Shown piece by piece: positions 1 to 64,000 of a stretch of 64,000 nucleotides of DNA. The first letter of the stretch is position 1; every line of letters starts with the position of its first letter. The translations under genes were made by a program, and so were the position numbers. Location of the stretch: positions 1-64,000 of the forward strand of contig JAIOHM010000209.1 of the NCBI GenBank assembly GCA_019912965.1, written 5' to 3'. The notes below the pieces were generated by a model. That model was not told the DNA's origin. It saw only the letters and a list, made by a program, of their open reading frames with translations, and ran no database searches. This DNA comes from Anaerolineae bacterium. GTDB taxonomy: Bacteria > Chloroflexota > Anaerolineae > Aggregatilineales > Phototrophicaceae.

Positions 1-268
1 ACCATGTATAGTCACCACAATTGGGGCCACTAAGTATGTCAAACTCAGTGCCTTCTGCCATCTCAAAAAGGATTGCTTCATTTGTTGAGGGGCCGGCTCT
101 CAAATTGGTGGGGCCAGTAAAGGTAGTTCGTCCATGCAGCCCTGTCGAGAGTCTGCTTGGCGGTGTGCCGGGGCAAAGCACAGTTCCTTGAGCAAAAACA
201 AAGTTTGTTGAAGCGATAAGAAAAACGAGCAGGGGCAAGCATCTGTTGAGCAAATAGCCTTTTACCAT
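1..268 (-). CDS. Secreted SH3b-domain protein, N-terminal part (runs off window)
   Basis: Reading leftward from an ATG at 268, the frame stays open to base 1 (89 codons), so only the N-terminus is present. It begins with a signal peptide: a Lys near the start, a hydrophobic core (LPLLVFLIAS), and a likely cleavage after VFAQ. After a short linker comes TGPTNLRAGPSTNEAILFEM followed by EGTEFDIL, the typical start of a bacterial SH3b domain, thought to bind cell wall or other surfaces. Such exported SH3b proteins are common in Chloroflexota. The function beyond the domain is unknown. The start fits the signal peptide well. Confidence 0.7.
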   Translation of the reverse strand, partial: MVKGYLLNRCLPLLVFLIASTNFVFAQGTVLCPGTPPSRLSTGLHGRTTFTGPTNLRAGPSTNEAILFEMAEGTEFDILSGPNCGDYTW

Positions 269-379
269 TACCCGTCACCTAATACCCCTTTTTTGATTAT
301 GAGAGATTCTAGGCTAGTTTTCTATTAAATGTGAAGTTACTTTTCCAATATTGTTTTGCTTGAGTCCTGATAAGGGAGT

Positions 380-1120
380 GTGTTATGCTGCATCTGCCCT
401 ATGTCTTGGCACGAGAAAGTACAGTCTATAGCCTTTGATGCGACCCCCATTTCGGGGCTGCTCAACTTGCATGGGGATGTGCTGGCTCGGCGCTACAAGC
501 AGGATTGGCTCAAAGGCAAGAAGTATCCCCTCATCACCTTTCCCTCCGGTCTGCAACGCGAACTCTCGGATAGCACCACTGAAGGTGGCATCGTCAATGT
601 GTTTGGTGGGCTGGATTTGCTGCGCCACAGCACCCGCGATGAAGCGGTGCTGGTTGCCCTTGAATTTGCTGCGGAACATGACTATACCGTTGGCAGGCGA
701 GGGGATGATGAACTACTCATTTTCCATCCGCATTCGGGAAATGGCTACTCCATCACCTATGACAACCCGGCGAAACAAATGGTGAATGTCAAGCGGATTC
801 CCGCCCACGCGATGGATTTGCTGGATGGGATGAGCCGTGCTGCTTTGCCAGCCTTGTATAGTGGAGAGCAAGCCGGACTGAGCGCCATTGCGCCCGTCAA
901 GTTCTTCACGCCCGATGCCAACTGGACATGGTATCCGACCGAGTTTGATGGCGAAAATCTCTTCTTTGGTTTGGTGGCTGGGTTTGAGGTGGAATTGGGC
1001 TACTTCTCCCTAACTGAACTTGAGGGACTACGGGGAGCTTTGGGTTTGCCGCTTGAGCGTGACCTATACTACACTCCCGCCACGCTGCGGGAATTGCAGA
1101 CACTTTATCGGCGATCATGA
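380..1120 (+). CDS. DUF2958-like protein of a mobile element
   Basis: A 246-residue protein. The last 95 residues (DANWTWYPTEFDG, then LFFGLVAG, then ELGYFSLTELE and a GLPLERDLYYTPATL segment) look like the DUF2958 family, small proteins typical of plasmids and integrative elements with no established function. The N-terminal 140 residues are not recognised. The start is uncertain: GTG at 380 gives a Cys-rich beginning, ATG at 401 lacks a ribosome site, and a good GGGAG site precedes an out-of-frame ATG at 385 that runs only 17 codons. An N-terminal frameshift is therefore possible. It overlaps the next gene by ATGA, so translation is probably coupled. Confidence 0.6.
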   Translation: MLCCICPMSWHEKVQSIAFDATPISGLLNLHGDVLARRYKQDWLKGKKYPLITFPSGLQRELSDSTTEGGIVNVFGGLDLLRHSTRDEAVLVALEFAAEHDYTVGRRGDDELLIFHPHSGNGYSITYDNPAKQMVNVKRIPAHAMDLLDGMSRAALPALYSGEQAGLSAIAPVKFFTPDANWTWYPTEFDGENLFFGLVAGFEVELGYFSLTELEGLRGALGLPLERDLYYTPATLRELQTLYRRS

Positions 1121-2124
1121 ACAAAGAAGGTGTTCCGCTTCAGCACAATATGTTTACCGGAGCATGGGTAGACAACCGCTCCCGCAGCCAGAAACAGACC
1201 GCTGGACTTCAGCAGATCCCAATGTTTTCCATTCACGAGACCTTTGCTTTTGGCGCGCGGGTACGCCCGTATCTGGCGAATGCACCGCGTCCGACTCTTG
1301 AGCTGATCTCCGAGGATACCCGTACACCAGACGAGATTGAGCAAGACCTGATGCGTGACGCACAACGTAATACTGTTCTTATGCCTGGTTTGAACGCACT
1401 GGAAACAGCCACTCAGAATGGCGGAAAACCAGATGAATCACTTATCGGGGAGGGAATTGCTCAACCTGTGACTGTAGCAGTGGTGGGAAGCACCGTACAA
1501 ACTCAACCCCAAATGGCTGATAATACAACTCTCGAAACAATATTTGCCAGCCCAGCGGTTATTCCGATTGAAGAACCAGTTGATGAAGATACCGAGGATG
1601 AAGTAGATGAAGAGGTGTTACCTCCTGCTGCTCCACCACCGTCCAAATATGCCGCCTATCTGGAACTGATACGAGTAGCCGAAGAACGGTCTGCAACTCT
1701 TTCACAGTCGCCAGCAGCAGCCCTCTCGGAAACCATCTCAGCAAGCCTCGCACAGTTCGATGCAAAACGGGCAGGACTAACCGAAAATGAAATCCAGATG
1801 GCGGTAGCCATTGGCACATTTCGCGGTAAGCCACAACCAGAACAGCAAGTCACTGTACCAACGCCTGAACCCGAACCAAAGGATGAAGATATACCTATAA
1901 TGTGGCTGAACCGCAGCGATCTGATACAACGGCGACCAGATTTAGTAGCGGTTATTCAAAAATTGGGAGAGCATGAAATACAATTTCTTGCCTCCAAAGT
2001 AGGGGAGGCACTTGAGGAGTTTTACTGGATACAACTGAATGTGATCTTGTCGCTCTTTCTTGACCATGAACTGCAACTATGCCTGCAAGTTCCGGCGCGA
2101 CAGCGAACAACTCAGTCAGGATGA
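1117..2124 (+). CDS. Hypothetical protein with acidic, proline-rich linker
   Basis: 335 residues, not recognised. Its ATG overlaps the stop of the preceding DUF2958-like gene (ATGA at 1117-1120), so the two are almost certainly co-translated. Residues 150-170 are very acidic (EEPVDEDTEDEVDEEV) and followed by a proline stretch. Residues 185-235 are helical and Ala/Ser-rich, a second proline/glutamate linker follows, and the C-terminal 80 residues contain a compact domain beginning MWLNRSDLIQRRPDLVAVI. There is no signal peptide or membrane segment. It is probably an element-encoded accessory protein. The C-terminus ends in a basic, unstructured tail. Confidence 0.55.
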   Translation: MNKEGVPLQHNMFTGAWVDNRSRSQKQTAGLQQIPMFSIHETFAFGARVRPYLANAPRPTLELISEDTRTPDEIEQDLMRDAQRNTVLMPGLNALETATQNGGKPDESLIGEGIAQPVTVAVVGSTVQTQPQMADNTTLETIFASPAVIPIEEPVDEDTEDEVDEEVLPPAAPPPSKYAAYLELIRVAEERSATLSQSPAAALSETISASLAQFDAKRAGLTENEIQMAVAIGTFRGKPQPEQQVTVPTPEPEPKDEDIPIMWLNRSDLIQRRPDLVAVIQKLGEHEIQFLASKVGEALEEFYWIQLNVILSLFLDHELQLCLQVPARQRTTQSG

Positions 2125-2148
2125 AGTGTATAGATTGCCCATGCTATC

Positions 2149-2814
2149 ATGAGTATAGCTATGACAGAAGATTGGTTACCCGTTATTCAGCAACTCTTTC
2201 GAGGCGCTACGATGCTGCTCAATACCGACGTTCTTCGTTTATTGGGTGATCTGCGTCTCTCTCGATTTTTCAACCGTCCTGGCCCGTATGAAGTGCTTGA
2301 GCACCGTGTTACGTTAGAGCTTAAGGACGACAAAGGCAAGAAAGCTATCTATTACAAAGATCAGAAAGTGCGCTTTTTGCAGGATAACGTTATTGCCTAT
2401 CAGGATAAGGCATGGGGAGCGGGTAATATTTTCGCGGATTATAAATGCTCACCGGGGGTCGTGGTAGATCGCTATCGGGAAGGACATCGCTACCGGGTGC
2501 TCATCTCCTTACGGGAATCCAAGAAGCGCGGTGATCTAGAAACATTCCATATTGAGCGGACAATTACGGATGGTTTTACCCGCCCTGAAGAGGATTTCCA
2601 AACCGATATTGACCATCGAACCCATTATTTATCCATCTGTGTCATATTCCCCAAAAACCGACTGCCACAGGATGTCAGGCTCATTGAGCAAAATGCTACT
2701 CGCTCAAGACCGCTTGACCACCATCAAGTCTTAGCAGATGGTCGAGTCCAAATCATTTGGGAAACCAAGCATCCCCAGCTCTACGAGTCGTACATTCTCG
2801 CTTGGCACTGGTAA
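2149..2814 (+). CDS. Hypothetical protein, likely partner of the XRE gene
   Basis: 221 residues; family not recognised. The sequence is a mix of charged beta-strand stretches (YEVLEHRVTLELKDDKGK, YRVLISLRESKKRGD, TFHIERTITDGF) and ends in YESYILAWHW, which looks like an all-beta C-terminal domain. ATG at 2149 is followed by a second ATG at 2161, so the true start may be 12 bases further in. It lies 24 bases after the preceding gene on the same strand and before the XRE regulator, suggesting one transcription unit. No membrane segments or catalytic motifs are visible. Confidence 0.5.
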   Translation: MSIAMTEDWLPVIQQLFRGATMLLNTDVLRLLGDLRLSRFFNRPGPYEVLEHRVTLELKDDKGKKAIYYKDQKVRFLQDNVIAYQDKAWGAGNIFADYKCSPGVVVDRYREGHRYRVLISLRESKKRGDLETFHIERTITDGFTRPEEDFQTDIDHRTHYLSICVIFPKNRLPQDVRLIEQNATRSRPLDHHQVLADGRVQIIWETKHPQLYESYILAWHW

Positions 2815-2819
2815 TAGCG

Positions 2820-2842
2820 AAGGCGGCTGAATTAGCCGCCTT
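2820..2842 (+). terminator. Hairpin after the first gene group
   Basis: AAGGCGGCT at 2820-2828 pairs perfectly with AGCCGCCTT at 2834-2842 around a 5-base loop, directly after the stop codon of the preceding gene. There is no run of T after the stem, so it is a weak intrinsic terminator candidate or an mRNA 3'-end stabiliser. Confidence 0.45.
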
Positions 2843-2973
2843 CCTGCTGCTTATGTACCACCGCCGCCGTTTAACATTGCGTTATCCTTTCACTCTGTCT
2901 CAACGACCGGCACTGTGAATATGATCTTTTGGTCATTACATTCATTGCCTATGAATAATAGACACTATAGGCC

Positions 2974-3017
2974 ACTATTCCTAAAATTGCAAGAGGTTTA
3001 CACTTTTTAGGAATAGT
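2974..3017. promoter_or_regulatory. 13-bp perfect inverted repeat at the XRE start, likely operator
   Basis: ACTATTCCTAAAA (2974-2986) and its exact reverse complement TTTTAGGAATAGT (3005-3017) are separated by 18 bases. The right arm ends 4 bases before the TTG start of the XRE gene and contains its AGGA ribosome-site-like bases. XRE/Cro-type repressors bind such dyads as dimers, so autoregulation is the simplest reading. A hairpin hiding the ribosome site is an alternative. The perfect symmetry is direct observation; the role is inferred. Confidence 0.6.
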
Positions 3018-3021
3018 ACGT

Positions 3022-3351
3022 TTGGACAAAGACTTATTTGGTGAACGGATTCGTATAGCCCGCGAGGCAAAGGGATTATCGCAAGAAGAATTCGCGGCTC
3101 GGATCTCGCGCGATCAGCGGGCAGTATCCCTCTACGAACGCGGTAAGCGCCGTATCGCGGCAACGGACTTGCCCTTGCTTGCCCAGGTGCTCGACGTTCC
3201 CCTGATGTACTTCTATGAAGGGGAAACCATACTCGATGATGTGGATGCAGCCATGCAGCATGAACTGCGGCATCTCCCTAATCTCGATGCCAAGCGTACA
3301 GCACTTGAATTAGTCCGTGTTTTCCGCGATGGGTTAGAACGTCAAGGGTAG
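3022..3351 (+). CDS. XRE-family HTH regulator
   Basis: 109 residues starting at TTG. Residues 5-60 form a classic Cro/CI helix-turn-helix: LFGERIRIAREAKGLSQEEF, then ISRDQRAVSLYERGKRRI, then LPLLAQVLDVPLMYFY. The C-terminal 45 residues are acidic then helical and may serve dimerisation. It sits directly downstream of a perfect 13-bp inverted repeat that is probably its own operator. Regulators of this size commonly control integrative-element or restriction genes; here it may control the element backbone genes around it. An ATG start is not available in frame at the N-terminus. Confidence 0.8.
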   Translation: MDKDLFGERIRIAREAKGLSQEEFAARISRDQRAVSLYERGKRRIAATDLPLLAQVLDVPLMYFYEGETILDDVDAAMQHELRHLPNLDAKRTALELVRVFRDGLERQG

Positions 3352-3544
3352 CAATTCCGAGTGTTACCCTTCAACCTTATTATTCTCCCAATTGAATTCA
3401 CCTGAGCAGAGAACTGCCTTTCTATAAGCATCAACAGCCAGAAGAGAAAATTTACCCACCAAGGGATTGAACGGCGAGTCGGGAACATGCTACACTAAGT
3501 ATTCCCGATGCTCATCTACCTAACTATCATCGAAAAAACCATTC

Positions 3545-5098
3545 GTGTTCAGGAGGAACGTGGAGCGGTATAGAGCCGCTTCTCATCCTGAACGCATCGT
3601 GTGCAGACCGTCCGCAACAGCTCTCTGGTATCGTGAGCAGGTTGCGCCACTTCCGCTCTCTGAATCTGTAGTTCCAATCCAACACTCGGCAATCCTCTAT
3701 GAACACCAATTATCTCGAAATGGTGAACCATCCGATCAATGTGGTGAGCTACCGAAAGCAAACCCTCAACAATCCGTCGAACATGCCACTGTAAATGACA
3801 TCCTGGCAAAGATACGCACTCCCTACGATGAGTACGAACGCTATCTGGTCTACTGGCTAAAACGGCTGAAACGTTCGGCACCCAATGAAGAGACACTCCC
3901 GGATACCACTTCTATTGCCTCTGATCCACCTCTATCATGCAGCTACCTTACAACCTTTGGAAGTTTTGATTTTGTGCAATTGGTCGAACGCACGCGGAAA
4001 TACGCAGCCTCGGTGCTGCGAAACAGCTATCAGGTCAATGAAGCCGATATTGACGATGGGGTGCAGGCGGGCTATTTGCGCTTGTGGCAGAAGCTTCAGG
4101 CTGAACCTCAATTATTAGCAGATAAATCACTCGCTTGGATAGGCAAAGGCATTATTTTCACGGCGCTTCACGCCACCCATGACGATTGGCAATTCAGGCG
4201 GCATACACAAACCAATGAGGAAGTATCCCGAATATCACCGAAAGGTGGATATACCGCTCATTCTTGGGAAAGCCGCCAAGCAGACATCCGAGCCGATCTA
4301 TATCAGGCAGTAGAGTGTGTGGAGAAGCAGATTCGCACGGAAGAAAAAGTGAAACAGCAGGATTATGCATTATGGGCACTCTTTGGACTGGTGATATTTC
4401 AAATCAGTGCTAGCGAAACCAGTCGGCTTGTGGGAGTACGCGAACAATCTATCCAAGCGGCATATACACAGGTAAAAGTGCGTTTGCAAAAAGCTCTGCC
4501 GAACTATGCTCCATCCGGTAAGTCAGAACCTTTTAGACGACGCGGGCGCGAGTCGCTGCCAGAGCAAGATGTAAATGCCATTCGGAAAGGCAATGGGATT
4601 GTCTCGGAAGGAGTCTACGAAACCGTGAGGGAATGGATTGAACGAACCAATGCCAATACGAGGAAGCAAGATGAGATAGCATTAGAGGGTCTGCGATATA
4701 GTATTCCAGCCTCAGTTCAATCCCGCACCTACGAAATATCACAGTCCAAAATGCAGCGTGCCTACATCCGCGTTTCGCTACTCATTGGTGCAGAACGTGA
4801 TCCAACCATTCGGATACGCCGTCCTGAACATCGAGTGAAATCGGTGTTCACTTTGACGGAAGAAAGCGCTGCTGCGGTGGAGCATTTGGCCTTAGAACTC
4901 CTCAAGCAACCGAAGAGTTATGAGAAGCTAGTCGCACTTTATGCCCATATTAGCAATTTAGCCATCAGCACAACCGCCAAATTTTTTAACATTCCTACCT
5001 CAACACTTCGCTACTACACACAACAAATTGGGGCACAGTTGGGAACACTCATCCAATCTGTACATGAGGGAGAAAGATCAATTATAAATATGAGTTAA
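3545..5098 (+). CDS. Sigma-70-like protein, divergent
   Basis: 517 residues. Residues 150-200 (VERTRKYAASVLRNSYQVN then ADIDDGVQAGYLRLWQKLQ) resemble sigma-70 region 2, where a helix with a D-D-x-x-Q-x-x-x-L/F pattern contacts core polymerase. Residues 285-320 (ISASETSRLVGVREQSIQAA) resemble a region-4 type helix-turn-helix, and a similar HTH pattern recurs near residues 470-500 (AISTTAKFFNIPTSTLRYY). The whole is far longer than an ECF sigma factor. The start is uncertain: GTG at 3545 gives the longest frame, and AGGAGG lies just inside it, only 3 bases before a GTG at 3560. Its role may be element-specific transcription. The assignment rests on local motif similarity only. Confidence 0.5.
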   Translation: MFRRNVERYRAASHPERIVCRPSATALWYREQVAPLPLSESVVPIQHSAILYEHQLSRNGEPSDQCGELPKANPQQSVEHATVNDILAKIRTPYDEYERYLVYWLKRLKRSAPNEETLPDTTSIASDPPLSCSYLTTFGSFDFVQLVERTRKYAASVLRNSYQVNEADIDDGVQAGYLRLWQKLQAEPQLLADKSLAWIGKGIIFTALHATHDDWQFRRHTQTNEEVSRISPKGGYTAHSWESRQADIRADLYQAVECVEKQIRTEEKVKQQDYALWALFGLVIFQISASETSRLVGVREQSIQAAYTQVKVRLQKALPNYAPSGKSEPFRRRGRESLPEQDVNAIRKGNGIVSEGVYETVREWIERTNANTRKQDEIALEGLRYSIPASVQSRTYEISQSKMQRAYIRVSLLIGAERDPTIRIRRPEHRVKSVFTLTEESAAAVEHLALELLKQPKSYEKLVALYAHISNLAISTTAKFFNIPTSTLRYYTQQIGAQLGTLIQSVHEGERSIINMS

Positions 5099-5227
5099 GT
5101 TTCTTCAGCTACAGATTCGGTCAAAGACAAAAAGTGGACTAGGCGAACTGAAGGCTTATGAGCCGGAAACGTATTTTGTTTCTTCGCTTCACCTTTGGGT
5201 TGTTGTCTTCGCTAGAGATGGCAAGCT

Positions 5228-6087
5228 TTATTTGTAGATGAGTTTTTCTACCTCGGCTATCAGTGTTTTATACTCTCTAGTGTAAGACTCGCTTATATTA
5301 CTCGTTTCAGGATCATTCAAAGTCTTCACAAAGAAGTTAAATAGCACTGGTACATAGTCAAATACACTGGATAACGCCTCTGACATCTCAAGCGATCGTT
5401 TCTTAACCTTGTCAGGTTCAGAATAAATGTCGAAACCTACTTCATTAAAACCGAAATCGTCCACAACAAATATCGTTGAGAATTCACCAAGTCTCAGATG
5501 TGTTTTGAGTTTTCCCCAAAAGGAGTGGTTGGATTTATAGAATCCCAAGTCAGCAGAGTTCGCCACAAGCACTTGAGTTCCATCAACAATTTCGGTAGCA
5601 AGAGCTGAGCAGCATGAAACTTCCAAGAATTGTAGATGTGCAATAATATGATCTGTCGCCTCTGCATAGTTATCTGTAGCGACGATTACTAAAGTGTCCG
5701 AAGTTTGCAAGCCAGTGAAGATATTCTTCCAGTCAACATCAATACTTCCATATGCGAAATAATCATCAACGAACTTAGACGCACTCGCTTGCAACACAGC
5801 TTTATGTTCTTTGAAATTTGCTGCAGCCCTTATAGTCTCTAAGCCACTATCAAGGCTTTATAACCTATTTGCGTTAAACTTCCCTCCGTCCATGTTGGAT
5901 TTACAATTTGTCCCCAAAAAATACCTTCGTTTTCGACACCGAGGTTCCACAACCCTGATCGCTTCAGAGCTTTAATTAAAATATCTGTTCTGCCAAACAT
6001 AGTAATATCTATACTTAGCGTTCCCGAATAATCCAACACAACCAAATTCGTCAAGCTCGCGCCCATTAGCTCATACTTTCTAATCAT
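5228..6087 (-). pseudogene. HAD-like protein broken by a frameshift
   Basis: Two reading frames together make one plausible protein. The first (6087-5839) encodes 82 residues with LVVLDYSGTLS near residues 16-25, a HAD motif-I-like segment in which the second Asp is Ser. The second is open from 5857 to 5228 and continues LDSGLETIRAAANFKEHKAV without any start codon until GTG at 5797. The frames overlap at 5839-5857 and differ by one base (-1). The continuation holds a beta strand (TLVIVATDN) and IFVVDDFGFNEVGFDIYS, which resembles the late HAD Asp motif. A one-base deletion, a sequencing error or recoding would all explain it. It lies 28 bases after the neighbouring HAD gene on the same strand. 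Confidence 0.55.
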
Positions 6088-6115
6088 GGGAAGACTTGAT
6101 TGTTCGTCCCGCTCA

Positions 6116-6745
6116 TTAGCCTACCGGAAGTAAAGATCGCTTAGTCAGTTCACAGCTCAACCTTTCTCGATTTAGAAAATGTATCGTTTCGAATCCAATA
6201 CTCTTTGCGACATCCAGATAATTTTCGTCGTCGTCAATCAAAAGAGCTTCTGGGGCGTTCACTCCTACCATCTTCAATGCCAGATGGTAAATTCCTTCAT
6301 CTTTTTTGGTCATCCCACAGTCTGCTGAATTAACGATGTAGTCAAAATAGTCTCTCAGGTGAAATTTCCTTTCCCAATCGGCGAACATCTCATGAACATT
6401 ATCAGTGAGCAAGATAAGTACGATACCACTATATTTCTTGCAGTCCATCAGCATCTCTACCAACTCAAGATCAAGCTCTTTTGTTTTACGAATAATCTGT
6501 GCATATTGGAGCAAAATTTCCAGTGGAAGATGTGTTAAGTTTGAAACACCAATCCAGAATTCATGTTCATTGATTAATCCACACATTAATTGATTCAAAA
6601 GTTCAGCTTCAATGTAGGCTTTACCAAGCTGTTTACCTGTCCAACCTGTTTGATCCTCAAAAGAGCTAAAAGATTGGATAAAATTGCTTGGACTGATAGT
6701 GTCATTAAAATCAACAAAAAGCGCTTTTACCTTCGATTCGCTCAT
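6116..6745 (-). CDS. HAD-superfamily protein with altered motif I
   Basis: 209 residues with the HAD layout: motif I FVDFNDTIS (nucleophile Asp12), motif II ILLTDN, a conserved Lys in GMTKKDEG, and motif IV LLIDDDENYLDVAKSIG. The helical cap lies between motifs I and II, as in the HAD-IA type (beta-phosphoglucomutase/haloacid-type phosphatases). The residue two after the nucleophile, normally Asp and the general acid/base of phosphatases, is Asn14, so activity may be reduced or altered. ATG at 6745 has no strong ribosome site. It forms a pair with the frameshifted HAD-like gene downstream. The base composition is AT-rich compared with hsdR next door. Confidence 0.7.
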   Translation of the reverse strand: MSESKVKALFVDFNDTISPSNFIQSFSSFEDQTGWTGKQLGKAYIEAELLNQLMCGLINEHEFWIGVSNLTHLPLEILLQYAQIIRKTKELDLELVEMLMDCKKYSGIVLILLTDNVHEMFADWERKFHLRDYFDYIVNSADCGMTKKDEGIYHLALKMVGVNAPEALLIDDDENYLDVAKSIGFETIHFLNRERLSCELTKRSLLPVG

Positions 6746-6819
6746 GTGTGTATCCTTGAGATAGTCATAAATTGGCTGCTTATTTTGTTTAAATTGTGAT
6801 AACGATTCATCAATTTGTC

Positions 6820-9800
6820 TTAAGCCACCAAATCGTAAATGCTCTGCCCTGCGCCAAAGTAGGCTTCATAGATGTGCTGATAAATGAGTTCGCACTTGGC
6901 GGTGTATAAATCTTGGTTGAACTGCTCCGGCAATCCCCTATCGAGCATAACTTCAATGGTTTGTTTGACTGCCGCTCGTGCCTGCTGACGTTTACGCCAA
7001 TCCAGCACTAACTTCTCGCGCTTGAGGGTATCGAGGAGTTCATGAGCAACCAACTTGACCGCTTCGCGCTCGGCAGTGCTCAACTGCATATCAGGGCGGG
7101 TGAGCAAATCAAAGATCGCTAACTCTTCTTCACTGAGATGTTCAGCAATTCCCCGCTGATCCTCAGCGTTGAGTTCTTGCACGAAGGCTATCAGCCGTTC
7201 AAAGATGACATCGACATCCACTGCACCAACATTGTACTCGTCAATCATCCGCTGGAAGGTTTCGAGATAATTCAGACGAGTACGATTGTGACGTACCATG
7301 CGCTGCAATTGGCGGTTAATCGCTCCGCGCAATTGTTCGGCTGTCGTTCGCCTGTAGCCTTGCTCAAATCGGGCACGCAAGGCTTCAAAGTCCACACGGC
7401 TGAGGTCTACCCGACGGATGGGGTCATCTGGATTGGCTTCGATGACATAGTGTTCAGCCTCAACGGAAGCATCCAAAAGCTGTTCCATATCGCCTTCGAC
7501 CATCGAAATATCTGCATCTGGCACTTGGTGAAGGACTGCTTCGGCAATCACGTTCAGCAGGCTGCGAATGGCTGAAAATTGGGTTGAATCCCGATGCGGC
7601 AGCACGGATTGGTACAGACGGTTCACCTCTTTGACAAAGGCAAAGTAACGCAGGGTCGTCTCGTCATTCAACAAAATCGCCTCAACCGCATCGATTTTGA
7701 GTTTGACGCGATCAAATTCCTCCGCCTGACGAATCGCATCCAGATCGATACCCAGCGTGGCACAGAAGGCGTTCGCCTCCTGTACGATGTGCTGCAATTC
7801 CTCAAAGCGTTTCTGTTTCTGGTGGACGGGCAGATCGCATTCACCCGCTGTACCACCTGAGCCTGTCCCATAAATTGCTAATGCCCGTTCCAAATTACGG
7901 AACACCCCAATGTAGTCCACGATCAAGCCGTCGCGCTTGGCTTTGAAAACCCGGTTCGCTCTGGCGATGGTTTGCATCAAGGTGTGGTTTCGCATCGGCT
8001 TGTCCAGATAGATGGTGGAGCAAGCTGGGGCATCAAATCCGGTCATCCACATCGCACACACAAATACCAGCCTGAAGTTATGCTCTGGGTTCTTGAACTT
8101 TTCATCCAATGCTTCCCGCACCATGCGTTCACGGTGCGGCAGGATATTCACCCCTTTACTGCGGAAGAAATCAATCTCGTTCTGAGACTGCGAGATGACC
8201 ACTGCCATATCGGTTTCCTGCATGAAAGCGATCTGGGCGGTCAAAAGTTCGCGCTGGGCTGCACCCTGCGTGATAGCAAGTTCAGTTTCCAAGCGATGTT
8301 GATGCTGCTCCCAATAGTGATGTACCCGCTGATACGTCTGCATGGCAGTGAGCTTATCGATGCACACCACCATCGCCTTGCTGTTGTAATCCCGTCCCGC
8401 AAACCCACGCGCCAGATAATGTGCCACAATATCTTGGGCAATCGCATCCTGACGACTCTCGCGGGTGATGATCTGGTATTCCTGCCGGAATTCGCGTTCT
8501 AGTTTCTCTTCTTGGGCATCGTCTAGTGCGGCTGCATCCAAAAGCGTTTCCATATCCCGGTTCAACTGCTCATTGGTGAGTTCTAACTCTGGAATGCGGT
8601 TCTCGTAATACAGCGGGACGGTGGCATGATCTTCCACCGACTGCTTGAAATTGTAGATGCTGATGTACTCACCGAACACCTGACGAGTCTTTTCCTCCCC
8701 CATCATTAATGGTGTTCCGGTGAAGCCGATGAAGGCGGCATTAGGCAAGGCTGCCCGCATATTGGCCGCGAACGTATCATACTGGCTGCGGTGAGCTTCA
8801 TCCGTCATCACAATGATGTCATCCCTCAGGGACAGCACCGGATACGGTTCTCCATCACGGGTATGGAATTTTTGGATCAGCGTGAACACATAACGATGAT
8901 CTTCACGCAGCAACCGCTTGAGGGCTTCCCCACTCTGTGCCTGCACATCTCGTTTTTTGCCTTTGACGTTGGGGACTGCACCTACGTCCGCGAAGTTCTG
9001 ATAAATCTGGTCATCCAGTTCATCCCGGTCGGTGACAATCACGAATGTCCAATTCCCGGTCAGCTTCCGCAGAACTTTTTGCGAGAAAAAGACCATGCTG
9101 TAGGATTTCCCGCTGCCCTGTGTATGCCAGAATACCCCTAAACGACCATGATTATCTTGAATAGCCTCAACTGCGCGGATGGCATTATTCACACCCAAAA
9201 ACTGATGATTCTTGGCGACCAGTTTTTGCACGCCACCTGATGATTGGCGAAACAAGGTGAAGTTCTCGACCAGATCCAGCAAGCGAGCGGGTTCGCAGGT
9301 TCCCAACAAAATCGTCTCTAAGCTGATACGCCCCTGCTCGTGCTCATCGCTGATCTTCTTCCACTCGGCGAAATGCTCCCATGAAGCGGTGATGCTCCCG
9401 ATGCGGCTGTAGCGTCCATTGGAGAGGATGATGAAGGTGTTGTACCAAAACAGATGCGGGATGGTGGCTTTGTAATCTCGGAGGTTATCGCTATACGCAT
9501 TCTCGACGCGCTTATGGAACGTCTTGAGTTCAATGAACACCAACGGCAGCCCATTGATGAACAGCACCACATCGGCGCGGCGCTTATGCAGCCCGCTCAA
9601 ACCCAGCACCCAGAACTGCTGCACAGCCAGAAAATCGTTGTTTGTGGGTTCAGCCCAATCGATCACCTGAACGCGCTGTTCATCCTCATCGCCCTCAGCA
9701 TTTTTGAACTTGACAGGCACACCCTCTTTGAGCAGCTTGGCAATCTGTTGGTTAGCGGCGGCAACCGTCATCAGACTGCGGTCAGCCGTGAGTTCTTCGA

Positions 9801-10014
9801 TGGCTGCTTGAATAGCCGCATCGGTTAAATCTGGATTAAGTCTTCGGAGCACAGGGTATAACCGCGACACCAACACGACCTCATCCATCGTCTCACGCTC
9901 AAGCAAGCCGTTCGTACTGAAGGTCTCGTTGTAGGCGTAGACAGTCTCGTAGCCGAGTGAGTAGAAAAGACCCATTACTGCGCGTTCAAGGACGTCTTCG
10001 GAATCTTTGTTCAT
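6820..10014 (-). CDS. hsdR: Type I restriction endonuclease, R subunit
   Basis: 1,064 residues from ATG at 10014. The frame is open 65 codons further upstream, but that part lies inside the preceding gene, and MNKDSEDVLERAVMG is the natural start. It shows the PD-(D/E)xK-type nuclease core (RADVVLFINGLPLVFIELK), then the SF2 translocase: Walker A TQGSGKSYSM, DRDELDDQI, DEAH-type box VMTDEAHRSQY, GFTGTPL, and TIARANRVF near motif VI. HsdR cuts unmodified DNA after ATP-driven translocation, in complex with HsdM and HsdS. It is the last gene of the hsd operon. Its ATG overlaps the stop of the PIN-protein gene (ATGA, 10014-10011), so the two are coupled. It is GC-richer than the two inserted genes before it. 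Confidence 0.95.
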   Translation of the reverse strand: MNKDSEDVLERAVMGLFYSLGYETVYAYNETFSTNGLLERETMDEVVLVSRLYPVLRRLNPDLTDAAIQAAIEELTADRSLMTVAAANQQIAKLLKEGVPVKFKNAEGDEDEQRVQVIDWAEPTNNDFLAVQQFWVLGLSGLHKRRADVVLFINGLPLVFIELKTFHKRVENAYSDNLRDYKATIPHLFWYNTFIILSNGRYSRIGSITASWEHFAEWKKISDEHEQGRISLETILLGTCEPARLLDLVENFTLFRQSSGGVQKLVAKNHQFLGVNNAIRAVEAIQDNHGRLGVFWHTQGSGKSYSMVFFSQKVLRKLTGNWTFVIVTDRDELDDQIYQNFADVGAVPNVKGKKRDVQAQSGEALKRLLREDHRYVFTLIQKFHTRDGEPYPVLSLRDDIIVMTDEAHRSQYDTFAANMRAALPNAAFIGFTGTPLMMGEEKTRQVFGEYISIYNFKQSVEDHATVPLYYENRIPELELTNEQLNRDMETLLDAAALDDAQEEKLEREFRQEYQIITRESRQDAIAQDIVAHYLARGFAGRDYNSKAMVVCIDKLTAMQTYQRVHHYWEQHQHRLETELAITQGAAQRELLTAQIAFMQETDMAVVISQSQNEIDFFRSKGVNILPHRERMVREALDEKFKNPEHNFRLVFVCAMWMTGFDAPACSTIYLDKPMRNHTLMQTIARANRVFKAKRDGLIVDYIGVFRNLERALAIYGTGSGGTAGECDLPVHQKQKRFEELQHIVQEANAFCATLGIDLDAIRQAEEFDRVKLKIDAVEAILLNDETTLRYFAFVKEVNRLYQSVLPHRDSTQFSAIRSLLNVIAEAVLHQVPDADISMVEGDMEQLLDASVEAEHYVIEANPDDPIRRVDLSRVDFEALRARFEQGYRRTTAEQLRGAINRQLQRMVRHNRTRLNYLETFQRMIDEYNVGAVDVDVIFERLIAFVQELNAEDQRGIAEHLSEEELAIFDLLTRPDMQLSTAEREAVKLVAHELLDTLKREKLVLDWRKRQQARAAVKQTIEVMLDRGLPEQFNQDLYTAKCELIYQHIYEAYFGAGQSIYDLVA

Positions 10015-12212
10015 GAAGCACCGATTATCTGGGCAATAGTCAGAACAGCGGCTAAAACAATACCGAAAAGTGCTTCGCGCCGATGATTTTTGTCTGCAAA
10101 TGTCCACACCAAACCGACAATAATTAAGCTTGTAGCGATTTGTAATCCACGCCGATGAGGGTGGGTTTCTAACCATTGCCAATCGACGAAATACGCAGGA
10201 AATACCCAAATGAACATAATACCAACAAAAACGATGAAGAACCCCAAGAGCCAGCGAAACTTGGCACGTTCTTGCTCAAGCTGGTTTTCAATCATCTCTT
10301 TCTCTTTTTGCTTTTCTCTCTCTTTTTGTAGTTCCTTTTCTTCCGAATACTTCTGCCCTTCACTTATTCGTTCTTCATATTTCCGTCTCACTTCTTCTAT
10401 TGCTTTTTCTGTTTCCAGCTTATCGTGTTCTCTAGCTTTTTCTGTTTCTAACTTATCGTGTTCTCTTTGACGCCGAAATTGGTCCAATTGCTCCTGCAGT
10501 ACCGAAACATTTTGTTCGAGGTCTTGGCTGCGCTCAATCTCAGCTTTTAAAGCTTCGGTCTGATGTTTTGCTATTTCATCTTCGATAACATTCTTAAATT
10601 CTAGTGAGCCTTTATCATACTGCTTAAGATTCTCAATAAAATAGGCATTGGAGAGCATTTTCATCGCTATTTCTTGTGGTACATCTGCATATTGACTCAG
10701 ATATGAAAGCAGAGTCTGCTCCGTTTCGCCTGTATATTTGGTTGCAGCACTGCGAAATGAGGTTTTTGCAATTGTTTCAACAAATCTCTTGTCGAAGTCT
10801 GAGGTGGTTTTGATAAGGGGACGAAGTAGCTGTAGGAATTGGCCAGGTTGAATGGTAACGCCTGTGACCCCATGATTTCTAATAAAATACCAATCAAAAG
10901 AATATAGTTGATTATCATTCGTGAGAAAAAATGCCCCTACCCCGATACCCCGTGCATTAGGATTTCGTATTTTCTCTACTGTTTTCATTAATATCATATC
11001 GTGTTTAATGACCGATTTACTCTTATGAATCTCAGCAGGCAAATATACCTCATAGTCCCTTGACAGACTTTGTATATCACGATGATCTATGTCTGGTAGG
11101 TTATGGTATTCGTTTATTCCGTTTACTGAGAGCAATAATTCAAATTGAGAATATTTTTCAAGGAACACATCAAGCGATATAGTTTGCTTAGAATTCGATT
11201 GATGATACTTCCTTGCAATTGCGCTCAGGTTACCAAGCATAAGTTGATTTTGACTTTGGTTTGATGTCCACTTTGGCCTTAACTCGTTCTTATCAGGGAA
11301 ATACCGAAGTTCCCGGCTGGCGGCATCGAGCGTGCGTAAGTATTCACCACGAGTTTCTGGGTGAAAATAGAGCTTAATAGGTAAATTGGAATCTTTGATA
11401 ATTGATATCAACTCTCCCGATAAGTCATCACGAACCTTCTCATCTAAACCTATAAGTTCATATATAAAGTTTGTATCAATAAGAATTGTAAGCTCTGGGA
11501 TACTACTCTGCAAAAATTCAGAGAGTTCTTCTGCTGCATTGAGTGCAAAAAAAGTGAAAGTGCTGTCGAGCGATTGAGAAATGTATTGACTCTTGCGCGG
11601 TGATCTCATATTAAAAAATAGCTCAACTAATTCGTCGAATGTGGCACGTTTGATGTTTGAGTGAATTTCGTCGAATTTTTCGTAAGCGCTTTTTAAAAAG
11701 GTGTCCAAACTCACATTCATTTCATCATTTCCCTGAAATGCAGGATCAAAAAAGCGTATAGTTTGGACTCCGTGTTGCTTAAATACTTGAGCCATGTAGT
11801 CCTTTAGGCTCGACCATAGTGTTTCTAATATATGACCTTCTAATTCAAACTCCGACTGCACTAAATCGAACCAATCTGATTTCACGTTTTTTTCTAAAGC
11901 TTCGGAGTCTCCTATACGCGCTTCAATTGCTTGTCGCTCTTCGGTGGAAAGCACAACAGGATTCATCTCTGTCAGCTTTCCGGCTATACCGATACGTTCA
12001 ATTGATTCACTGACTTGTGTTACTGTCAGGGTTGTACCGAATTGTTCACTTATTGCATTCCGGATCTGCTTATCAAACTTTAATTTAGGCTCCATATACA
12101 AAATCGTTAAAACAAGATTATCAATTGCTTCCTCTACTCTGCCATCTTTGCTAAGGCTCATCATGTGGCACAGTTGATTAAAGGCGCGGGAATAGCCATC
12201 AGATTGAACCAT
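10011..12212 (-). CDS. Membrane-anchored PIN-domain protein inside the hsd operon
   Basis: 733 residues. The N-terminal 240 residues are helical and unrecognised. Residues 241-440 fit a PIN nuclease fold: LTILIDTNFIYELIG (Asp246), HPETRGEYLRTL (Glu290), KHDMILMKTVEKI (Asp405) and FFLTNDNQLYSFD (Asp433), matching the usual acidic quartet. A long coiled coil follows (about 545-650), including an 11-residue tandem repeat REHDKLETEKA. Three hydrophobic helices close the protein (about 655-733), so it should sit in the inner membrane with the nuclease in the cytoplasm. AGGAG precedes the ATG. It lies between the PrrC/RloC-like ATPase and hsdR. It probably acts as an effector RNase or nuclease tied to the restriction system; no described system with this composition comes to mind. 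Confidence 0.7.
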   Translation of the reverse strand: MVQSDGYSRAFNQLCHMMSLSKDGRVEEAIDNLVLTILYMEPKLKFDKQIRNAISEQFGTTLTVTQVSESIERIGIAGKLTEMNPVVLSTEERQAIEARIGDSEALEKNVKSDWFDLVQSEFELEGHILETLWSSLKDYMAQVFKQHGVQTIRFFDPAFQGNDEMNVSLDTFLKSAYEKFDEIHSNIKRATFDELVELFFNMRSPRKSQYISQSLDSTFTFFALNAAEELSEFLQSSIPELTILIDTNFIYELIGLDEKVRDDLSGELISIIKDSNLPIKLYFHPETRGEYLRTLDAASRELRYFPDKNELRPKWTSNQSQNQLMLGNLSAIARKYHQSNSKQTISLDVFLEKYSQFELLLSVNGINEYHNLPDIDHRDIQSLSRDYEVYLPAEIHKSKSVIKHDMILMKTVEKIRNPNARGIGVGAFFLTNDNQLYSFDWYFIRNHGVTGVTIQPGQFLQLLRPLIKTTSDFDKRFVETIAKTSFRSAATKYTGETEQTLLSYLSQYADVPQEIAMKMLSNAYFIENLKQYDKGSLEFKNVIEDEIAKHQTEALKAEIERSQDLEQNVSVLQEQLDQFRRQREHDKLETEKAREHDKLETEKAIEEVRRKYEERISEGQKYSEEKELQKEREKQKEKEMIENQLEQERAKFRWLLGFFIVFVGIMFIWVFPAYFVDWQWLETHPHRRGLQIATSLIIVGLVWTFADKNHRREALFGIVLAAVLTIAQIIGAS

Positions 12213-12334
12213 TGATAATCTCCTTCATGTGCTTTCTGCCATTGCTCAAACAAGTATTTGGCGATGAGGGCCGTTTAAGCTTGCATATTATTAGGTCGAA
12301 TTGACCCTGTATCCAAACCATGTCTCATGGCTTA

Positions 12335-14647
12335 TCATTTCGCTACAACTAAAATGCCGCTAATCAGGTCTAGGGTGCGCTTGATATATGTCTGTAATTC
12401 TGTGTCACTAATTGTTTCAGAATCAGCGCTAGGGTTTTGTGAATGATGATATTTTTTCGAGTAATCATTAACTTCAGTCAACTCAGACAAAAGGGGCTGA
12501 AGAGCAAACAACTCATTAGGTGGTTGAGCATCACGGATTTTTTCAATGAAATCGCCAAGCCATTCACCACGCTTGAAGGTTCGAGGAAATCGTACCCGCA
12601 AATTGGCCTCTAATAGTGGTCGAATACACCGAGCGACATGACGCATCTCGGTGGTTGAAGATGAACTACCATCCAAATATTCAGTTAAAACGAAGTAGTT
12701 GTTGAAATAATCTCCTCTAGTTTCTTGTTCAACATCCCATTCGATGATCTGACTTTGGTTTCCTGAACGGGCTATTTGCAATACCTTTGTACCCGCTCTA
12801 TCGCAATTCTCCCAAGCCATCCGCAAATAATATGGATCGTGTGAGAGGACAATAACTTGCTTTGCTTTACCACTGATACTTAGAATGCTCTGCCGTGTAG
12901 CCTCTTTGCGAAAACTATCTAAGCTCGAAATTGGGTCGTCAAAAATGATGACCTTATCGGCAAGTTCCACACTCTCCATCGCCTCAAGCCGAGCCATAAA
13001 CAATGCAAAAGCCAATGCATTTTTATCACCATCGCTCAGTAAACTATGAAAAGTGGGATCGCCGCCATGAGCATCTGGCTTGCCTAATGCCATCGTTTTC
13101 CCATCAAGAACTATTTCGTAATCCACACTAGGCTTTCCACCAGAAAAACTCGGTTGCTTTTTCTCCTGTATTCTGAAGCTAGCCCCGAATCTCTCAAGAT
13201 ATTTGTTCAGTATCGTCTCATAATCACCGAGTATAGTCTCGGTATATTGCTTCAAATCAGCTTTAGCCTGGTCTTTTTGGCGTTCCAGCAAACGCTTTTT
13301 ATTATTCGCGGCGAGATAGGCTTCACACGTCTCAGCAACTTTCTCTTCGAAACGCTTTCTAATATCCTGAAGTCGTTTTAGGGCGAGTTTTTCATTGGCT
13401 AAATCGCCACTCAACATACCCGTTTTCAATTTTTCGACACGCTGGTTGATAATGGTTATATTCCGATTATACGTTTCAACTAAAGAAACGGCGGCGGCAT
13501 AATCTGCTACCAAACGTTCAAAGTCTGCCCCCGTTATCACCGGCTCAAGTGGCATTGATTTTTTATGTTCGAGAAGGGTTTTAAGTCCTGCGAGATATTC
13601 GTTCCATATTTTCTGTATAGACGCAATATCTAGTTTTGGAAATTCCTCATTAAGGAAATTTGACCAATAGCCTGCGAGTTCATCGTTGTTTGTTATAGTA
13701 TTGGTTAAAGAGAGCAAATCTCTCTCAGAAAAGGCTGATGATACCCTATCAATATATCGAGCAACTTCATTCTTCAAATCAGCATAGGCTCGGCTAAAAA
13801 AAGACTGATAGGCTAAAACAAGTTCAACACCAGAAGTGGATTGACCACAAAAAGGACATGTTTCATTCTGTTGTAAAGTAACACCCTCAGAAAGCCATGT
13901 CTCAGATTTCCCTCCTAGTTCCTTGATATGTTGATATACATGTTGCATCGCAGCAGTAGAGACATTTTCTAGTTGTTTGGAAAGAAGGGTCGATAACTCT
14001 GCGTTATTGTTGCTTGGAAGCGAAACTTTAGATAGCAACGCCTTTGCAATAATCTCTTTCGATTTCTCTAACGCATCAATCTCTCGCTGTTTTGCTTCAA
14101 TCTGCTGTTCAATATCGGGAACTTGACTTAGGTTAGCAAAATTATCAACAGATAAGTCACTGGTTATCACCATCTGAATATCGGACTTCTTATCATTTAT
14201 TTCAGCATTGCATTGCTTGATTTCATCGTCTAACTTATAAATTGTCTGCGAGAGCTTAACCCCTTTTTCACCAATTACGAACAAGTAGAGGTTTCTACGA
14301 TGGTCAAGATCAACATAGTGGCCTGAAAAGACATTTTCATTTACATAGGTGGAGTCAAATATCTCAACATTGGGAAAAGTATTATCCCATTGTCCACTTT
14401 TAAGTGTAGCTTTACCTGTATCTAGTAAAACTTGAACATAGGGATCATCGTTTGTACTGAGAGTATTCCGCTGCGCGATGTATGTGGTATCTCCTGTAGC
14501 AAGCGAACGAATGATATGGGATAAAGTTGTTTTACCGCGCCCATTCTCGGCATAGATGAGGTTAAACTTGCGGAATTCAACATCACCACCGGGCTTATAT
14601 TCCTCGAACCGTCCAACACTTCGAATGACCAAAAACTTCCGAAGCAT
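12335..14647 (-). CDS. PrrC/RloC-like AAA ATPase, candidate anticodon nuclease
   Basis: 770 residues of the SMC-like AAA_13 type. Walker A is AENGRGKTTL (33-41), a CPFCGQ motif at about 262-267 lies between coiled-coil arms, the ABC signature is LLSDGDKNALAFA (near 545), Walker B is KVIIFDDPISSLDS, and the H-loop is VIVLSHDPYY. PrrC and RloC share this ATPase and add a C-terminal tRNA anticodon nuclease with an Arg-x3-Glu...His triad. Here the C-terminus has RPLLEANLR (near 676) and YSKKYHHS (near 734), which could supply it, but that is inference. The position between hsdS and hsdR matches prrC in enterobacterial loci. GGGGGA precedes the ATG, 8 bases after hsdS. The gene is AT-rich relative to hsdR. 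Confidence 0.75.
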   Translation of the reverse strand: MLRKFLVIRSVGRFEEYKPGGDVEFRKFNLIYAENGRGKTTLSHIIRSLATGDTTYIAQRNTLSTNDDPYVQVLLDTGKATLKSGQWDNTFPNVEIFDSTYVNENVFSGHYVDLDHRRNLYLFVIGEKGVKLSQTIYKLDDEIKQCNAEINDKKSDIQMVITSDLSVDNFANLSQVPDIEQQIEAKQREIDALEKSKEIIAKALLSKVSLPSNNNAELSTLLSKQLENVSTAAMQHVYQHIKELGGKSETWLSEGVTLQQNETCPFCGQSTSGVELVLAYQSFFSRAYADLKNEVARYIDRVSSAFSERDLLSLTNTITNNDELAGYWSNFLNEEFPKLDIASIQKIWNEYLAGLKTLLEHKKSMPLEPVITGADFERLVADYAAAVSLVETYNRNITIINQRVEKLKTGMLSGDLANEKLALKRLQDIRKRFEEKVAETCEAYLAANNKKRLLERQKDQAKADLKQYTETILGDYETILNKYLERFGASFRIQEKKQPSFSGGKPSVDYEIVLDGKTMALGKPDAHGGDPTFHSLLSDGDKNALAFALFMARLEAMESVELADKVIIFDDPISSLDSFRKEATRQSILSISGKAKQVIVLSHDPYYLRMAWENCDRAGTKVLQIARSGNQSQIIEWDVEQETRGDYFNNYFVLTEYLDGSSSSTTEMRHVARCIRPLLEANLRVRFPRTFKRGEWLGDFIEKIRDAQPPNELFALQPLLSELTEVNDYSKKYHHSQNPSADSETISDTELQTYIKRTLDLISGILVVAK

Positions 14648-14655
14648 TTATCCCC

Positions 14656-15942
14656 CTAAGTTACAATATCTAATTCCTCTACATCCAATTCACCCGACAC
14701 CAGACGCGGCAGCAGCAAATCGCGGGTCTCACGCAGAATTGCGTTCTTCTTCATTAACAAAATGACATTTTGGCGCAGCGGTGTTATCGCTTCAGTAAAT
14801 GCGCCCAAAAGCTCACTAGATGGCAACAGCAGATCTAACCCAGAAATTCGACTACGGCTAAGTTCAGTCTGATTAGTTGCCCCTTCGCCCATCAGAGCTA
14901 AACGTTCCTGCATTGCAATCAAAGCTAGACCCAAATAGTCAATCAAGCTATTACTGCTAGGGCGTACAATCGAAACATGGGAATCTACAGTGCAATTCGC
15001 TATCTCCTGATAAACCTGCGCTACTCGGCCTAATGTTCCTTCACCCGTAGAATTGATAAGAACATCGCCAAAATGAACAAACTTATCAATAGGCACAGGT
15101 TTTGCATTCCGGCGCACTAAATCAAGATTTAGCCTTCCATCACGGATGCATTTTTGATTGATAACAATGCATTCAGCCTCCTCATCATATTGAGGGGAAA
15201 TGCCACGATTGATGTAACTACTCAAGCCTTTGACAGTTGAAGCTTCCCATCCCTGCGGGATCAGCCCCATTTCCGACTCGACGAGCGGCACTTGTTCATG
15301 CCCCGGAAAGCGAAACTCCACAAACCATTCGCGGTATAGATCATGTGCAGCCTGTTCCAGCAGTTTGATGCGCCGGGTGTTGTTCTCGATCAGGTCATCG
15401 TAGGCAGAGAGAATAACAGCGATTTTGCGTTGGGTTTCGAGGGGTGGAACGAGAATATACATCTGTTTTAGGTGTGTTGGCCCAAAATTAGGACGGGAGG
15501 AGATGATGACAAACTGTTCGATCTGATTAGAAAAAAAAGACGATCTCAGGAATGCGTATAGATAATCAGGGTTTAGTTCCCAATAGTTAAGAGGATGAAA
15601 GCGTATCACACTTGTATTCATCATGAGAGGCAAATGATGTGCATCAATTCTCCCCACTTTCCCGTAAGAAAAGCCAGAGCTTGATACAACTATATCCCCG
15701 TCTTCAACCGCATAATGCCTATACCGTTTTTCAAATTCTCCCATACTTATGTAGCGATTTGTGTTATTTATATCTACAGTTCCATCGAGGAGAATGTTGC
15801 CCACATTGATGACTTTCATTCCGCTTTCAGACCATTGCCAATTCCGTAACCCTGGCCCCTCTTGAAAGAACACAACCTCTGATAGTGGTTTATAAGGCCA
15901 ATTCTGGAAAATCCTTCCAAACGGTGTTTCGAAATATTCCAT
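14656..15942 (-). CDS. hsdS: Type I restriction-modification specificity subunit
   Basis: 428 residues with the two-repeat layout of HsdS: target-recognition domain 1 (about 10-160), conserved helix 1 (PPLETQRKIAVILSAYDDLI then NNTRRIKLLEQAAHDLYREW), target-recognition domain 2 (about 225-385), and conserved helix 2 (AITPLRQNVILLMKKN, then LRETRDLLLPRLVSGELDV). HsdS chooses the bipartite DNA site for both methylation and cleavage. The gene begins 6 bases after hsdM. The recognition-domain DNA is clearly AT-richer than the DNA for the central conserved helix (about 15240-15440), as expected from domain swapping. Confidence 0.93.
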   Translation of the reverse strand: MEYFETPFGRIFQNWPYKPLSEVVFFQEGPGLRNWQWSESGMKVINVGNILLDGTVDINNTNRYISMGEFEKRYRHYAVEDGDIVVSSSGFSYGKVGRIDAHHLPLMMNTSVIRFHPLNYWELNPDYLYAFLRSSFFSNQIEQFVIISSRPNFGPTHLKQMYILVPPLETQRKIAVILSAYDDLIENNTRRIKLLEQAAHDLYREWFVEFRFPGHEQVPLVESEMGLIPQGWEASTVKGLSSYINRGISPQYDEEAECIVINQKCIRDGRLNLDLVRRNAKPVPIDKFVHFGDVLINSTGEGTLGRVAQVYQEIANCTVDSHVSIVRPSSNSLIDYLGLALIAMQERLALMGEGATNQTELSRSRISGLDLLLPSSELLGAFTEAITPLRQNVILLMKKNAILRETRDLLLPRLVSGELDVEELDIVT

Positions 15943-15948
15943 TTCAAA

Positions 15949-17499
15949 TCATCCCTTCAGAAGTTGTTGCATATTTTCAGCAATAGTTTGTTCAAGGTCA
16001 TGAGCCTCCGCATTCAAAAGTTCGAACTGTTCATTTAGCTCTTGTAAACGCGAAAGAAAATCAAAATCGACCTCGTGTTGATTAGCAGTTCCTACATAGC
16101 GCCCCGGATTCAAACTCCAATCTTGGTTTTGTACTTCTTCGAGTGTTGCAACCTTACAAAGCCCTAGTACATCTACAAGTTTTCCATCTGGAAAATAGGC
16201 GTTGATTAATTCTTCGCTTTCGTGGATAAATTCCGGTTCTTCTGCCCGATAGAGTCGAACAATATTCGCTAAGAACTCGATTTGTTGCGGTGTAAATTCG
16301 CGATGTGCGCGATCCACCCGTTGGTAGATGTCTTTCGCATTAATGAATAATATTTGATTCTCACGTCGCGATCCCCTCTTGCCTTTATCAAAAAACCATA
16401 TGGAACACGCCAAAGTAACTGTATAGAAAAAATTGGTACTTGTTTGGATAATTACATCCACACTCTTTTCTTCTATGAGTTTTTGACGAATATTTCTTTC
16501 GGAACCCCTTGCATCCAATGCTGAACTAGCCATGACAAAACCTGCACGTCCAGTCTCATTGAGTGATGAATAAAATAGCTGAATCCAAAGGTAATTGGCA
16601 TTATCGACATTCGGCATCCCAAAGGGAAAGCGGCGCGTATCCGCTTTGATCTTCGCCTTATCCACCTTGTCCACGTTGAACGGTGGATTCGCCATCACAA
16701 AATCGAACTTACCCACACCTCGGTGAATATCGTCGTAGTAAGTGTTGCCTTCGCGGATGTCGCCTTCCAGTCCATGCACAGCGAGGTTCATCTTGCACAG
16801 CCGTACCGTCTCGCCTACACGCTCCTGTCCATAAATGGCAATTTCGGCGCTGGGGTTGTGGCGGTGCTGCTTCACAAACTCGGCGCTCTGGACAAACATA
16901 CCGCCTGACCCACAGGCAGGGTCGAGAATGTAGCCGTGAAATGGCTCGATGATCTCCACAATCAGCTTGACAATCGAGATCGGTGTGAAGAACTCGCCGC
17001 CCTTCTGCCCTTCGGTCATGGCGAAATTGCCGAGGAAGTATTCGTAAATCTTGCCGAACACATCCCCATCTAATCCATTCATGGGGAAGTTGAGCGCCTT
17101 CATCAGCGAGATGAGCAGATCATTCTCAAAACGGTTGTACTGCTTGGGTAGCACACCTCGCAGCGCCTCGTTCTCATCCTCAATGGCTTTCATGGCCTCG
17201 TTGATGGCCTTGCCGATATTTTCACCCTCTGGTAGCTGCATTAGCCGCGAAAAACGGGCTGCTTCGGGCAGATACATCACGCCCATCGCTTGGAAGTCCG
17301 TCTTGGCGATACCGCGTCTACGACCACCCTTCCCCTGCAACTGCTGTTCAGCTTGGGCAAAGCGATGGTCGGCATAGCGCAGGAAAATCAAGCCCAACAC
17401 CGGGATGGAGTATTCAGAGGATCGCAGTTTGGAATTGGCACGTAGGTTATCAGCAGCTTCCCACAGCCGCTTTTCAATTTCAGTGTTATTGGCAACCAA
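15949..17499 (-). CDS. hsdM: Type I N6-adenine methyltransferase subunit
   Basis: 516 residues, normal for HsdM. The N-terminal helical domain ([17 protein letters not shown] then [15 protein letters not shown]) is followed by the SAM site [10 protein letters not shown], then EREG-type strands and the catalytic [12 protein letters not shown] (NPPF). The protein methylates adenine at the sequence chosen by HsdS and protects host DNA. The start is TTG at 17499, the only start after an in-frame TAA; a GGAG lies about 12 bases upstream, rather far. It is the first gene of the five-gene leftward operon. Codons from about 16640 to the 5' end are GC-rich while the 3' half is AT-rich, suggesting recombination within the gene. 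Confidence 0.95.
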
Positions 17500-18078
17500 A
17501 GCGGTAAACGCTCCTTATGGAAATGTAGAGGGTATGTAAATGCTCCCTGTTGTTGGGTCAATAAGATCAATTATACTCGGAGTTAATTCGACGATGCGAA
17601 AATTGGAAGCCAGTTGGGAGTTTATTGTGTAGGGATGAGTTACTTGGAAGTGAATAGATCTTTATTCAAAGAACTCTACAGCATTGGTTTTGCGGGGAAG
17701 ACTTCCAACCTATCTATGCATCCACCTTATTATATAGGCTGCTTCATTTTGCACAATACTTCCATAACATTGATCGACTAGACTATAAATCCTTCTTCTT
17801 GGTCTTTTTATCCACTTATATGCTGTTAGCTGAAAGGTGGATTGCTAAATAACTTGTATTACAAACCTTTGAATATGTCATAAAATGATCTATATTTATG
17901 TTCTGTTTGTTTTGAGGAGATATGAGGATTGGTTGAGTGTAGATGAACTTTTGCCTGCAAGGCAAATGCAAGTATCAAGGTACTAAATTTTAGTTTAGAC
18001 GTTCATTAGCAATTGACTCTGGATGTTGTGACGAAATTGCTTCTCATCTCTATTTTCTGAATCAGTGCGGAGATAAAC
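17500..18078. other. Divergent promoter region between hsdM and the TIR operon
   Basis: 579 bases of AT-rich sequence between two divergent operons, so promoters for both must lie here; I cannot place a convincing -35/-10 pair. Two short rightward frames are present: 17635-17781 (48 residues, MSYLEVNRSLFKELYS...) and 17943-17993 (16 residues, MNFCLQGKCKYQGTKF). Neither has a good ribosome site. They matter only as possible peptide substrates for the radical SAM enzyme of the operon. Confidence 0.5.
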
Positions 18079-19980
18079 ATGGGTCTACGACTGTTTATAT
18101 CTTACGCTCATGTGGACATTGGGCAGGTCAAGCAGATTGTCGATATTCTAAATGACTTGGATTATCTCACTTGGTTTGACCGTAGATTAACACCTGGCAA
18201 GGATTGGCGTAGCCAACTCCAAGAGGCAATAAGTGCTTGTGATGCCTTCTTATATGTCATATCTCCCGAGTCGCTTGCTTCAGAATGGTGCCAATGGGAG
18301 TTTGCGCAGGCTGTCGAAAAGGGTATTCCCATAATGCCTGCCCTAATACGAGAAACGTCTAATCTTCCAGAATGTATAAAGAAAATCCAATGGGTCGATT
18401 TTACTCAGGGAATTACTGTTACTTCAGTATCTAAACTCGTTAACGGACTTCAACACATCCCTCCTAGCGAAATTCCCACAACACCCCATAATCCTTCAGG
18501 AGAACCTACTCACGCCAAGGATAATATCATGTTTCTCGATACAGACAGTCAGCCAGGTTTTCAAAACCGAGAGGAAGAATTAGACACTATTGTTGATAGT
18601 AACCTCATGATTTATGGAGGAGAACGATTCTTTCTGATAAATGCAGGGCCTCAGATGGGAAAATCGTGGCTGACCCATAAAGTGGAAAATAAATTGCTCT
18701 TAACTGAAAAATGGGTGATTAAAAAGGTTGATTTGCGAACAGAAACGGATGCACGAATTGATGTAAACAGATTGATTTCATTATATTTTAACGAAAGAGA
18801 ATCTAATGGGATCACTGATAAGTTGCTTCAAAAATGTGCAATTGACATCAGTAAATCAAATAAATCTCTATTATGTGTACTAGATAGTGCTGAACTGCTT
18901 GAAGAGAAAACAGAGGAGTTATTAAGGAGCTATTTAAGTGAGATTTATCACTATCTTTCGAGTACAGGAAGGGAAGACATTACATTTGGTTTTATAGCTG
19001 CTAGTCGTCGAATTCATCCCCACTGGAAGGGTCTCCCACTAACACCGAGGTTTAAAATAGTCTCATTAACACACTTTAAACTTCCTGTGGTCAAAAAATC
19101 ATTGAGAGATATGGCTGCAACACAAAAACGCAATCTTTCTAATGATTGGTATGAAACTAATGCCCAACTTCTTTACGATGAGACAGAAGGTCTACCAGCG
19201 TTACTTACAAAATACATGACCGAAATACGTGAAAACGATTACATAGCACCTCAAACTATTTTAGAGTTTGAGACGTTTGAAAAACTGGCCGTACCGTATG
19301 TTGAACATGTGTTGTTGTCAGCTAAGAATCTTATTCCTTCGGGAGGGGAGGGTATAGAGCATAAACGGAAAGTTCTTCGTGAGTTACTCATGTATTTATC
19401 TTCATTTCGCATTTTTTCTCCCCCACACATAAAGTATATTTTGGAAAATGGGGCAAACATACCAGCTTTGCAAAGTATTCTAGGGGAGCTAAATTGGTCA
19501 GAATATGATTTGTGGAGTAATCTGAAACGCACGTATCTAACAGAACCTGTTCCCCAAATTTATCCATCTAGAATATATGTCCCCATTCGCCGATTGCTTT
19601 TTCGCTATAATTTCCGATCACAAGAGGCTCAAATCAATATACATCATCAAGCCAGTGAATTCTATAAAGATTGGTGGAGCCATGAGACATCTGAAGACAT
19701 TATTGTCTATCTTTTTGTTGAATATCTCTGGCACTATAGTGAGTATTTACGTTTGTCCGCAAATCCTGATCTAGTTTCTAATTATCTAATTAAGGCAAAA
19801 AGTGAGTTTGACGCGATACTTGCATACACTAGATTGCCGCGAAATTATCTTTTGGAACGGCTTGAGGAACGAATTTTTTCAGACCCATCTGCTGGTGATG
19901 AAGGTGAATTTGTGAGAACGACATTCAAAATAAAGCCAAATCTCCTAATTGAAATGAAAGAATATTTGAAGGAGGGCTAA
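18079..19980 (+). CDS. TIR-domain ATPase
   Basis: 633 residues. Residues 3-125 form a TIR domain: LRLFISYAHVD, WFDRRLTPGKDWR, FLYVISPESLASEWCQWEF with Glu74 in the position of the catalytic Glu of NAD-cleaving TIRs. An AAA/STAND-like ATPase follows, starting FQNREEELDTI with P-loop AGPQMGKS (189-196) and Walker B LLCVLDSAELL. The rest looks like winged-helix and helical sensor segments. TIR-STAND proteins usually deplete NAD or make a nucleotide signal once a trigger is bound. The ATG follows GGAGATAAAC. It starts an operon: the next gene begins 1 base after its stop. Compare FxsC, the TIR-like protein of FxSxx-COOH cassettes. Confidence 0.85.
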   Translation: MGLRLFISYAHVDIGQVKQIVDILNDLDYLTWFDRRLTPGKDWRSQLQEAISACDAFLYVISPESLASEWCQWEFAQAVEKGIPIMPALIRETSNLPECIKKIQWVDFTQGITVTSVSKLVNGLQHIPPSEIPTTPHNPSGEPTHAKDNIMFLDTDSQPGFQNREEELDTIVDSNLMIYGGERFFLINAGPQMGKSWLTHKVENKLLLTEKWVIKKVDLRTETDARIDVNRLISLYFNERESNGITDKLLQKCAIDISKSNKSLLCVLDSAELLEEKTEELLRSYLSEIYHYLSSTGREDITFGFIAASRRIHPHWKGLPLTPRFKIVSLTHFKLPVVKKSLRDMAATQKRNLSNDWYETNAQLLYDETEGLPALLTKYMTEIRENDYIAPQTILEFETFEKLAVPYVEHVLLSAKNLIPSGGEGIEHKRKVLRELLMYLSSFRIFSPPHIKYILENGANIPALQSILGELNWSEYDLWSNLKRTYLTEPVPQIYPSRIYVPIRRLLFRYNFRSQEAQINIHHQASEFYKDWWSHETSEDIIVYLFVEYLWHYSEYLRLSANPDLVSNYLIKAKSEFDAILAYTRLPRNYLLERLEERIFSDPSAGDEGEFVRTTFKIKPNLLIEMKEYLKEG

Positions 19981-19981
19981 A

Positions 19982-22846
19982 ATGTCTAATCAAATGGAAT
20001 TGTTTCCGGGATACATCTCGCGTAGTCCTGAAGAGCAATCTTTTTCTACTTTGCTTCAAGCTGTTCAAAACGATGGACAAAGTAGAGCAATAGTAGTTTA
20101 TGGCCCGGGTGGAATAGGAAAGACCTATCTGCTTCGTCATTTATCTGAAGGTATGGAATCCTCTAGGGCAATTTTTCTAACTCCAATTGATGTCGACGAT
20201 CCAGAATATTGGGTGAGAGGCAGTATACAATATCGGATAGCCCAAGAACTGAACGATAAATGGGAGGATTCTTTTCAGCCATACTTCAAATTCGTAGCAA
20301 GTTCTTCTCCTGATAGCCCCGTCCTAAGCGAAAAATTTATTGAATGTTACCAAATTCTTCTCAATGAAAAAGGTTGTACTCCTGTAATCTTTTTCGATAC
20401 TGTCGAAACCGTACGCGATGCAGCTTTGCGGCAACCGATGTTAGAGGTAGTTAAAGGACTGCATAATGCTTTATTTGTAATAGCTTGTCGACCAACAACA
20501 AATGGCAAAGAAGATCCAATCGTTGAAGAACTCCGTAATACCCACCAACCCATTCCCCACGAGATAATTCAGCTATCAGGCTTCGACTTTGACAATACGG
20601 TTTTATACATCAAACAAAGCAGAGTAGCAGAGGCATTATCCCTTGAGGAAATTGAAAAACTTGCGTTGTTGACTGGAGGCCATCCTTTGTGGTTAGCACT
20701 CAGCCTAGAATACCTTGACCGTGAAGGCTTGCCCCCTTCTCTCAAGATTTCTGTTACCGATCTTCGACACAAATTACCATTTAATACAGTTATAGATGCA
20801 GATGGGGAAAGGATTCGCGAAGACTTTATTAGGCATCTGCTAACTCTGTATCGGGAAACTGGTTTCTGGAGTGAGATTTTTAGGCGTTTAGCAGTCGTAC
20901 GTTACTGGGTGAGCAAAAGTGTTTGGATTGAACTATCATCCCTTGATCTAAGCTTGCCAGCAGATGTATCTAGTTGGGATGACGCTTGGGAAAAATTACT
21001 TAGTTTTCCATGGATTCGTATTAGAGCTAATCAAAAACATATTACTCTTCATGATGCACTAAAAGAAGAAATTGATCGTCATATTCTTCCTTGGCATGAT
21101 CGTCAGTATGATTGGCGGCGAAAGTTGTGGGAATCTGCAGCAACCGTATTTCTAAAATTATCCAATGAACTGGACAACAAACCAGTTAAATCAAAGGTTT
21201 TTTCTAGTAATGATCGCGATCGGGAACAGTTGACGTTAGCATTAATATGGTATCTCCGTTTGTGTAATTATGAAGAAACCTGTAAAAGATTTGTAGTATA
21301 TTTCGATAGTGATGCTCATCGTTTGCAAGCCCATTTGGCCTCGCTAATAGATAGTTTTCTACCAAGTCGCCCTCCCTCTGTGCCAAGGTATGACTCGATT
21401 TCTCCTAGTGTAGAAGGTTTTCGACAATGGCTAGTGAGTCATCCTGAAGTTAGGTATGAGGTTGAACGAAGAATTGCACGCTATTATACCAATAGCGGCA
21501 AATCCGGTGATGCGGACGAGCTTATAAGTATTCTTCTAGATGAGTTTGTAAATGTACCAGACAGAGAATATTGGTTACTCCTTCAACGTGGAAACGCACG
21601 AATGCGATTGTCTGGGAAAGTTCAGTTTGCACACCAAGATTTTGAGCGGGCTTTGCAATTGGTTCAAGCTTCTGAGGTAGGATCAACACTAAGTAAATTA
21701 GAAGGCAAGACTTATAAGGAACTGGGCTTCTATTTTCGGAACGTAGGAGATTGGGACAGAACCGTCCGATATTATTTGAATGCGCTACGAGCTGCGCGCC
21801 AAGCTTCAGAACAAAAGGAAGTTGCTTCTATAATGGCAAATCTTGCTTTTGTTCAAGCGTTGCAAGGGCAACCGGCTGCGCTTGATTATGCAGAAGCTGC
21901 TCTGCAAATGAGGGAAAATTTAGGTTCAAAAAAAGAGATAGGTCAGTCATACAGTATCCTAGGTGAAGTTTTCCGCTACCAACGTAGATATTCGGACGCT
22001 TGGAACAATTATGCTAAAGCTGAAAACATATTTGAGGAATTAGGTGATTGGCCATGGTTGGCGAAAATTAGGCAGCAACAAGCAATTTGTCTCTTTCAGG
22101 CTGCTCAAAACGATCAGATGATTGATTCTTATGGACAAGCTCATGAGACTCTAGAGCGTGCGCGGGGTCTAATCATTCAAGCTCTCGATTTATGCAAGGA
22201 ACAAAGTGTACGTGATTACCCATCTGCACTTAACCGCGCCGGAAGAATATTTGGATACGGCTTTGAAGATTATGAGCGGGGACTGGCCTATTTTTCAGAA
22301 GGAGCTGATAAAGCTAAAGATGTATTTGACAATCAATTTTGGTTGGCAAACTTAATTGAATATGCTGAGTTATGTTATTACATTTGGGTAAGAACTAAAA
22401 ATAGTGAGTACCTTGACCGCCTCATTGAACGAAGCTCAGAAATTGAAAATTTAGTCAATAATCTTAATTTCCCTGACCTTGTTGGACGATGGCATGTTAT
22501 GCAGGGACATCTTGCTATGAATAATTCAATACATTCAGCAAATGAAAATCAGCAAAGAAGTTGGTTACTCCATGCACTTGAACATTACAAGCGAGGATTT
22601 CCACAAATTTTAGCGGGTTCAATTGGTAGTTCAGCTATTCCTGAAGGGCTCCAGAGTTTCGCTAATGCCCTCCTTAACTTACCCGAAACCGTTGGCGATG
22701 AGGTGTATAGAGAGTTGTCGTTAGCGTGGAGTGATCAACAATTCGGCTATGTAAATGATGTAAGTCGCTCTACTACATTACATCAGCACCTCGACAACTT
22801 TTACGAGCAGCTAACAATGCAGCGTTCAACTAGGAATAACCTATGA
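19982..22846 (+). CDS. STAND/NB-ARC-like NTPase with TPR repeats
   Basis: 954 residues. P-loop GPGGIGKT is at 41-48 and Walker B VIFFDTVETV near 135, followed by the ATPase lid region (SGFDFDNTVLYI, ALLTGGHPLWLALSLEYL) typical of STAND proteins. From about residue 480 the protein is TPR-like: repeats such as KTYKELGFYFRNVGDWDRTV, ASIMANLAFVQALQGQPA and SYSILGEVFRYQRRYSDA. TPR arms normally sense a ligand and release the NTPase for oligomerisation. It starts 1 base after the TIR gene and overlaps the radical SAM gene by ATGA, so the three are translated as a unit. Analogous to FxsT in actinobacterial FxSxx-COOH systems, although that relationship is inferred from gene order and domains. Confidence 0.8.
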   Translation: MSNQMELFPGYISRSPEEQSFSTLLQAVQNDGQSRAIVVYGPGGIGKTYLLRHLSEGMESSRAIFLTPIDVDDPEYWVRGSIQYRIAQELNDKWEDSFQPYFKFVASSSPDSPVLSEKFIECYQILLNEKGCTPVIFFDTVETVRDAALRQPMLEVVKGLHNALFVIACRPTTNGKEDPIVEELRNTHQPIPHEIIQLSGFDFDNTVLYIKQSRVAEALSLEEIEKLALLTGGHPLWLALSLEYLDREGLPPSLKISVTDLRHKLPFNTVIDADGERIREDFIRHLLTLYRETGFWSEIFRRLAVVRYWVSKSVWIELSSLDLSLPADVSSWDDAWEKLLSFPWIRIRANQKHITLHDALKEEIDRHILPWHDRQYDWRRKLWESAATVFLKLSNELDNKPVKSKVFSSNDRDREQLTLALIWYLRLCNYEETCKRFVVYFDSDAHRLQAHLASLIDSFLPSRPPSVPRYDSISPSVEGFRQWLVSHPEVRYEVERRIARYYTNSGKSGDADELISILLDEFVNVPDREYWLLLQRGNARMRLSGKVQFAHQDFERALQLVQASEVGSTLSKLEGKTYKELGFYFRNVGDWDRTVRYYLNALRAARQASEQKEVASIMANLAFVQALQGQPAALDYAEAALQMRENLGSKKEIGQSYSILGEVFRYQRRYSDAWNNYAKAENIFEELGDWPWLAKIRQQQAICLFQAAQNDQMIDSYGQAHETLERARGLIIQALDLCKEQSVRDYPSALNRAGRIFGYGFEDYERGLAYFSEGADKAKDVFDNQFWLANLIEYAELCYYIWVRTKNSEYLDRLIERSSEIENLVNNLNFPDLVGRWHVMQGHLAMNNSIHSANENQQRSWLLHALEHYKRGFPQILAGSIGSSAIPEGLQSFANALLNLPETVGDEVYRELSLAWSDQQFGYVNDVSRSTTLHQHLDNFYEQLTMQRSTRNNL

Positions 22847-24357
22847 ATCTCGATTCACGCAATGTTCCCTACGTAATTTCAAGTTTTGATTTACCTGATG
22901 CGGGAAGATTGATGGTTCATAACTGCGAGGATTGTGCTTGTGCTGTTAGTGATGATCGGCATATCCTAGGTTGGATCCCAGTTACTAGCAAGAATTCACT
23001 TGATATGTATACAAAATTTATTTATAATAGGCAGATCATTGAGATTCCAATAGATAATGAATGGAAGGTTTTATTCAACCCTCTTGGAAATAATGGTGCA
23101 GTTGTTGTCAATCTCATAGTTCTAGAGCTACTTCACCAATTGAAGCACGGAAGTACTTTTGAAGAAATCTTTAAAGATTCTAATGTGGGATTGAAAAAAT
23201 GGGCGGACACTTTCCAACGCCTTATTTCATTACAAGTGATACAACCAGCGGGTATCCTCGATCGCAGTCCGAACTTTAATAATAATCAGATGCTTACTGC
23301 ATGGCTCCACATTACCAACGCCTGTAATCTCGACTGCCCCTATTGTTACCTAAACAAAACAAGTGAAGGGATGGATGAAGCGACTGGATGTGCAACAATC
23401 GAGGCAATAGTTAATTCCGCACTAAATAATGGATTTCAATCCATAAAGCTTAAATACGCAGGTGGTGAATCAACTCTCAACTATCCTCTAATACTAAAAT
23501 TGCATGACCATGCTAAGACTTTAATGGCAGAGCATGATATACAACTTCATGGTGTAATTCTAAGTAATGGTGTCTCATTTTCCACAAAATTAATCAATGA
23601 ATTAAAGAAACGCAATATACGTATAATGATCTCTCTTGATGGTATCGGATATAACCACGATTCACAGAGAAGTTTAATAAATGGCAAACCATCATTTCGC
23701 CTCGTAGATAATACGATCTCAAAATTAATTCAATCCGAATACCATCCCCATATCTCAATCACAGTTACTCAGCGTAACTTGAATGGGTTGCCCGAAGTAG
23801 TACAATATGCCCTTGAAAGAAATTTAACCTTTAGTTTGAACTTCTTTAGAGAAAATGACTGTGCAGTTCATGTTCACGATTTGAAGTACCAAGAAAATGA
23901 AATGATAGATGCATTGCTACACACCTTTGAAGTTATTGAAACACATTTACCGCGTTGGAGTATATTAGGTGCTGTTCTGGATCGAGGGCAATTAATTCAG
24001 TCTAGAAAACGTCCTTGTGGTGTGGGGCAAGATTACATTGTAATTGATCAACAAGGGAAAGTTGCTAAATGCCATATGGAGATCGAAAAAACAATCGGTG
24101 ATGTATTTCGATCTGACCCACTACTCTTAGTAAGACAAGATACGAAAGGAGTACAAAATCCTTCCGTTGACGAGAAAGAAGGATGTAAAGATTGTACTTG
24201 GCGCTATTGGTGTTCAGGTGGGTGCCCAGTCGCGACATTCAATGCAACAGGTAGGTTCGATATCAAATCTCCTAATTGCAATATTTACAAAGCAATCTAT
24301 CCGACTGCCCTGCGATTAGAAGGATTGAGATTACTTAAATTTAGTGGCTATCAATAA
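22843..24357 (+). CDS. Radical SAM/SPASM peptide maturase
   Basis: 504 residues. Residues 75-140 look like a PqqD/RRE-type winged helix (VVNLIVLELLHQLKHGSTF, then WADTFQRLISLQVIQ), the part that grips a leader peptide. The radical SAM barrel starts with CNLDCPYC (Cys161, 165, 168), and KYAGGESTLNYP matches the GGE SAM-binding strand. The C-terminal SPASM has a Cys pattern CGVGQDYIVIDQQGKVAKCH, then CKDCTWRYWCSGGC and a final Cys (SPNCNIY), enough for two auxiliary iron-sulfur clusters. Such enzymes crosslink ribosomal peptides. No precursor peptide is obvious. The ATG overlaps the TPR gene's stop. A radical SAM maturase coupled to TIR and TPR-NTPase genes is the FxSxx-COOH combination. Confidence 0.88.
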   Translation: MNLDSRNVPYVISSFDLPDAGRLMVHNCEDCACAVSDDRHILGWIPVTSKNSLDMYTKFIYNRQIIEIPIDNEWKVLFNPLGNNGAVVVNLIVLELLHQLKHGSTFEEIFKDSNVGLKKWADTFQRLISLQVIQPAGILDRSPNFNNNQMLTAWLHITNACNLDCPYCYLNKTSEGMDEATGCATIEAIVNSALNNGFQSIKLKYAGGESTLNYPLILKLHDHAKTLMAEHDIQLHGVILSNGVSFSTKLINELKKRNIRIMISLDGIGYNHDSQRSLINGKPSFRLVDNTISKLIQSEYHPHISITVTQRNLNGLPEVVQYALERNLTFSLNFFRENDCAVHVHDLKYQENEMIDALLHTFEVIETHLPRWSILGAVLDRGQLIQSRKRPCGVGQDYIVIDQQGKVAKCHMEIEKTIGDVFRSDPLLLVRQDTKGVQNPSVDEKEGCKDCTWRYWCSGGCPVATFNATGRFDIKSPNCNIYKAIYPTALRLEGLRLLKFSGYQ

Positions 24358-24376
24358 CAAAGGGAAATATACCCTT

Positions 24377-24430
24377 AGAGAAAGGCTTCTTTTAGTATTT
24401 TCAATGGAAATACTGGTGAACCCTTTCTCT
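24377..24430. terminator. Double-stem hairpin between convergent genes
   Basis: An outer stem AGAGAAAGG (24377-24385) / CCTTTCTCT (24422-24430) encloses an inner stem AGTATTT (24394-24400) / AAATACT (24408-24414). It sits 19 bases after the radical SAM stop and 15 bases before the end of the leftward membrane-protein gene. It probably terminates transcription from both sides. Confidence 0.6.
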
Positions 24431-24445
24431 TCTCTGCTCTACTTC

Positions 24446-25378
24446 TTACTTCCGTTCCTGCAACACTTCGGCAACAGTTGTCCGTCCCACCTGTACACCC
24501 ACGCTTTTTAGAGTGGATAGCACTTGATTGACTGATAACTGTGCAAGGTCAGGGTTTGCATTCAGATACGCTCGAACTCGCGCTTTCTTCCCGTCCATTT
24601 TCTGTTCACTTTGTCCGCTCTGTCCGTTCGCTGAGTGTCCGTTTTGTCCGTTTGAAGCGGACAATAATCGGACACCGGACGGATTGCCTCGTCCTAAGTA
24701 ACCTTTGACCTCACCAAACGCCCGCTGTCGTGCATCCCGTTCGGTAATTCCTTGTTGCAGATAGCGGACAAACACCGCGCGGTAAATCACCGTGAATTCC
24801 ACTTCCTGCCAGCGCTCTTCTCGAAAGTTATTGCTTGTACGCCGCTCAAGGGCTAAGGCTGCTAATCCATCGCCAGCCACTAAGGCTCCAATGGGGATGA
24901 TAAAAGCCGATAGTAGCGCCATAACCAGCGCCGCCTGAGTGGTCGCGGGTAGATTTCCAAACCCTTCAATGATGGCAGTAAATGACAAATCCTGAAGTTG
25001 GGTGACAGCCACCACTGAGGTAAATGACCCAGCACCGTTCACCAGCATCGCGGTCAGAAACAAGAGGACTTCCAACGCCCACAGTGTCCAGGGCACGGTT
25101 TCTTGTCCAGCCTTCGCCAGTCGTCGTCGGAAGGCTGCATAGAGCAATCCAAACTCAACCCCAATCGGTGCAATCCATCCCCAACCCGGGGTGAGCTTGT
25201 CAAACACACTGGCAGTATGTGGCGCAGACAACCCATACAATACGAGGGCAACCAACACAATCCAGTAAGGTACACTACCGATCAGAATGTCTCGCACTGA
25301 GCGGCGCGGTGCTTCCTCACGCAGCCAACGCTTGCGTTCTTCACGATACACACTTTCTATATCCAACATCTCGCTCAT
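24446..25378 (-). CDS. Cassette-end membrane protein with HTH-like tail, copy 1
   Basis: 310 residues from ATG at 25378; GAGGAGG six bases before makes this start clear over the upstream in-frame ATG at 25420. A charged N-terminus is followed by four membrane helices (SVPYWIVLVALVLYGLSA; GWGWIAPIGVEFGLLYAAF; LWALEVLLFLTAMLVNGAG; ALVMALLSAFIIPIGALVAG), a cytoplasmic helical region, a Gly/Gln/Ser linker (NGQ-SGQ repeats) and a 45-residue HTH-like tail (ARVRAYLNANPDLAQLSVNQ, then VGRTTVAEVLQ). The layout resembles DUF2637/SpdB-type proteins of actinobacterial mobile elements, but I cannot confirm this. Three copies in the window, each beside the same 106-bp repeat, mark it as the conserved end module of an element family. 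Confidence 0.75.
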   Translation of the reverse strand: MSEMLDIESVYREERKRWLREEAPRRSVRDILIGSVPYWIVLVALVLYGLSAPHTASVFDKLTPGWGWIAPIGVEFGLLYAAFRRRLAKAGQETVPWTLWALEVLLFLTAMLVNGAGSFTSVVAVTQLQDLSFTAIIEGFGNLPATTQAALVMALLSAFIIPIGALVAGDGLAALALERRTSNNFREERWQEVEFTVIYRAVFVRYLQQGITERDARQRAFGEVKGYLGRGNPSGVRLLSASNGQNGHSANGQSGQSEQKMDGKKARVRAYLNANPDLAQLSVNQVLSTLKSVGVQVGRTTVAEVLQERK

Positions 25379-25397
25379 TATCGCCTCCTCATTTACT

Positions 25398-25503
25398 CTT
25401 GGGATATAATGGATGCACATGTATGGAGGTAATAGAGCTTGTTGACAGCGAGTATTCGATGCAGAATCGCAGATTGTGACTACCCATGCCCTTAGGGTTA
25501 TTA
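25398..25503. repeat. Attachment-like repeat, copy 1 (A/B junction)
   Basis: First of three 106-bp copies; it differs from copy 2 at 4 positions and from copy 3 at 6. It contains TATAAT (25405-25410), GGAGG, TTGACAGCG, the near-direct repeats GCAGAATC/GCAGATTG, and ends in CCATGCCCTTAGGGTTATTA. At copy 3 the equivalent end is the chromosomal yifB coding sequence. It is read as an element junction (attR of A joined to the left end of B). Confidence 0.8.
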
Positions 25504-25564
25504 TGAAGAGGCGACTAGCATTTCAACTTTTAGCCGGCTTGTTTTCATCTCATCAATGACTAAA

Positions 25565-25801
25565 TTATGGAACTTGATGGGCCACATTACATAGTAAACA
25601 CTCCGATCCAATGCACATTGTTTTTTCTAAACTATTACTTACAAATCCTCTAACATTTTCGTCACTTATCAGCCAATACTGAGTGAATGAATTTTTCATC
25701 CTCAGATGTTTTGAAAGCTTATCGTAGACTTTCGCCACTATTACTCCCTTGGTGTTTCGAAATTGCAGGTCATATATAATTATGCAAACTGCAGCAGTCA
25801 A
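25565..25801 (-). CDS. Small protein, possibly Cas2/SinR-like (uncertain)
   Basis: 78 residues from TTG at 25801, without a ribosome site. It reads VCIIIYDLQFRN, then AKVYDKLSKHLRMKNSFTQY, then WLISDENVRGFVSN and SECLLCNVAHQVP. The order (strand ending YDL, helix with YxxL, strand ending WLI, helix, strand) is like small ferredoxin-fold Cas2/SinR-type proteins. The match is of pattern only. A GTG further in has a better ribosome site (AAGGGAG) but would remove the first strand. It is divergent from the NACHT gene. It may be a chance frame. Confidence 0.3.
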   Translation of the reverse strand: MTAAVCIIIYDLQFRNTKGVIVAKVYDKLSKHLRMKNSFTQYWLISDENVRGFVSNSLEKTMCIGSECLLCNVAHQVP

Positions 25802-25828
25802 AAGACGATTTAGAACGGACTGATCATT

Positions 25829-28800
25829 ATGCGAGTTTTTTTAGCCAGACGCATACTAGCAATCCTGGTACTCATAATAGGGATATTAAGTTTGTTACTG
25901 ATCCTTATATCACTCCTACAGGGTAACACTGATGCCGTTGTCATTTTGGCAAGTATCGTTGGTTTAATAACAGGGATTCTACCAATTTCCGAGTTTCTGC
26001 GGGGTAGGCTTGTTAAAGATCGAAGAGTAAGTCCTGAAAATTACACTAACGCTACTATTGAAATGTATTTGCGTGGTCGCGTAGTAGAGTTCGAAGACGA
26101 AGAGCGGTATTTCATTTCACTTTCCGGCAATGTCTCCATCACTAATCAATTTGAAGTGTTAGATAAAGCTTTCCCAGAAACTGCAACTGGGCAGCTAGTT
26201 AAAACATTCGATGATATAAGCGAAGTTACACTTGATTATAAAAGATTCATTTTAGTGGGTGATCCGGGTGCTGGGAAAACAACAGTTTTACGTCGTTTGG
26301 TTGTTAGCCTTGCTCGTCAATATATTCAATCAGATGGACACGAAGGATTATTGCCCTTTTGGATTAGCCTAGATAAGCATGACGGCCCTAAAAGGGACGC
26401 GACCAAGTTACTTCAATACTGGTGGCATGACATATATAACCTTGAGAGCGATCCCCTAACTTATCTAAATAATCGGAGGCTATTTCTATTCTTTGATGGC
26501 TTAAATGATGGATTGGAAAGCTTTAGTGATAAACAAGAAAGAATAGATTCATTGGTATCATTTCTAAAGGCATACCCTGATGCTCCAATTATTATTTCAA
26601 GCCGAACGCATGAATATCTTGGCAAGCTTGAGTTGGAATTACCGGTTGTCCGTTTGATGCCGCTCGACGATATGAGAATTAGAAATCTAGTTGTCAAGAG
26701 GCTAGGCGATACGGAGATGTTCGAAAAGATTTCTGAAAATGTTCCCTTAATTGAACTTGCAAGAAATCCCTATAATCTCACAATGTTGATTTATGTATAT
26801 AGTTTCCAACATGACTTACCTGCAGATCTCAATTCTCTTTACGCCGACTTTCTGAAGTACCGCTTCAAAGATTATTCATCGAGACATTTGCTACACCTAA
26901 AGTGGGATCAATTAGAACAAAGATTACAATCTTTGGCCTTTCTTATGCTTAAAACTGGAAAGGGCACACATGCAGATATCAACTGGGTCAGAAGACAAAT
27001 AGGAAATAGAGCCATATCAGATGCAGTAAACTTAGGTGTGCTAGTTTATGACGCAAGGGCTGTACGTTTTTATCACCAATCGCTTCAAAGTTTCTTTGCA
27101 TTACCATTGCTTAGCAGGGCACTCCAACATACAAATAGTATATTGGACTATGGATTTGGTAAGCGACTTGATCTGATAAAAACAATTTCCAACTTAGGTA
27201 GCGCTGCTGCCCCTGCAGTACCTGCATTGATTGAACTTCTTGAAGACCCAATCACGCCTATCCGATTAGCCGCCATTGAGGCGCTTGGCGAAATCGGTGA
27301 GTTGATTGCGCCTGCAGGGCCTATCTTAGCAAATTTATTAGATGATAAAGATAAAAATATTCGCTGGGCAGCAGCTCTAGCATTGGGGAAACTCGGTTTA
27401 CCCTCCTCATCCTCAGTCGCTCTCTTGGAACAATTGCTTCGCGATGGCAACCGTGAAGCGCGCAAAGCTGCAGCTGATGCTTTAGCTAAGATTGGAGATG
27501 CTGCTGCTCCTGCAGTGCCCACTTTGATTAATCTTCTTGATGACCCGAATATGCCTATCCGCCTAGCGGCTATAGAAGCCTTAAGCAAGATTGGAGATGC
27601 TGCTGCTCCTGCGGTGCCCACTTTGATTGACTTTCTTGATGACCAAAATCCAACTATCCGATTAGCTTCAGCCACAGCCGTGGGAGAACTCCATAAACAC
27701 AGTGTATCGGCCTTCTCGGATCTTGTGCGACTACTCAACGACCCTGTTCAAGAGATCAGATTCGCAGCTGCGAATTCTCTGGCAGTCATCGGCATCCCTA
27801 CTGATAATCAGCCCTTACCAACTACGAACAGCGAGCTAGAGGATTTAGAAGGGTTATTTACTGCGTTGCAGAATATGATCAAAAACCATTCTGAAGAATT
27901 CAACGAAAAACCTGCACTAAGAATATGTGAGTATCTTAGTGAGAAACTGGGCTTAAAAATTATTGAAAGAGATGATGTGAGTACCCTTGAAACAGGTACG
28001 CGGGTGGCAATAACTGTAGGCGATCAAAAAATAGAATTATATGTTGTGTTTATAGATCGTCCTCTTTGGAAAATGGGTTTACCAGATAAAATTCCCCTTG
28101 TAGTTCCACTCACTGAGCGAGTATCTATGGATTATTTGCGACGCGTTCCTACCCTTCTAGCTCAAGCAGGAGCTAGCGGTGACTTTGCGTTGTTAGTTGC
28201 AATGGGAATCACTCCTGATATTGATATAACTAAGCCCGCTTCAGTGGTTTTACTATTAAAAGAAGACATTATTTCCAAGATAGCAACTAGTACGTATCCC
28301 TTAGAAAGCCTTCAAAGGATAGTTGCCAACAGAGCTGATATTCAGATAATTTCTCCTTATGAATCGCGTGGGCCAATTGATCCTCTCCTGTACTTTGGTC
28401 GTACTGACGAATTAGAAAAAATCTTGCGTAATATCAGAAGAAAAAACTATTTTTTGGTGGGAAAAAGGCGTGCAGGAAAAACTAGTACATTACACCTAAT
28501 AAAACAACACTTTGCTAAGTTAGGGGTGACCGATGTGATCTTAATTTCGTCCAGTCTAGAAAGCGTGACGGACGAATATACATTAAGACAGGAGATACAA
28601 GAGAAGTGCGGTCTGGAAGTACCAGACGGCCCCATTGGACGATCATTAGTGAGTATATTTGACGAATATGCCAGACGCCAAGGTGCACATGTTGTTATTC
28701 TCTGGGATGAGGCAGATCGGATAATTGATTATGACTCAAACCATGATTGGCCTATTTTTCGAGCGTTAAGAGATGCCACGCTTGTTCCCAATCCCTCATT

Positions 28801-29425
28801 TACCATATTAATTACTGGCTTCCTTTCGCTTTATAAAGGACTTCACAACGGTCAATCCCCGCTATTCAACTTTGGCCCCGAAATAATTTTGAACCAACTT
28901 TCGCAAAAAGCTTCAGTTGACCTAATAGTTCAACCATTAAATACACTCGGCATTGAAGTCAGTGACAGTTTGGCGGAGAAAATCTACATATTTACCTCAG
29001 GTGATCCTGCTTTGATTCAGTTCGTATGTAGCGAAATAATTCAAACACTTCAACAAGCTGATAATTCTCAAAGGCTTGTTACTAACGAATTGCTGGAGAC
29101 AATCTTTGCATCAGACATATTTGCGATTGAGTATTTGGAAGCAACTTACGGCACTTTTCTACCCAACTTATTGCGTTTAATCATTCTTTGCGCGTTAAGA
29201 TTTGACTCTCAGATTATTCCTGAGACGGATCTCATTAAGGCGGTCAAAGATTTTGTCCCACACACCTCCATAGACGATATCCAGTTTGGAATTAACGTTT
29301 TATGTACTTATATGCTTAAAAAGCAAAAAAGCAAGTTAGAATGGCGAATGAAAAAACTTCCACAGATTTTACGCCAAACTCGCGACTACCAATTAGAGAT
29401 AGACACTTTATTGGAGAAACTATGA
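25829..29425 (+). CDS. Membrane NACHT-HEAT-AAA protein with two NTPase domains
   Basis: 1,198 residues. Two membrane helices (7-29, 36-54) are followed by a NACHT-type NTPase with P-loop GDPGAGKT (144-151), Walker B RLFLFFDGLND and ISSRTHEY. From about 450 to 655 there are HEAT/PBS-type repeats (AAPAVPALIELLEDP, IRLAAIEALGEIG and variants, some nearly identical). A mixed domain (about 680-850) precedes a second AAA ATPase that starts YFGRTDELEKIL, with P-loop VGKRRAGKTSTL (near 880) and Walker B VVILWDEADRII. One polypeptide thus carries two separate NTPases at the membrane. Proteins with NACHT plus repeat sensors are antiphage STANDs; this fusion is unfamiliar. The ATG has only a weak ribosome site. 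Confidence 0.8.
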   Translation: MRVFLARRILAILVLIIGILSLLLILISLLQGNTDAVVILASIVGLITGILPISEFLRGRLVKDRRVSPENYTNATIEMYLRGRVVEFEDEERYFISLSGNVSITNQFEVLDKAFPETATGQLVKTFDDISEVTLDYKRFILVGDPGAGKTTVLRRLVVSLARQYIQSDGHEGLLPFWISLDKHDGPKRDATKLLQYWWHDIYNLESDPLTYLNNRRLFLFFDGLNDGLESFSDKQERIDSLVSFLKAYPDAPIIISSRTHEYLGKLELELPVVRLMPLDDMRIRNLVVKRLGDTEMFEKISENVPLIELARNPYNLTMLIYVYSFQHDLPADLNSLYADFLKYRFKDYSSRHLLHLKWDQLEQRLQSLAFLMLKTGKGTHADINWVRRQIGNRAISDAVNLGVLVYDARAVRFYHQSLQSFFALPLLSRALQHTNSILDYGFGKRLDLIKTISNLGSAAAPAVPALIELLEDPITPIRLAAIEALGEIGELIAPAGPILANLLDDKDKNIRWAAALALGKLGLPSSSSVALLEQLLRDGNREARKAAADALAKIGDAAAPAVPTLINLLDDPNMPIRLAAIEALSKIGDAAAPAVPTLIDFLDDQNPTIRLASATAVGELHKHSVSAFSDLVRLLNDPVQEIRFAAANSLAVIGIPTDNQPLPTTNSELEDLEGLFTALQNMIKNHSEEFNEKPALRICEYLSEKLGLKIIERDDVSTLETGTRVAITVGDQKIELYVVFIDRPLWKMGLPDKIPLVVPLTERVSMDYLRRVPTLLAQAGASGDFALLVAMGITPDIDITKPASVVLLLKEDIISKIATSTYPLESLQRIVANRADIQIISPYESRGPIDPLLYFGRTDELEKILRNIRRKNYFLVGKRRAGKTSTLHLIKQHFAKLGVTDVILISSSLESVTDEYTLRQEIQEKCGLEVPDGPIGRSLVSIFDEYARRQGAHVVILWDEADRIIDYDSNHDWPIFRALRDATLVPNPSFTILITGFLSLYKGLHNGQSPLFNFGPEIILNQLSQKASVDLIVQPLNTLGIEVSDSLAEKIYIFTSGDPALIQFVCSEIIQTLQQADNSQRLVTNELLETIFASDIFAIEYLEATYGTFLPNLLRLIILCALRFDSQIIPETDLIKAVKDFVPHTSIDDIQFGINVLCTYMLKKQKSKLEWRMKKLPQILRQTRDYQLEIDTLLEKL

Positions 29426-31176
29426 ACGTTTATGAGAATCCATTTGAGACCACTGGGTTTCTTGATCCTGACAATCCAAACTACTCAAGTCTTTATGTCA
29501 GCAGAAATGGTCTTGAAGCGAATATTCTGGCGCGTCTCCGAAGAGCAGATAGACCACATGGAGCTTATATTTATGGCCCACGACAGATTGGCAAAACCTC
29601 ACTCATGTATCACTTGGGCTTCAACTTGAAAAACAATGCATGGAAATATGTGTATGTAACACTCAATACTTTGAGTAAAGACAATCAACAAGAATGGTGT
29701 CAAAATCTTTGGATGCGTTTTGCTAATCAGCTAAAGATTTCTATAGTTAAGGCTGATCTGCCACAAAATATTAGTGACTTTCATACTGCTATTATGGAAC
29801 TACCAAAACATGTCGACGCGCTTCGGATTCTTATCATTTTTGAAGAAATAGAAACAATAAAACCGTTGAATTTAGAAGACGACCTTTGGATACAGTTTTT
29901 AGTAATGATTCGGTCATTAGACCAAGAGCGCAACTACGCCGGAGCAAAAAAATTAGGCTTCGTATTGGCTGGACACGAGAATCCTTATATTCTTATGGAT
30001 ACAATGCCAACCGAATGGAAACTTAAGGTTTCACCACTATTAAATACTTTGCAGCCATTTCATCTCGTGGATTTTGATCTTGATGGCGTTAAACAACATA
30101 GCACGTTTTTTGGCACATTCTTAGGAGTAACACTTACTGATGAAGTCGTTGGGCGTATTTTCGCATGGACAAGTGGTCATCCATATTTGACACAAAAGGT
30201 TTTTAGCAATTTATACGAATCAGTTAGTAAACAATTACCGAATATTACCATTGATGGTATTGTAAAAAACATTTTGAATGATCCAGCTGAACCGCATTTA
30301 GCCCAGCATCTAGCCAATAAGATAAAAAGTTTCACTGATAAAAGTAGAACAATTCTTTTAAAGTCGCTTTCACCACAACCACCGTTCTGGAGCTTAAGTG
30401 ATGTAGAGCAGCAACGACTTCACACGCTAGGCCTCATAAAGAAAAGAGATCCAAATTACGTCATTATTAGAAATAGTATATATGCAGCTTTTATCCAAAA
30501 CTCAATTTCGTTTTCCCGTGAACAGATTACCCCTGCATTAATTTACAAGGGTCTCAATATTCCCTCTATTCATCAACAAGTCCTTAGATTAGTCAGTCAA
30601 TCAGTAGGCATAGGACTTCTGGCTTGGGTAGTTTTACAAACATTTATTCTTAGGAACAATTTACTATTGCCACTATCCATATTATTTTCATATTTAATAA
30701 TATATTTTATAATATGGTTCAGGTCAATCTTGTCTCAACGCCAATCAATGACGATAAATTTACAGGAGAATAATCCATTTGTGCCTCGTGTATTCTTGGA
30801 ATTTGATACGGTTATTCGACCAGACCAAAACTGGACAGTGACTATCAGGGGGACGGAAGAAAACCCATATCAGACCATTGAGCTTCATGGGCAACCTATG
30901 AAGGAGATAAATTGGATAAACTCCTATTGTGAAGTTAATCTAAGCAATCAAAATAGCTTCATTACAGCACGATTAACAAAACCCACTAGGTGGCGCTATA
31001 TTCTGTTACCATGGCCAGATATGTGGGTAATTCCATTAGAAATTCGGTGGCTAGGGCACTTTCTTAAAGCAGAAATATCAGTTATAGCGGATTCACCAAA
31101 GACTATTCCACGCATTCTGATTGGCCCTATAAATTGGTTCGTGACACTGATTGGAAAAAAGCTGGAAGGTACTTAG
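29422..31176 (+). CDS. AAA-like ATPase with membrane hairpin and C-terminal beta domain
   Basis: 584 residues from ATG at 29422, which overlaps the NACHT gene's stop (ATGA); an upstream in-frame ATG at 29341 lies deep within that gene and is less likely. The AAA-like domain has YVSRNGLEANIL, P-loop YGPRQIGKTSL (51-61), Walker B RILIIFEEIETI, and the sensor region FAWTSGHPYLTQKVF. Two membrane helices lie near 395-435, and a beta-rich domain of about 140 residues follows (QNWTVTIRGTEENPYQTIEL and so on). It is probably the partner of the preceding protein, since its ATPase resembles the second ATPase there. The pair forms the cargo of cassette B. Confidence 0.75.
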   Translation: MNVYENPFETTGFLDPDNPNYSSLYVSRNGLEANILARLRRADRPHGAYIYGPRQIGKTSLMYHLGFNLKNNAWKYVYVTLNTLSKDNQQEWCQNLWMRFANQLKISIVKADLPQNISDFHTAIMELPKHVDALRILIIFEEIETIKPLNLEDDLWIQFLVMIRSLDQERNYAGAKKLGFVLAGHENPYILMDTMPTEWKLKVSPLLNTLQPFHLVDFDLDGVKQHSTFFGTFLGVTLTDEVVGRIFAWTSGHPYLTQKVFSNLYESVSKQLPNITIDGIVKNILNDPAEPHLAQHLANKIKSFTDKSRTILLKSLSPQPPFWSLSDVEQQRLHTLGLIKKRDPNYVIIRNSIYAAFIQNSISFSREQITPALIYKGLNIPSIHQQVLRLVSQSVGIGLLAWVVLQTFILRNNLLLPLSILFSYLIIYFIIWFRSILSQRQSMTINLQENNPFVPRVFLEFDTVIRPDQNWTVTIRGTEENPYQTIELHGQPMKEINWINSYCEVNLSNQNSFITARLTKPTRWRYILLPWPDMWVIPLEIRWLGHFLKAEISVIADSPKTIPRILIGPINWFVTLIGKKLEGT

Positions 31177-31245
31177 GAATTGAATTACTCATTAACTCTA
31201 AGCAATAAAGTTGATTTACTTGTCGAACCTTGTCTCCTAGGAACT

Positions 31246-32176
31246 CTACAGATTTTGATTTCGTTCCTGCAAAACATCGGCAACGGTGGTGCATCCGGCC
31301 TGAATGCCGACCTCTTTGAGAGCGACGAGTACCTAATTGACGGACAGCGCTGCGAGGTCGGGAGGGCGTCCAAGTAAGCGTGAACGCGAGCTTTGACCGT
31401 GCTGCCTTGTCCGCTTTCATGCTGTCCGGCGTGTCCGTTTTGTCCGCTCTGTCTGGTCGGAGCGGACAGTTGGCGGACAGCGGACACCGCCGCCTTCCCT
31501 AACTATCCGCGCACCTCGCCGGACGCTTTTTGCCGTGCTCCATCTGCGGGAAGTCCTGTTGCAGATACCGTCCATACAGGGCGCGGTAGATGACGGTGAA
31601 CTCTACCTCCTGCCATGCCTGCTCTTTGGCATCGCTGGTTGTCCGACGCTCCAGCGCCGCGAGGCCATCCCCCGCAACGAGTGCACCAATGGGGATAATG
31701 AATGCCGATAGTAGTGCCATAACCAGCGCCGCCTGAGTCGTTGCGGGTAGATTTCCAAACCCTTCAATGATGGCGGTAAATGACAAGTCTTGAAGTTGTG
31801 TCACAGCCACCACTGAAGTGAGTGATCCGGCACCGTTCACCAGCATCGCGGTCAGGAACAAAAGAATTTCCAATGCCCACAGTGTCCAAGTCACGGTTTC
31901 TTGTCCAGCCTTCGCCAGTCGTCGTCGGAAAGCTGCATAGAGCAATCCAAACTCAACCCCAATCGGTGCAATCCATCCCCATCCAGGTGTGAGCTTGTCA
32001 AACACACTGGCAGTATGTGGCGCAGACAACCCATACAATACAAGGGCAACCAACACAATCCAATAAGGTACACTGCCGATCAGAATGTCTCGCACAGATC
32101 GCCGAGGAGCTTCTTCACGCAGCCAACGCTTGCGTTCTTCACGATAGACACTTTCTATATCCAACATCTCGCTCAT
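31246..32176 (-). pseudogene. Cassette-end membrane protein, decayed copy 2
   Basis: The first 200 or so codons match copies 1 and 3 closely, from ATG at 32176 through all four membrane helices to YRALYGRYLQQ. The reading frame is then lost: one frame ends at 31499, the Gly/Gln linker and ARVHAYLDA continue in a second frame, and the tail (DLAALSVN, stop, VLVALKEVGIQAGCTTVAD) is in a third with a TAG inside it. At least two indels and one nonsense change have removed the HTH-like tail. The membrane part could still be made (226 residues plus a frameshifted tail). Confidence 0.85.
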
Positions 32177-32195
32177 TATCGCCTCCTCATTTCCT

Positions 32196-32301
32196 CTTGG
32201 GATATAATGGATGCGCATGTATGGAGGTAATACAGTTTGTTGACAGCGAATATTCGATGCAGAATCGCAGATTGTGACTACCCATGCCCTTAGGGTTATT
32301 A
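32196..32301. repeat. Attachment-like repeat, copy 2 (B/C junction)
   Basis: Second 106-bp copy, with TATAAT at 32203-32208 and CGAATATTCG as a perfect 10-bp palindrome. It ends CCATGCCCTTAGGGTTATTA like copy 1, after which the sequence diverges completely from copies 1 and 3, so the shared unit stops here. Confidence 0.8.
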
Positions 32302-32529
32302 CAATGACGTTAAACGAGCCATCCTTTTTTCGAGCCTATTGATTTCACCGACATCTCTGGTCAAAAGCTATAAAGCTACCCATGATTCTCGGCTACAACA
32401 CATGGTTAGACTGCGCTGATTTCTGTAATTTCCGCTTTTCAGCATTCCCCAAGAGTTATCCTAAATCAACTCAACTTGGCAGTATAATTGCTTGATAATG
32501 ACAGGCTACATTGGCAATGGGGGAAATTC

Positions 32530-34065
32530 ATGCTCTCAGTTGTTCGTGCGTGTGCGCTAGTCGGTTTAGATGGCTGTATTGTTGAGGTCGAAACTGACTT
32601 CAATCCGCGTGCAGGAATCCCTGCATTTACAATTGTTGGTTTACCTGACAACGCGGTAAAAGAAAGCCGGGAACGTGTGCGAGCTTCTGTAAAGAACAGT
32701 GGATTAACTTTTCCCAACAAAGTTTATGTAGTCAATCTCTCACCCGCAGAATTGCCCAAACATGGCCCTGCTTATGATTTGGCAATTGCAATTGGTGTAC
32801 TAGCATCAACGGATCAAGTGCCTCTTGATTCATTAGACAAGTCCATATTCATTGGTGAATTATCTCTCGATGGCAGTGTGCGTCATGTCAAAGGGATAAT
32901 GCCAATGATTTATACGGCCTATCGAGAAGGATTCGAGCGAGCATATGTTGCAAGCGAGGATGCACCTCAGGCAAGTCTTGTGGACGGTATTGACATTATT
33001 CCAGTCGAAACACTTGGTCAATTAGTTGAACATCTTTATGGCTTAAACCCGATTGACGTATATAAAACGCCGGCAAATACAATACAAAGCACGCCGATTA
33101 AAGACGATACAGTCGATTTCTCAAGCATTGCAGGGCAGGAAGGTGTGAAACGTGCCTTAGAGATTGCTGCTGGAGGAAACCACAATATTAGACTTATTGG
33201 CCCACCTGGAACGGGTAAAACTCTACTTGCTCGTGCTGTACCCGGTATTTTGCCGCATATGAGCCTCGAAGAAGCTTTGGAGGTTACCCGCATCTATTCT
33301 GTAGCAGACATGCTGCGAAATGACCACCCGCTCATGCAAGAGCGACCTTTTCGTGCCCCTCATCACACAATTTCTCAGCCTGGGATGGTGGGTGGAGGAA
33401 CCATTCCACGACCTGGTGAAATCACCTTAGCTCATCGTGGGGTTCTCTTTCTCGATGAATGCACAGAACACAACTCGCGAACACTCGAAGTTTTAAGGCA
33501 ACCAATTGAAGATAAAATTGTGACCATCTCAAGGGCAAAAGGTGCTTTGACGTTTCCCGCAAATTTCCTGCTTATTCTAGCCCACAACCCGTGTCCTTGT
33601 GGCTATAGCGGGCATGCCACAAAAACCTGTACCTGCACACCTGCCATGATTAGCCGATACCAAAGCAAGCTTTCCGGGCCGCTCTTAGACCGAATTGATA
33701 TTCACATCGAAGTACCGCATGTGGATTACGATAAGCTTTTGGGAAACACAAAAGGAGAAAATTCAGAAACAATACGAACACGGGTCGAAAAAGCCAGAGA
33801 GCGTCAGCGAGATCGCTTTCGAGAGTCATCAGGTCTGTTTGCTAATTCCGACATGAGAGTGGGGGATATTCAGCGGTTTTGTGTGCTGACGCCAGAGGCG
33901 CGGCAGCTACTAGATATTTCGGTGCGGCGAATGCAGTTGAGCGCGCGGGCATATCACCGTCTTCTCAAACTGGCGCGGACGATTGCTGATCTTGGAGATT
34001 CCGAGAACATTGGTATCCAGCATGTAGCTGAAGCAATACAATATCGTTCGCAACAGTTAACATAA
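32530..34065 (+). CDS. yifB: YifB/ComM-type Mg-chelatase-like ATPase, intact divergent copy
   Basis: 511 residues from ATG at 32530 (GGGGGA upstream), the normal length; the ATG at 32488 is less likely. It has the Lon-S5-like N-terminal domain (IPAFTIVGLPDNAVKESRER), P-loop GPPGTGKTLLARAVPGILP, FRAPHHTISQPGMVGGG, Walker B GVLFLDECTEHN, and the C-terminal RMQLSARAYHRLLKLARTIADL. ComM is a helicase that aids branch migration in natural transformation in some bacteria. The chromosomal yifB fragment at 41490 is a homologue but clearly not identical. The codons for PCPCGY (residues 354-359) differ synonymously from the integration core in the chromosomal gene. This may replace the gene destroyed by integration. 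Confidence 0.92.
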   Translation: MLSVVRACALVGLDGCIVEVETDFNPRAGIPAFTIVGLPDNAVKESRERVRASVKNSGLTFPNKVYVVNLSPAELPKHGPAYDLAIAIGVLASTDQVPLDSLDKSIFIGELSLDGSVRHVKGIMPMIYTAYREGFERAYVASEDAPQASLVDGIDIIPVETLGQLVEHLYGLNPIDVYKTPANTIQSTPIKDDTVDFSSIAGQEGVKRALEIAAGGNHNIRLIGPPGTGKTLLARAVPGILPHMSLEEALEVTRIYSVADMLRNDHPLMQERPFRAPHHTISQPGMVGGGTIPRPGEITLAHRGVLFLDECTEHNSRTLEVLRQPIEDKIVTISRAKGALTFPANFLLILAHNPCPCGYSGHATKTCTCTPAMISRYQSKLSGPLLDRIDIHIEVPHVDYDKLLGNTKGENSETIRTRVEKARERQRDRFRESSGLFANSDMRVGDIQRFCVLTPEARQLLDISVRRMQLSARAYHRLLKLARTIADLGDSENIGIQHVAEAIQYRSQQLT

Positions 34066-34444
34066 TTCGATAGAGCACTCAAATTACTGGAACTTCTCAG
34101 TTAATGTGATCGAAACGTTGCAGTTATCAAGCCGCTCACTCCGTGGGCAAGTTGCCATGTTATACATATTCAAGTCTTCTGAGATATTTTAGTGCGGTAA
34201 GAAAATTGTCGTTAGTTTGCTTGTTTTATTCTCAAAGTGTCTCTAAAAATTATTAATTCATTTGCTCCACTTTGCCTGAAGACATACAGGATTGACCACA
34301 AACCCTTCATACCCTAAGTATCCACAACATAAATAATGTCATCAGTTTGCAGTTTGCCCGCATATCGCCAGTAGACACAGCCGTTTCAGGAGTCGGTCAA
34401 TCTTCACAAATAGTGATGAATATCACTATCACATCTCTATTCTT

Positions 34445-34473
34445 TTGACTAAAATTGCAATAGTAATTAAATA
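34445..34473 (+). promoter_or_regulatory. Candidate sigma-70 promoter
   Basis: TTGACT (34445-34450), a 17-base spacer, then TAAATA (34468-34473). The -35 box matches 5 of 6 consensus bases; the -10 is poor. It points at the terminator 200 bases downstream, not directly at the kinase operon. Confidence 0.35.
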
Positions 34474-34680
34474 TTTATATTGCGATTATCTCATAAGGAA
34501 CCGAAAACAAATCCAACGGATTTATTTGGATGGATATGGGGTGCCCCCAGATTCGCCCGACAAAATCACATGAGACCTAATTCGGTAGCCAGTCAAAAGT
34601 TGTTGCGACAATCAGCGAAAACGTGATGCGAAGATAGTGTATTCAACATCAAGATAACAGAATAATTCCTTCGTCTGATT

Positions 34681-34726
34681 GCCGAAAATGACCCTGAACG
34701 ATAAAGGGATTTTCGGCTTTTCTTTT
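34681..34726 (+). terminator. Strong intrinsic terminator
   Basis: GCCGAAAAT (34681-34689) pairs with ATTTTCGGC (34709-34717), extended inside by CCCT/AGGG, with an 8-9-base loop, followed by TTTTCTTTT. This is a textbook rho-independent structure. It lies far from the preceding yifB stop (about 615 bases), so it probably ends a separate short transcript. Confidence 0.8.
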
Positions 34727-35068
34727 GATAGTTGAAGTTACACAGATGATGGAAGGCAATACATAGGGTAAGCCGGGTTAAAGTCAACCGCTGTAGGAAT
34801 AACATCGAGTTTGCCGTTGAAATCAGCAAGTCGAGTATGCCTCTCATGGTATTCCAAACGCGATTAGGCGCGCAAAGCCAAACCGATGTGGTTGTGCCAC
34901 GCGCCCTCCAAATGAGACTGCCTAGCCTCAATGTTAGAAACTTGCTAGGCTGCAATCAGAAAGTTGATCTAACTCTGTTAAACATTTGCCACCGAGTCCA
35001 TATATCTGATTCTAGTCCGCTTTATTCAACTGAGTAAGGTGATTACCATAAACAGATGGAGTAATTTC

Positions 35069-36994
35069 ATGGACATGCAACAATATTTGCGGTTAGCATC
35101 CCCCCTTAACGTTCTAGATGTGCTGGAACTTCCCATTTTGGATAATTTTCTTAACGGGTATAGTTTTGCACTAGGTTCTGGTATATGTGTTGTCTATCCT
35201 AGTGTACCCAAAATAACCTTGGAAACTCTAGATAGACGAGACGCACGAGATACAGAAGCCTCACGTACTTTCCGCCCGCTTTGTGCATATTGGCGAGCTG
35301 AAAATGGTTGTAACCAAGATCAACACTGTATCGACGCAGATAAATGTGAAGTATTCAAATACATTGACAGAACACAGTCTAAACCCAAATTGTACTGCTG
35401 CACTCCTCTTGGATTGTGGGATATGACTTTTCCCCTTCGCATTGAATCAAACATCATCGGTGTACTTTTCGGGGGTCAAATTGTTGTAAATGATACTACA
35501 GTCAACTGGAAACAAGAACTTAAGGAATATGATGAGTTTATTGATTGGGCAACTTGTCCAGATGGAAAAACTCATATTGAGCACATTAAAACAAAGATCG
35601 AGAACCAAAAAATTCCTGAGCATCAGAAAACTAGCCTTAATCATTTCATGTCAGACAAATCCACAGGCTATGAATCTATATCTGTGGAAGATCTTAAAAA
35701 AAGATTTGGGGATTTTTTGAAGTTCGGAAAAATAACCCAAGAACTGCTTGATGAGTTACATAAAGCCCGAAAAACTGCCGCAGAGCAGCAACTTCTCCGT
35801 GATTACGACGAGAAATTGGAAACCCTTGACTTGACAAATTCGGCTTTTTGGTGGGAGGAGTGCGGGCGACTGCTAGATGACCTGACCGAGCTACCAGGAA
35901 TTACAGCTGTCCGCCTTTATAGACGCGCACGATCACGGTATGTTTGCGAAGTTCCTGTACGGCAAGGAGCGGAAATTATCAGACGCCTTCCAACCCGAGA
36001 TGTGATTCCAGTATTCCCTGCCGCGCAATTAGTATCGGTAAAGAAAGATATTGCAGCGAATTTCGGATTTAAGCACGATAACATCTGGGGTTACCGATCT
36101 CAAACTGGAGCCGGAAGCGAGTCTTGCAGCACATTGGTTATTTTTCAAGGAACGATTCCGGATGAAAGACGGAGGTTCATAGCAGACCTTTGCAAAGAGG
36201 TGTGCATAGCTACCGACTTTGCACTCTTGTTTTTCCGAGAGCGCGATGTTGACAGGCAATACAGGTTGAAAGTTGACCTAATAGGACATTCAATCCGAAC
36301 CCCATTACAGATCCTCCAATTCGATCTGGAACAACTAGCAGAAACCCCTCTTATTGCAGAAACAGCGGAATTACAAAAAAAAATATCAAACGGCATGGAG
36401 CGAATTCGAGATGCTCGTGAGGATGTCCAGCTGTTATTAGAATCCGACGACCAAGCTGTAGAAGTGTTCAATTTTGTTGATGTTGTAGCCTACGTTCTCG
36501 GGAGCATGGAATCCATTGCCCAAAACCATCCCTGTGTCATCGTCAAACAAGGAACATGGTTAGGAAATATTCTCGTTCGAGGGAATCGTTATCGCGTACA
36601 GCGTGCCTTGACCTGTTTGCTGGACAATGCCATCAAATATTCTTTCTATACTCAACGTCGGGATGGCGGCGGACTTTATGAAGTTCGAGTGTGGTTTGCC
36701 GTAGAAGACGGCTATACCAAGGTTACCATGCGCAACTACGGGATCGGGATACCTGAAGCCAAACTGGCTAACCTCCGAGAATATGGTCTCCGAGGCAATG
36801 TGCCAGATAAAAGAAAGAGACGCCTCGGCACAGGACTAGGATTACCCTTCGCCATTGATGTATTTGAGGAATCGGGAGGATGGATTCACATAACGAGCAT
36901 ACCAGCCATTTCTGCCACTGAAGAGGAAAGAAAAACCTATCTTCGATACATTACCACAGTCGAAGCGGCGATGCCTATATGGAAGGAAAATTGA
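35069..36994 (+). CDS. PocR-domain histidine kinase
   Basis: 641 residues from ATG at 35069 (GGAG seven bases before); a GTG at 35039 is an alternative. Residues 30-190 are a PocR-type sensor: FRPLCAYWRAENGCNQDQHC with more Cys (DADKCEV, LYCCTPLGLWDM) and PLRIESNIIGVLFGGQIV. A divergent kinase follows: H-box LIGHSIRTPLQIL (His near 408), N-box LLDNAIKYS, G1 YGIGIPE, G2 GTGLGLPFA. There is no membrane segment, so it should sense a cytoplasmic ligand or redox state through the Cys cluster. It heads a three-gene operon with a receiver (3-base gap) and a large HD protein. Confidence 0.82.
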   Translation: MDMQQYLRLASPLNVLDVLELPILDNFLNGYSFALGSGICVVYPSVPKITLETLDRRDARDTEASRTFRPLCAYWRAENGCNQDQHCIDADKCEVFKYIDRTQSKPKLYCCTPLGLWDMTFPLRIESNIIGVLFGGQIVVNDTTVNWKQELKEYDEFIDWATCPDGKTHIEHIKTKIENQKIPEHQKTSLNHFMSDKSTGYESISVEDLKKRFGDFLKFGKITQELLDELHKARKTAAEQQLLRDYDEKLETLDLTNSAFWWEECGRLLDDLTELPGITAVRLYRRARSRYVCEVPVRQGAEIIRRLPTRDVIPVFPAAQLVSVKKDIAANFGFKHDNIWGYRSQTGAGSESCSTLVIFQGTIPDERRRFIADLCKEVCIATDFALLFFRERDVDRQYRLKVDLIGHSIRTPLQILQFDLEQLAETPLIAETAELQKKISNGMERIRDAREDVQLLLESDDQAVEVFNFVDVVAYVLGSMESIAQNHPCVIVKQGTWLGNILVRGNRYRVQRALTCLLDNAIKYSFYTQRRDGGGLYEVRVWFAVEDGYTKVTMRNYGIGIPEAKLANLREYGLRGNVPDKRKRRLGTGLGLPFAIDVFEESGGWIHITSIPAISATEEERKTYLRYITTVEAAMPIWKEN

Positions 36995-36997
36995 TCC

Positions 36998-37615
36998 ATG
37001 TCCATTGAATTACGGCAGATTAAAGATTCACTGAACAATTGTAAGGTGTTGATAGTAGAGGATGATGATCTCTTAGCTAAACGAATCAAATCGCTTTTTG
37101 AAAAATATACTCATTTAGAACCAACGATTGCCCGGTATATGGGTGCGGCACGCGCAATCGTAACAAAACGAGGCGGGGATTTTGATCTAGTGATCTTGGA
37201 TATCATGCTCCCGGCAACGCGTCAGGATTTCGGAGAAATACAAGGCCTAGAAAAAAGACTGAAAGACTTGCGAATGAAATTAGAGGGCGACTCAGCTTCT
37301 CTGGATGAAAGTGCACAGGCAGCCCGCCGCGATGCGAGATATGAACGTGGTGAAGCGCTGAAGCGAATAGAGGAGCTGATTGACCGTGAGGGAGGCATCA
37401 AACTAATAAATGAATGGCTAAAATATTATCCGGACGAAAATCAGCGTTTTACTGTTCTGTTCCTCACTGCTTTAGGAAACAATGAAGTTGTGACGAGAGG
37501 TTTGCACCTTGCAGGACAGTTTTCTGATTGGATTGTCAAACCTATACCAAGTGATTTGATTCTTGAAAAATCTGCCAACCTGATTGTAAAAAAGTTAGCC
37601 GTGCGGGACACATAA
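36998..37615 (+). CDS. Receiver-domain protein with internal insertion
   Basis: 205 residues. It starts like a receiver (NCKVLIVEDDDLLAKRIKSL), with the phospho-acceptor in LVILDIMLP (Asp near 66). The Thr (FLTALGNN, near 155) and Lys (DWIVKPIPS, near 181) come about 65-70 residues later than normal because a charged, helical segment (about 75-140, GLEKRLKDLRMKLEGDSASL and following) is inserted after the Asp strand. There is no output domain. It should accept phosphate from the adjacent kinase and act by protein contact, perhaps on the HD protein. Confidence 0.78.
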   Translation: MSIELRQIKDSLNNCKVLIVEDDDLLAKRIKSLFEKYTHLEPTIARYMGAARAIVTKRGGDFDLVILDIMLPATRQDFGEIQGLEKRLKDLRMKLEGDSASLDESAQAARRDARYERGEALKRIEELIDREGGIKLINEWLKYYPDENQRFTVLFLTALGNNEVVTRGLHLAGQFSDWIVKPIPSDLILEKSANLIVKKLAVRDT

Positions 37616-37621
37616 TTAGCT

Positions 37622-40222
37622 ATGAGCAATAAACCTAATGATGAGACTTTCGAGTTTGACCCGAACTTCATCAAAATTAACACATTCTTTGTGAATAAGT
37701 ATTGGTCTAAACGCGAGTATTCGACTCTCGAGCTTACCAGTGATCTCCAACAGCAATTGGGATGCCTAGCTGTAGCGCTTTTCAGTTTCGAAAGAGAAAA
37801 CAGACCACTCATTAGACTATCCTATCCTACTCAAAAAGAAAACTTGATCAATAAAATCCTAACATATGAAGACATCAGCCAATATGTGAATGCTGCGTGC
37901 AAAACTGGGGAATATAGCGGTGAAAGCTTCGGGATTGATGTTCAAGTAGGAGAAAAAGAGGATCTCGGTTTTAAAGAAATCGATTTGATTGTTTTGCCCC
38001 GTTCTGCAGATAGTGAAATATCTGTGACCTCTACACATTTTTTCATGCTCATCGATCCTGCCCAGCTAATACACCTTCCTAATCATAAAGCTGAACGTGA
38101 TTTGCAACGTACCATGATCGCGCAATTCTTGTATGGTTGGTGGGTAAGATTCACAGCTCCTAAATACATGTCTCTCAATCCAACTCTCGGCGCATCCCAA
38201 GCTAACATCCCGACACTCCCAATATGGCTGTACGCCACAACGTTATCTGAAATCTTACATGAAGGTGATAGAAGTCGCGAATTCGTGAGAAGACCAGATA
38301 TGCCCGCAGAAATCTATTTCGAGGGTGAAACCCTCGACGGATTATTCCAGTGGGATAAGTGGACTCCACGTTACCTGTTTTCTGGATCAAATACGAAAAG
38401 TCTGAAAGAAATCCAAGACTATGGAAAAACTTTGACTTACTGGTCCCGATGGAAAAATTCGCACCATGACTTGGAGAAGCAACGAGCAATACCTATTTCC
38501 CCATTTTCCTCTGTAGAAACAAAAGGTAATTTGATCAACGACTGGTTACGGATACAACGGGGCGCACTCGGAAACGTCGAACAGCGGCTACAGGAACTCC
38601 ATTGTATGGCTGCAAAGGCTTTCCAGACGGGAGGAATCAAGTTTATCTGTTATCCTGAGGAAGAGGGCATTCCAAAGAAGATGCCTATTGCTTCGCACTC
38701 GTTACTCTATTTCAGTTTAAATCATTGGCTTACACCAGAAAAGAAGGGAGAACTACCCATAATCTTTTCTAGCAACGCGCTCAGTGACGTCGAGTTTTGC
38801 CGAATTATGCACAGTGTGGCCGTGATAGCACATTATCTGTTTGGCAAGGCAAGCCTGACTGACGATGTCATCCACCGACTCACGCAATTGGTCGCTCGCT
38901 ACGGACATAACGAATTAAGCATTCCTACTCGGCTTGATTTGCGCGCCCACTTGCTGCATGCAGCGCGCGGCGAACCGGCGCTCCACGCGCTTCAGCCTTT
39001 TTACCGTGATCACTTCTTCCACGTTCTGGAAGTCTGTTTTTTGGGGCACGTCCTCTTAGAAACCAAACTGGACGAGAATCAATACTTGTGGCAGTTGGTC
39101 GCAGACCATCTACACCTCTCAGGAAACAAACAGGAAGTGCTGCGATTGTGGTATGTGGCTGCCCTATTGCATGATATCGGTTATGCTATGGATGTCCTCA
39201 ATAGCAGCCGCAAGTTTCTCGGCTTTTTCCACCATTCAGAGGCATTGCGCCATCTGGATGAGAACTTCAAGGAAGCCATAGAGCGACTATCCAATGAAGA
39301 GGAGATGGAACGGTTGGATATTGGAATAAAAACCGGTGAAGATGGGATAGAGCGAGATCATGGCATCATTGGTGCTTTACATCTTCATTCGTTATTGAAG
39401 CGTATAGCTCAAGATGACCCAACTATAAACTCCTCTGGGTACATGCCCGCTATCCAAGCCATCGCTCTACATAACTTCCGACGCCCTCACTATAAAATCT
39501 CGTTTGCCAAACAGCCGCTGGCATTCTTGCTTATTGTGTGTGATCAATTGCAGGAATGGCGGCGTCCTCGACTGTCGTTCGCCACATCTCCAAACTGGCT
39601 ACTATCTACATTAGGTGGTGTTTTGCCAGACCTGACCGGTCTCGAAGGCGCGTTCAAGTGCATGACGACCAATTTAGAGGTGGTACCGGATAAAAATGGC
39701 AAAGGTATTATCAATATGCAGTTTCGCATTAACCCGGATAACCGTCCTCATGTAGAATTCATTATCGAATATGACGAACGTATCAACCGGAATAGCAGCC
39801 TTTTCCATGTTTGGCTAGATGCAACCCTGAACTTCCAACGACTTGATTTGGAGGAGCTTCCGTTTGACATTACCGTAAAATATATTAACCCGTATTATAC
39901 GAATTCAAATTTGAATATTAAATTACCTCAGCTGCATCGACTAAGAGATGCAGTTCACGAGACTCACATGACTTTCCTCACGGAATGGTTTCCAACTGAG
40001 AGGATAGAGCTTGAAGACTCTGAATCACTACTAACTAACGGAGCAGTAAGCTATCAATGCGAGGATGGCAAAGAAACGCTAACTCTCAATCTGCGGAATT
40101 TGTCTCGTAAGATGCTAATGACAAGTGACATGAGTGTTTTTTGGGACTGTATAAAAGAATGGAAGAATTTCAATGATGATCGAGATTTCCCTGGTGACTA
40201 TGTGTCTGTTAAACCCGGCTAA
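37622..40222 (+). CDS. Large HD-domain protein of a three-gene signalling operon
   Basis: 866 residues, cytoplasmic. The N-terminal 430 residues are unrecognised. A metal-dependent HD region spans roughly 450-680: HFFHVLEVCFLGHVLL, WYVAALLHDIGYAMD (His-Asp near 517), FFHHSEALRHLDENF, RDHGIIGALHLHSLL, AIALHNFRRPHY and LAFLLIVCDQLQEW, a His/Asp series typical of nucleotide or phosphate hydrolases. The C-terminal 170 residues are beta-rich and unknown. It starts 6 bases after the receiver gene. In this setting it is a candidate effector, for instance a nucleotide hydrolase switched on by the kinase pathway; the substrate cannot be told from sequence. Confidence 0.72.
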   Translation: MSNKPNDETFEFDPNFIKINTFFVNKYWSKREYSTLELTSDLQQQLGCLAVALFSFERENRPLIRLSYPTQKENLINKILTYEDISQYVNAACKTGEYSGESFGIDVQVGEKEDLGFKEIDLIVLPRSADSEISVTSTHFFMLIDPAQLIHLPNHKAERDLQRTMIAQFLYGWWVRFTAPKYMSLNPTLGASQANIPTLPIWLYATTLSEILHEGDRSREFVRRPDMPAEIYFEGETLDGLFQWDKWTPRYLFSGSNTKSLKEIQDYGKTLTYWSRWKNSHHDLEKQRAIPISPFSSVETKGNLINDWLRIQRGALGNVEQRLQELHCMAAKAFQTGGIKFICYPEEEGIPKKMPIASHSLLYFSLNHWLTPEKKGELPIIFSSNALSDVEFCRIMHSVAVIAHYLFGKASLTDDVIHRLTQLVARYGHNELSIPTRLDLRAHLLHAARGEPALHALQPFYRDHFFHVLEVCFLGHVLLETKLDENQYLWQLVADHLHLSGNKQEVLRLWYVAALLHDIGYAMDVLNSSRKFLGFFHHSEALRHLDENFKEAIERLSNEEEMERLDIGIKTGEDGIERDHGIIGALHLHSLLKRIAQDDPTINSSGYMPAIQAIALHNFRRPHYKISFAKQPLAFLLIVCDQLQEWRRPRLSFATSPNWLLSTLGGVLPDLTGLEGAFKCMTTNLEVVPDKNGKGIINMQFRINPDNRPHVEFIIEYDERINRNSSLFHVWLDATLNFQRLDLEELPFDITVKYINPYYTNSNLNIKLPQLHRLRDAVHETHMTFLTEWFPTERIELEDSESLLTNGAVSYQCEDGKETLTLNLRNLSRKMLMTSDMSVFWDCIKEWKNFNDDRDFPGDYVSVKPG

Positions 40223-40466
40223 ATAGTTAGTGGACTTGACTATGTATATCGTCAAAATGGTACAACTTCAGAGCCAATGAGACACAAGACACAATAAGGT
40301 TAAGAAATACTTTTCCCATCTGAGATCACTGAATGGCGGCAAGGTAGGTGGCTATGGACGAGAAGGTATCAGTAGGTTAAGTCTTTCGGGATATTCGCAA
40401 CCAGACGAAGCAGAGTTTTCCTGCATGTCACACCGAGATACCTAAAGAACCCTGTCCCCTGCTCTA
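40223..40466. other. Gap between convergent genes
   Basis: 244 bases between the HD gene and the leftward membrane-protein gene. I see no coding frame and no convincing hairpin. Confidence 0.5.
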
Positions 40467-41384
40467 TTAGTCTTTCTGCTTCTGTTCCTGCAAGACTTCC
40501 GCTACCGTTGTTCGTCCGGCCTGTACGCCTGCGCTTTTTAGAGCGGATAGCACCTGATTAACGGATAGATGTGCGAGATCAGGATTCGCATCCAGATAGG
40601 CTCGAACTCTCCCCTTCTTCCCATCCATTTTCTGTTCGCTTTGTCCACTCTGTCCGTTCGGAGCGGACAGTAACCGGATACCAGACGAATTGCCTTTACC
40701 TAGATAGCCTCTCACCTCGGCGAATGCCCGCTGCCGTGCATCCCGTTCGGCAATCCCCTGTTGCAGATACCGGACAAACACCGCGCGGTAAATCACCGTG
40801 AATTCCACTTCCTGCCAGCGTTCTTCCCGAAAGTCGTTTCCGGTTCGCCGTTCAAGAGCTAGGGCTGCTAGTCCATCGCCAGCAACCAGTGCGCCGATGG
40901 GAATAATAAATGCTGATAGTAGTGCCATGACCAGTGCCGCCTGAGTGGTCGCTGGTAGATGTCCAAACCCTTCAACAATCGCTGCAAAGGACAAATCTTG
41001 AAGTTGCGTGACAGCCACCACGGAAGTGAATGACCCAGCACCATTCACCAGCATCGCGGTCAGAAACAAGAGGACTTCTAACGCCCACAGTGTCCAGGGC
41101 ACGGTTTCCTGTCCAGCCTTCGCCAATCGCCGCCGGAATGCTGCATAGAGCAAACCGAACTCAACCCCAATCGGTGCGATCCATCCCCAACCCCGTGTCA
41201 GCTTGTCAAAGACGCTGGCAGTATGTGGCGCAGACAACCCATACAACACGAGGGCAACTAACACAATCCAGTAAGGCACACTACCGATCAGCATGTCTCG
41301 CACTGAGCGGCGCGGTGCTTCCTCACGCAGCCACCGCTTGCGTTCTTCACGATACACACTTTCTAGATCCAACATCTCGCTCAT
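40467..41384 (-). CDS. Cassette-end membrane protein with HTH-like tail, copy 3
   Basis: 305 residues, intact, with the same order as copy 1: charged N-terminus, four membrane helices, helical cytoplasmic part, short NGQSGQSEQ linker, HTH-like tail. It is nearly identical to copy 1 over the membrane helices; the linker is 8 residues shorter (one NGQ/NGH unit block is missing) and the C-terminus is extended by KQKD. ATG at 41384 corresponds to the copy 1 start at 25378, but the ribosome site is GAGTAGG rather than GAGGAGG. It lies 20 bases from repeat copy 3 and the yifB junction. Confidence 0.78.
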   Translation of the reverse strand: MSEMLDLESVYREERKRWLREEAPRRSVRDMLIGSVPYWIVLVALVLYGLSAPHTASVFDKLTRGWGWIAPIGVEFGLLYAAFRRRLAKAGQETVPWTLWALEVLLFLTAMLVNGAGSFTSVVAVTQLQDLSFAAIVEGFGHLPATTQAALVMALLSAFIIPIGALVAGDGLAALALERRTGNDFREERWQEVEFTVIYRAVFVRYLQQGIAERDARQRAFAEVRGYLGKGNSSGIRLLSAPNGQSGQSEQKMDGKKGRVRAYLDANPDLAHLSVNQVLSALKSAGVQAGRTTVAEVLQEQKQKD

Positions 41385-41403
41385 TATCGCCTACTCATTT
41401 CTT

Positions 41404-41509
41404 CTTGGGATATAATGGATGCACATGTATGGAGGAAATACAGCTAGTTGACAGCGAATATTCGATGCAGAATCGCAGATTGTGACTACCCATGCCCTTG
41501 CGGTTATTA
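41404..41509. repeat. Attachment-like repeat, copy 3 (C/chromosome junction)
   Basis: Third 106-bp copy, ending CCATGCCCTTGCGGTTATTA. Here GC replaces the AG of copies 1 and 2, and the sequence continues as intact yifB codons, so the right part is chromosomal. The crossover must lie at or before CCATGCCCTT (41490-41499). TATAAT at 41411-41416 points towards the yifB fragment. Confidence 0.8.
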
Positions 41510-41972
41510 TGGGGATGCACTACGAGCCTGCACCTGTACTCCCACCATGATCGCCCGTTATCAGGCACGGCTCTCCGGCCCGCTGCTCGACCGTATTGAT
41601 CTCCACGTAGATGTACCCCGCGTCGAACACGATAAATTGATGAGCGATGAACGTGCTGAATCATCTGCCAGCATTCGTGCGCGGGTTGAACGTGCCCGCG
41701 AACGCCAACGCCAGCGGTTTGGTGGACGTCCCGGTCTCTACGCCAATGCCGATATGGGTGTCAGCGATATTCAAAATATGTGCGTCCTGTCGCCAGAAGC
41801 CCGCCAATTAGTGGAAATTTCGGTCAAGCGAATGCAGTTGAGCGCCCGCGCCTATCATCGCATCCTCAAACTCAGCCGCACCATCGCTGATCTGGGCGAT
41901 AGTCAGCGCATCGAAATGCAGCACGTTGCTGAAGCCATCCAATACCGCCCACGACCGCAAAATATGGGTTAG
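41490..41972 (+). pseudogene. yifB: 3' fragment of chromosomal yifB, cut by the island
   Basis: 161 codons encode the C-terminal third of YifB: PCPCGYYGDALRACTCTP, RYQARLSGPLLDRIDLHVDV, and KRMQLSARAYHRILKLSRTI, ending at TAG 41972. Upstream the frame enters the 106-bp repeat and can start at TTG 41448, adding 14 foreign residues. The N-terminal ATPase (about 350 residues) is missing and presumably lies beyond the left edge of the window. GC content and codon use match the downstream chromosome, unlike the intact copy at 32530. Confidence 0.9.
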
Positions 41973-42066
41973 CAGTTTATAGCCAAAGATAGCGGATTTA
42001 TCATCCTATGGGTAAAACTATAGGCAGTTTAGGCAGCAATACTTAAAACAAATTGGAGAAATTACA

Positions 42067-43341
42067 ATGTCCTCTGCAAAGCTAATCTTAAATGACAAAG
42101 AATTTGAATTTCCAGTGATTGTCGGCTCAGAACAGGAAGTGGGTATTGACCTGACGTCCCTCCGTGCCAAAACCGGGGCAATCACTTATGACCCCGGCTA
42201 CGGTAACACAGGAGCTTGTCAGAGCGCCATCACTTACATCGATGGCGATCAGGGCATCCTGCGCTATCGGGGTTATCCCATCGAGGAAATTGCCAACAAT
42301 GCCAGTTTTGTTGAAACCTGTTACCTGCTCATATACGGTGAACTTCCCAACGCCCAACAGTTAGCCGATTTCCAGCACCAGCTAACTTACCACACCCTGA
42401 TTCACGAAGACATGAAAAAATTCTTCGAGGGCTACCCTGCCAAAGCCCATCCGATGGCGATCATGGCTTCAATGGTCACGTCGCTTTCAACGTATTATGA
42501 AGAATCAGACGATCCCGCCGTTACCAAGCTGAACATGATACGCTTGCTGGCGAAGGCCAAAACCATCGCCGCCTTCTCCTACAAAAAATCCATCGGCCAG
42601 CCCTACATTTACCCGCGCAACGACCTCAGCTATACGGGCGATTTCCTGCATATGCTGTTCGCTGTTCCCGCCGAACCCTATCAGATATCACCTGTGCTGG
42701 AACGTGCCCTGAATCTGCTCCTTATTCTCCATGCCGATCACGAACAAAATTGCAGCACATCCACCGTGCGGATGGTTGGCAGCAGCCGTGCCAGTCTGTT
42801 CGCTTCCATTGGTGCGGGCATCTGTGCCCTGTGGGGGCCGTTACATGGTGGCGCAAATCAGGAAGTCATCGAAATGCTGGAGATGATTCGCGCTGATGGC
42901 GGCGATTATCACAAGTATATGAACCTGGCGAAGGACAAAACCTCCAGCTTCAAGTTGATGGGCTTCGGTCATCGCGTCTATAAAAACTTCGATCCTCGCG
43001 CCAAAATCTGCAAAGCAATCACCGATGAAGTACTTGGAGCACTTGGCATTCACGATCCGCTGCTGGAAATCGCCAAGAATCTGGAAGAAATCGCTCTCAG
43101 CGACTCGTATTTCGTCGAACGCAAACTCTATCCCAATGTCGATTTTTACAGTGGCATCATCTACCGCGCGATGGGCATCCCCACCAACATGTTCACCGTC
43201 CTGTTCGCGCTCGGACGGATGCCCGGCTGGATTGCCCACTGGCAAGAAATGCGCGGCGACTCGGCCACCAAGATCAACCGCCCGCGTCAGGTCTACACCG
43301 GCGCACCCGAACGCCACTATGTCCCTGTAGCCCAACGCTAA
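42067..43341 (+). CDS. gltA: Citrate synthase
   Basis: 424 residues, type II length. It contains the catalytic His regions HADHEQNCSTSTVRMVGSS and MGFGHRVYKNFDPRA, GPLHGGANQEVIEML, and the late Asp region (NVDFYSGIIYRAMGIP). It condenses acetyl-CoA and oxaloacetate to citrate at the entry of the TCA cycle. The ATG at 42067 follows GGAGAAATTACA. A terminator hairpin follows at 43377. It marks the start of ordinary chromosome after the island. Confidence 0.97.
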   Translation: MSSAKLILNDKEFEFPVIVGSEQEVGIDLTSLRAKTGAITYDPGYGNTGACQSAITYIDGDQGILRYRGYPIEEIANNASFVETCYLLIYGELPNAQQLADFQHQLTYHTLIHEDMKKFFEGYPAKAHPMAIMASMVTSLSTYYEESDDPAVTKLNMIRLLAKAKTIAAFSYKKSIGQPYIYPRNDLSYTGDFLHMLFAVPAEPYQISPVLERALNLLLILHADHEQNCSTSTVRMVGSSRASLFASIGAGICALWGPLHGGANQEVIEMLEMIRADGGDYHKYMNLAKDKTSSFKLMGFGHRVYKNFDPRAKICKAITDEVLGALGIHDPLLEIAKNLEEIALSDSYFVERKLYPNVDFYSGIIYRAMGIPTNMFTVLFALGRMPGWIAHWQEMRGDSATKINRPRQVYTGAPERHYVPVAQR

Positions 43342-43376
43342 ATTCATTCGCAGTATCGACAAAACCTACAGCTTTC

Positions 43377-43405
43377 GGGGAGGATAAAACCTCCCCTTTC
43401 GCTTT
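43377..43405 (+). terminator. Terminator after gltA
   Basis: GGGGAGG (43377-43383), loop ATAAAA, CCTCCCC (43390-43396), then TTTCGCTTT. Convergent position with the NHL-repeat gene, which ends 6 bases further, suggests use on both strands. Confidence 0.75.
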
Positions 43406-43410
43406 GAATA

Positions 43411-44409
43411 TCAGGCGTCATCCTGTTGGAATTTCTTTAGCACAAGCACATTGACGCTATTGCCGTTGGCAGCAGTGACATCAGCCTGAGCAAAAACATA
43501 GATATTCCCTTCCCCATCGACCGTGACATTGGTTGCCCCATCAAGATCGCCGCCATCAGTTGACCACTGAGTCACGAATTTGCCTTCCCAATCCAACTTC
43601 TGGAGAAAATTACCGTCGAGCACATAAATATAACCATCATCGTCAACCGATATGCCGAAGGGGTCAAAGAATAGCCCGTTGCCTTCCTTGCTGGATTCGC
43701 CGCCATAGCTGGCTAACAGATTCCCATCTGGATCAAGTTTTTGGACGCGCCGCCGCAGCGGATCGGTAACATACAGATTGCCATCCAGATCAACCGCGAT
43801 GTCCTCAATAGTCCCGGCAAAGTCTCCACTATCTTTTCCCCATTCGCCCAGAAGATTGCCATTGCCGTCAAATTTCTGAATAAAGTGTTCGCCTTGAGGG
43901 GGGAACAGATCAATATACACATTGCCCCAAGAATCGATGGCGAGAAAAGCAGGACTCGTGGAGGAATCAGTCGCCCATTGCATCAAAAATGTGCCTTCGC
44001 TGTCAAATTTCTGAATGCGTCGGTTGTAAAAGTCCGTCACATACACGTTATTTTCGGAATCCACATCAATACCCAGTGACAGCGAAAATTGCCCATCAGC
44101 ATCGCCGTTGCCACCCCACTCAGTGACCAGATTGCCATCGGTATCAAATTTTTTAACCGTGTTTGCCCCCTGCGTGCTGACGTACACATTGCCCTCGCTA
44201 TCCACAGCAATATCGCCGGGAGAGGGCAGCGCAGTTTCGGGTGTAAATGTGGTTTGCCAGGCTAACGTTAGTGATGAATCAGTTGAAGTCGCTTCCCAAA
44301 AATCCTCAGGAGTCGCATCCTGAGCAGCTAGGGTAAGGGGGGCAACGCTGAGCATCATAAAAACCAGAATGCCCAATAGATGCAAAGGGCTATACCGCAA
44401 GAATCGCAT
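43411..44409 (-). CDS. Exported NHL-repeat beta-propeller protein
   Basis: 332 residues. A signal peptide (LLGILVFMMLSVAPLTLAAQ) is followed by about six NHL-type blades with the recurring pattern VDSEGNVYVSTQGANTVKKF, such as DIDVDSENNVYVTDFYNRRI and IAVDLDGNLYVTDPLRRRV. NHL propellers bind ligands or proteins outside the cell; no catalytic site is visible. GAGGAG precedes the ATG. Transcribed leftward, convergent to gltA. Confidence 0.85.
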   Translation of the reverse strand: MRFLRYSPLHLLGILVFMMLSVAPLTLAAQDATPEDFWEATSTDSSLTLAWQTTFTPETALPSPGDIAVDSEGNVYVSTQGANTVKKFDTDGNLVTEWGGNGDADGQFSLSLGIDVDSENNVYVTDFYNRRIQKFDSEGTFLMQWATDSSTSPAFLAIDSWGNVYIDLFPPQGEHFIQKFDGNGNLLGEWGKDSGDFAGTIEDIAVDLDGNLYVTDPLRRRVQKLDPDGNLLASYGGESSKEGNGLFFDPFGISVDDDGYIYVLDGNFLQKLDWEGKFVTQWSTDGGDLDGATNVTVDGEGNIYVFAQADVTAANGNSVNVLVLKKFQQDDA

Positions 44410-44498
44410 AGAAGTTTCTCCTCAGAATAGGCCGGAATAGGGCCGTGTTAGATCAACTTCTAGCGTATAAAAATGGCGCTTGGCTGGCTTGTAAAAAT

Positions 44499-45353
44499 TC
44501 AATCAGTTGGCACAGCCCGGAAATACCAGGCGTGTTGCGGACTTTCAATGTACACCTGCCGCCGCAGTTGCAAATAATCGGTAGGGGTATGCCCGGTGAA
44601 CGCAGTAAAATCTTTATTGAAGTGGGATTGATCGTAGTACAAAGCTTGGTGTGCCACCTCAGTCCAATCAACCGGATTTAAAGGGTCAATATGCTGTAGC
44701 ACATGTTGAAAGCGATACAGGCGGGCTATCTCTTTCGGTGTCCCCCCGACCAACCGCTTAAATTGCGTCGTCAGATGATTTTGGCTGATCCCAATCTCAT
44801 CACTCAGCCCTTTAATGGATAGTGTCCCATGCCGCAGCCCCATTTGAGTGAGCGCATAATGCACGATGTAGAAATCATGCGGATTTTTTGCCAACACTTC
44901 AGACAGTCGGGCAAGCAGCAAACTTTCCATCAGCGCGAAGCGATCCTCGATGGTTGGCAGTGCATACAAACGCTCACGGATTTCAGCGGCAAAATAACCC
45001 CAAATGGAATCCAACGAAATGACGCTATCATGCAGTTCCGAGAGCGGAACGCGCAAGAATGGGTATGCGCCGCCCGGTTTGAAAGCCACGCCGAAAAACC
45101 GAATATCCTGCGGCCAATCGACAATATGATACGCGCTCCATAACCCCACGCCCCAGCTATCCGAACAGATCACAAAGGGTTCGGTTTGCCCCGGTTTATA
45201 AGCGCGAATAGCCCCGCCCAGATTAATCTTCAAATCGAGTCCCGCGTCCGGCATGATTTTCTCACGGGGATACGGCAAAAGCCGATCAAGATAATAGAAA
45301 TGGTCAACGTATGCGTTCAGGGGTGGTGAGGGGGTGTAGTGAATAGCAAGCAT
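44499..45353 (-). CDS. AraC-family regulator
   Basis: 284 residues. The N-terminal domain (YVDHFYYLDRLL then GLDLKINLGGAIRAY) is of the DUF6597 type found in AraC regulators, and the C-terminal 100 residues form the paired HTH: IKGLSDEIGISQNHLTTQFK, then PKEIARLYRFQHVL and WTEVAHQALYYDQSHFNKDF followed by FTAFTGHTPTDYL. The target is unknown; the GH5-like gene directly upstream on the same strand is one candidate. Confidence 0.88.
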   Translation of the reverse strand: MLAIHYTPSPPLNAYVDHFYYLDRLLPYPREKIMPDAGLDLKINLGGAIRAYKPGQTEPFVICSDSWGVGLWSAYHIVDWPQDIRFFGVAFKPGGAYPFLRVPLSELHDSVISLDSIWGYFAAEIRERLYALPTIEDRFALMESLLLARLSEVLAKNPHDFYIVHYALTQMGLRHGTLSIKGLSDEIGISQNHLTTQFKRLVGGTPKEIARLYRFQHVLQHIDPLNPVDWTEVAHQALYYDQSHFNKDFTAFTGHTPTDYLQLRRQVYIESPQHAWYFRAVPTD

Positions 45354-45503
45354 AAAATCGGTTTATACAATCCAGTCCTTAAAGCAAATCCGAAGCCCCA
45401 ATTATAACGAAAATCGCTGTACACTAGCTTAACAGTTGCTGTGTACAGCGATAATTTCGTGTTCTAGTCTCAACGGAAACGCTTAAAAACTGACCGCTGA
45501 AAG

Positions 45504-46724
45504 CTATTCTCCCAAATACTTGTGATACAACCGCACCGCGTGCCGTATCGGCTCTTGATAATATTCCTCGACCGTAATATCCAGTTCCAACCGCTTTTTG
45601 GCGGGCTGCACCATCGGCTTCGTCGCTGCGAATTTCTGGATAACCTTCGCATGAGGCTTCAGCGAACCGTCCGGGCGCACCAATCCGAAAAACCGTTCAT
45701 GCCGTGACTCTAAACACGGCGGCTTTTCCCAGAGTTCCTCGACATAATCCGCGAAGCACCATGTCATCGCGCCCGTCGCGCCCACTTCCACCAACTTGGG
45801 CAGCACCACTTCCAGATAATCGGCTAACGCTTCCTCAGAAGCCATAAACTGCTTGCGCGGCTCACCATAAGCCGTCCATTCCCAATCATACGAATCCTGC
45901 CCCGGAGCGGCTGTGCATCCGCCGAATTCTTCCATCAGCGTTGGTTTCCCGCTGAGAGCCGTCACCAACGCGCATAAATAAGGCACAAAATCCGCGTCGA
46001 GATTGCTGCGTGACCACCCTTCCGCATACATCGGATAGCCATGCATCACCGCCACATCTGTCTCGCCATACACATCATTCACCCGCAAACCGTTATCTTC
46101 AATCAGGCTGGCGACATGCAAACCACATGTCACCGGATGTTGACCATCAATCCCTTTGATGAGCTGCGTCATCTCCCGTACCCATGCCTTACCTGCCGCC
46201 GCGTCTTTCGGCCATGCGAACAAATCCGGTTCATTGCCCAGATTCCACATCCAGATTCCGGGGTGATCTTTCAGCGCACCCACCACCGTCCGCAGCAGCA
46301 ACCGTGTTGCATCCAGCGCCACCAGATCGTGATACGGATTGCGATACCCCTCGCTGACAATCTTCCCCCTGCTCACCAACTGGCGGCAGTGTGGCGACGG
46401 ATACCCCGCCCCATCTTCCAGCAGCCAGCGCGGTGACCAATTTGGCCCGCTCATATGCCCTGTGAAAAATGTCACATCCAAACCTAATCCATTTTCCGCC
46501 GCAATATCCGCCACAGTCGTCAGATTTTTCAACGCCTCGTTAGAAACGCTGTCTGACGATGGCTGAAAATCATCCCACAGCAAAAACAGCCGCACCACAT
46601 TTAACCCAATCTCGCGGATGATGGCGAACTCTTCCCGCACTTCACCCGCATCAAAATCTGACCACCAGTACATCGCTTTCCGGCGCGGCCAATAATTCAC
46701 ACCCAGAATAAAGGGCTGTTCCAT
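45504..46724 (-). CDS. GH5-like glycoside hydrolase
   Basis: 406 residues, a single TIM-barrel enzyme. It has GLNVVRLFLLWDDFQP, the acid/base region IWMWNLGNEPDLF, the His/Tyr strand VAVMHGYPMYAEGW, and the nucleophile strand PTLMEEFGGCTA, which together resemble glycosidase family 5 mannanase/cellulase-type enzymes. There is no signal peptide, so it acts in the cytoplasm or is exported in another way. Substrate cannot be told from sequence. Confidence 0.8.
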   Translation of the reverse strand: MEQPFILGVNYWPRRKAMYWWSDFDAGEVREEFAIIREIGLNVVRLFLLWDDFQPSSDSVSNEALKNLTTVADIAAENGLGLDVTFFTGHMSGPNWSPRWLLEDGAGYPSPHCRQLVSRGKIVSEGYRNPYHDLVALDATRLLLRTVVGALKDHPGIWMWNLGNEPDLFAWPKDAAAGKAWVREMTQLIKGIDGQHPVTCGLHVASLIEDNGLRVNDVYGETDVAVMHGYPMYAEGWSRSNLDADFVPYLCALVTALSGKPTLMEEFGGCTAAPGQDSYDWEWTAYGEPRKQFMASEEALADYLEVVLPKLVEVGATGAMTWCFADYVEELWEKPPCLESRHERFFGLVRPDGSLKPHAKVIQKFAATKPMVQPAKKRLELDITVEEYYQEPIRHAVRLYHKYLGE

Positions 46725-46825
46725 AATCCAAATCCTTTACTGATAACGCCCTGTTCATACCCCCCAATTCTACCCAACCGCCCTCCACCCTACGACTAAA
46801 CTTCTCATCGCCTCCCTTAAAATAA

Positions 46826-46886
46826 GGTGATTATCCCCTCATTGCACGTATATAGGGATAACTGTTGAGGGAATACGTGTCGTCAG
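46826..46886. repeat. Palindromic interspersed repeat, copy 1
   Basis: Starts GGTGATTATCCCCTCATTGC and ends GTGTCGTCAG; nearly identical to 48713-48772. It lies in the gap between the GH5-like and second AraC genes. The 162 bases following up to the AraC gene show no other feature. Confidence 0.65.
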
Positions 46887-47047
46887 CCTATAATTTTAAT
46901 AAATTGATGAAATTTTCTTGCTGTGTCTCGATCCCATCCGCTTCCCATCAAATAAGCGCCAACAAAACATGCGGAATTTTTTCAATACGATACAGCTTAA
47001 GTGCGCTTATAATGTGGATTGCTGAGTCGCTAGAGTGAGATTGTTGA

Positions 47048-47902
47048 ATGTTGCATCAACCGACATATGCTCCGGTGCCAAGGTTGGCAGCAGATGTGAA
47101 CTGCTTTTGGGCGCTTGAGCAAGACCAGGAAAGCTATAACCGTGAGGTGTACCTACCTGATGCATACGTCGAAGTGGTGATCAATGTGGGTGCGCCACTC
47201 ATGTTGGAGAGCGAATACGGAATGCTCGAACTACCACGGGCATTTGTTAACCCGCTTCAAAATAAGCCGCTTCGGATTCGCGCTGCTGGTTTCTGCCAGA
47301 TGATTTCGATGCAGTTGTATCCTTGGGCGGTCAAGCCGATCTTGAATATTGATGCTGATCCATCAACTGTGCATGTGATCGGCCTTGATGCAGATTGGCA
47401 GCGTTTTGCGGATGATCTGACGCAGATTGTCGCGCATCGAGGATATGGAGAAGCCATCGACTGCTATCAGGAATTTGTCTGCAAAACGGCTTATCGGCAT
47501 GAGCACGATCTAATGCTCATCCGCACTGCCGGACATTTACTGCATCGCTCTCATGGTCAAATCCGCATGGCAGACCTTGCCGCACAGAGCTACCTGTCGT
47601 CCAGCCAATTCGAGCGACAGTTCAAACATTACACGGCTATTTCGCCTAAAGCCTATGCCCGGATTGTTCGCTTTGGTAGCCTCCAGGCCGCATTACTCGT
47701 GAATCCATCCATCCGATTAGCGGATCTGGCGGATGTCTATGGCTACAGTGACCCGGCGCACCTGATCCGCGAATTTAAGTCTTTTGCAGGCTGTACACCA
47801 CGCGATTTCGCCTCAACTGCAACGCGCTTTTTTGAACTTCGGCAGCATGAAGATTGGTGCGATTTCATGAAGCATTATTTTAGCTTACCTAACGCAGGGT
47901 GA
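47048..47902 (+). CDS. AraC-family regulator (DUF6597 type)
   Basis: 284 residues. The N-terminal domain (DVNCFWALEQDQESYN, LPDAYVEVVINVGAPL) is of the DUF6597 type, and the C-terminal HTH has MADLAAQSYLSSSQFERQFK followed by ISPKAYARIVRFGSLQAAL and LADLADVYGYSDPAHLIREF. It lies 139 bases before the dihydrofolate-reductase-like gene on the same strand and may control it. Confidence 0.88.
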   Translation: MLHQPTYAPVPRLAADVNCFWALEQDQESYNREVYLPDAYVEVVINVGAPLMLESEYGMLELPRAFVNPLQNKPLRIRAAGFCQMISMQLYPWAVKPILNIDADPSTVHVIGLDADWQRFADDLTQIVAHRGYGEAIDCYQEFVCKTAYRHEHDLMLIRTAGHLLHRSHGQIRMADLAAQSYLSSSQFERQFKHYTAISPKAYARIVRFGSLQAALLVNPSIRLADLADVYGYSDPAHLIREFKSFAGCTPRDFASTATRFFELRQHEDWCDFMKHYFSLPNAG

Positions 47903-48041
47903 GGGAATAAAGCAGTCTCAGTTATGTCGTGATCTCCGAAACCTGGGTATGAGAGAAAGGAAGAACCATGAAACGGGTAACCAATCACGTTCTGATGCCA
48001 ACATCGTCCGACGACCAATCCATCGCTCGAGGAGGATCACG

Positions 48042-48650
48042 ATGCGAGAGCTTTTGATCGATCTCGGCACCACCCTGGACGGCTACGCGTCGGGGGAGGG
48101 CTGGCCCGGTTGGTGGGGTCTAGAAGGGCCGGAGTACCTCGCTTGGGTCAGCGAGCAACCACCAGTGACGTACCTGATGGGCGCGAACACATACCGGCTG
48201 ATGTCCAGTTTCGCCAGCGGCTCTCCGCCGCCGGGAAGCGCCGAGATGGAGGCCGAGGAGGAAGCCAGCGTTGACGAGCTCACGCGAGCGCCGAAGGTGG
48301 TGTTCTCGGCCTCGCTCAAGGAGCCTCTCACATGGGCTAACACGACTCTCGTGCGCGGCGATGCCGTGCAAGCGGTCCGGGCGATGAAGGAGGAGGGCTC
48401 CGGCATCCTCAGCACGCTCGGCAGCGTCAGCCTGTGCCGCTCGCTGCTCAAGGCGGGTCTTGTAGACCGTTTCCGGGTGGTCGTCTTTCCCGTGATCACT
48501 GGTGCCACCGGCGCGGAACGCATCTACGACGGCTATCCCGATGTCGCGCTCGACATGGTTAGCACCCGAACGTTCGACGGCAGAATCCAACTACTGGAGG
48601 GTGTCCCCAGATTGCTTGCCGGTCCGCCGGGCGTGAACAACGCTCCCTGA
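48042..48650 (+). CDS. Dihydrofolate reductase-like (RibD C-terminal) protein
   Basis: 202 residues from ATG at 48042 (GAGGAGG-type site upstream); the frame is open 31 codons further upstream but without coding character. It begins MRELLIDLGTTLDGYASGEG and has VTYLMGANTYRLM, KVVFSASLKEPLTWANTTLV, GILSTLGSVSLCRSLLKAGLVD-like strands and FRVVVFPVITGATGAERIY, the RibD-C/DHFR fold that binds NADPH. The substrate is unknown. GC content is well above its neighbours and codon use favours G/C third bases, suggesting acquisition from a high-GC donor such as an actinobacterium. Confidence 0.85.
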   Translation: MRELLIDLGTTLDGYASGEGWPGWWGLEGPEYLAWVSEQPPVTYLMGANTYRLMSSFASGSPPPGSAEMEAEEEASVDELTRAPKVVFSASLKEPLTWANTTLVRGDAVQAVRAMKEEGSGILSTLGSVSLCRSLLKAGLVDRFRVVVFPVITGATGAERIYDGYPDVALDMVSTRTFDGRIQLLEGVPRLLAGPPGVNNAP

Positions 48651-48712
48651 AGTCACTCGAATAGAACAATCATCGCAAGAACGCTTATTGAACGCAGTTG
48701 GTGAAAATAATG

Positions 48713-48793
48713 GGTGATTATCCTCTCATTGCACGTATATAGGGATAACTTTTGGGGAATACGTGTCGTCAGGGGATAATCGCCTAAAATAAT
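48713..48793. repeat. Palindromic interspersed repeat, copy 2
   Basis: The first 60 bases match 46826-46886. The whole 81-base unit is an imperfect palindrome: it starts GGTGATTATCCTCT and ends AGGGGATAATCGCC, with ACGTAT and ATACGT nested inside. This looks like a REP/MITE-type intergenic element. Confidence 0.65.
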
Positions 48794-48934
48794 CCCTCTG
48801 TGAAAGCTGAGCGAAGCCTCCCGCTTGCGGGGCTGTGTTCTCTGCGCCTCTGTGGTTGATTCTTCTTTCTTCGCGTCTTGGAGGTTATTTTTCCCTAACT
48901 TGATTTTCAGAACAAAAGTTCATATAATAGAGGT

Positions 48935-50077
48935 ATGAAATTTCACCGCGCGCCCGACACCATCCAAAAACTAAGTCTGCTGGACGACTCCACTACTTTC
49001 GAGCCAGCGGGCGATCAGCCGCGCACCGAAAGTTCTGCCAAACGGGCGAATCAACTGCCCTGTATTAGCAACGTTTCCACCCCAAAGGGCGCGGTGCCCA
49101 TGATGAAAACCATGATTACCACCGCCTGCGAACGGAACTGCTTTTACTGTCCGTTCCGCGCCGGACGCGGCAAAACACAGCGCGTCACTGTCAAGCCGGA
49201 AGAACTTGCCTCCACCTTCGACCAGTATCAGCGCGCCGGGATCGCCAAAGGCTTGTTTCTGTCCTCCGGCATCATCAAAGGCAGTGTCACCACGCAGGAC
49301 AAAATTCTGGATACGGTCGAAATCATCCGCCGCAAATACCAATACGACGGATTCATCCATCTCAAAATCATGCCCGGTGCGGAATACGATCAGGTCTATC
49401 GCGCGATGGAGTTAGCTGATCGTGTGTCCATCAACCTCGAAGGCCCAACACAGGAACGACTGAACGCCCTTGCACCCAAGAAAGATTTCGCAGGTGAATT
49501 GTTACAGCGTCTGGCATGGGCACATCAGATTCGCCAAAGCGGTGTCCGCGCCAGCAGCGTAACCCAATTTGTCGTCGGCGCGGTGGGCGATACCGATCTT
49601 GAACTGCTCTCCATCAGCGAAAAACTCTACAGACAGATGGGGCTGACCCGCGCCTACTATTCCGGGTTCCATCCTGTAGCAGATACGCCCTTCGAAAATC
49701 TCAACCCGACCATTCCCATCCGTGAATTACGCCTCTACCAATCCAGTTTCCTCCTGCGGGATTATGGGTGGAGTGTCGAAGAGTTGCCCTTTGAAGCCAG
49801 CGGTAGCCTCCGCTTGGATGTTGATCCCAAACGTGCATGGGCAGATATTTACTTGCGCCAATCGCCTGTCGAAATTATGCACGCCACCCGCGACCAACTC
49901 ATGCGGATTCCCGGAATCGGCCCGCGCAGCGCCGATACCATTCTGAAAGCGCGTCGCCAGCGCCGCCTGACCGATATTAGCCAACTGCGTGCCCTCGGCA
50001 TCCATGCGCCAGAACAGACCGCGCCCTACATTCTGCTGAATGGTCACCAGCCCCCCATCCAGCTATCCCTATTTTGA
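48935..50077 (+). CDS. Radical SAM protein with C-terminal HhH, putative DNA repair/modification
   Basis: 380 residues. The cluster motif CERNCFYCPFRAGRG has the CxxxCxxC pattern, followed by GLFLSSGIIKGSVTTQDK and IHLKIMPGAEYDQV. The C-terminus has a helix-hairpin-helix (LMRIPGIGPRSADTIL), a DNA-binding element. This is the family often found with a uracil-DNA-glycosylase-like partner and annotated as putative DNA modification/repair. No such partner sits next to it here, but a YcaQ-like glycosylase follows 575 bases downstream. The exact reaction is unknown. Confidence 0.88.
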   Translation: MKFHRAPDTIQKLSLLDDSTTFEPAGDQPRTESSAKRANQLPCISNVSTPKGAVPMMKTMITTACERNCFYCPFRAGRGKTQRVTVKPEELASTFDQYQRAGIAKGLFLSSGIIKGSVTTQDKILDTVEIIRRKYQYDGFIHLKIMPGAEYDQVYRAMELADRVSINLEGPTQERLNALAPKKDFAGELLQRLAWAHQIRQSGVRASSVTQFVVGAVGDTDLELLSISEKLYRQMGLTRAYYSGFHPVADTPFENLNPTIPIRELRLYQSSFLLRDYGWSVEELPFEASGSLRLDVDPKRAWADIYLRQSPVEIMHATRDQLMRIPGIGPRSADTILKARRQRRLTDISQLRALGIHAPEQTAPYILLNGHQPPIQLSLF

Positions 50078-50652
50078 TCTGCATGAAAAAGCAATGAAAT
50101 TGAAGCAATTAGTACTTCCACCCATCAACACAACTTGTACGCTGTTCCCTCTCTCCAGTTTGGTTCACTGGACGACACTTTTAATGCAAAGCCATTTTTC
50201 GAGCCAGAATCAGTGGGATACAAACTCTCCTCCTCGCGTGCGGGGAGGGGCTGGGGGTGGAGTAAAAAGACAATTTGCTGCCCCATCTTCCAAAAGTGTC
50301 TTATCCTCAACCAGTTTGGAGAGAGCGCTAGGCTGTGAGGTTGCTGCACAAATTGTGCAATTGCAGCGACATCTTCCCCTACCTCCGCCCGCAAATGCAC
50401 AAATTGCACAGCGGCGGATGCTCCCGGCCTTCCGCTGCACACTACGGCACTCCCCGTCTCAACCGCCGAAATTGCATTTTGCGAATCGCCATCATCCCGT
50501 CTTCCCGCCGTCACCCCCTACGGCAATTGTGCAATTTGCGAATCTTTTGCACATTTATGTTTTTTACTCATCCCTCATACCTCGTCACTTCTTTTTACTC
50601 AGTACCCAGTACTCAGCACTCAGTACTTGCTTTTAACTTTTAACTACCCATC
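50078..50652. other. Noncoding spacer with repeated short motifs
   Basis: Frames in this stretch have no coding character. It contains a near-perfect palindrome TGCACAAATTGTGCA (50345-50359), further TGCACAAATTGCAC and TTGTGCAATTTGCG motifs over the next 200 bases, and short tandem CTCAGTAC units at about 50598-50630. Confidence 0.55.
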
Positions 50653-51897
50653 ATGATCAACCGAACCATAACCCTAACCAACCTTCGCCGCCTGAATATT
50701 GCCCGCCAGCACCTTGCCGGGGAACATCTGCCGTCAGGTCACGAACCCATGCTCCAACTGGTGCGTGACATCGGCTGTTTACAATTAGACCCCACCAACG
50801 CCGTCGCCCGAAGCCATCTGCTCGTGCTGTGGAGTCGCCTCGGCAAATACGACCCCGCCCATCTCGACCACCTGCTCTGGAACGACCGTACCCTGTTTGA
50901 ATATTGGGCGCACGCCGCTTCCATCGTCCTCACCGAAGACTATCCCATCCATCGGCAGATGATGAAGGCTACCGCCAATGGCACGTCCCCATGGGGCAAT
51001 CGGATGTGGAAATGGGCCGCTGAAAATAAAACCCTCCACGACCACATTTTGGCGGAAATCCGCGAAAACGGCCCGCTGCCCTCTGAACATTTTGAGGATA
51101 AATCCACCGCTGCTTGGCATTCAACCGGCTGGACTGGCAACCGCAATGTCAGTCAGATGCTCGGTCATTTGTGGGATATGGGCGTATTGATGGTTGCCCG
51201 CCGCGAAGGAGGCCAGCGTTATTGGGATTTAGCCGAACGCTGTCTGCCGGATTGGACACCGCGCGATGATCTGCCGGATCATGAAGTAGTACGCCGTGCC
51301 GCCCAAAAATCCCTTCGCGCGCTTGGGGTTGGTCGTATGAAACATATCGACCTGCACTACACCCGCAGTCGCTACCCCGGCCTAAAAACTATCCTCCCTG
51401 AACTCGAAGCAGAGGGTGTTTTGCATCGCGTCGAAATCGACCAGGAAGGCAAAAAGTGGGCTGGTCCGTGGTACATCCACGCGGATGACCTCCCCCTGCT
51501 CGACCAGATCGAAGCCGGCAATTGGCAACCCCGCACCACCCTGCTTTCCCCCTTCGATAACCTGATCTGTGACCGCGCCCGCACCCAACTGCTCTTTAAT
51601 TTCGACTTCCGCCTCGAAATTTACGTTCCAAAAGACAAGCGCCAATACGGCTATTTTGTCCTACCCATCCTGCACGGTGACCGCCTCATTGGCCGCATCG
51701 ACCCGCTGATGAACCGCAAGGAAAACCGCTTTCAGATCAACAACGTTTATGCCGAACCGGACGCCCCCATGAATGCCGAAACCGCCCGCACCATCAAAAA
51801 TGCCATCGAATCGTTAGCATCTTTCCTCGGCGCACAAGCTATCGACTATGCCGAAAACATCCCGGACGGCTGGAAAGGCATTCTTCATACCACTTGA
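50653..51897 (+). CDS. ycaQ: YcaQ/AlkX-type winged-helix DNA glycosylase
   Basis: 414 residues, the usual length of the family. It carries the family segment CLQLDPTNAVARSHLLVLWS then RLGKYDPAHLDHLLW, with the Gln-x-Asp motif (QLD) of the YcaQ/AlkX branch, and FEYWAHAASIVL. Later come TLLSPFDNLICDRARTQLLF and DRLIGRIDPLMNRKENRF. E. coli YcaQ unhooks interstrand DNA crosslinks. The start ATG at 50653 has no ribosome site. It is downstream of another DNA-repair-type gene. Confidence 0.85.
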   Translation: MINRTITLTNLRRLNIARQHLAGEHLPSGHEPMLQLVRDIGCLQLDPTNAVARSHLLVLWSRLGKYDPAHLDHLLWNDRTLFEYWAHAASIVLTEDYPIHRQMMKATANGTSPWGNRMWKWAAENKTLHDHILAEIRENGPLPSEHFEDKSTAAWHSTGWTGNRNVSQMLGHLWDMGVLMVARREGGQRYWDLAERCLPDWTPRDDLPDHEVVRRAAQKSLRALGVGRMKHIDLHYTRSRYPGLKTILPELEAEGVLHRVEIDQEGKKWAGPWYIHADDLPLLDQIEAGNWQPRTTLLSPFDNLICDRARTQLLFNFDFRLEIYVPKDKRQYGYFVLPILHGDRLIGRIDPLMNRKENRFQINNVYAEPDAPMNAETARTIKNAIESLASFLGAQAIDYAENIPDGWKGILHTT

Positions 51898-51980
51898 ATT
51901 GATCGGCATCTTGCCAGCCAACATTACATCCATTACGATAGATTCAATAATGAGCTGTCGTTACATCGGACAAACACATC

Positions 51981-52913
51981 GTGATTTTATGCATAACCCC
52001 CAACCCTGCTTTGGATCGCACCCTCGTCGTCACCAATTTCGCCCTCGGCAAAGTCTTTCGGGCAGAATCCACAATGGCGGTAGCAGGTGGTAAAGGGGTG
52101 AATGTCGCTCGTGCCTGTCGTGTATTAGGGGGGGAAGCCACCTGCGCCGGGTTCATCGGGGGCAACACCGGGCGGCTCGTCGCCGAATCGGCTGAACATG
52201 AAGGTCTAAAAAGCAGTTGGACGTGGATTAACGGTGAAACCCGCACCTGCACCATCATCGCTGACCCCGCCACAGGCGAAGCCACTGTCGTCAATGAACA
52301 GGGGCCATCCGTAACTGAAGGCGATTGGGGACGCCTCCAAACCCAAATTCTGCGCGCTGCCGATGGAGCGAATCAAGTGTGCTTCAGCGGCAGCCTCCCA
52401 CCCGGCTCCCCCGTTTCATCCTACGTTGATCTGGTGAAAAAGGTTAGGGACAGCGGTAAACCCGTTTGGATTGATACCAGTGGGACAGCTTTAAAAGCGG
52501 TTCAGGGGCTCCCACAAATCGGCATCAAAATCAATGGCGATGAACTCGGCGCGATACTTGGCGAAACCATTTCGGACGCCGCCGCCGCCGCCGCCGCCGC
52601 CAATCGCCTTCGCCAATCAGGGATGGAAAGCATAGTCGTCACCCTCGGCTCAAAGGGCGCGGTCATGGCGCACGCGGCTGGAACATGGTGGGCATATCCC
52701 CCAAAAATCAAAACCATGAGCGCCGTCGGCAGTGGCGATTCGTTCCTCGCTGGCCTCGTCGTCGCGTTAGAACAGAACCAATCCTCGGAAATCGCTCTCA
52801 CTTATGCGGTCGCAGCCGGGGCGGCCAATGCCCTTTCCGTCGGTGGGGGTCAATTTCCCATCAGCGATTTCAAACAAATCCTCGCCCAAACCACCCTCCA
52901 ATCCATGTCCTGA
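51981..52913 (+). CDS. PfkB-family sugar kinase (1-phosphofructokinase-like)
   Basis: 310 residues from GTG. It shows MILCITPNPALDRTL, the substrate signature AGGKGVNVARACRVLGG, and the ATP/catalytic signature SAVGSGDSFLAGLVVAL, with Asp as the base. This pattern fits FruK/LacC-type phosphosugar kinases. A run of GCC codons at about 52578-52603 encodes an unbroken Ala stretch in a helix. The stop is followed by a 150-base gap before the small secreted protein. Confidence 0.9.
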   Translation: MILCITPNPALDRTLVVTNFALGKVFRAESTMAVAGGKGVNVARACRVLGGEATCAGFIGGNTGRLVAESAEHEGLKSSWTWINGETRTCTIIADPATGEATVVNEQGPSVTEGDWGRLQTQILRAADGANQVCFSGSLPPGSPVSSYVDLVKKVRDSGKPVWIDTSGTALKAVQGLPQIGIKINGDELGAILGETISDAAAAAAAANRLRQSGMESIVVTLGSKGAVMAHAAGTWWAYPPKIKTMSAVGSGDSFLAGLVVALEQNQSSEIALTYAVAAGAANALSVGGGQFPISDFKQILAQTTLQSMS

Positions 52914-53064
52914 ACAAATGGACGAGGCATGTGCCAGCAGTTTGGCCGAGACTCTGTATCCTCCCAAATGATGAAGCTGAATCCGCCTCGCGCGGGAAGA
53001 TTCCACGCTGGATGTAATGTAAGCTGTAATCATCAATTGGCAAGCTGCACAAGGAGGATACAAA

Positions 53065-53403
53065 ATGTTCCGCAAGAAATTTTCCGTCATGCTGCTCACC
53101 GTCGCCGCGCTGGGGATTTTCCAGGTGAGCGTACAAGCGCACGACGATTCCAGTATCGCAGGCGGGGGTGGCAATACGGGCGATGTAGTCATCCTTTCGG
53201 AAATTCAGTCGGAGGACGGCTACACCGTCAATGCTGGTGGTAGCAAGGGTGGCGAAGTCCCTGTCACGCCCGGTCTTCACGTACAAGCCGGAGATTCTGG
53301 CACGGGCAAGGGTGGCGATGTCCCCGTTACACCCGGTCTTCACGCACAAGCCGGAGATTCTGGCGCGGGCAAGGGTGGCGATATCCCCGTTACACCCGGC
53401 TAA
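53065..53403 (+). CDS. Small secreted protein with 20-residue repeats
   Basis: 112 residues. A signal peptide (FSVMLLTVAALGIFQVSVQA) is followed by a Gly-rich stretch and three copies, the last partial, of a 20-residue unit: GGEVPVTPGLHVQAGDSGTG then KGGDVPVTPGLHAQAGDSGA and KGGDIPVTPG at the end. The repeats are 60 bases each and nearly identical in DNA, so their number may vary. AAGGAGG precedes the ATG. A terminator follows. No family recognised. Confidence 0.75.
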   Translation: MFRKKFSVMLLTVAALGIFQVSVQAHDDSSIAGGGGNTGDVVILSEIQSEDGYTVNAGGSKGGEVPVTPGLHVQAGDSGTGKGGDVPVTPGLHAQAGDSGAGKGGDIPVTPG

Positions 53404-53441
53404 ACGTCTGTAAAGCAGGCACCACTAAAACACCGAACGAG

Positions 53442-53470
53442 AACACCTGATGTCTATTCAGGTGTTTTCC
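53442..53470 (+). terminator. Terminator after the small secreted protein
   Basis: AACACCTGA (53442-53450), loop TGTCTAT, TCAGGTGTT (53458-53466), followed by TTCCC. It lies between convergent genes and could also serve the leftward kinase gene. Confidence 0.7.
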
Positions 53471-53476
53471 CTTTGC

Positions 53477-54547
53477 TCATCGCTCCACCATTGGCAGCGC
53501 GAAATGAAATGTGCTGCCCTTGTTCATCTCGCTCTCGAACCACATCCGCCCGCCAAGCTGTTCCACAAAATGCTTGGCGATATACAGGCTTAACCCGTTG
53601 CCGGAATACTCCCGAACCCGGTCATCTTCCAATGAACGATAAAATTTCTGGAAAATCTTATCGCGTTCTTTCTCATGAATCCCAAACCCATCATCCTGAA
53701 CGCTGATCTGAATAGACCCATCCGAGGTTTGAGCCGTAACCGAAATATGCCCACCGCTGGAAGTATATTGCCGCGCGTTATCCAGAAGTGTCATCAAAAC
53801 TTCTTGTATCCGATAATAATTGCCATAAGCTGAAGGCAGCTCAGCCGGAATTTGTAAAGATAAAACCACCGATTTTTTCTCCATCTCCGGGCGCAGCGTT
53901 TTTAGCACATCATCCAGCACCTTCGGTATGGCAACCGGTTCCAGCATCAGGGGAACAGTCCGGTTTTCAATCCGGGCCATATCGTTATAATCCCGGACGA
54001 GCTTGCTGGCGCGTTCCGAATTGTCCCGGATGCGTGCCACAAAATCCCCCTGCAGTTCGTTAAGCCGCCCCAAATCAGATTTGAGTGCATTCCCCCGTAG
54101 AAGCAGGTCAGCAAAACCCTTAACGCTCGTAATCGGAACGAGCAGATCATGAGCAAACGCGCTCATAAACTCGCCCATCCCTGCCCGCTCCGCATAAATT
54201 TCTAGTCGTTGCTTCAACATCGCGATATTAAATGGCTTGGGCAGATAATCATCCGCACCTGCCTCAAGACATTGTGAAATCATGGCGAGATCATGATTTT
54301 CCAGCACCACAATAATCGGCATAAACCGCTGTTTATGTCTCAATTTCGGCAAAGCATCTTTTAAATTGGGTTGCGTTTGGTCGAGCAGCACCACTTGAAC
54401 CGAGTGTTTATCCAACAATGCAGCCCCATCGTCCACGTGATCCGCTGTCAGAACATCCTCGGCGCAGGCTTTAGCAAGGTTCACCAATGATTGACCATCA
54501 ACTTGGCTGTCACCAATTACCAGCAGGCGCAAATAATCCGTTTTCAT
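53477..54547 (-). CDS. Receiver-histidine kinase protein
   Basis: 356 residues. An N-terminal receiver-like domain has VVLLDQTQPN (Asp near 55) and DYLPKPFN, but the usual acidic pair in the first strand is LLVIGDSQ with a single Asp. A kinase follows: H-box AFAHDLLVPITSVKGF, N-box LLDNARQYTSSGG, VQDDGFGIHEKE and GNGLSLYIAKHF. No sensor or membrane segment is present, so phosphoryl flow may be between its own two domains or from another protein. It starts within the stop of the metallopeptidase gene (ATGA), so the two are coupled. Confidence 0.88.
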   Translation of the reverse strand: MKTDYLRLLVIGDSQVDGQSLVNLAKACAEDVLTADHVDDGAALLDKHSVQVVLLDQTQPNLKDALPKLRHKQRFMPIIVVLENHDLAMISQCLEAGADDYLPKPFNIAMLKQRLEIYAERAGMGEFMSAFAHDLLVPITSVKGFADLLLRGNALKSDLGRLNELQGDFVARIRDNSERASKLVRDYNDMARIENRTVPLMLEPVAIPKVLDDVLKTLRPEMEKKSVVLSLQIPAELPSAYGNYYRIQEVLMTLLDNARQYTSSGGHISVTAQTSDGSIQISVQDDGFGIHEKERDKIFQKFYRSLEDDRVREYSGNGLSLYIAKHFVEQLGGRMWFESEMNKGSTFHFALPMVER

Positions 54548-56127
54548 GGAATCCCGTCTCCCCCTATCACAATAATCTGTGGCTGGCGCAAGTAGCGTTC
54601 CCGTGTTACCTGCGTTGTCTCCAACTGTTCCGGCGTCAGCAACCCCCAGAACTGCTCTGGCGTCATAATGCGTCCAGCCCCCGCCTCAGCATAACCCCGT
54701 ATCCACTCAAAGAAAACATCCGTGCCCAGATCATTTCGCAGATCGTTGAGCATTCGTACGCCCCGTAAATACACCGCGTTAATGTATGCCCGCCGCGACG
54801 AAAACTCATACACCGTGCTGTCCACAAATCCCTCTGGCGCAAGACTATCCACCCGGAAGTTCCACCACCAGTCCTTCAATGCCGGGAAATATTCTTCCAC
54901 AAACACATATTCGCTGTAGGTTGCCAGTGCCTCATCCAGCCAGGGGTTGATCGCCTGATCGTTTCCGACCCGTCCATACCACCATTGATGAGCAATTTCA
55001 TGCACTGTAATCATCATCAGGTACGAATTCGGCCCGCCGAATCCCCGGAAGTATTCACCGCCGACGAATACCAATCCGCTGAATTCCATCCCATCCGGGA
55101 AGTCCCCCTGAATCACTACCATACGTTCATAGGGATAATCCCCAAACAGGTCTTCATACATATTCAGGCTCTTGGCTGCCACATCCAGCGCGAATGCTGG
55201 ACTGTTGATTGGCCCGCTGTCCGTCGGGATAATGGCATCGTCAAAGCTATAAAGCTCAACCACCACCCCCTGCTCGGTCTTCAGGCTGGAAATATTAAAT
55301 CCTTCACCCATGCTCAGGCTGAAATCCCGCGCCCCGGTCAGTGTAAAACGCCAGTGTCCCAGCTCATCGGTTTCTATCTTACCCGGTGCAGCCACCTTTA
55401 AATTCTCTGGTGCGCCGTCAACATTCAATGTTACATCCCAATCCGCATCATCCAGCACTTCCTGTTCGCCGATTGGAATCTCGGTGTGGCTCACCCACTC
55501 ATCCTCAATCAATGGAGCAATCGTCGGCAGCCAATGACCTAAATTCGCCTGTCGATAGCTGTAGCCCAGATACCCCTGATAAGCATTCACCGCGCTGTTG
55601 TCCATTTCCGGCATCTGCAAGCTGAATTGAATCACCAGCGTCAGACCACATCCCACCGCCAACGATTCAGGCAGATCAATCATCAACCGTAAACCAATCA
55701 GCCGGTATTCCAATACGGTCTCATCCGCAAGTGTCAATCGCTGGAGGTCAAACATTTCCTGTACTGAATTCGGCTTGACATTCATCACAATTTGCGTCAG
55801 AGGATTACGGGTGCGGTTGATATAATCCACCCGCTGTTGTACCATAAATGTTCGTTCAAGATAATTCATATCCGCCACCACTGTATGCCGCGTGGTCGGT
55901 TCACTTTCGGGTAGATCACATTGGATTACACCGGGAGTAGCCGAAACTGCTGGCTCAGGACTGGGTACGCCATGTAGTTCCCGAACGCGCGTCGGAACAA
56001 GCGTGGTTTGAACAACCATGCGAGTAGGTGTCGGCGTGAAAGACGGACTATCTTGAGCGCGGGTAAAAGCGCAGGCCGAAACAATAAGCACGAGTAGTGC
56101 GTAGTAGAGTGTGCGCGAACGTGTCAT
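54544..56127 (-). CDS. M1-like zinc metallopeptidase, lipoprotein
   Basis: 527 residues. A lipoprotein signal (LLVLIVSAC, lipobox Cys19) and a Pro/Thr linker are followed by a beta domain and a gluzincin catalytic domain with HEIAHQWW (HExxH) and the third ligand in LDEALATYSEY. These are the key features of M1 aminopeptidases, but the protein is shorter than the full 850-residue enzymes. It is probably anchored to the outside of the cytoplasmic membrane. Coupled to the kinase gene downstream. Confidence 0.86.
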   Translation of the reverse strand: MTRSRTLYYALLVLIVSACAFTRAQDSPSFTPTPTRMVVQTTLVPTRVRELHGVPSPEPAVSATPGVIQCDLPESEPTTRHTVVADMNYLERTFMVQQRVDYINRTRNPLTQIVMNVKPNSVQEMFDLQRLTLADETVLEYRLIGLRLMIDLPESLAVGCGLTLVIQFSLQMPEMDNSAVNAYQGYLGYSYRQANLGHWLPTIAPLIEDEWVSHTEIPIGEQEVLDDADWDVTLNVDGAPENLKVAAPGKIETDELGHWRFTLTGARDFSLSMGEGFNISSLKTEQGVVVELYSFDDAIIPTDSGPINSPAFALDVAAKSLNMYEDLFGDYPYERMVVIQGDFPDGMEFSGLVFVGGEYFRGFGGPNSYLMMITVHEIAHQWWYGRVGNDQAINPWLDEALATYSEYVFVEEYFPALKDWWWNFRVDSLAPEGFVDSTVYEFSSRRAYINAVYLRGVRMLNDLRNDLGTDVFFEWIRGYAEAGAGRIMTPEQFWGLLTPEQLETTQVTRERYLRQPQIIVIGGDGIP

Positions 56128-56250
56128 AGCAGCATATTACCCCGCGCGAACCGAATTGCCAACCAGTGATTATCTGACTGTAACCTGAACGAAACCCAAA
56201 GCCACTTTCAGTGTTATTTTGTCTGACTCTTTGTTATATGGAGGGGGAAT

Positions 56251-57174
56251 TTGAACACCCATACACCGCTTCAAGCTCAACTGCGCGGCCTCATCCGGCT
56301 CACACGCTGGAAAGAATACGTGCCCTTTGTTATACCATTGACTGTTCTCGGCGCGCTGCTGGCAGCGCGTCCGCAAGATGCCCTGTTAGACTGGCGGCTG
56401 ATCGTCGTCACGCTGGCTAACATTCTGGCTGTCGCCTATGCTTTCATGATTAACGATATTGAAGACGCGCCAGACGACGCCCGCGACCCCGCTCGTGCTG
56501 CCCGCAACCCCATATCGACCGGGGAAATCGGCGTTCGCATCGGTTATGCAGCTTGTCGTTTGGTTGCTGCGGTCACGCTCATGCTGTATGCCCTCGGCGG
56601 CCCGTGGGCTTTTGTCATTGGCATCGTCACCCTGCTGCTCTCCCATTTCTATTCCTGGCGTCCGGTACGGCTGAAGGCTTGGCCTGTCACCGATGTTGTC
56701 TCGCATTCCTTAATGCTCAGTGGTCTGTTGCTGCTGGCAGGATACTTCACCTACCACACCGAACCAGGTATCGTCTGGTTCGTGGCCGCCAGCGTTACAC
56801 TCGTCTCGGTCTACGGTCAGCTTTATAACCAACTACGCGATTTTGAGATGGATAAAGCTGCGGGTCTGTTCAACACCGCGATCGTTTTAGGCGAACCACG
56901 CACCCGCGTTGTGATGTATTTGACCATCGCCCTCGCAGGGGTGTGTATGCTGGCTGCTATCGCACAGGGTGTGTTCCCGCTCTGGCTGGGTGTTGTCCTC
57001 TTGATTAGCATTCCCATCAGCATATTCATCAGTCCCAAAACGGATATGCGTGGAAGCGAAGCTGTTGAAATCAGTGGCGGTCTGCAAGTTCAAGGATTGG
57101 TCGTCGCTAATTTGACCATCGCCGCATGGTTGGTTTGGGCACTCATTAATCAGGTTTTTCCGGCGCTTTTCTAA
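56251..57174 (+). CDS. UbiA-family prenyltransferase
   Basis: 307 residues from TTG at 56251, four bases after GAGGGGG. It has the two Asp motifs of the family, NDIEDAPDDARDP (near 69) and QLYNQLRDFEMDKAAG (near 190), and seven to nine membrane helices. UbiA enzymes move a prenyl chain onto an aromatic or other acceptor in the membrane (quinone, haem or chlorophyll-type lipid synthesis). The acceptor cannot be deduced, and no quinone gene lies beside it. A terminator follows. Confidence 0.88.
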   Translation: MNTHTPLQAQLRGLIRLTRWKEYVPFVIPLTVLGALLAARPQDALLDWRLIVVTLANILAVAYAFMINDIEDAPDDARDPARAARNPISTGEIGVRIGYAACRLVAAVTLMLYALGGPWAFVIGIVTLLLSHFYSWRPVRLKAWPVTDVVSHSLMLSGLLLLAGYFTYHTEPGIVWFVAASVTLVSVYGQLYNQLRDFEMDKAAGLFNTAIVLGEPRTRVVMYLTIALAGVCMLAAIAQGVFPLWLGVVLLISIPISIFISPKTDMRGSEAVEISGGLQVQGLVVANLTIAAWLVWALINQVFPALF

Positions 57175-57220
57175 CCGGATAATCGAATTCCATTTAGCGG
57201 ATAAATAGCTGTTTCAAAAC

Positions 57221-57252
57221 GCGGTCAGGGTAAAAATCCTGACCGCGCTTTT
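57221..57252 (+). terminator. Terminator after the prenyltransferase gene
   Basis: GCGGTCAGG (57221-57229) pairs with CCTGACCGC (57238-57246), followed by GCTTTT. Strong GC stem with a short T run. Confidence 0.8.
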
Positions 57253-57369
57253 GATTCGAACCAAAACTGAACGGTCATATTGCCCAAAATGTGGTTCTGC
57301 AACTTGGCGTAAGATTGCAGCATCCCCTATAATTGGCCTTGAGTTTGCAAAGCTAACAGGTTTCATGCG

Positions 57370-60300
57370 ATGGTGAATGGCGACACGCCAAAAGCAACAA
57401 TTCTGATCGTGGATGACATCCCCGATACAGTGCAGCTTTTGAAAGATTGGCTGGAAGCGCACGACTTCAAAACTGTGGGTGTAACCAGCAGTGTTCAGGC
57501 GCTCGAAGTTGCGGAACAGCAAAACCCTGATCTCATTTTGCTGGATGTCATGATGCCGAAAATGGATGGCATGGAAACCTGTCGTCGTCTGAAAAGTAAC
57601 CCCAAAACGGCAGGCATTCCCGTCATTCTGGTCACAGCCAAGAATCCCAGCGATGCCCGCGCCGAAGGCATGATGGCGGGTGCGGTAGATTACATCACCA
57701 AACCCATTAATCTGGCCGATCTGGTCAACCGCATCGAAATCGCCCTTGCCGATACCAGCCAGTCCCCAGTAGATGTGCAGCGTTTGTTGGAAGAAGTTGC
57801 TCACTCTGCTCTGACCATCCTCTCTTGTGAATTGGTCTGGCTACTGAGCAGCGACGCCGATGAACAGGTACTCAAGAGCCGCGTACTGGCAACAACTGGC
57901 GGGGCGCGCATCGAAACCGAATTTTTGCTCAAAGCCTCCAATGGCGAATCAATTCCCCGTTTCACATTGCAGGACACTACCCATCCATTCTCAGCCACAC
58001 TGGTCACCCGCAAAACGCTCGTAAATCTTCAGACCGAAACCTTGCGGGAAAACGCTTCCACTCAGCCTTTATACCGCGCCACTGAAATGCTGCGTCTGAA
58101 TTATCTGACGGTTGTACCGCTGACGGTAGCAGGCAAAACACCCGGTGTTATGGTGCTGGGTACACTTCAACCGCATGATATGGAAAATCCGCGTTCACGC
58201 CAGATTTTGACAGCATTGGGCAGTCAGGCGGCTATCGCGCTGGACTATTCCCGTTTGATTACCGACCTGACCGAACGCGAAAATGAGATGCGCCGGGAGC
58301 AAGCCTTCCGTCAGATGATCCTCGACACCATGAGCGACGGTTTGGTCGTTATCGACTCCAAAGGGGCGATCAAATACGTCAACCGTCGAATGCTGCGGAT
58401 GACCAATTACCCCAAAGGGTATCTGGAAGGCCGTTCGGTGGGCGAACTCTTTCACCCGGATGATCGCGGTGAAGTTATGTTTGGCCTCCTGCGCGAAGGC
58501 GCAACCACCATGAAATTTGACCAGCGGTTGATTACCCGCGAAAGTCGTGTAATTCCCGTCTGGCTCACCCGGTCGCGCGCCCAATCCGACGATATGAATA
58601 ATCAGGTCATTGTCCTCAGCGACATGACCGAGCAAAGACGCCGCGAAGTGGATTTGGAACGTCAGACTGGGCGTTTACAGGCATTGAATCGTTCAGCCCA
58701 TGCCATAACTGCCAGTCTATCCCTGCACGAAACACTCAAAAATATTCTCAATGCAGCCGTAGATGTGGTGGAAGGACAGGGTGCATCGCTCTTCCTGATT
58801 AACCGTGAATCGCCTGATGAACTCATAGCGGTCGCTGCGGTTGGTTCTGGAGCAGAACGACTGCAAGGCCTCCGTGTCTCAGTAGGTGAAGGGGTAGTGG
58901 GTTGGGTCGCGCGTGAAGCCCAGCCGGAACTCGTCGCAAATACCAAAAGCGATCCACGCTTCTTCAGGGGTGTTGACGATCATACAGGTATGAGCACCCG
59001 TTCTCTCATCGCTGTTCCGTTGATTACGGCGGAACGGGTCATTGGTGTAATCGAAGTCGTCAATAAACTCAATGATGGCACTTTCGATCAGGACGATGTG
59101 CGACTGCTGGAAAGTATGGCTGGCACAGCCGCCGTTTCCATCATCAATGCCCGCCTCTTCGACGAAACACAGCGTCGTGTCAACGAACTCGGTACGTTGC
59201 TCAACGCCAGTGCCGCCGCGTCCTCTACCCTGCAATTTTCTCAAGTGCTGGAAAACATCGCCCGTAATCTTACCGCTGGGCTGGATGTAGCCCGCTGCAC
59301 CATTATGGCATGGAACGGGCCTAAAAATCGGCTGGAAGCCTTAGCCGAAATTTGCGATGTTTGGTGGCCTGCACCCGATGCGCCCCGACGCCCACTTGCC
59401 GAAGAACCCCTCACCCGTGCGACCATCGCTTCGGGATTGCCTGTGCTGGTATCTTCGCTTGGTAATGAGTTATCGGACGATCACCGCGCTGGATTATCAA
59501 CCGTCGGCATGATTAGCATGATGATCGTCCCGCTCTCCGTGCATGGTGCAATTGGTGGCATTGCCAATCTCTACAGCATCGACACTCACCGCAATTACAC
59601 CGACGCGGATGCCAGCGAAGTCGCCCAGGTCATGGAAATCTGGCAGCAAAATATCCCACAGGGCGACTATTTCCTGAACGCATCCAGCCCCGCTTTGACC
59701 GATTTGACCGAACGACTAATGCGGGTAGGGCGCACTTGTTGGGTTATGGTGCGCGCATGGAGTCCAAATGACGATTCTACACTGCTATTGCGCGAAAAGG
59801 GCTTTGCAGAATGGACACACCGCCCCGGCATCATGCTCCCCATCGAAAACTACCCAACCTTGCGAACAGCCATCAATGACCAGACCATCCGCATGGGAAC
59901 ACTGGAAACCTTGAAAGACGACCCCGGTGAAACCCAATGGTTGACCTATCGTGGCGGTCGTTCTTGCATGATCGTCCCGCTAATCGAGCGCGGTGTGACC
60001 GTTGGCGTCGTCAAACTCATGAGTCAGGATGGTCGCGTTTTTGATGAGAGCGAGGTTCGGCTGGCGCAGGGCATCGCTAATGTTGTTAGCAGCGCTATGG
60101 AAAACGCCCGCCTCTACCAATCGCTGGATAGCCGCGCCCGTGCCCTGGAAAGCGCTTATCACGAATTACAGGAAGCTGACCACGCCAAAGACGAATTCAT
60201 CCAGAACGTTTCGCATGAACTCCGCACGCCCTTGATTTCGGTTCTGGGTTATGGTGGACTCTTGTTAGATGGTGAGTTTGGCAACGTCAATGACCATCAG

Positions 60301-60879
60301 CGGGATGCGCTAAACACAATCGTTCAGAAGTCTCAAAAACTGGCTGATCTCGTGCAGGATATTGTTTCGGTGCAGGCGCTGGAAAACCGCGTTTATGAAC
60401 GTAAACCAGTTGATCTGAGCGAAATTGTGCGCGGCGTAATCGAGAAATACACCCCCCGCGCTCGTGAAATGGGCTTGCGCCTGAATACGCAGTTCGCGCT
60501 TGATCTACCGCCTGTCTTGGCCGATTCAAAAACCATTGGCGAGGCCTTCGAAAAATTGCTGGATAATGCGCTCAAATTTGGCGGTGAGGGCGAAGTGATT
60601 GATATTGCCATTCAGGATACCAACGGCCCAAACGTACAAGTTATCGTGCGCGATTACGGCATTGGCATTGATCCTTCTGAACATCAGAAGATTTTCCAGC
60701 GGTTCTATCAAGTGGATGGCGGCCCAGCCCGACGCTATGCGGGTACAGGATTAGGGTTAGCGATAGCCAAAGCCATCATTGAAGGTCAGGGAGGACGCAT
60801 CTCCCTGAACAGTCATCTCGACAAAGGCGCAACTTTTACCCTTACATTGCCGAAGTATTCAACACTCGTGAAAGCCTGA
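57370..60879 (+). CDS. Hybrid receiver-PAS-GAF histidine kinase
   Basis: 1,169 residues. It starts with a canonical receiver (TILIVDDIPD, LILLDVMMPKMDG, LVTAKNPSD, YITKPINLA), then a GAF-like region, a PAS domain (MILDTMSDGLVVIDSKGAIK, then YVNRRMLRMTNYPKGY), several GAF domains (ILNAAVDVVEGQGASLFLIN, LIAVPLITAERVIGVIEVVN and others) and a kinase core with NVSHELRTPLISVLGYGGLL, LLDNALKFGGEG, DYGIGIDPSEHQK and GTGLGLAIAKAI. It is soluble and integrates several small-molecule or redox inputs. The kinase gene is followed 1 base later by a small membrane-protein gene, suggesting one operon through 63.5 kb. Confidence 0.92.
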   Translation: MVNGDTPKATILIVDDIPDTVQLLKDWLEAHDFKTVGVTSSVQALEVAEQQNPDLILLDVMMPKMDGMETCRRLKSNPKTAGIPVILVTAKNPSDARAEGMMAGAVDYITKPINLADLVNRIEIALADTSQSPVDVQRLLEEVAHSALTILSCELVWLLSSDADEQVLKSRVLATTGGARIETEFLLKASNGESIPRFTLQDTTHPFSATLVTRKTLVNLQTETLRENASTQPLYRATEMLRLNYLTVVPLTVAGKTPGVMVLGTLQPHDMENPRSRQILTALGSQAAIALDYSRLITDLTERENEMRREQAFRQMILDTMSDGLVVIDSKGAIKYVNRRMLRMTNYPKGYLEGRSVGELFHPDDRGEVMFGLLREGATTMKFDQRLITRESRVIPVWLTRSRAQSDDMNNQVIVLSDMTEQRRREVDLERQTGRLQALNRSAHAITASLSLHETLKNILNAAVDVVEGQGASLFLINRESPDELIAVAAVGSGAERLQGLRVSVGEGVVGWVAREAQPELVANTKSDPRFFRGVDDHTGMSTRSLIAVPLITAERVIGVIEVVNKLNDGTFDQDDVRLLESMAGTAAVSIINARLFDETQRRVNELGTLLNASAAASSTLQFSQVLENIARNLTAGLDVARCTIMAWNGPKNRLEALAEICDVWWPAPDAPRRPLAEEPLTRATIASGLPVLVSSLGNELSDDHRAGLSTVGMISMMIVPLSVHGAIGGIANLYSIDTHRNYTDADASEVAQVMEIWQQNIPQGDYFLNASSPALTDLTERLMRVGRTCWVMVRAWSPNDDSTLLLREKGFAEWTHRPGIMLPIENYPTLRTAINDQTIRMGTLETLKDDPGETQWLTYRGGRSCMIVPLIERGVTVGVVKLMSQDGRVFDESEVRLAQGIANVVSSAMENARLYQSLDSRARALESAYHELQEADHAKDEFIQNVSHELRTPLISVLGYGGLLLDGEFGNVNDHQRDALNTIVQKSQKLADLVQDIVSVQALENRVYERKPVDLSEIVRGVIEKYTPRAREMGLRLNTQFALDLPPVLADSKTIGEAFEKLLDNALKFGGEGEVIDIAIQDTNGPNVQVIVRDYGIGIDPSEHQKIFQRFYQVDGGPARRYAGTGLGLAIAKAIIEGQGGRISLNSHLDKGATFTLTLPKYSTLVKA

Positions 60880-60880
60880 T

Positions 60881-61267
60881 ATGTTAGATATCCACGCTAT
60901 CCTGTTTAATATGCACATTCTTTACTCATTCACCCTGGGCATCTGGGGTGCAGCTATGGCATTCCGCAACCAATCCATCTCCGGTAATTACTGGGGCGCG
61001 GTTGCCACTGGCACAATCCTCGCAGCAGGGATTGTGTTGTTGGGAATCATCATGACTGCTCAAGGCTTACGTACCGCCCGCACCGTGACCTACTACATTT
61101 ACATGTCATGGCTCGTCATCATCATGCCCGGTCTGTATTCACTTTTACGGGGGCGCGATGATCGCAGTGCTGCCATTGCTTTCTCAATCCTCAGCTTTTT
61201 TAATGCTGCCACCTCCCTCAGCATGACCCAGCGATTCATCACTGGCCCCTGGGCACCGGAAGCTTAA
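60881..61267 (+). CDS. Small four-helix membrane protein
   Basis: 128 residues with four likely membrane helices (MHILYSFTLGIWGAAMAF; GAVATGTILAAGIVLLGIIM; TYYIYMSWLVIIMPGLYSLL; AAIAFSILSFFNAATSLSM). No family recognised. It starts 1 base after the kinase stop and ends 4 bases before the M24-like gene, so it is inside the same operon. Confidence 0.75.
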   Translation: MLDIHAILFNMHILYSFTLGIWGAAMAFRNQSISGNYWGAVATGTILAAGIVLLGIIMTAQGLRTARTVTYYIYMSWLVIIMPGLYSLLRGRDDRSAAIAFSILSFFNAATSLSMTQRFITGPWAPEA

Positions 61268-61271
61268 CAGC

Positions 61272-62735
61272 ATGAACATCCAGCTTGCGCCGCTTAATCT
61301 GCCCGAATTTGGTCTGCCAACAGTCCAGCCCAATATTCCGGCCTCCATTTATGAGCAGCGCCTCAAAGCTGCTCAAAACCGTTGGGATAACTGGGATTTT
61401 GATGCAGTAATTGTCTATGGTGATCGGGAACACTTCGCCAATCTCACTTATCTGACAGGCTATGATCCTCGTTTTGAAGAAGCCCTGTTAATCTTCACCG
61501 CTGAAGAAGATGCTTTCCGCACTCAGCTTTTCCGGGTTGTCGCCGGAACACAGAGCAAATCGCATACAGTTCGCCAGTTCGGAACGCCAACACTTTTAGT
61601 CGGCAACGAAGGCTGGGGCTACACAGACATCAGCCCCGTAAAATTGAACAAAGTCCTTTACCAGAACTTTAGCCTTCCCGGTCAGCCGCGCAACCAGAGC
61701 CTTTCGCTGGCAACACTTTTCCGGCAGGCTGGCATCACCACTGGCAGCAAAATTGGCGTCATTGGCTGGAAATACGACGAGAGCGACCCTGCTCACTTTT
61801 CAGGATGGCTGGATATTCCGGCTTATATTGCCGATACCCTGCGCGAAGTCATCGGCTCTAATGGTCAACTGCTCAACATAACGCCAACCCTCATTGACCC
61901 CTTGGATGGCCTTCGTATCTTCAACGAGGTCGATCAACTGGCAGCTTTCGAGTTCGCCGCCACCCACGCATCAGAGGCGCTGCGTAACGTACTGTTCGGC
62001 CTTAAACCCGGCATGACCGAATTTGAGGCAGTTCAACTGATGCGGCTGAATGGCTTGCCCCTCTCTGCCCATTTGATGCTTTCCAGCGGCCCGCGCGCCA
62101 ACATGGGACTACCTAGCCCTTCGCTCCGGGTGATTCAGCAAGGCGAACCGTTCACAATGGCGCTCGGCTTATGGGGTGGTTTAAACGCTCGTGCAGGTTT
62201 TGTTGTACATCGAGCGGACGAATTGCCTGCGGAAATTCAGGATTACCTCCAAAAGCTGGTTGTGCCGTACTTCCGTGCGGTCGTTTTATGGTATGAGCAC
62301 CTCGGCATCGGTGTGAGCGGTGGCGAACTCTACGATTGTGTCTATCAGCACATCGGTGATCCGTTCTTTGGCGTCGGACTCAATCCCGGTCACTATATCC
62401 ATCTGGATGAATGGGTGCATTCGCCCATCTACAAAGGCTCAGATATACGCCTGAAATCCGGTATGGCGCTTCAGGTTGATATAATCCCGGCGACAGGTAG
62501 CCCCTATTTCACCACCAACATCGAAGACGGTATTGCGCTGGCGGACGCCGAATTACGTGCCGAATTTGAGCATAAATATCCCGAAGCATGGGCGCGCATT
62601 CAGGCACGCCGCCGCTTTATGCAGGATGTCATCGGCATTCGCCTCAAGCCGGAAGTGCTGCCCTTTAGCAATATCCCGGCCTATCTGCCGCCATATCTCC
62701 TCAGCCCACACATGGCGATGCAGGTTGTCAGGTAA
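61272..62735 (+). CDS. M24/creatinase-like protein, probably without metal site
   Basis: 487 residues. The N-terminal half (ERLKAAQ-type start, FDAVIVYGDREHFANLTYLT) resembles the creatinase N-domain, and the C-terminal half has the pita-bread order: LKPGMTEFEAVQLMR, NPGHYIHLDEW (His), LKSGMALQVDIIPA and NIEDGIAL. The two Asp ligands expected in the FTMALGLWGG / GFVVHRADE region are absent, and the Glu after GM is Asp. It may bind rather than cleave substrates. The operon context gives no clear job. Confidence 0.72.
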   Translation: MNIQLAPLNLPEFGLPTVQPNIPASIYEQRLKAAQNRWDNWDFDAVIVYGDREHFANLTYLTGYDPRFEEALLIFTAEEDAFRTQLFRVVAGTQSKSHTVRQFGTPTLLVGNEGWGYTDISPVKLNKVLYQNFSLPGQPRNQSLSLATLFRQAGITTGSKIGVIGWKYDESDPAHFSGWLDIPAYIADTLREVIGSNGQLLNITPTLIDPLDGLRIFNEVDQLAAFEFAATHASEALRNVLFGLKPGMTEFEAVQLMRLNGLPLSAHLMLSSGPRANMGLPSPSLRVIQQGEPFTMALGLWGGLNARAGFVVHRADELPAEIQDYLQKLVVPYFRAVVLWYEHLGIGVSGGELYDCVYQHIGDPFFGVGLNPGHYIHLDEWVHSPIYKGSDIRLKSGMALQVDIIPATGSPYFTTNIEDGIALADAELRAEFEHKYPEAWARIQARRRFMQDVIGIRLKPEVLPFSNIPAYLPPYLLSPHMAMQVVR

Positions 62736-62743
62736 AGGCGCTT

Positions 62744-63559
62744 GTGGTGTTTCGTTTTCTGCTTATTGTGGTGATGATGGTTCTGGTTGCCGCGTGTGGG
62801 GCAGAACCCACACCCTTTCCGGTTGATGTAATTCCTGAAGTCACTGAAACCCCAATCCCACAAACCGACACAACAGTTATTCGTTATGCACTTGCATCCA
62901 ATACGCTCGACGCTGTACCTGATTTAGAATTGATTCGAGAATCGGCTCAAATTGAACAGCTAAACGAAGCTATCCAACCGGGTGATCTCGGCAATCGCTA
63001 TGATATTGTTGTCGCCTATGGTGATCTCCCCGATGGCACCCGCGCAGCAGCAGCACCAACCATTGCCCTTGTATTGCCAACAACTTCTCCACCGTTGAAC
63101 AATCCGGTACTACAGAATATTTTGCGTCGCAGCATCAACCCTGCTCAGCTTGTATCGGGGTTGAATATGCCCGGCGCACTTGCCCAACCTGTCGAAATTA
63201 CACAACGACAAACCCTTCAGGCAGAATTGGCAAACGAGGGTTGGCCGGATGGTTTCTCGCTAACATTAGGCAATGCCTATGCGCCCGGAAGTCTATTGAT
63301 TGCTGAACAACTGGGAGAATTACGTATCAACCTCCATACCTTGATGATGCCCGTCTCAGAACTTAGTGAGACCCTAACAACAGGTGATGTTCAGCTTGGC
63401 CTCATCGCATGGACGACACCCGAAGAACGTCAACAATGGACAGCCGAATTTGGCGAGGAGAATGTAATCGACTTATTCAGTGTCTCCATCAGCTACCACG
63501 CCATTCCTGACCTGAATATCTCGTTTACACCAGCCGGTTGGCCGCTGGCAGCGCGCTAA
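62744..63559 (+). CDS. Lipoprotein of unknown function
   Basis: 271 residues from GTG. A lipoprotein signal peptide (RFLLIVVMMVLVAAC, lipobox LVAAC) is followed by a Pro/Thr/Glu linker and a domain of about 230 residues (RYALASNTLDAVPDLELI, NRYDIVVAYGDLPDG, INPAQLVSGLNMPGALAQPV), which loosely resembles the lobes of substrate-binding proteins. It is too short for a whole one. Starts 8 bases after the M24-like gene. Confidence 0.72.
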   Translation: MVFRFLLIVVMMVLVAACGAEPTPFPVDVIPEVTETPIPQTDTTVIRYALASNTLDAVPDLELIRESAQIEQLNEAIQPGDLGNRYDIVVAYGDLPDGTRAAAAPTIALVLPTTSPPLNNPVLQNILRRSINPAQLVSGLNMPGALAQPVEITQRQTLQAELANEGWPDGFSLTLGNAYAPGSLLIAEQLGELRINLHTLMMPVSELSETLTTGDVQLGLIAWTTPEERQQWTAEFGEENVIDLFSVSISYHAIPDLNISFTPAGWPLAAR

Positions 63560-63625
63560 TACCATTGAGGTACTTCAAAATTCAATCGGCTGTATAATGG
63601 CAAAAGCAAAATAACAGGCGATTCT

Positions 63626-64000
63626 GTGGAAATTATCCTTACACACGACAATGCAGATTTTGACGCGATTGCAGCGCTCCTTGCCGCATACAAACTAAAT
63701 TCCACCGCATTGCCGGTACTTCCGGAACAATTGAACCAGAATGTCGCCCGCTTTATTGCCCTTTACCAGAATGGTTTGCCATTCATTCGGCTGGGGGATG
63801 TCAATCCATCTGCTGTCAGCGGCATCACATTGGTCGATACCCAGAGAATCCTCCATCTGAAAGGTCTGCCGACAGCCACTCCGGTTCACATCATAGACCA
63901 TCATCCGCTTACGCACACTTTAAAAGAACATCATACCTTCACAGGCGAAACAGTGGGTGCGGTCACCACCCTGCTGATCGAGCAAATCCGCCAGCAGGGG
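63626..64000 (+). CDS. DHH-family phosphoesterase, N-terminal part (runs off window)
   Basis: 125 codons from GTG at 63626, open to the window's end. THDNADFDAIAALLAAYKL is the Asp motif of DHH enzymes and VHIIDHHPLT the DHH motif itself. DHH domains cleave phosphodiester bonds in nanoRNA or nucleotides. In Chloroflexota and relatives, such N-termini are often fused to CBS and poly(A) polymerase/CCA-type domains; the rest lies outside the window, so this cannot be checked here. Confidence 0.75.
   Translation, partial: MEIILTHDNADFDAIAALLAAYKLNSTALPVLPEQLNQNVARFIALYQNGLPFIRLGDVNPSAVSGITLVDTQRILHLKGLPTATPVHIIDHHPLTHTLKEHHTFTGETVGAVTTLLIEQIRQQG

Follow-up and report, generated by a model that had tools for sequence, protein, structure and literature searches.

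A composite island in the yifB gene of an Anaerolineae bacterium, probably built from a serine-recombinase element and two accreted recombinase-less units

How a chain of dissimilar gene cassettes, each closed by the same right end, comes to stand before one interrupted chromosomal gene is the question raised by a locus in the draft genome of an Anaerolineae bacterium (G000; 7.76-Mb assembly, 237 contigs, estimated contamination 5.17%). The window, meaning the whole 64-kb stretch of DNA analysed here, starts at base 1 of a 93.7-kb contig (C159), and a first-pass annotation of it had recorded three 106-bp repeats with 4-6 mismatches, each beside one membrane/HTH-like gene. That description was borne out: the pairwise mismatches are 4, 6 and 6, the homology extends over ~1.1 kb, and the 106-bp repeat has just these three matches in the assembly. 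The repeated unit, hereafter the end module, consists of the minus-strand gene and the junction, and recurs at spacings of 6798 and 9208 bp (Table 1). We favour, at a probability of roughly 0.7, a composite island in yifB, in which a mobilizable element driven by a large serine recombinase (LSR) is joined by two accreted units devoid of a recombinase.

The last junction enters yifB at the NPCPCGY codons and continues as codons ~354-508, at the place where the first two repeat copies carry CCATGCCCTTAGGGTTATTA, as had been claimed. A search of the assembly located the 5' half of the gene (residues 1-358) on a separate contig, C207, where it abuts the gene for a 601-aa LSR which points at yifB and has Resolvase, Recombinase and Zn-ribbon domains. 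The same contig encodes a coupling-protein-like ATPase, a Replic_Relax (replication-relaxation) protein, ParA and a TOTE-type primase, and no MobA/MobL protein was found among the scanned proteins of this genome, whose C207-C159 gap is unassembled. The cassettes had been described as recombinase-less, which stands for units 2 and 3, where the LSR protein has no match, the main ORFs belong to other families, and neither recombinase nor transfer genes occur; it does not stand for the island, whose left end bears an LSR gene. Nothing in the 64-kb window matches the LSR protein, and the earlier reading arose because that window, which shows the right part of the island only, begins at base 1 of its contig. 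A bridge contig sought from the ends of C207 and C159 returned self-matches only within the assembly, and since these two contigs are unjoined, the number of stacked units is a minimum. That assembly or binning joined three elements of different strains into an artefact is very improbable: the draft state of the genome and its contamination estimate speak for it, but all three end-module copies lie inside C159, which continues into genes syntenic with those of a relative of the same genus (G012).

Comparison with 200 relatives, and with an order-level set of 154 genomes that includes G000, provides both a single element and an uninterrupted site. In G024, one ~40-kb element separates the two halves of yifB at the same codon. 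Its right end has the end-module gene, and its left end an LSR that is 54% identical to that of G000 and likewise has Resolvase, Recombinase and Zn-ribbon domains; the interior of the element encodes a MobA/MobL relaxase and a TraG/VirD4-type coupling protein. The right-end arm matches that of G000, and the two ends, when read together, form an inverted repeat, ATTGTGAGTACCCG...CGGGTACTCACAAT, whose halves enclose a short central stretch, which is what the attP of an LSR should look like. Treated in the same way, the ends of the G000 element give GATTGTGACTACCC...GGGTAGTCTCAATC, a near-palindromic inferred attP similar to that of G024, and hybrid attL and attR sites flank the element. A similar right end occurs at the same yifB codon in G120, and no tandem array was found in other genomes among the 154.

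Intact yifB with a AACCCNTGYCCNTGYGG-type site is common among the relatives. In G012 the intact gene has a homologue of the C207 flank gene to one side and, to the other, homologues of two window genes (45504 and 48935), and the array is absent. Among five relatives examined, one of which (G001) has yifB at a contig edge, G012 was the one with genes of both flanks near yifB, and gltA, the neighbour of yifB in G000, was near yifB in none; across the ~1.5-kb flanks of 39 intact yifB loci, the acylphosphatase gene of C207 was present at three and gltA at none. The earlier claims that yifB is an insertion site, and that the chain consists of element ends, are upheld. Two findings that would have spoken against these claims did not materialize. 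The segments are not ordinary chromosome in the part tested, the array being absent from the G012 locus and the unit-3 HD protein (search at E up to 1e-30) being confined to G000 among the 154 genomes; nor is the repeat scattered away from yifB, as the arm pattern ATTGTGASTACCCRTGC occurs at four places in the 154 genomes, namely three in the array and one at the yifB junction of G024.

The cargo differs from unit to unit, as was first described. Unit 2 encodes a STAND/NACHT-HEAT protein and an AAA protein, and unit 3 a complete yifB, a PocR-sensor histidine kinase, a receiver and an HD protein. The GC content of unit cargo is 0.40-0.44, versus 0.525 to the right of the island. The supposition that the cargo consists of defence modules holds in part. 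PADLOC, run on a subset of 10 proteins (three of them from units 2 and 3), returned strong matches for the type I RM genes and a PDC-S06-class AAA protein of unit 1 and moderate TIR and viperin-type matches, so unit 1 at least probably carries anti-phage genes. In unit 2 it found one HEAT-repeat match (E 2e-13) and one weak PDC-S01 match, and for the unit-3 kinase none; on these matches, defence cargo is well supported for unit 1 only. The PDC-S06-class protein is encoded at 12335-14647 among the type I RM genes, and its match to PrrC is weaker (E 1.6e-7). The viperin-type matches (E 7e-15) belong to the radical-SAM protein, whose gene adjoins those of the TIR- and TPR-NTPases.

Table 1. Positions of the units, junctions and principal genes within the 64-kb window.
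Feature	Coordinates	Strand	Remarks
Unit 1, right-hand part only	1..25491		left part not joined to window
DUF2958 protein and other genes, unit 1	1-5098		
Type I RM with embedded PDC-S06-class AAA protein, unit 1	6820-17499		
TIR-NTPase, unit 1	18079-19980		
TPR-NTPase, unit 1	19982-22846		
Radical-SAM protein, unit 1	22843-24357		
End-module gene, copy 1	24446..25378	-	310 aa counted from ATG at 25378
Junction 1	25398..25503	+	right arm 25472-25491, then 12 bp TTAGGGTTATTA
Unit 2, 6798 bp	25492..32289		no LSR match; ends in end module
STAND/NACHT-HEAT protein, unit 2	25829-29425		
AAA_35 protein, unit 2	29341-31176		
End-module gene, copy 2, degraded	31261..32176	-	mosaic relative to copy 1
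Junction 2	32196..32301	+	arm 32270-32289, then TTAGGGTTATTA
Unit 3, 9208 bp	32290..41497		no LSR match; ends in end module
Complete second yifB	32530..34065	+	511 aa; apparently of a lineage other than the split copy; attB-like AACCCGTGTCCTTGTGGCTAT kept
End-module gene, copy 3	40467..41384	-	305 aa
Junction 3 (attR)	41404..41509	+	arm 41478-41497, then chromosomal yifB
3' part of split chromosomal yifB	41490..41972	+	codons ~354-508; 5' part on C207

The end module bears on whether the units could have arisen by exchange between homologous copies. Its ORFs span 324, 239 and 305 aa in copies 1, 2 and 3, and the encoded protein has no Pfam match above cutoff, no NCBIfam and no PHROG family, such that the label 'membrane/HTH-like', taken from reading the sequence, is putative. 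Copy 2 has decayed, in that its 3' part aligns in pieces only, with in-frame TAG stops and indels. It is also mosaic, with ~93% identity to copy 1 across ~600 junction-proximal columns and 57-76% per 75-column step thereafter, which points to at least one exchange. Such a pattern would be expected had the 1.1-kb end module been duplicated or exchanged by homologous recombination, with capture of unrelated DNA between copies and little or no direct action of the LSR on units 2 and 3. We nevertheless hold such an origin to be quite unlikely: identity between copies 1 and 3 falls from ~92% beside the junction to ~83% on the stop-codon side, so that they are no recent duplication, and the two internal units start at precisely the same position past the core, which better fits a recombination site. 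Plain duplication of the end module as the main cause was rejected on the divergence of the copies.

The distribution of the end-module gene is broader than that of the junction. It was found in nine of the 200 relatives, G000 counted, and at 13 places in eight of the 154 order genomes; as several copies (on C94 of G000, and in G012, G052, G003, G120:C3 and G044) have no yifB in the inspected flank, the gene is not specific to yifB. A match search of plasmids with its protein gave none, and in GTDB contigs there were seven loci, all in Anaerolineae, Anaerolineaceae or Chloroflexi MAGs. The copy on C94 (G000:C94:4584-5516), the fourth in this genome, is 83% identical, and its inspected flank contains neither yifB nor the 106-bp junction.

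The composition of the internal junctions also bears on the origin of the units. With up to 3 mismatches allowed, the window contains three occurrences of the 20-nt arm GATTGTGACTACCCATGCCC, versus 0.01 expected, and the last of the three arms touches yifB. At junctions 1 and 2 the right arm (P) is followed by CC and then by TTAGGGTTATTA, in place of the TTGCGGTTATTA of yifB. This half agrees with chromosomal yifB at 10/12 positions and with the left arm of the element (P') at 7/12; over 20 positions, junctions 1 and 2 agree with yifB at 15 and 13 and with the left arm at 12 and 9. The 12-bp left end is identical at both internal junctions, and after the core 16/20 positions are alike. The left sides of units 2 and 3 showed no P' arm, and a reading of these left ends as ordinary P' arms was rejected because the yifB half fits better. 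Measured against a CIME or accreted unit, each therefore has the right arm and, on its left side, an attR-like sequence that is not P'. An attP accreting into an attR should leave P-P', attP-like junctions, so the internal junctions need another step, which may be deletion by the LSR at a pseudo-site, mini-elements with a hybrid site of their own, or homologous exchange.

Were LSR deletion that step, complete elements would have stacked with attP junctions, and each attP would then have been recombined by the LSR with a pseudo-attB immediately to the left of the cargo, at the cost of the backbone and the recombinase. This would account for junctions of P plus a yifB-like half site and for the loss of the whole left part in both units, and agreement with the yifB half at 10 or more of 12 positions is infrequent (7 of ~128,000 window positions, both strands and the junctions counted). 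Against it, a search of the window and C207:1-20000 at up to 3 mismatches found CCCTTAGGGTTATTA sites at the three junctions only, and none elsewhere in the window part of unit 1, in an island that is partly unassembled; we regard deletion as doubtful. Alternatively, units 2 and 3 could be genuine mini-elements that lack a recombinase and are mobilised in trans by the unit-1 LSR, with a circular site of P arm, CC and TTAGGGTTATTA, each arrival docking at the yifB-side junction. The shared left end of the internal junctions, unit boundaries that are identical at the right end and, on the side of the cargo, fall near the stop codon of the end-module gene, and the differing cargo are all consistent with such mobilisation. 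It is nonetheless rather unlikely, given that outside the array the arm was found at the G024 junction only, that the left end is no mirror image of the right arm, unlike in the inferred attP of G000 and G024, and that copy 2 of the membrane gene has decayed.

Under the composite-island reading that we prefer, the LSR would have integrated an IME- or ICE-like element at the NPCPCGY codons of yifB, and the LSR, coupling-protein-like ATPase, replication-relaxation protein, ParA and primase on C207 would represent its left end. At least two more units would have stacked on the 3' side of yifB, each with the conserved right end and its own cargo, and neither with a recombinase. The order of these events, and the entry of units 2 and 3 via the same LSR reaction, are what we infer.

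Chains of this kind have precedents. Composite SCC and SCCmec islands are cassette chains at one gene, some cassettes being without a recombinase, which depend on a serine recombinase and insert at the end of rlmH; the present island instead splits yifB in mid-gene. The C207 LSR scored 35 and 30.5 bits against the NCBIfam models for CcrB and CcrC (cutoffs 900), and membership of the SCC group is ruled out by these scores, far below cutoff, and by a target that is yifB and not rlmH. AbaR islands in Acinetobacter share the target gene, comM, and use transposon machinery where this island has an LSR. In tandem accretion of ICEs and CIMEs of the ICESt1 family, which Pavlovic is said to have described in 2004, recombinase-less units with conserved ends reportedly stand beside a complete element; the enzyme is reportedly a tyrosine recombinase, and the internal junctions are said to be regenerated attachment sites. 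Units 2 and 3 resemble such CIMEs in their conserved ends and want of a recombinase, and differ in their attR-like internal junctions. A close case comes from Dehalococcoides, a genus of the same phylum. The first-pass annotation had not recognized the chain as a known pattern, but the available text of McMurdie (2011; PMC3146451) reports several tandem, repeat-bounded islands at ssrA with a CcrB-like serine recombinase, of which 15 lack an integration module and are proposed as possibly cis-mobilizable and moved by accretion. Those islands target ssrA, are bounded by 20-bp ssrA repeats and include reductive dehalogenases in their cargo, going by the same text (PMC3146451), whereas the G000 island targets yifB and has at each boundary an end module of 1.1 kb that includes a conserved membrane gene. 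The Mg-chelatase/ComM/YifB class is described as the target of 12.4% of predicted site-specific integrases and a major LSR target (Durrant, 2022; PMC10083194), and as the site of phage WO of the sr1WO type (PMC9203015). The target class is the same here, whereas tandem units and several codons per gene do not feature in the available text of those descriptions (PMC10083194, PMC9203015), and our search of titles on comM/yifB islands, LSRs and accretion found none reporting such an array.

Tandem stacking of serine-recombinase islands and LSR targeting of Mg-chelatase genes being known, the array is mainly a fresh case of stacking; what is unusual are the attR-like internal junctions, the complete yifB carried by one unit, the way in which the LSRs of relatives group according to the codon cut, and a yifB in four pieces in G143. 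Its value lies in presenting an accretion site from a little-studied group with most parts known, among them the LSR at the left junction, matching arms, an uninterrupted site, a single-element relative, stacked units with tandem ends and a second yifB. Two questions become testable in consequence: what allows serine-recombinase islands to stack although attR is expected to be a poor target, and what draws so many LSRs to yifB.

The second yifB, which the first-pass annotation overlooked together with the decay of copy 2 and the start of the window at contig base 1, appears to derive from a different lineage. When a tree was built on the first ~355 residues, the split chromosomal gene fell with most of the included members of the genus, and the unit-3 gene with G002 and with members of another genus, G052 and G063. 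Of the genomes in which an LSR homologue accompanies a split yifB, G141 has an intact copy in addition, and G002, G024, G059, G143 and G039 have pieces only, so spare copies are not general. At E up to 1e-60, homologues of the LSR were found in nine of the 200 relatives, G000 counted; as G012 and G140 have such homologues and intact yifB, the family is not confined to this target.

The points at which yifB is cut vary. Pieces end near residue 70 in G059 and 115 in G143; near 203 in G143, G141 and G039; near 275-282 in G129 and G037; near 310 in G143, G059, G108 and G002; and near 360 in G000, G024, G059 and G002. Some of the ends in G129, G037 and G108 may be assembly breaks. In a tree of nine LSR sequences (those of G039 and G140 partial, and one G143 stop written as X), the LSRs appear to group by the codon cut, with those of codons 203 and 360 in separate groups; support is 1.00 for the former and just 0.61 for the latter, which includes G059. 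Such grouping within one gene would offer a natural series for studying shifts in specificity. The LSR adjoins the 3' piece of yifB in G002 and G059, and the 5' piece in G000 and G024. A more ambitious proposal, which we consider improbable as a whole, is that yifB in this order serves as a self-renewing docking station, at which LSRs have shifted codons, islands bring a spare yifB with a fresh attB, hybrid sites of P and a yifB-like half act as landing points, and recombinase-less cassettes arrive in trans.

Other arrangements were noted in passing. In G143, yifB lies in four pieces (1-115, 113-205, 200-310 and 306-510), three on C117 (20-82 kb) and the last on C22, seemingly split by three insertions, the middle one with an LSR containing one stop and the end-module gene at opposite ends. 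A ~92-kb region of G059 (G059:C1:108665-201000) holds six yifB matches, with 5' pieces repeated and the LSR beside the 3' piece, the reverse of G000 and G024. Finally, a complete yifB is followed 0.7-57 kb downstream by a 3' remnant in G127:C53, G160:C565, G164:C44, G149:C327 and G179:C1, which suggests past insertions after which the gene may have been restored by element-borne sequence.
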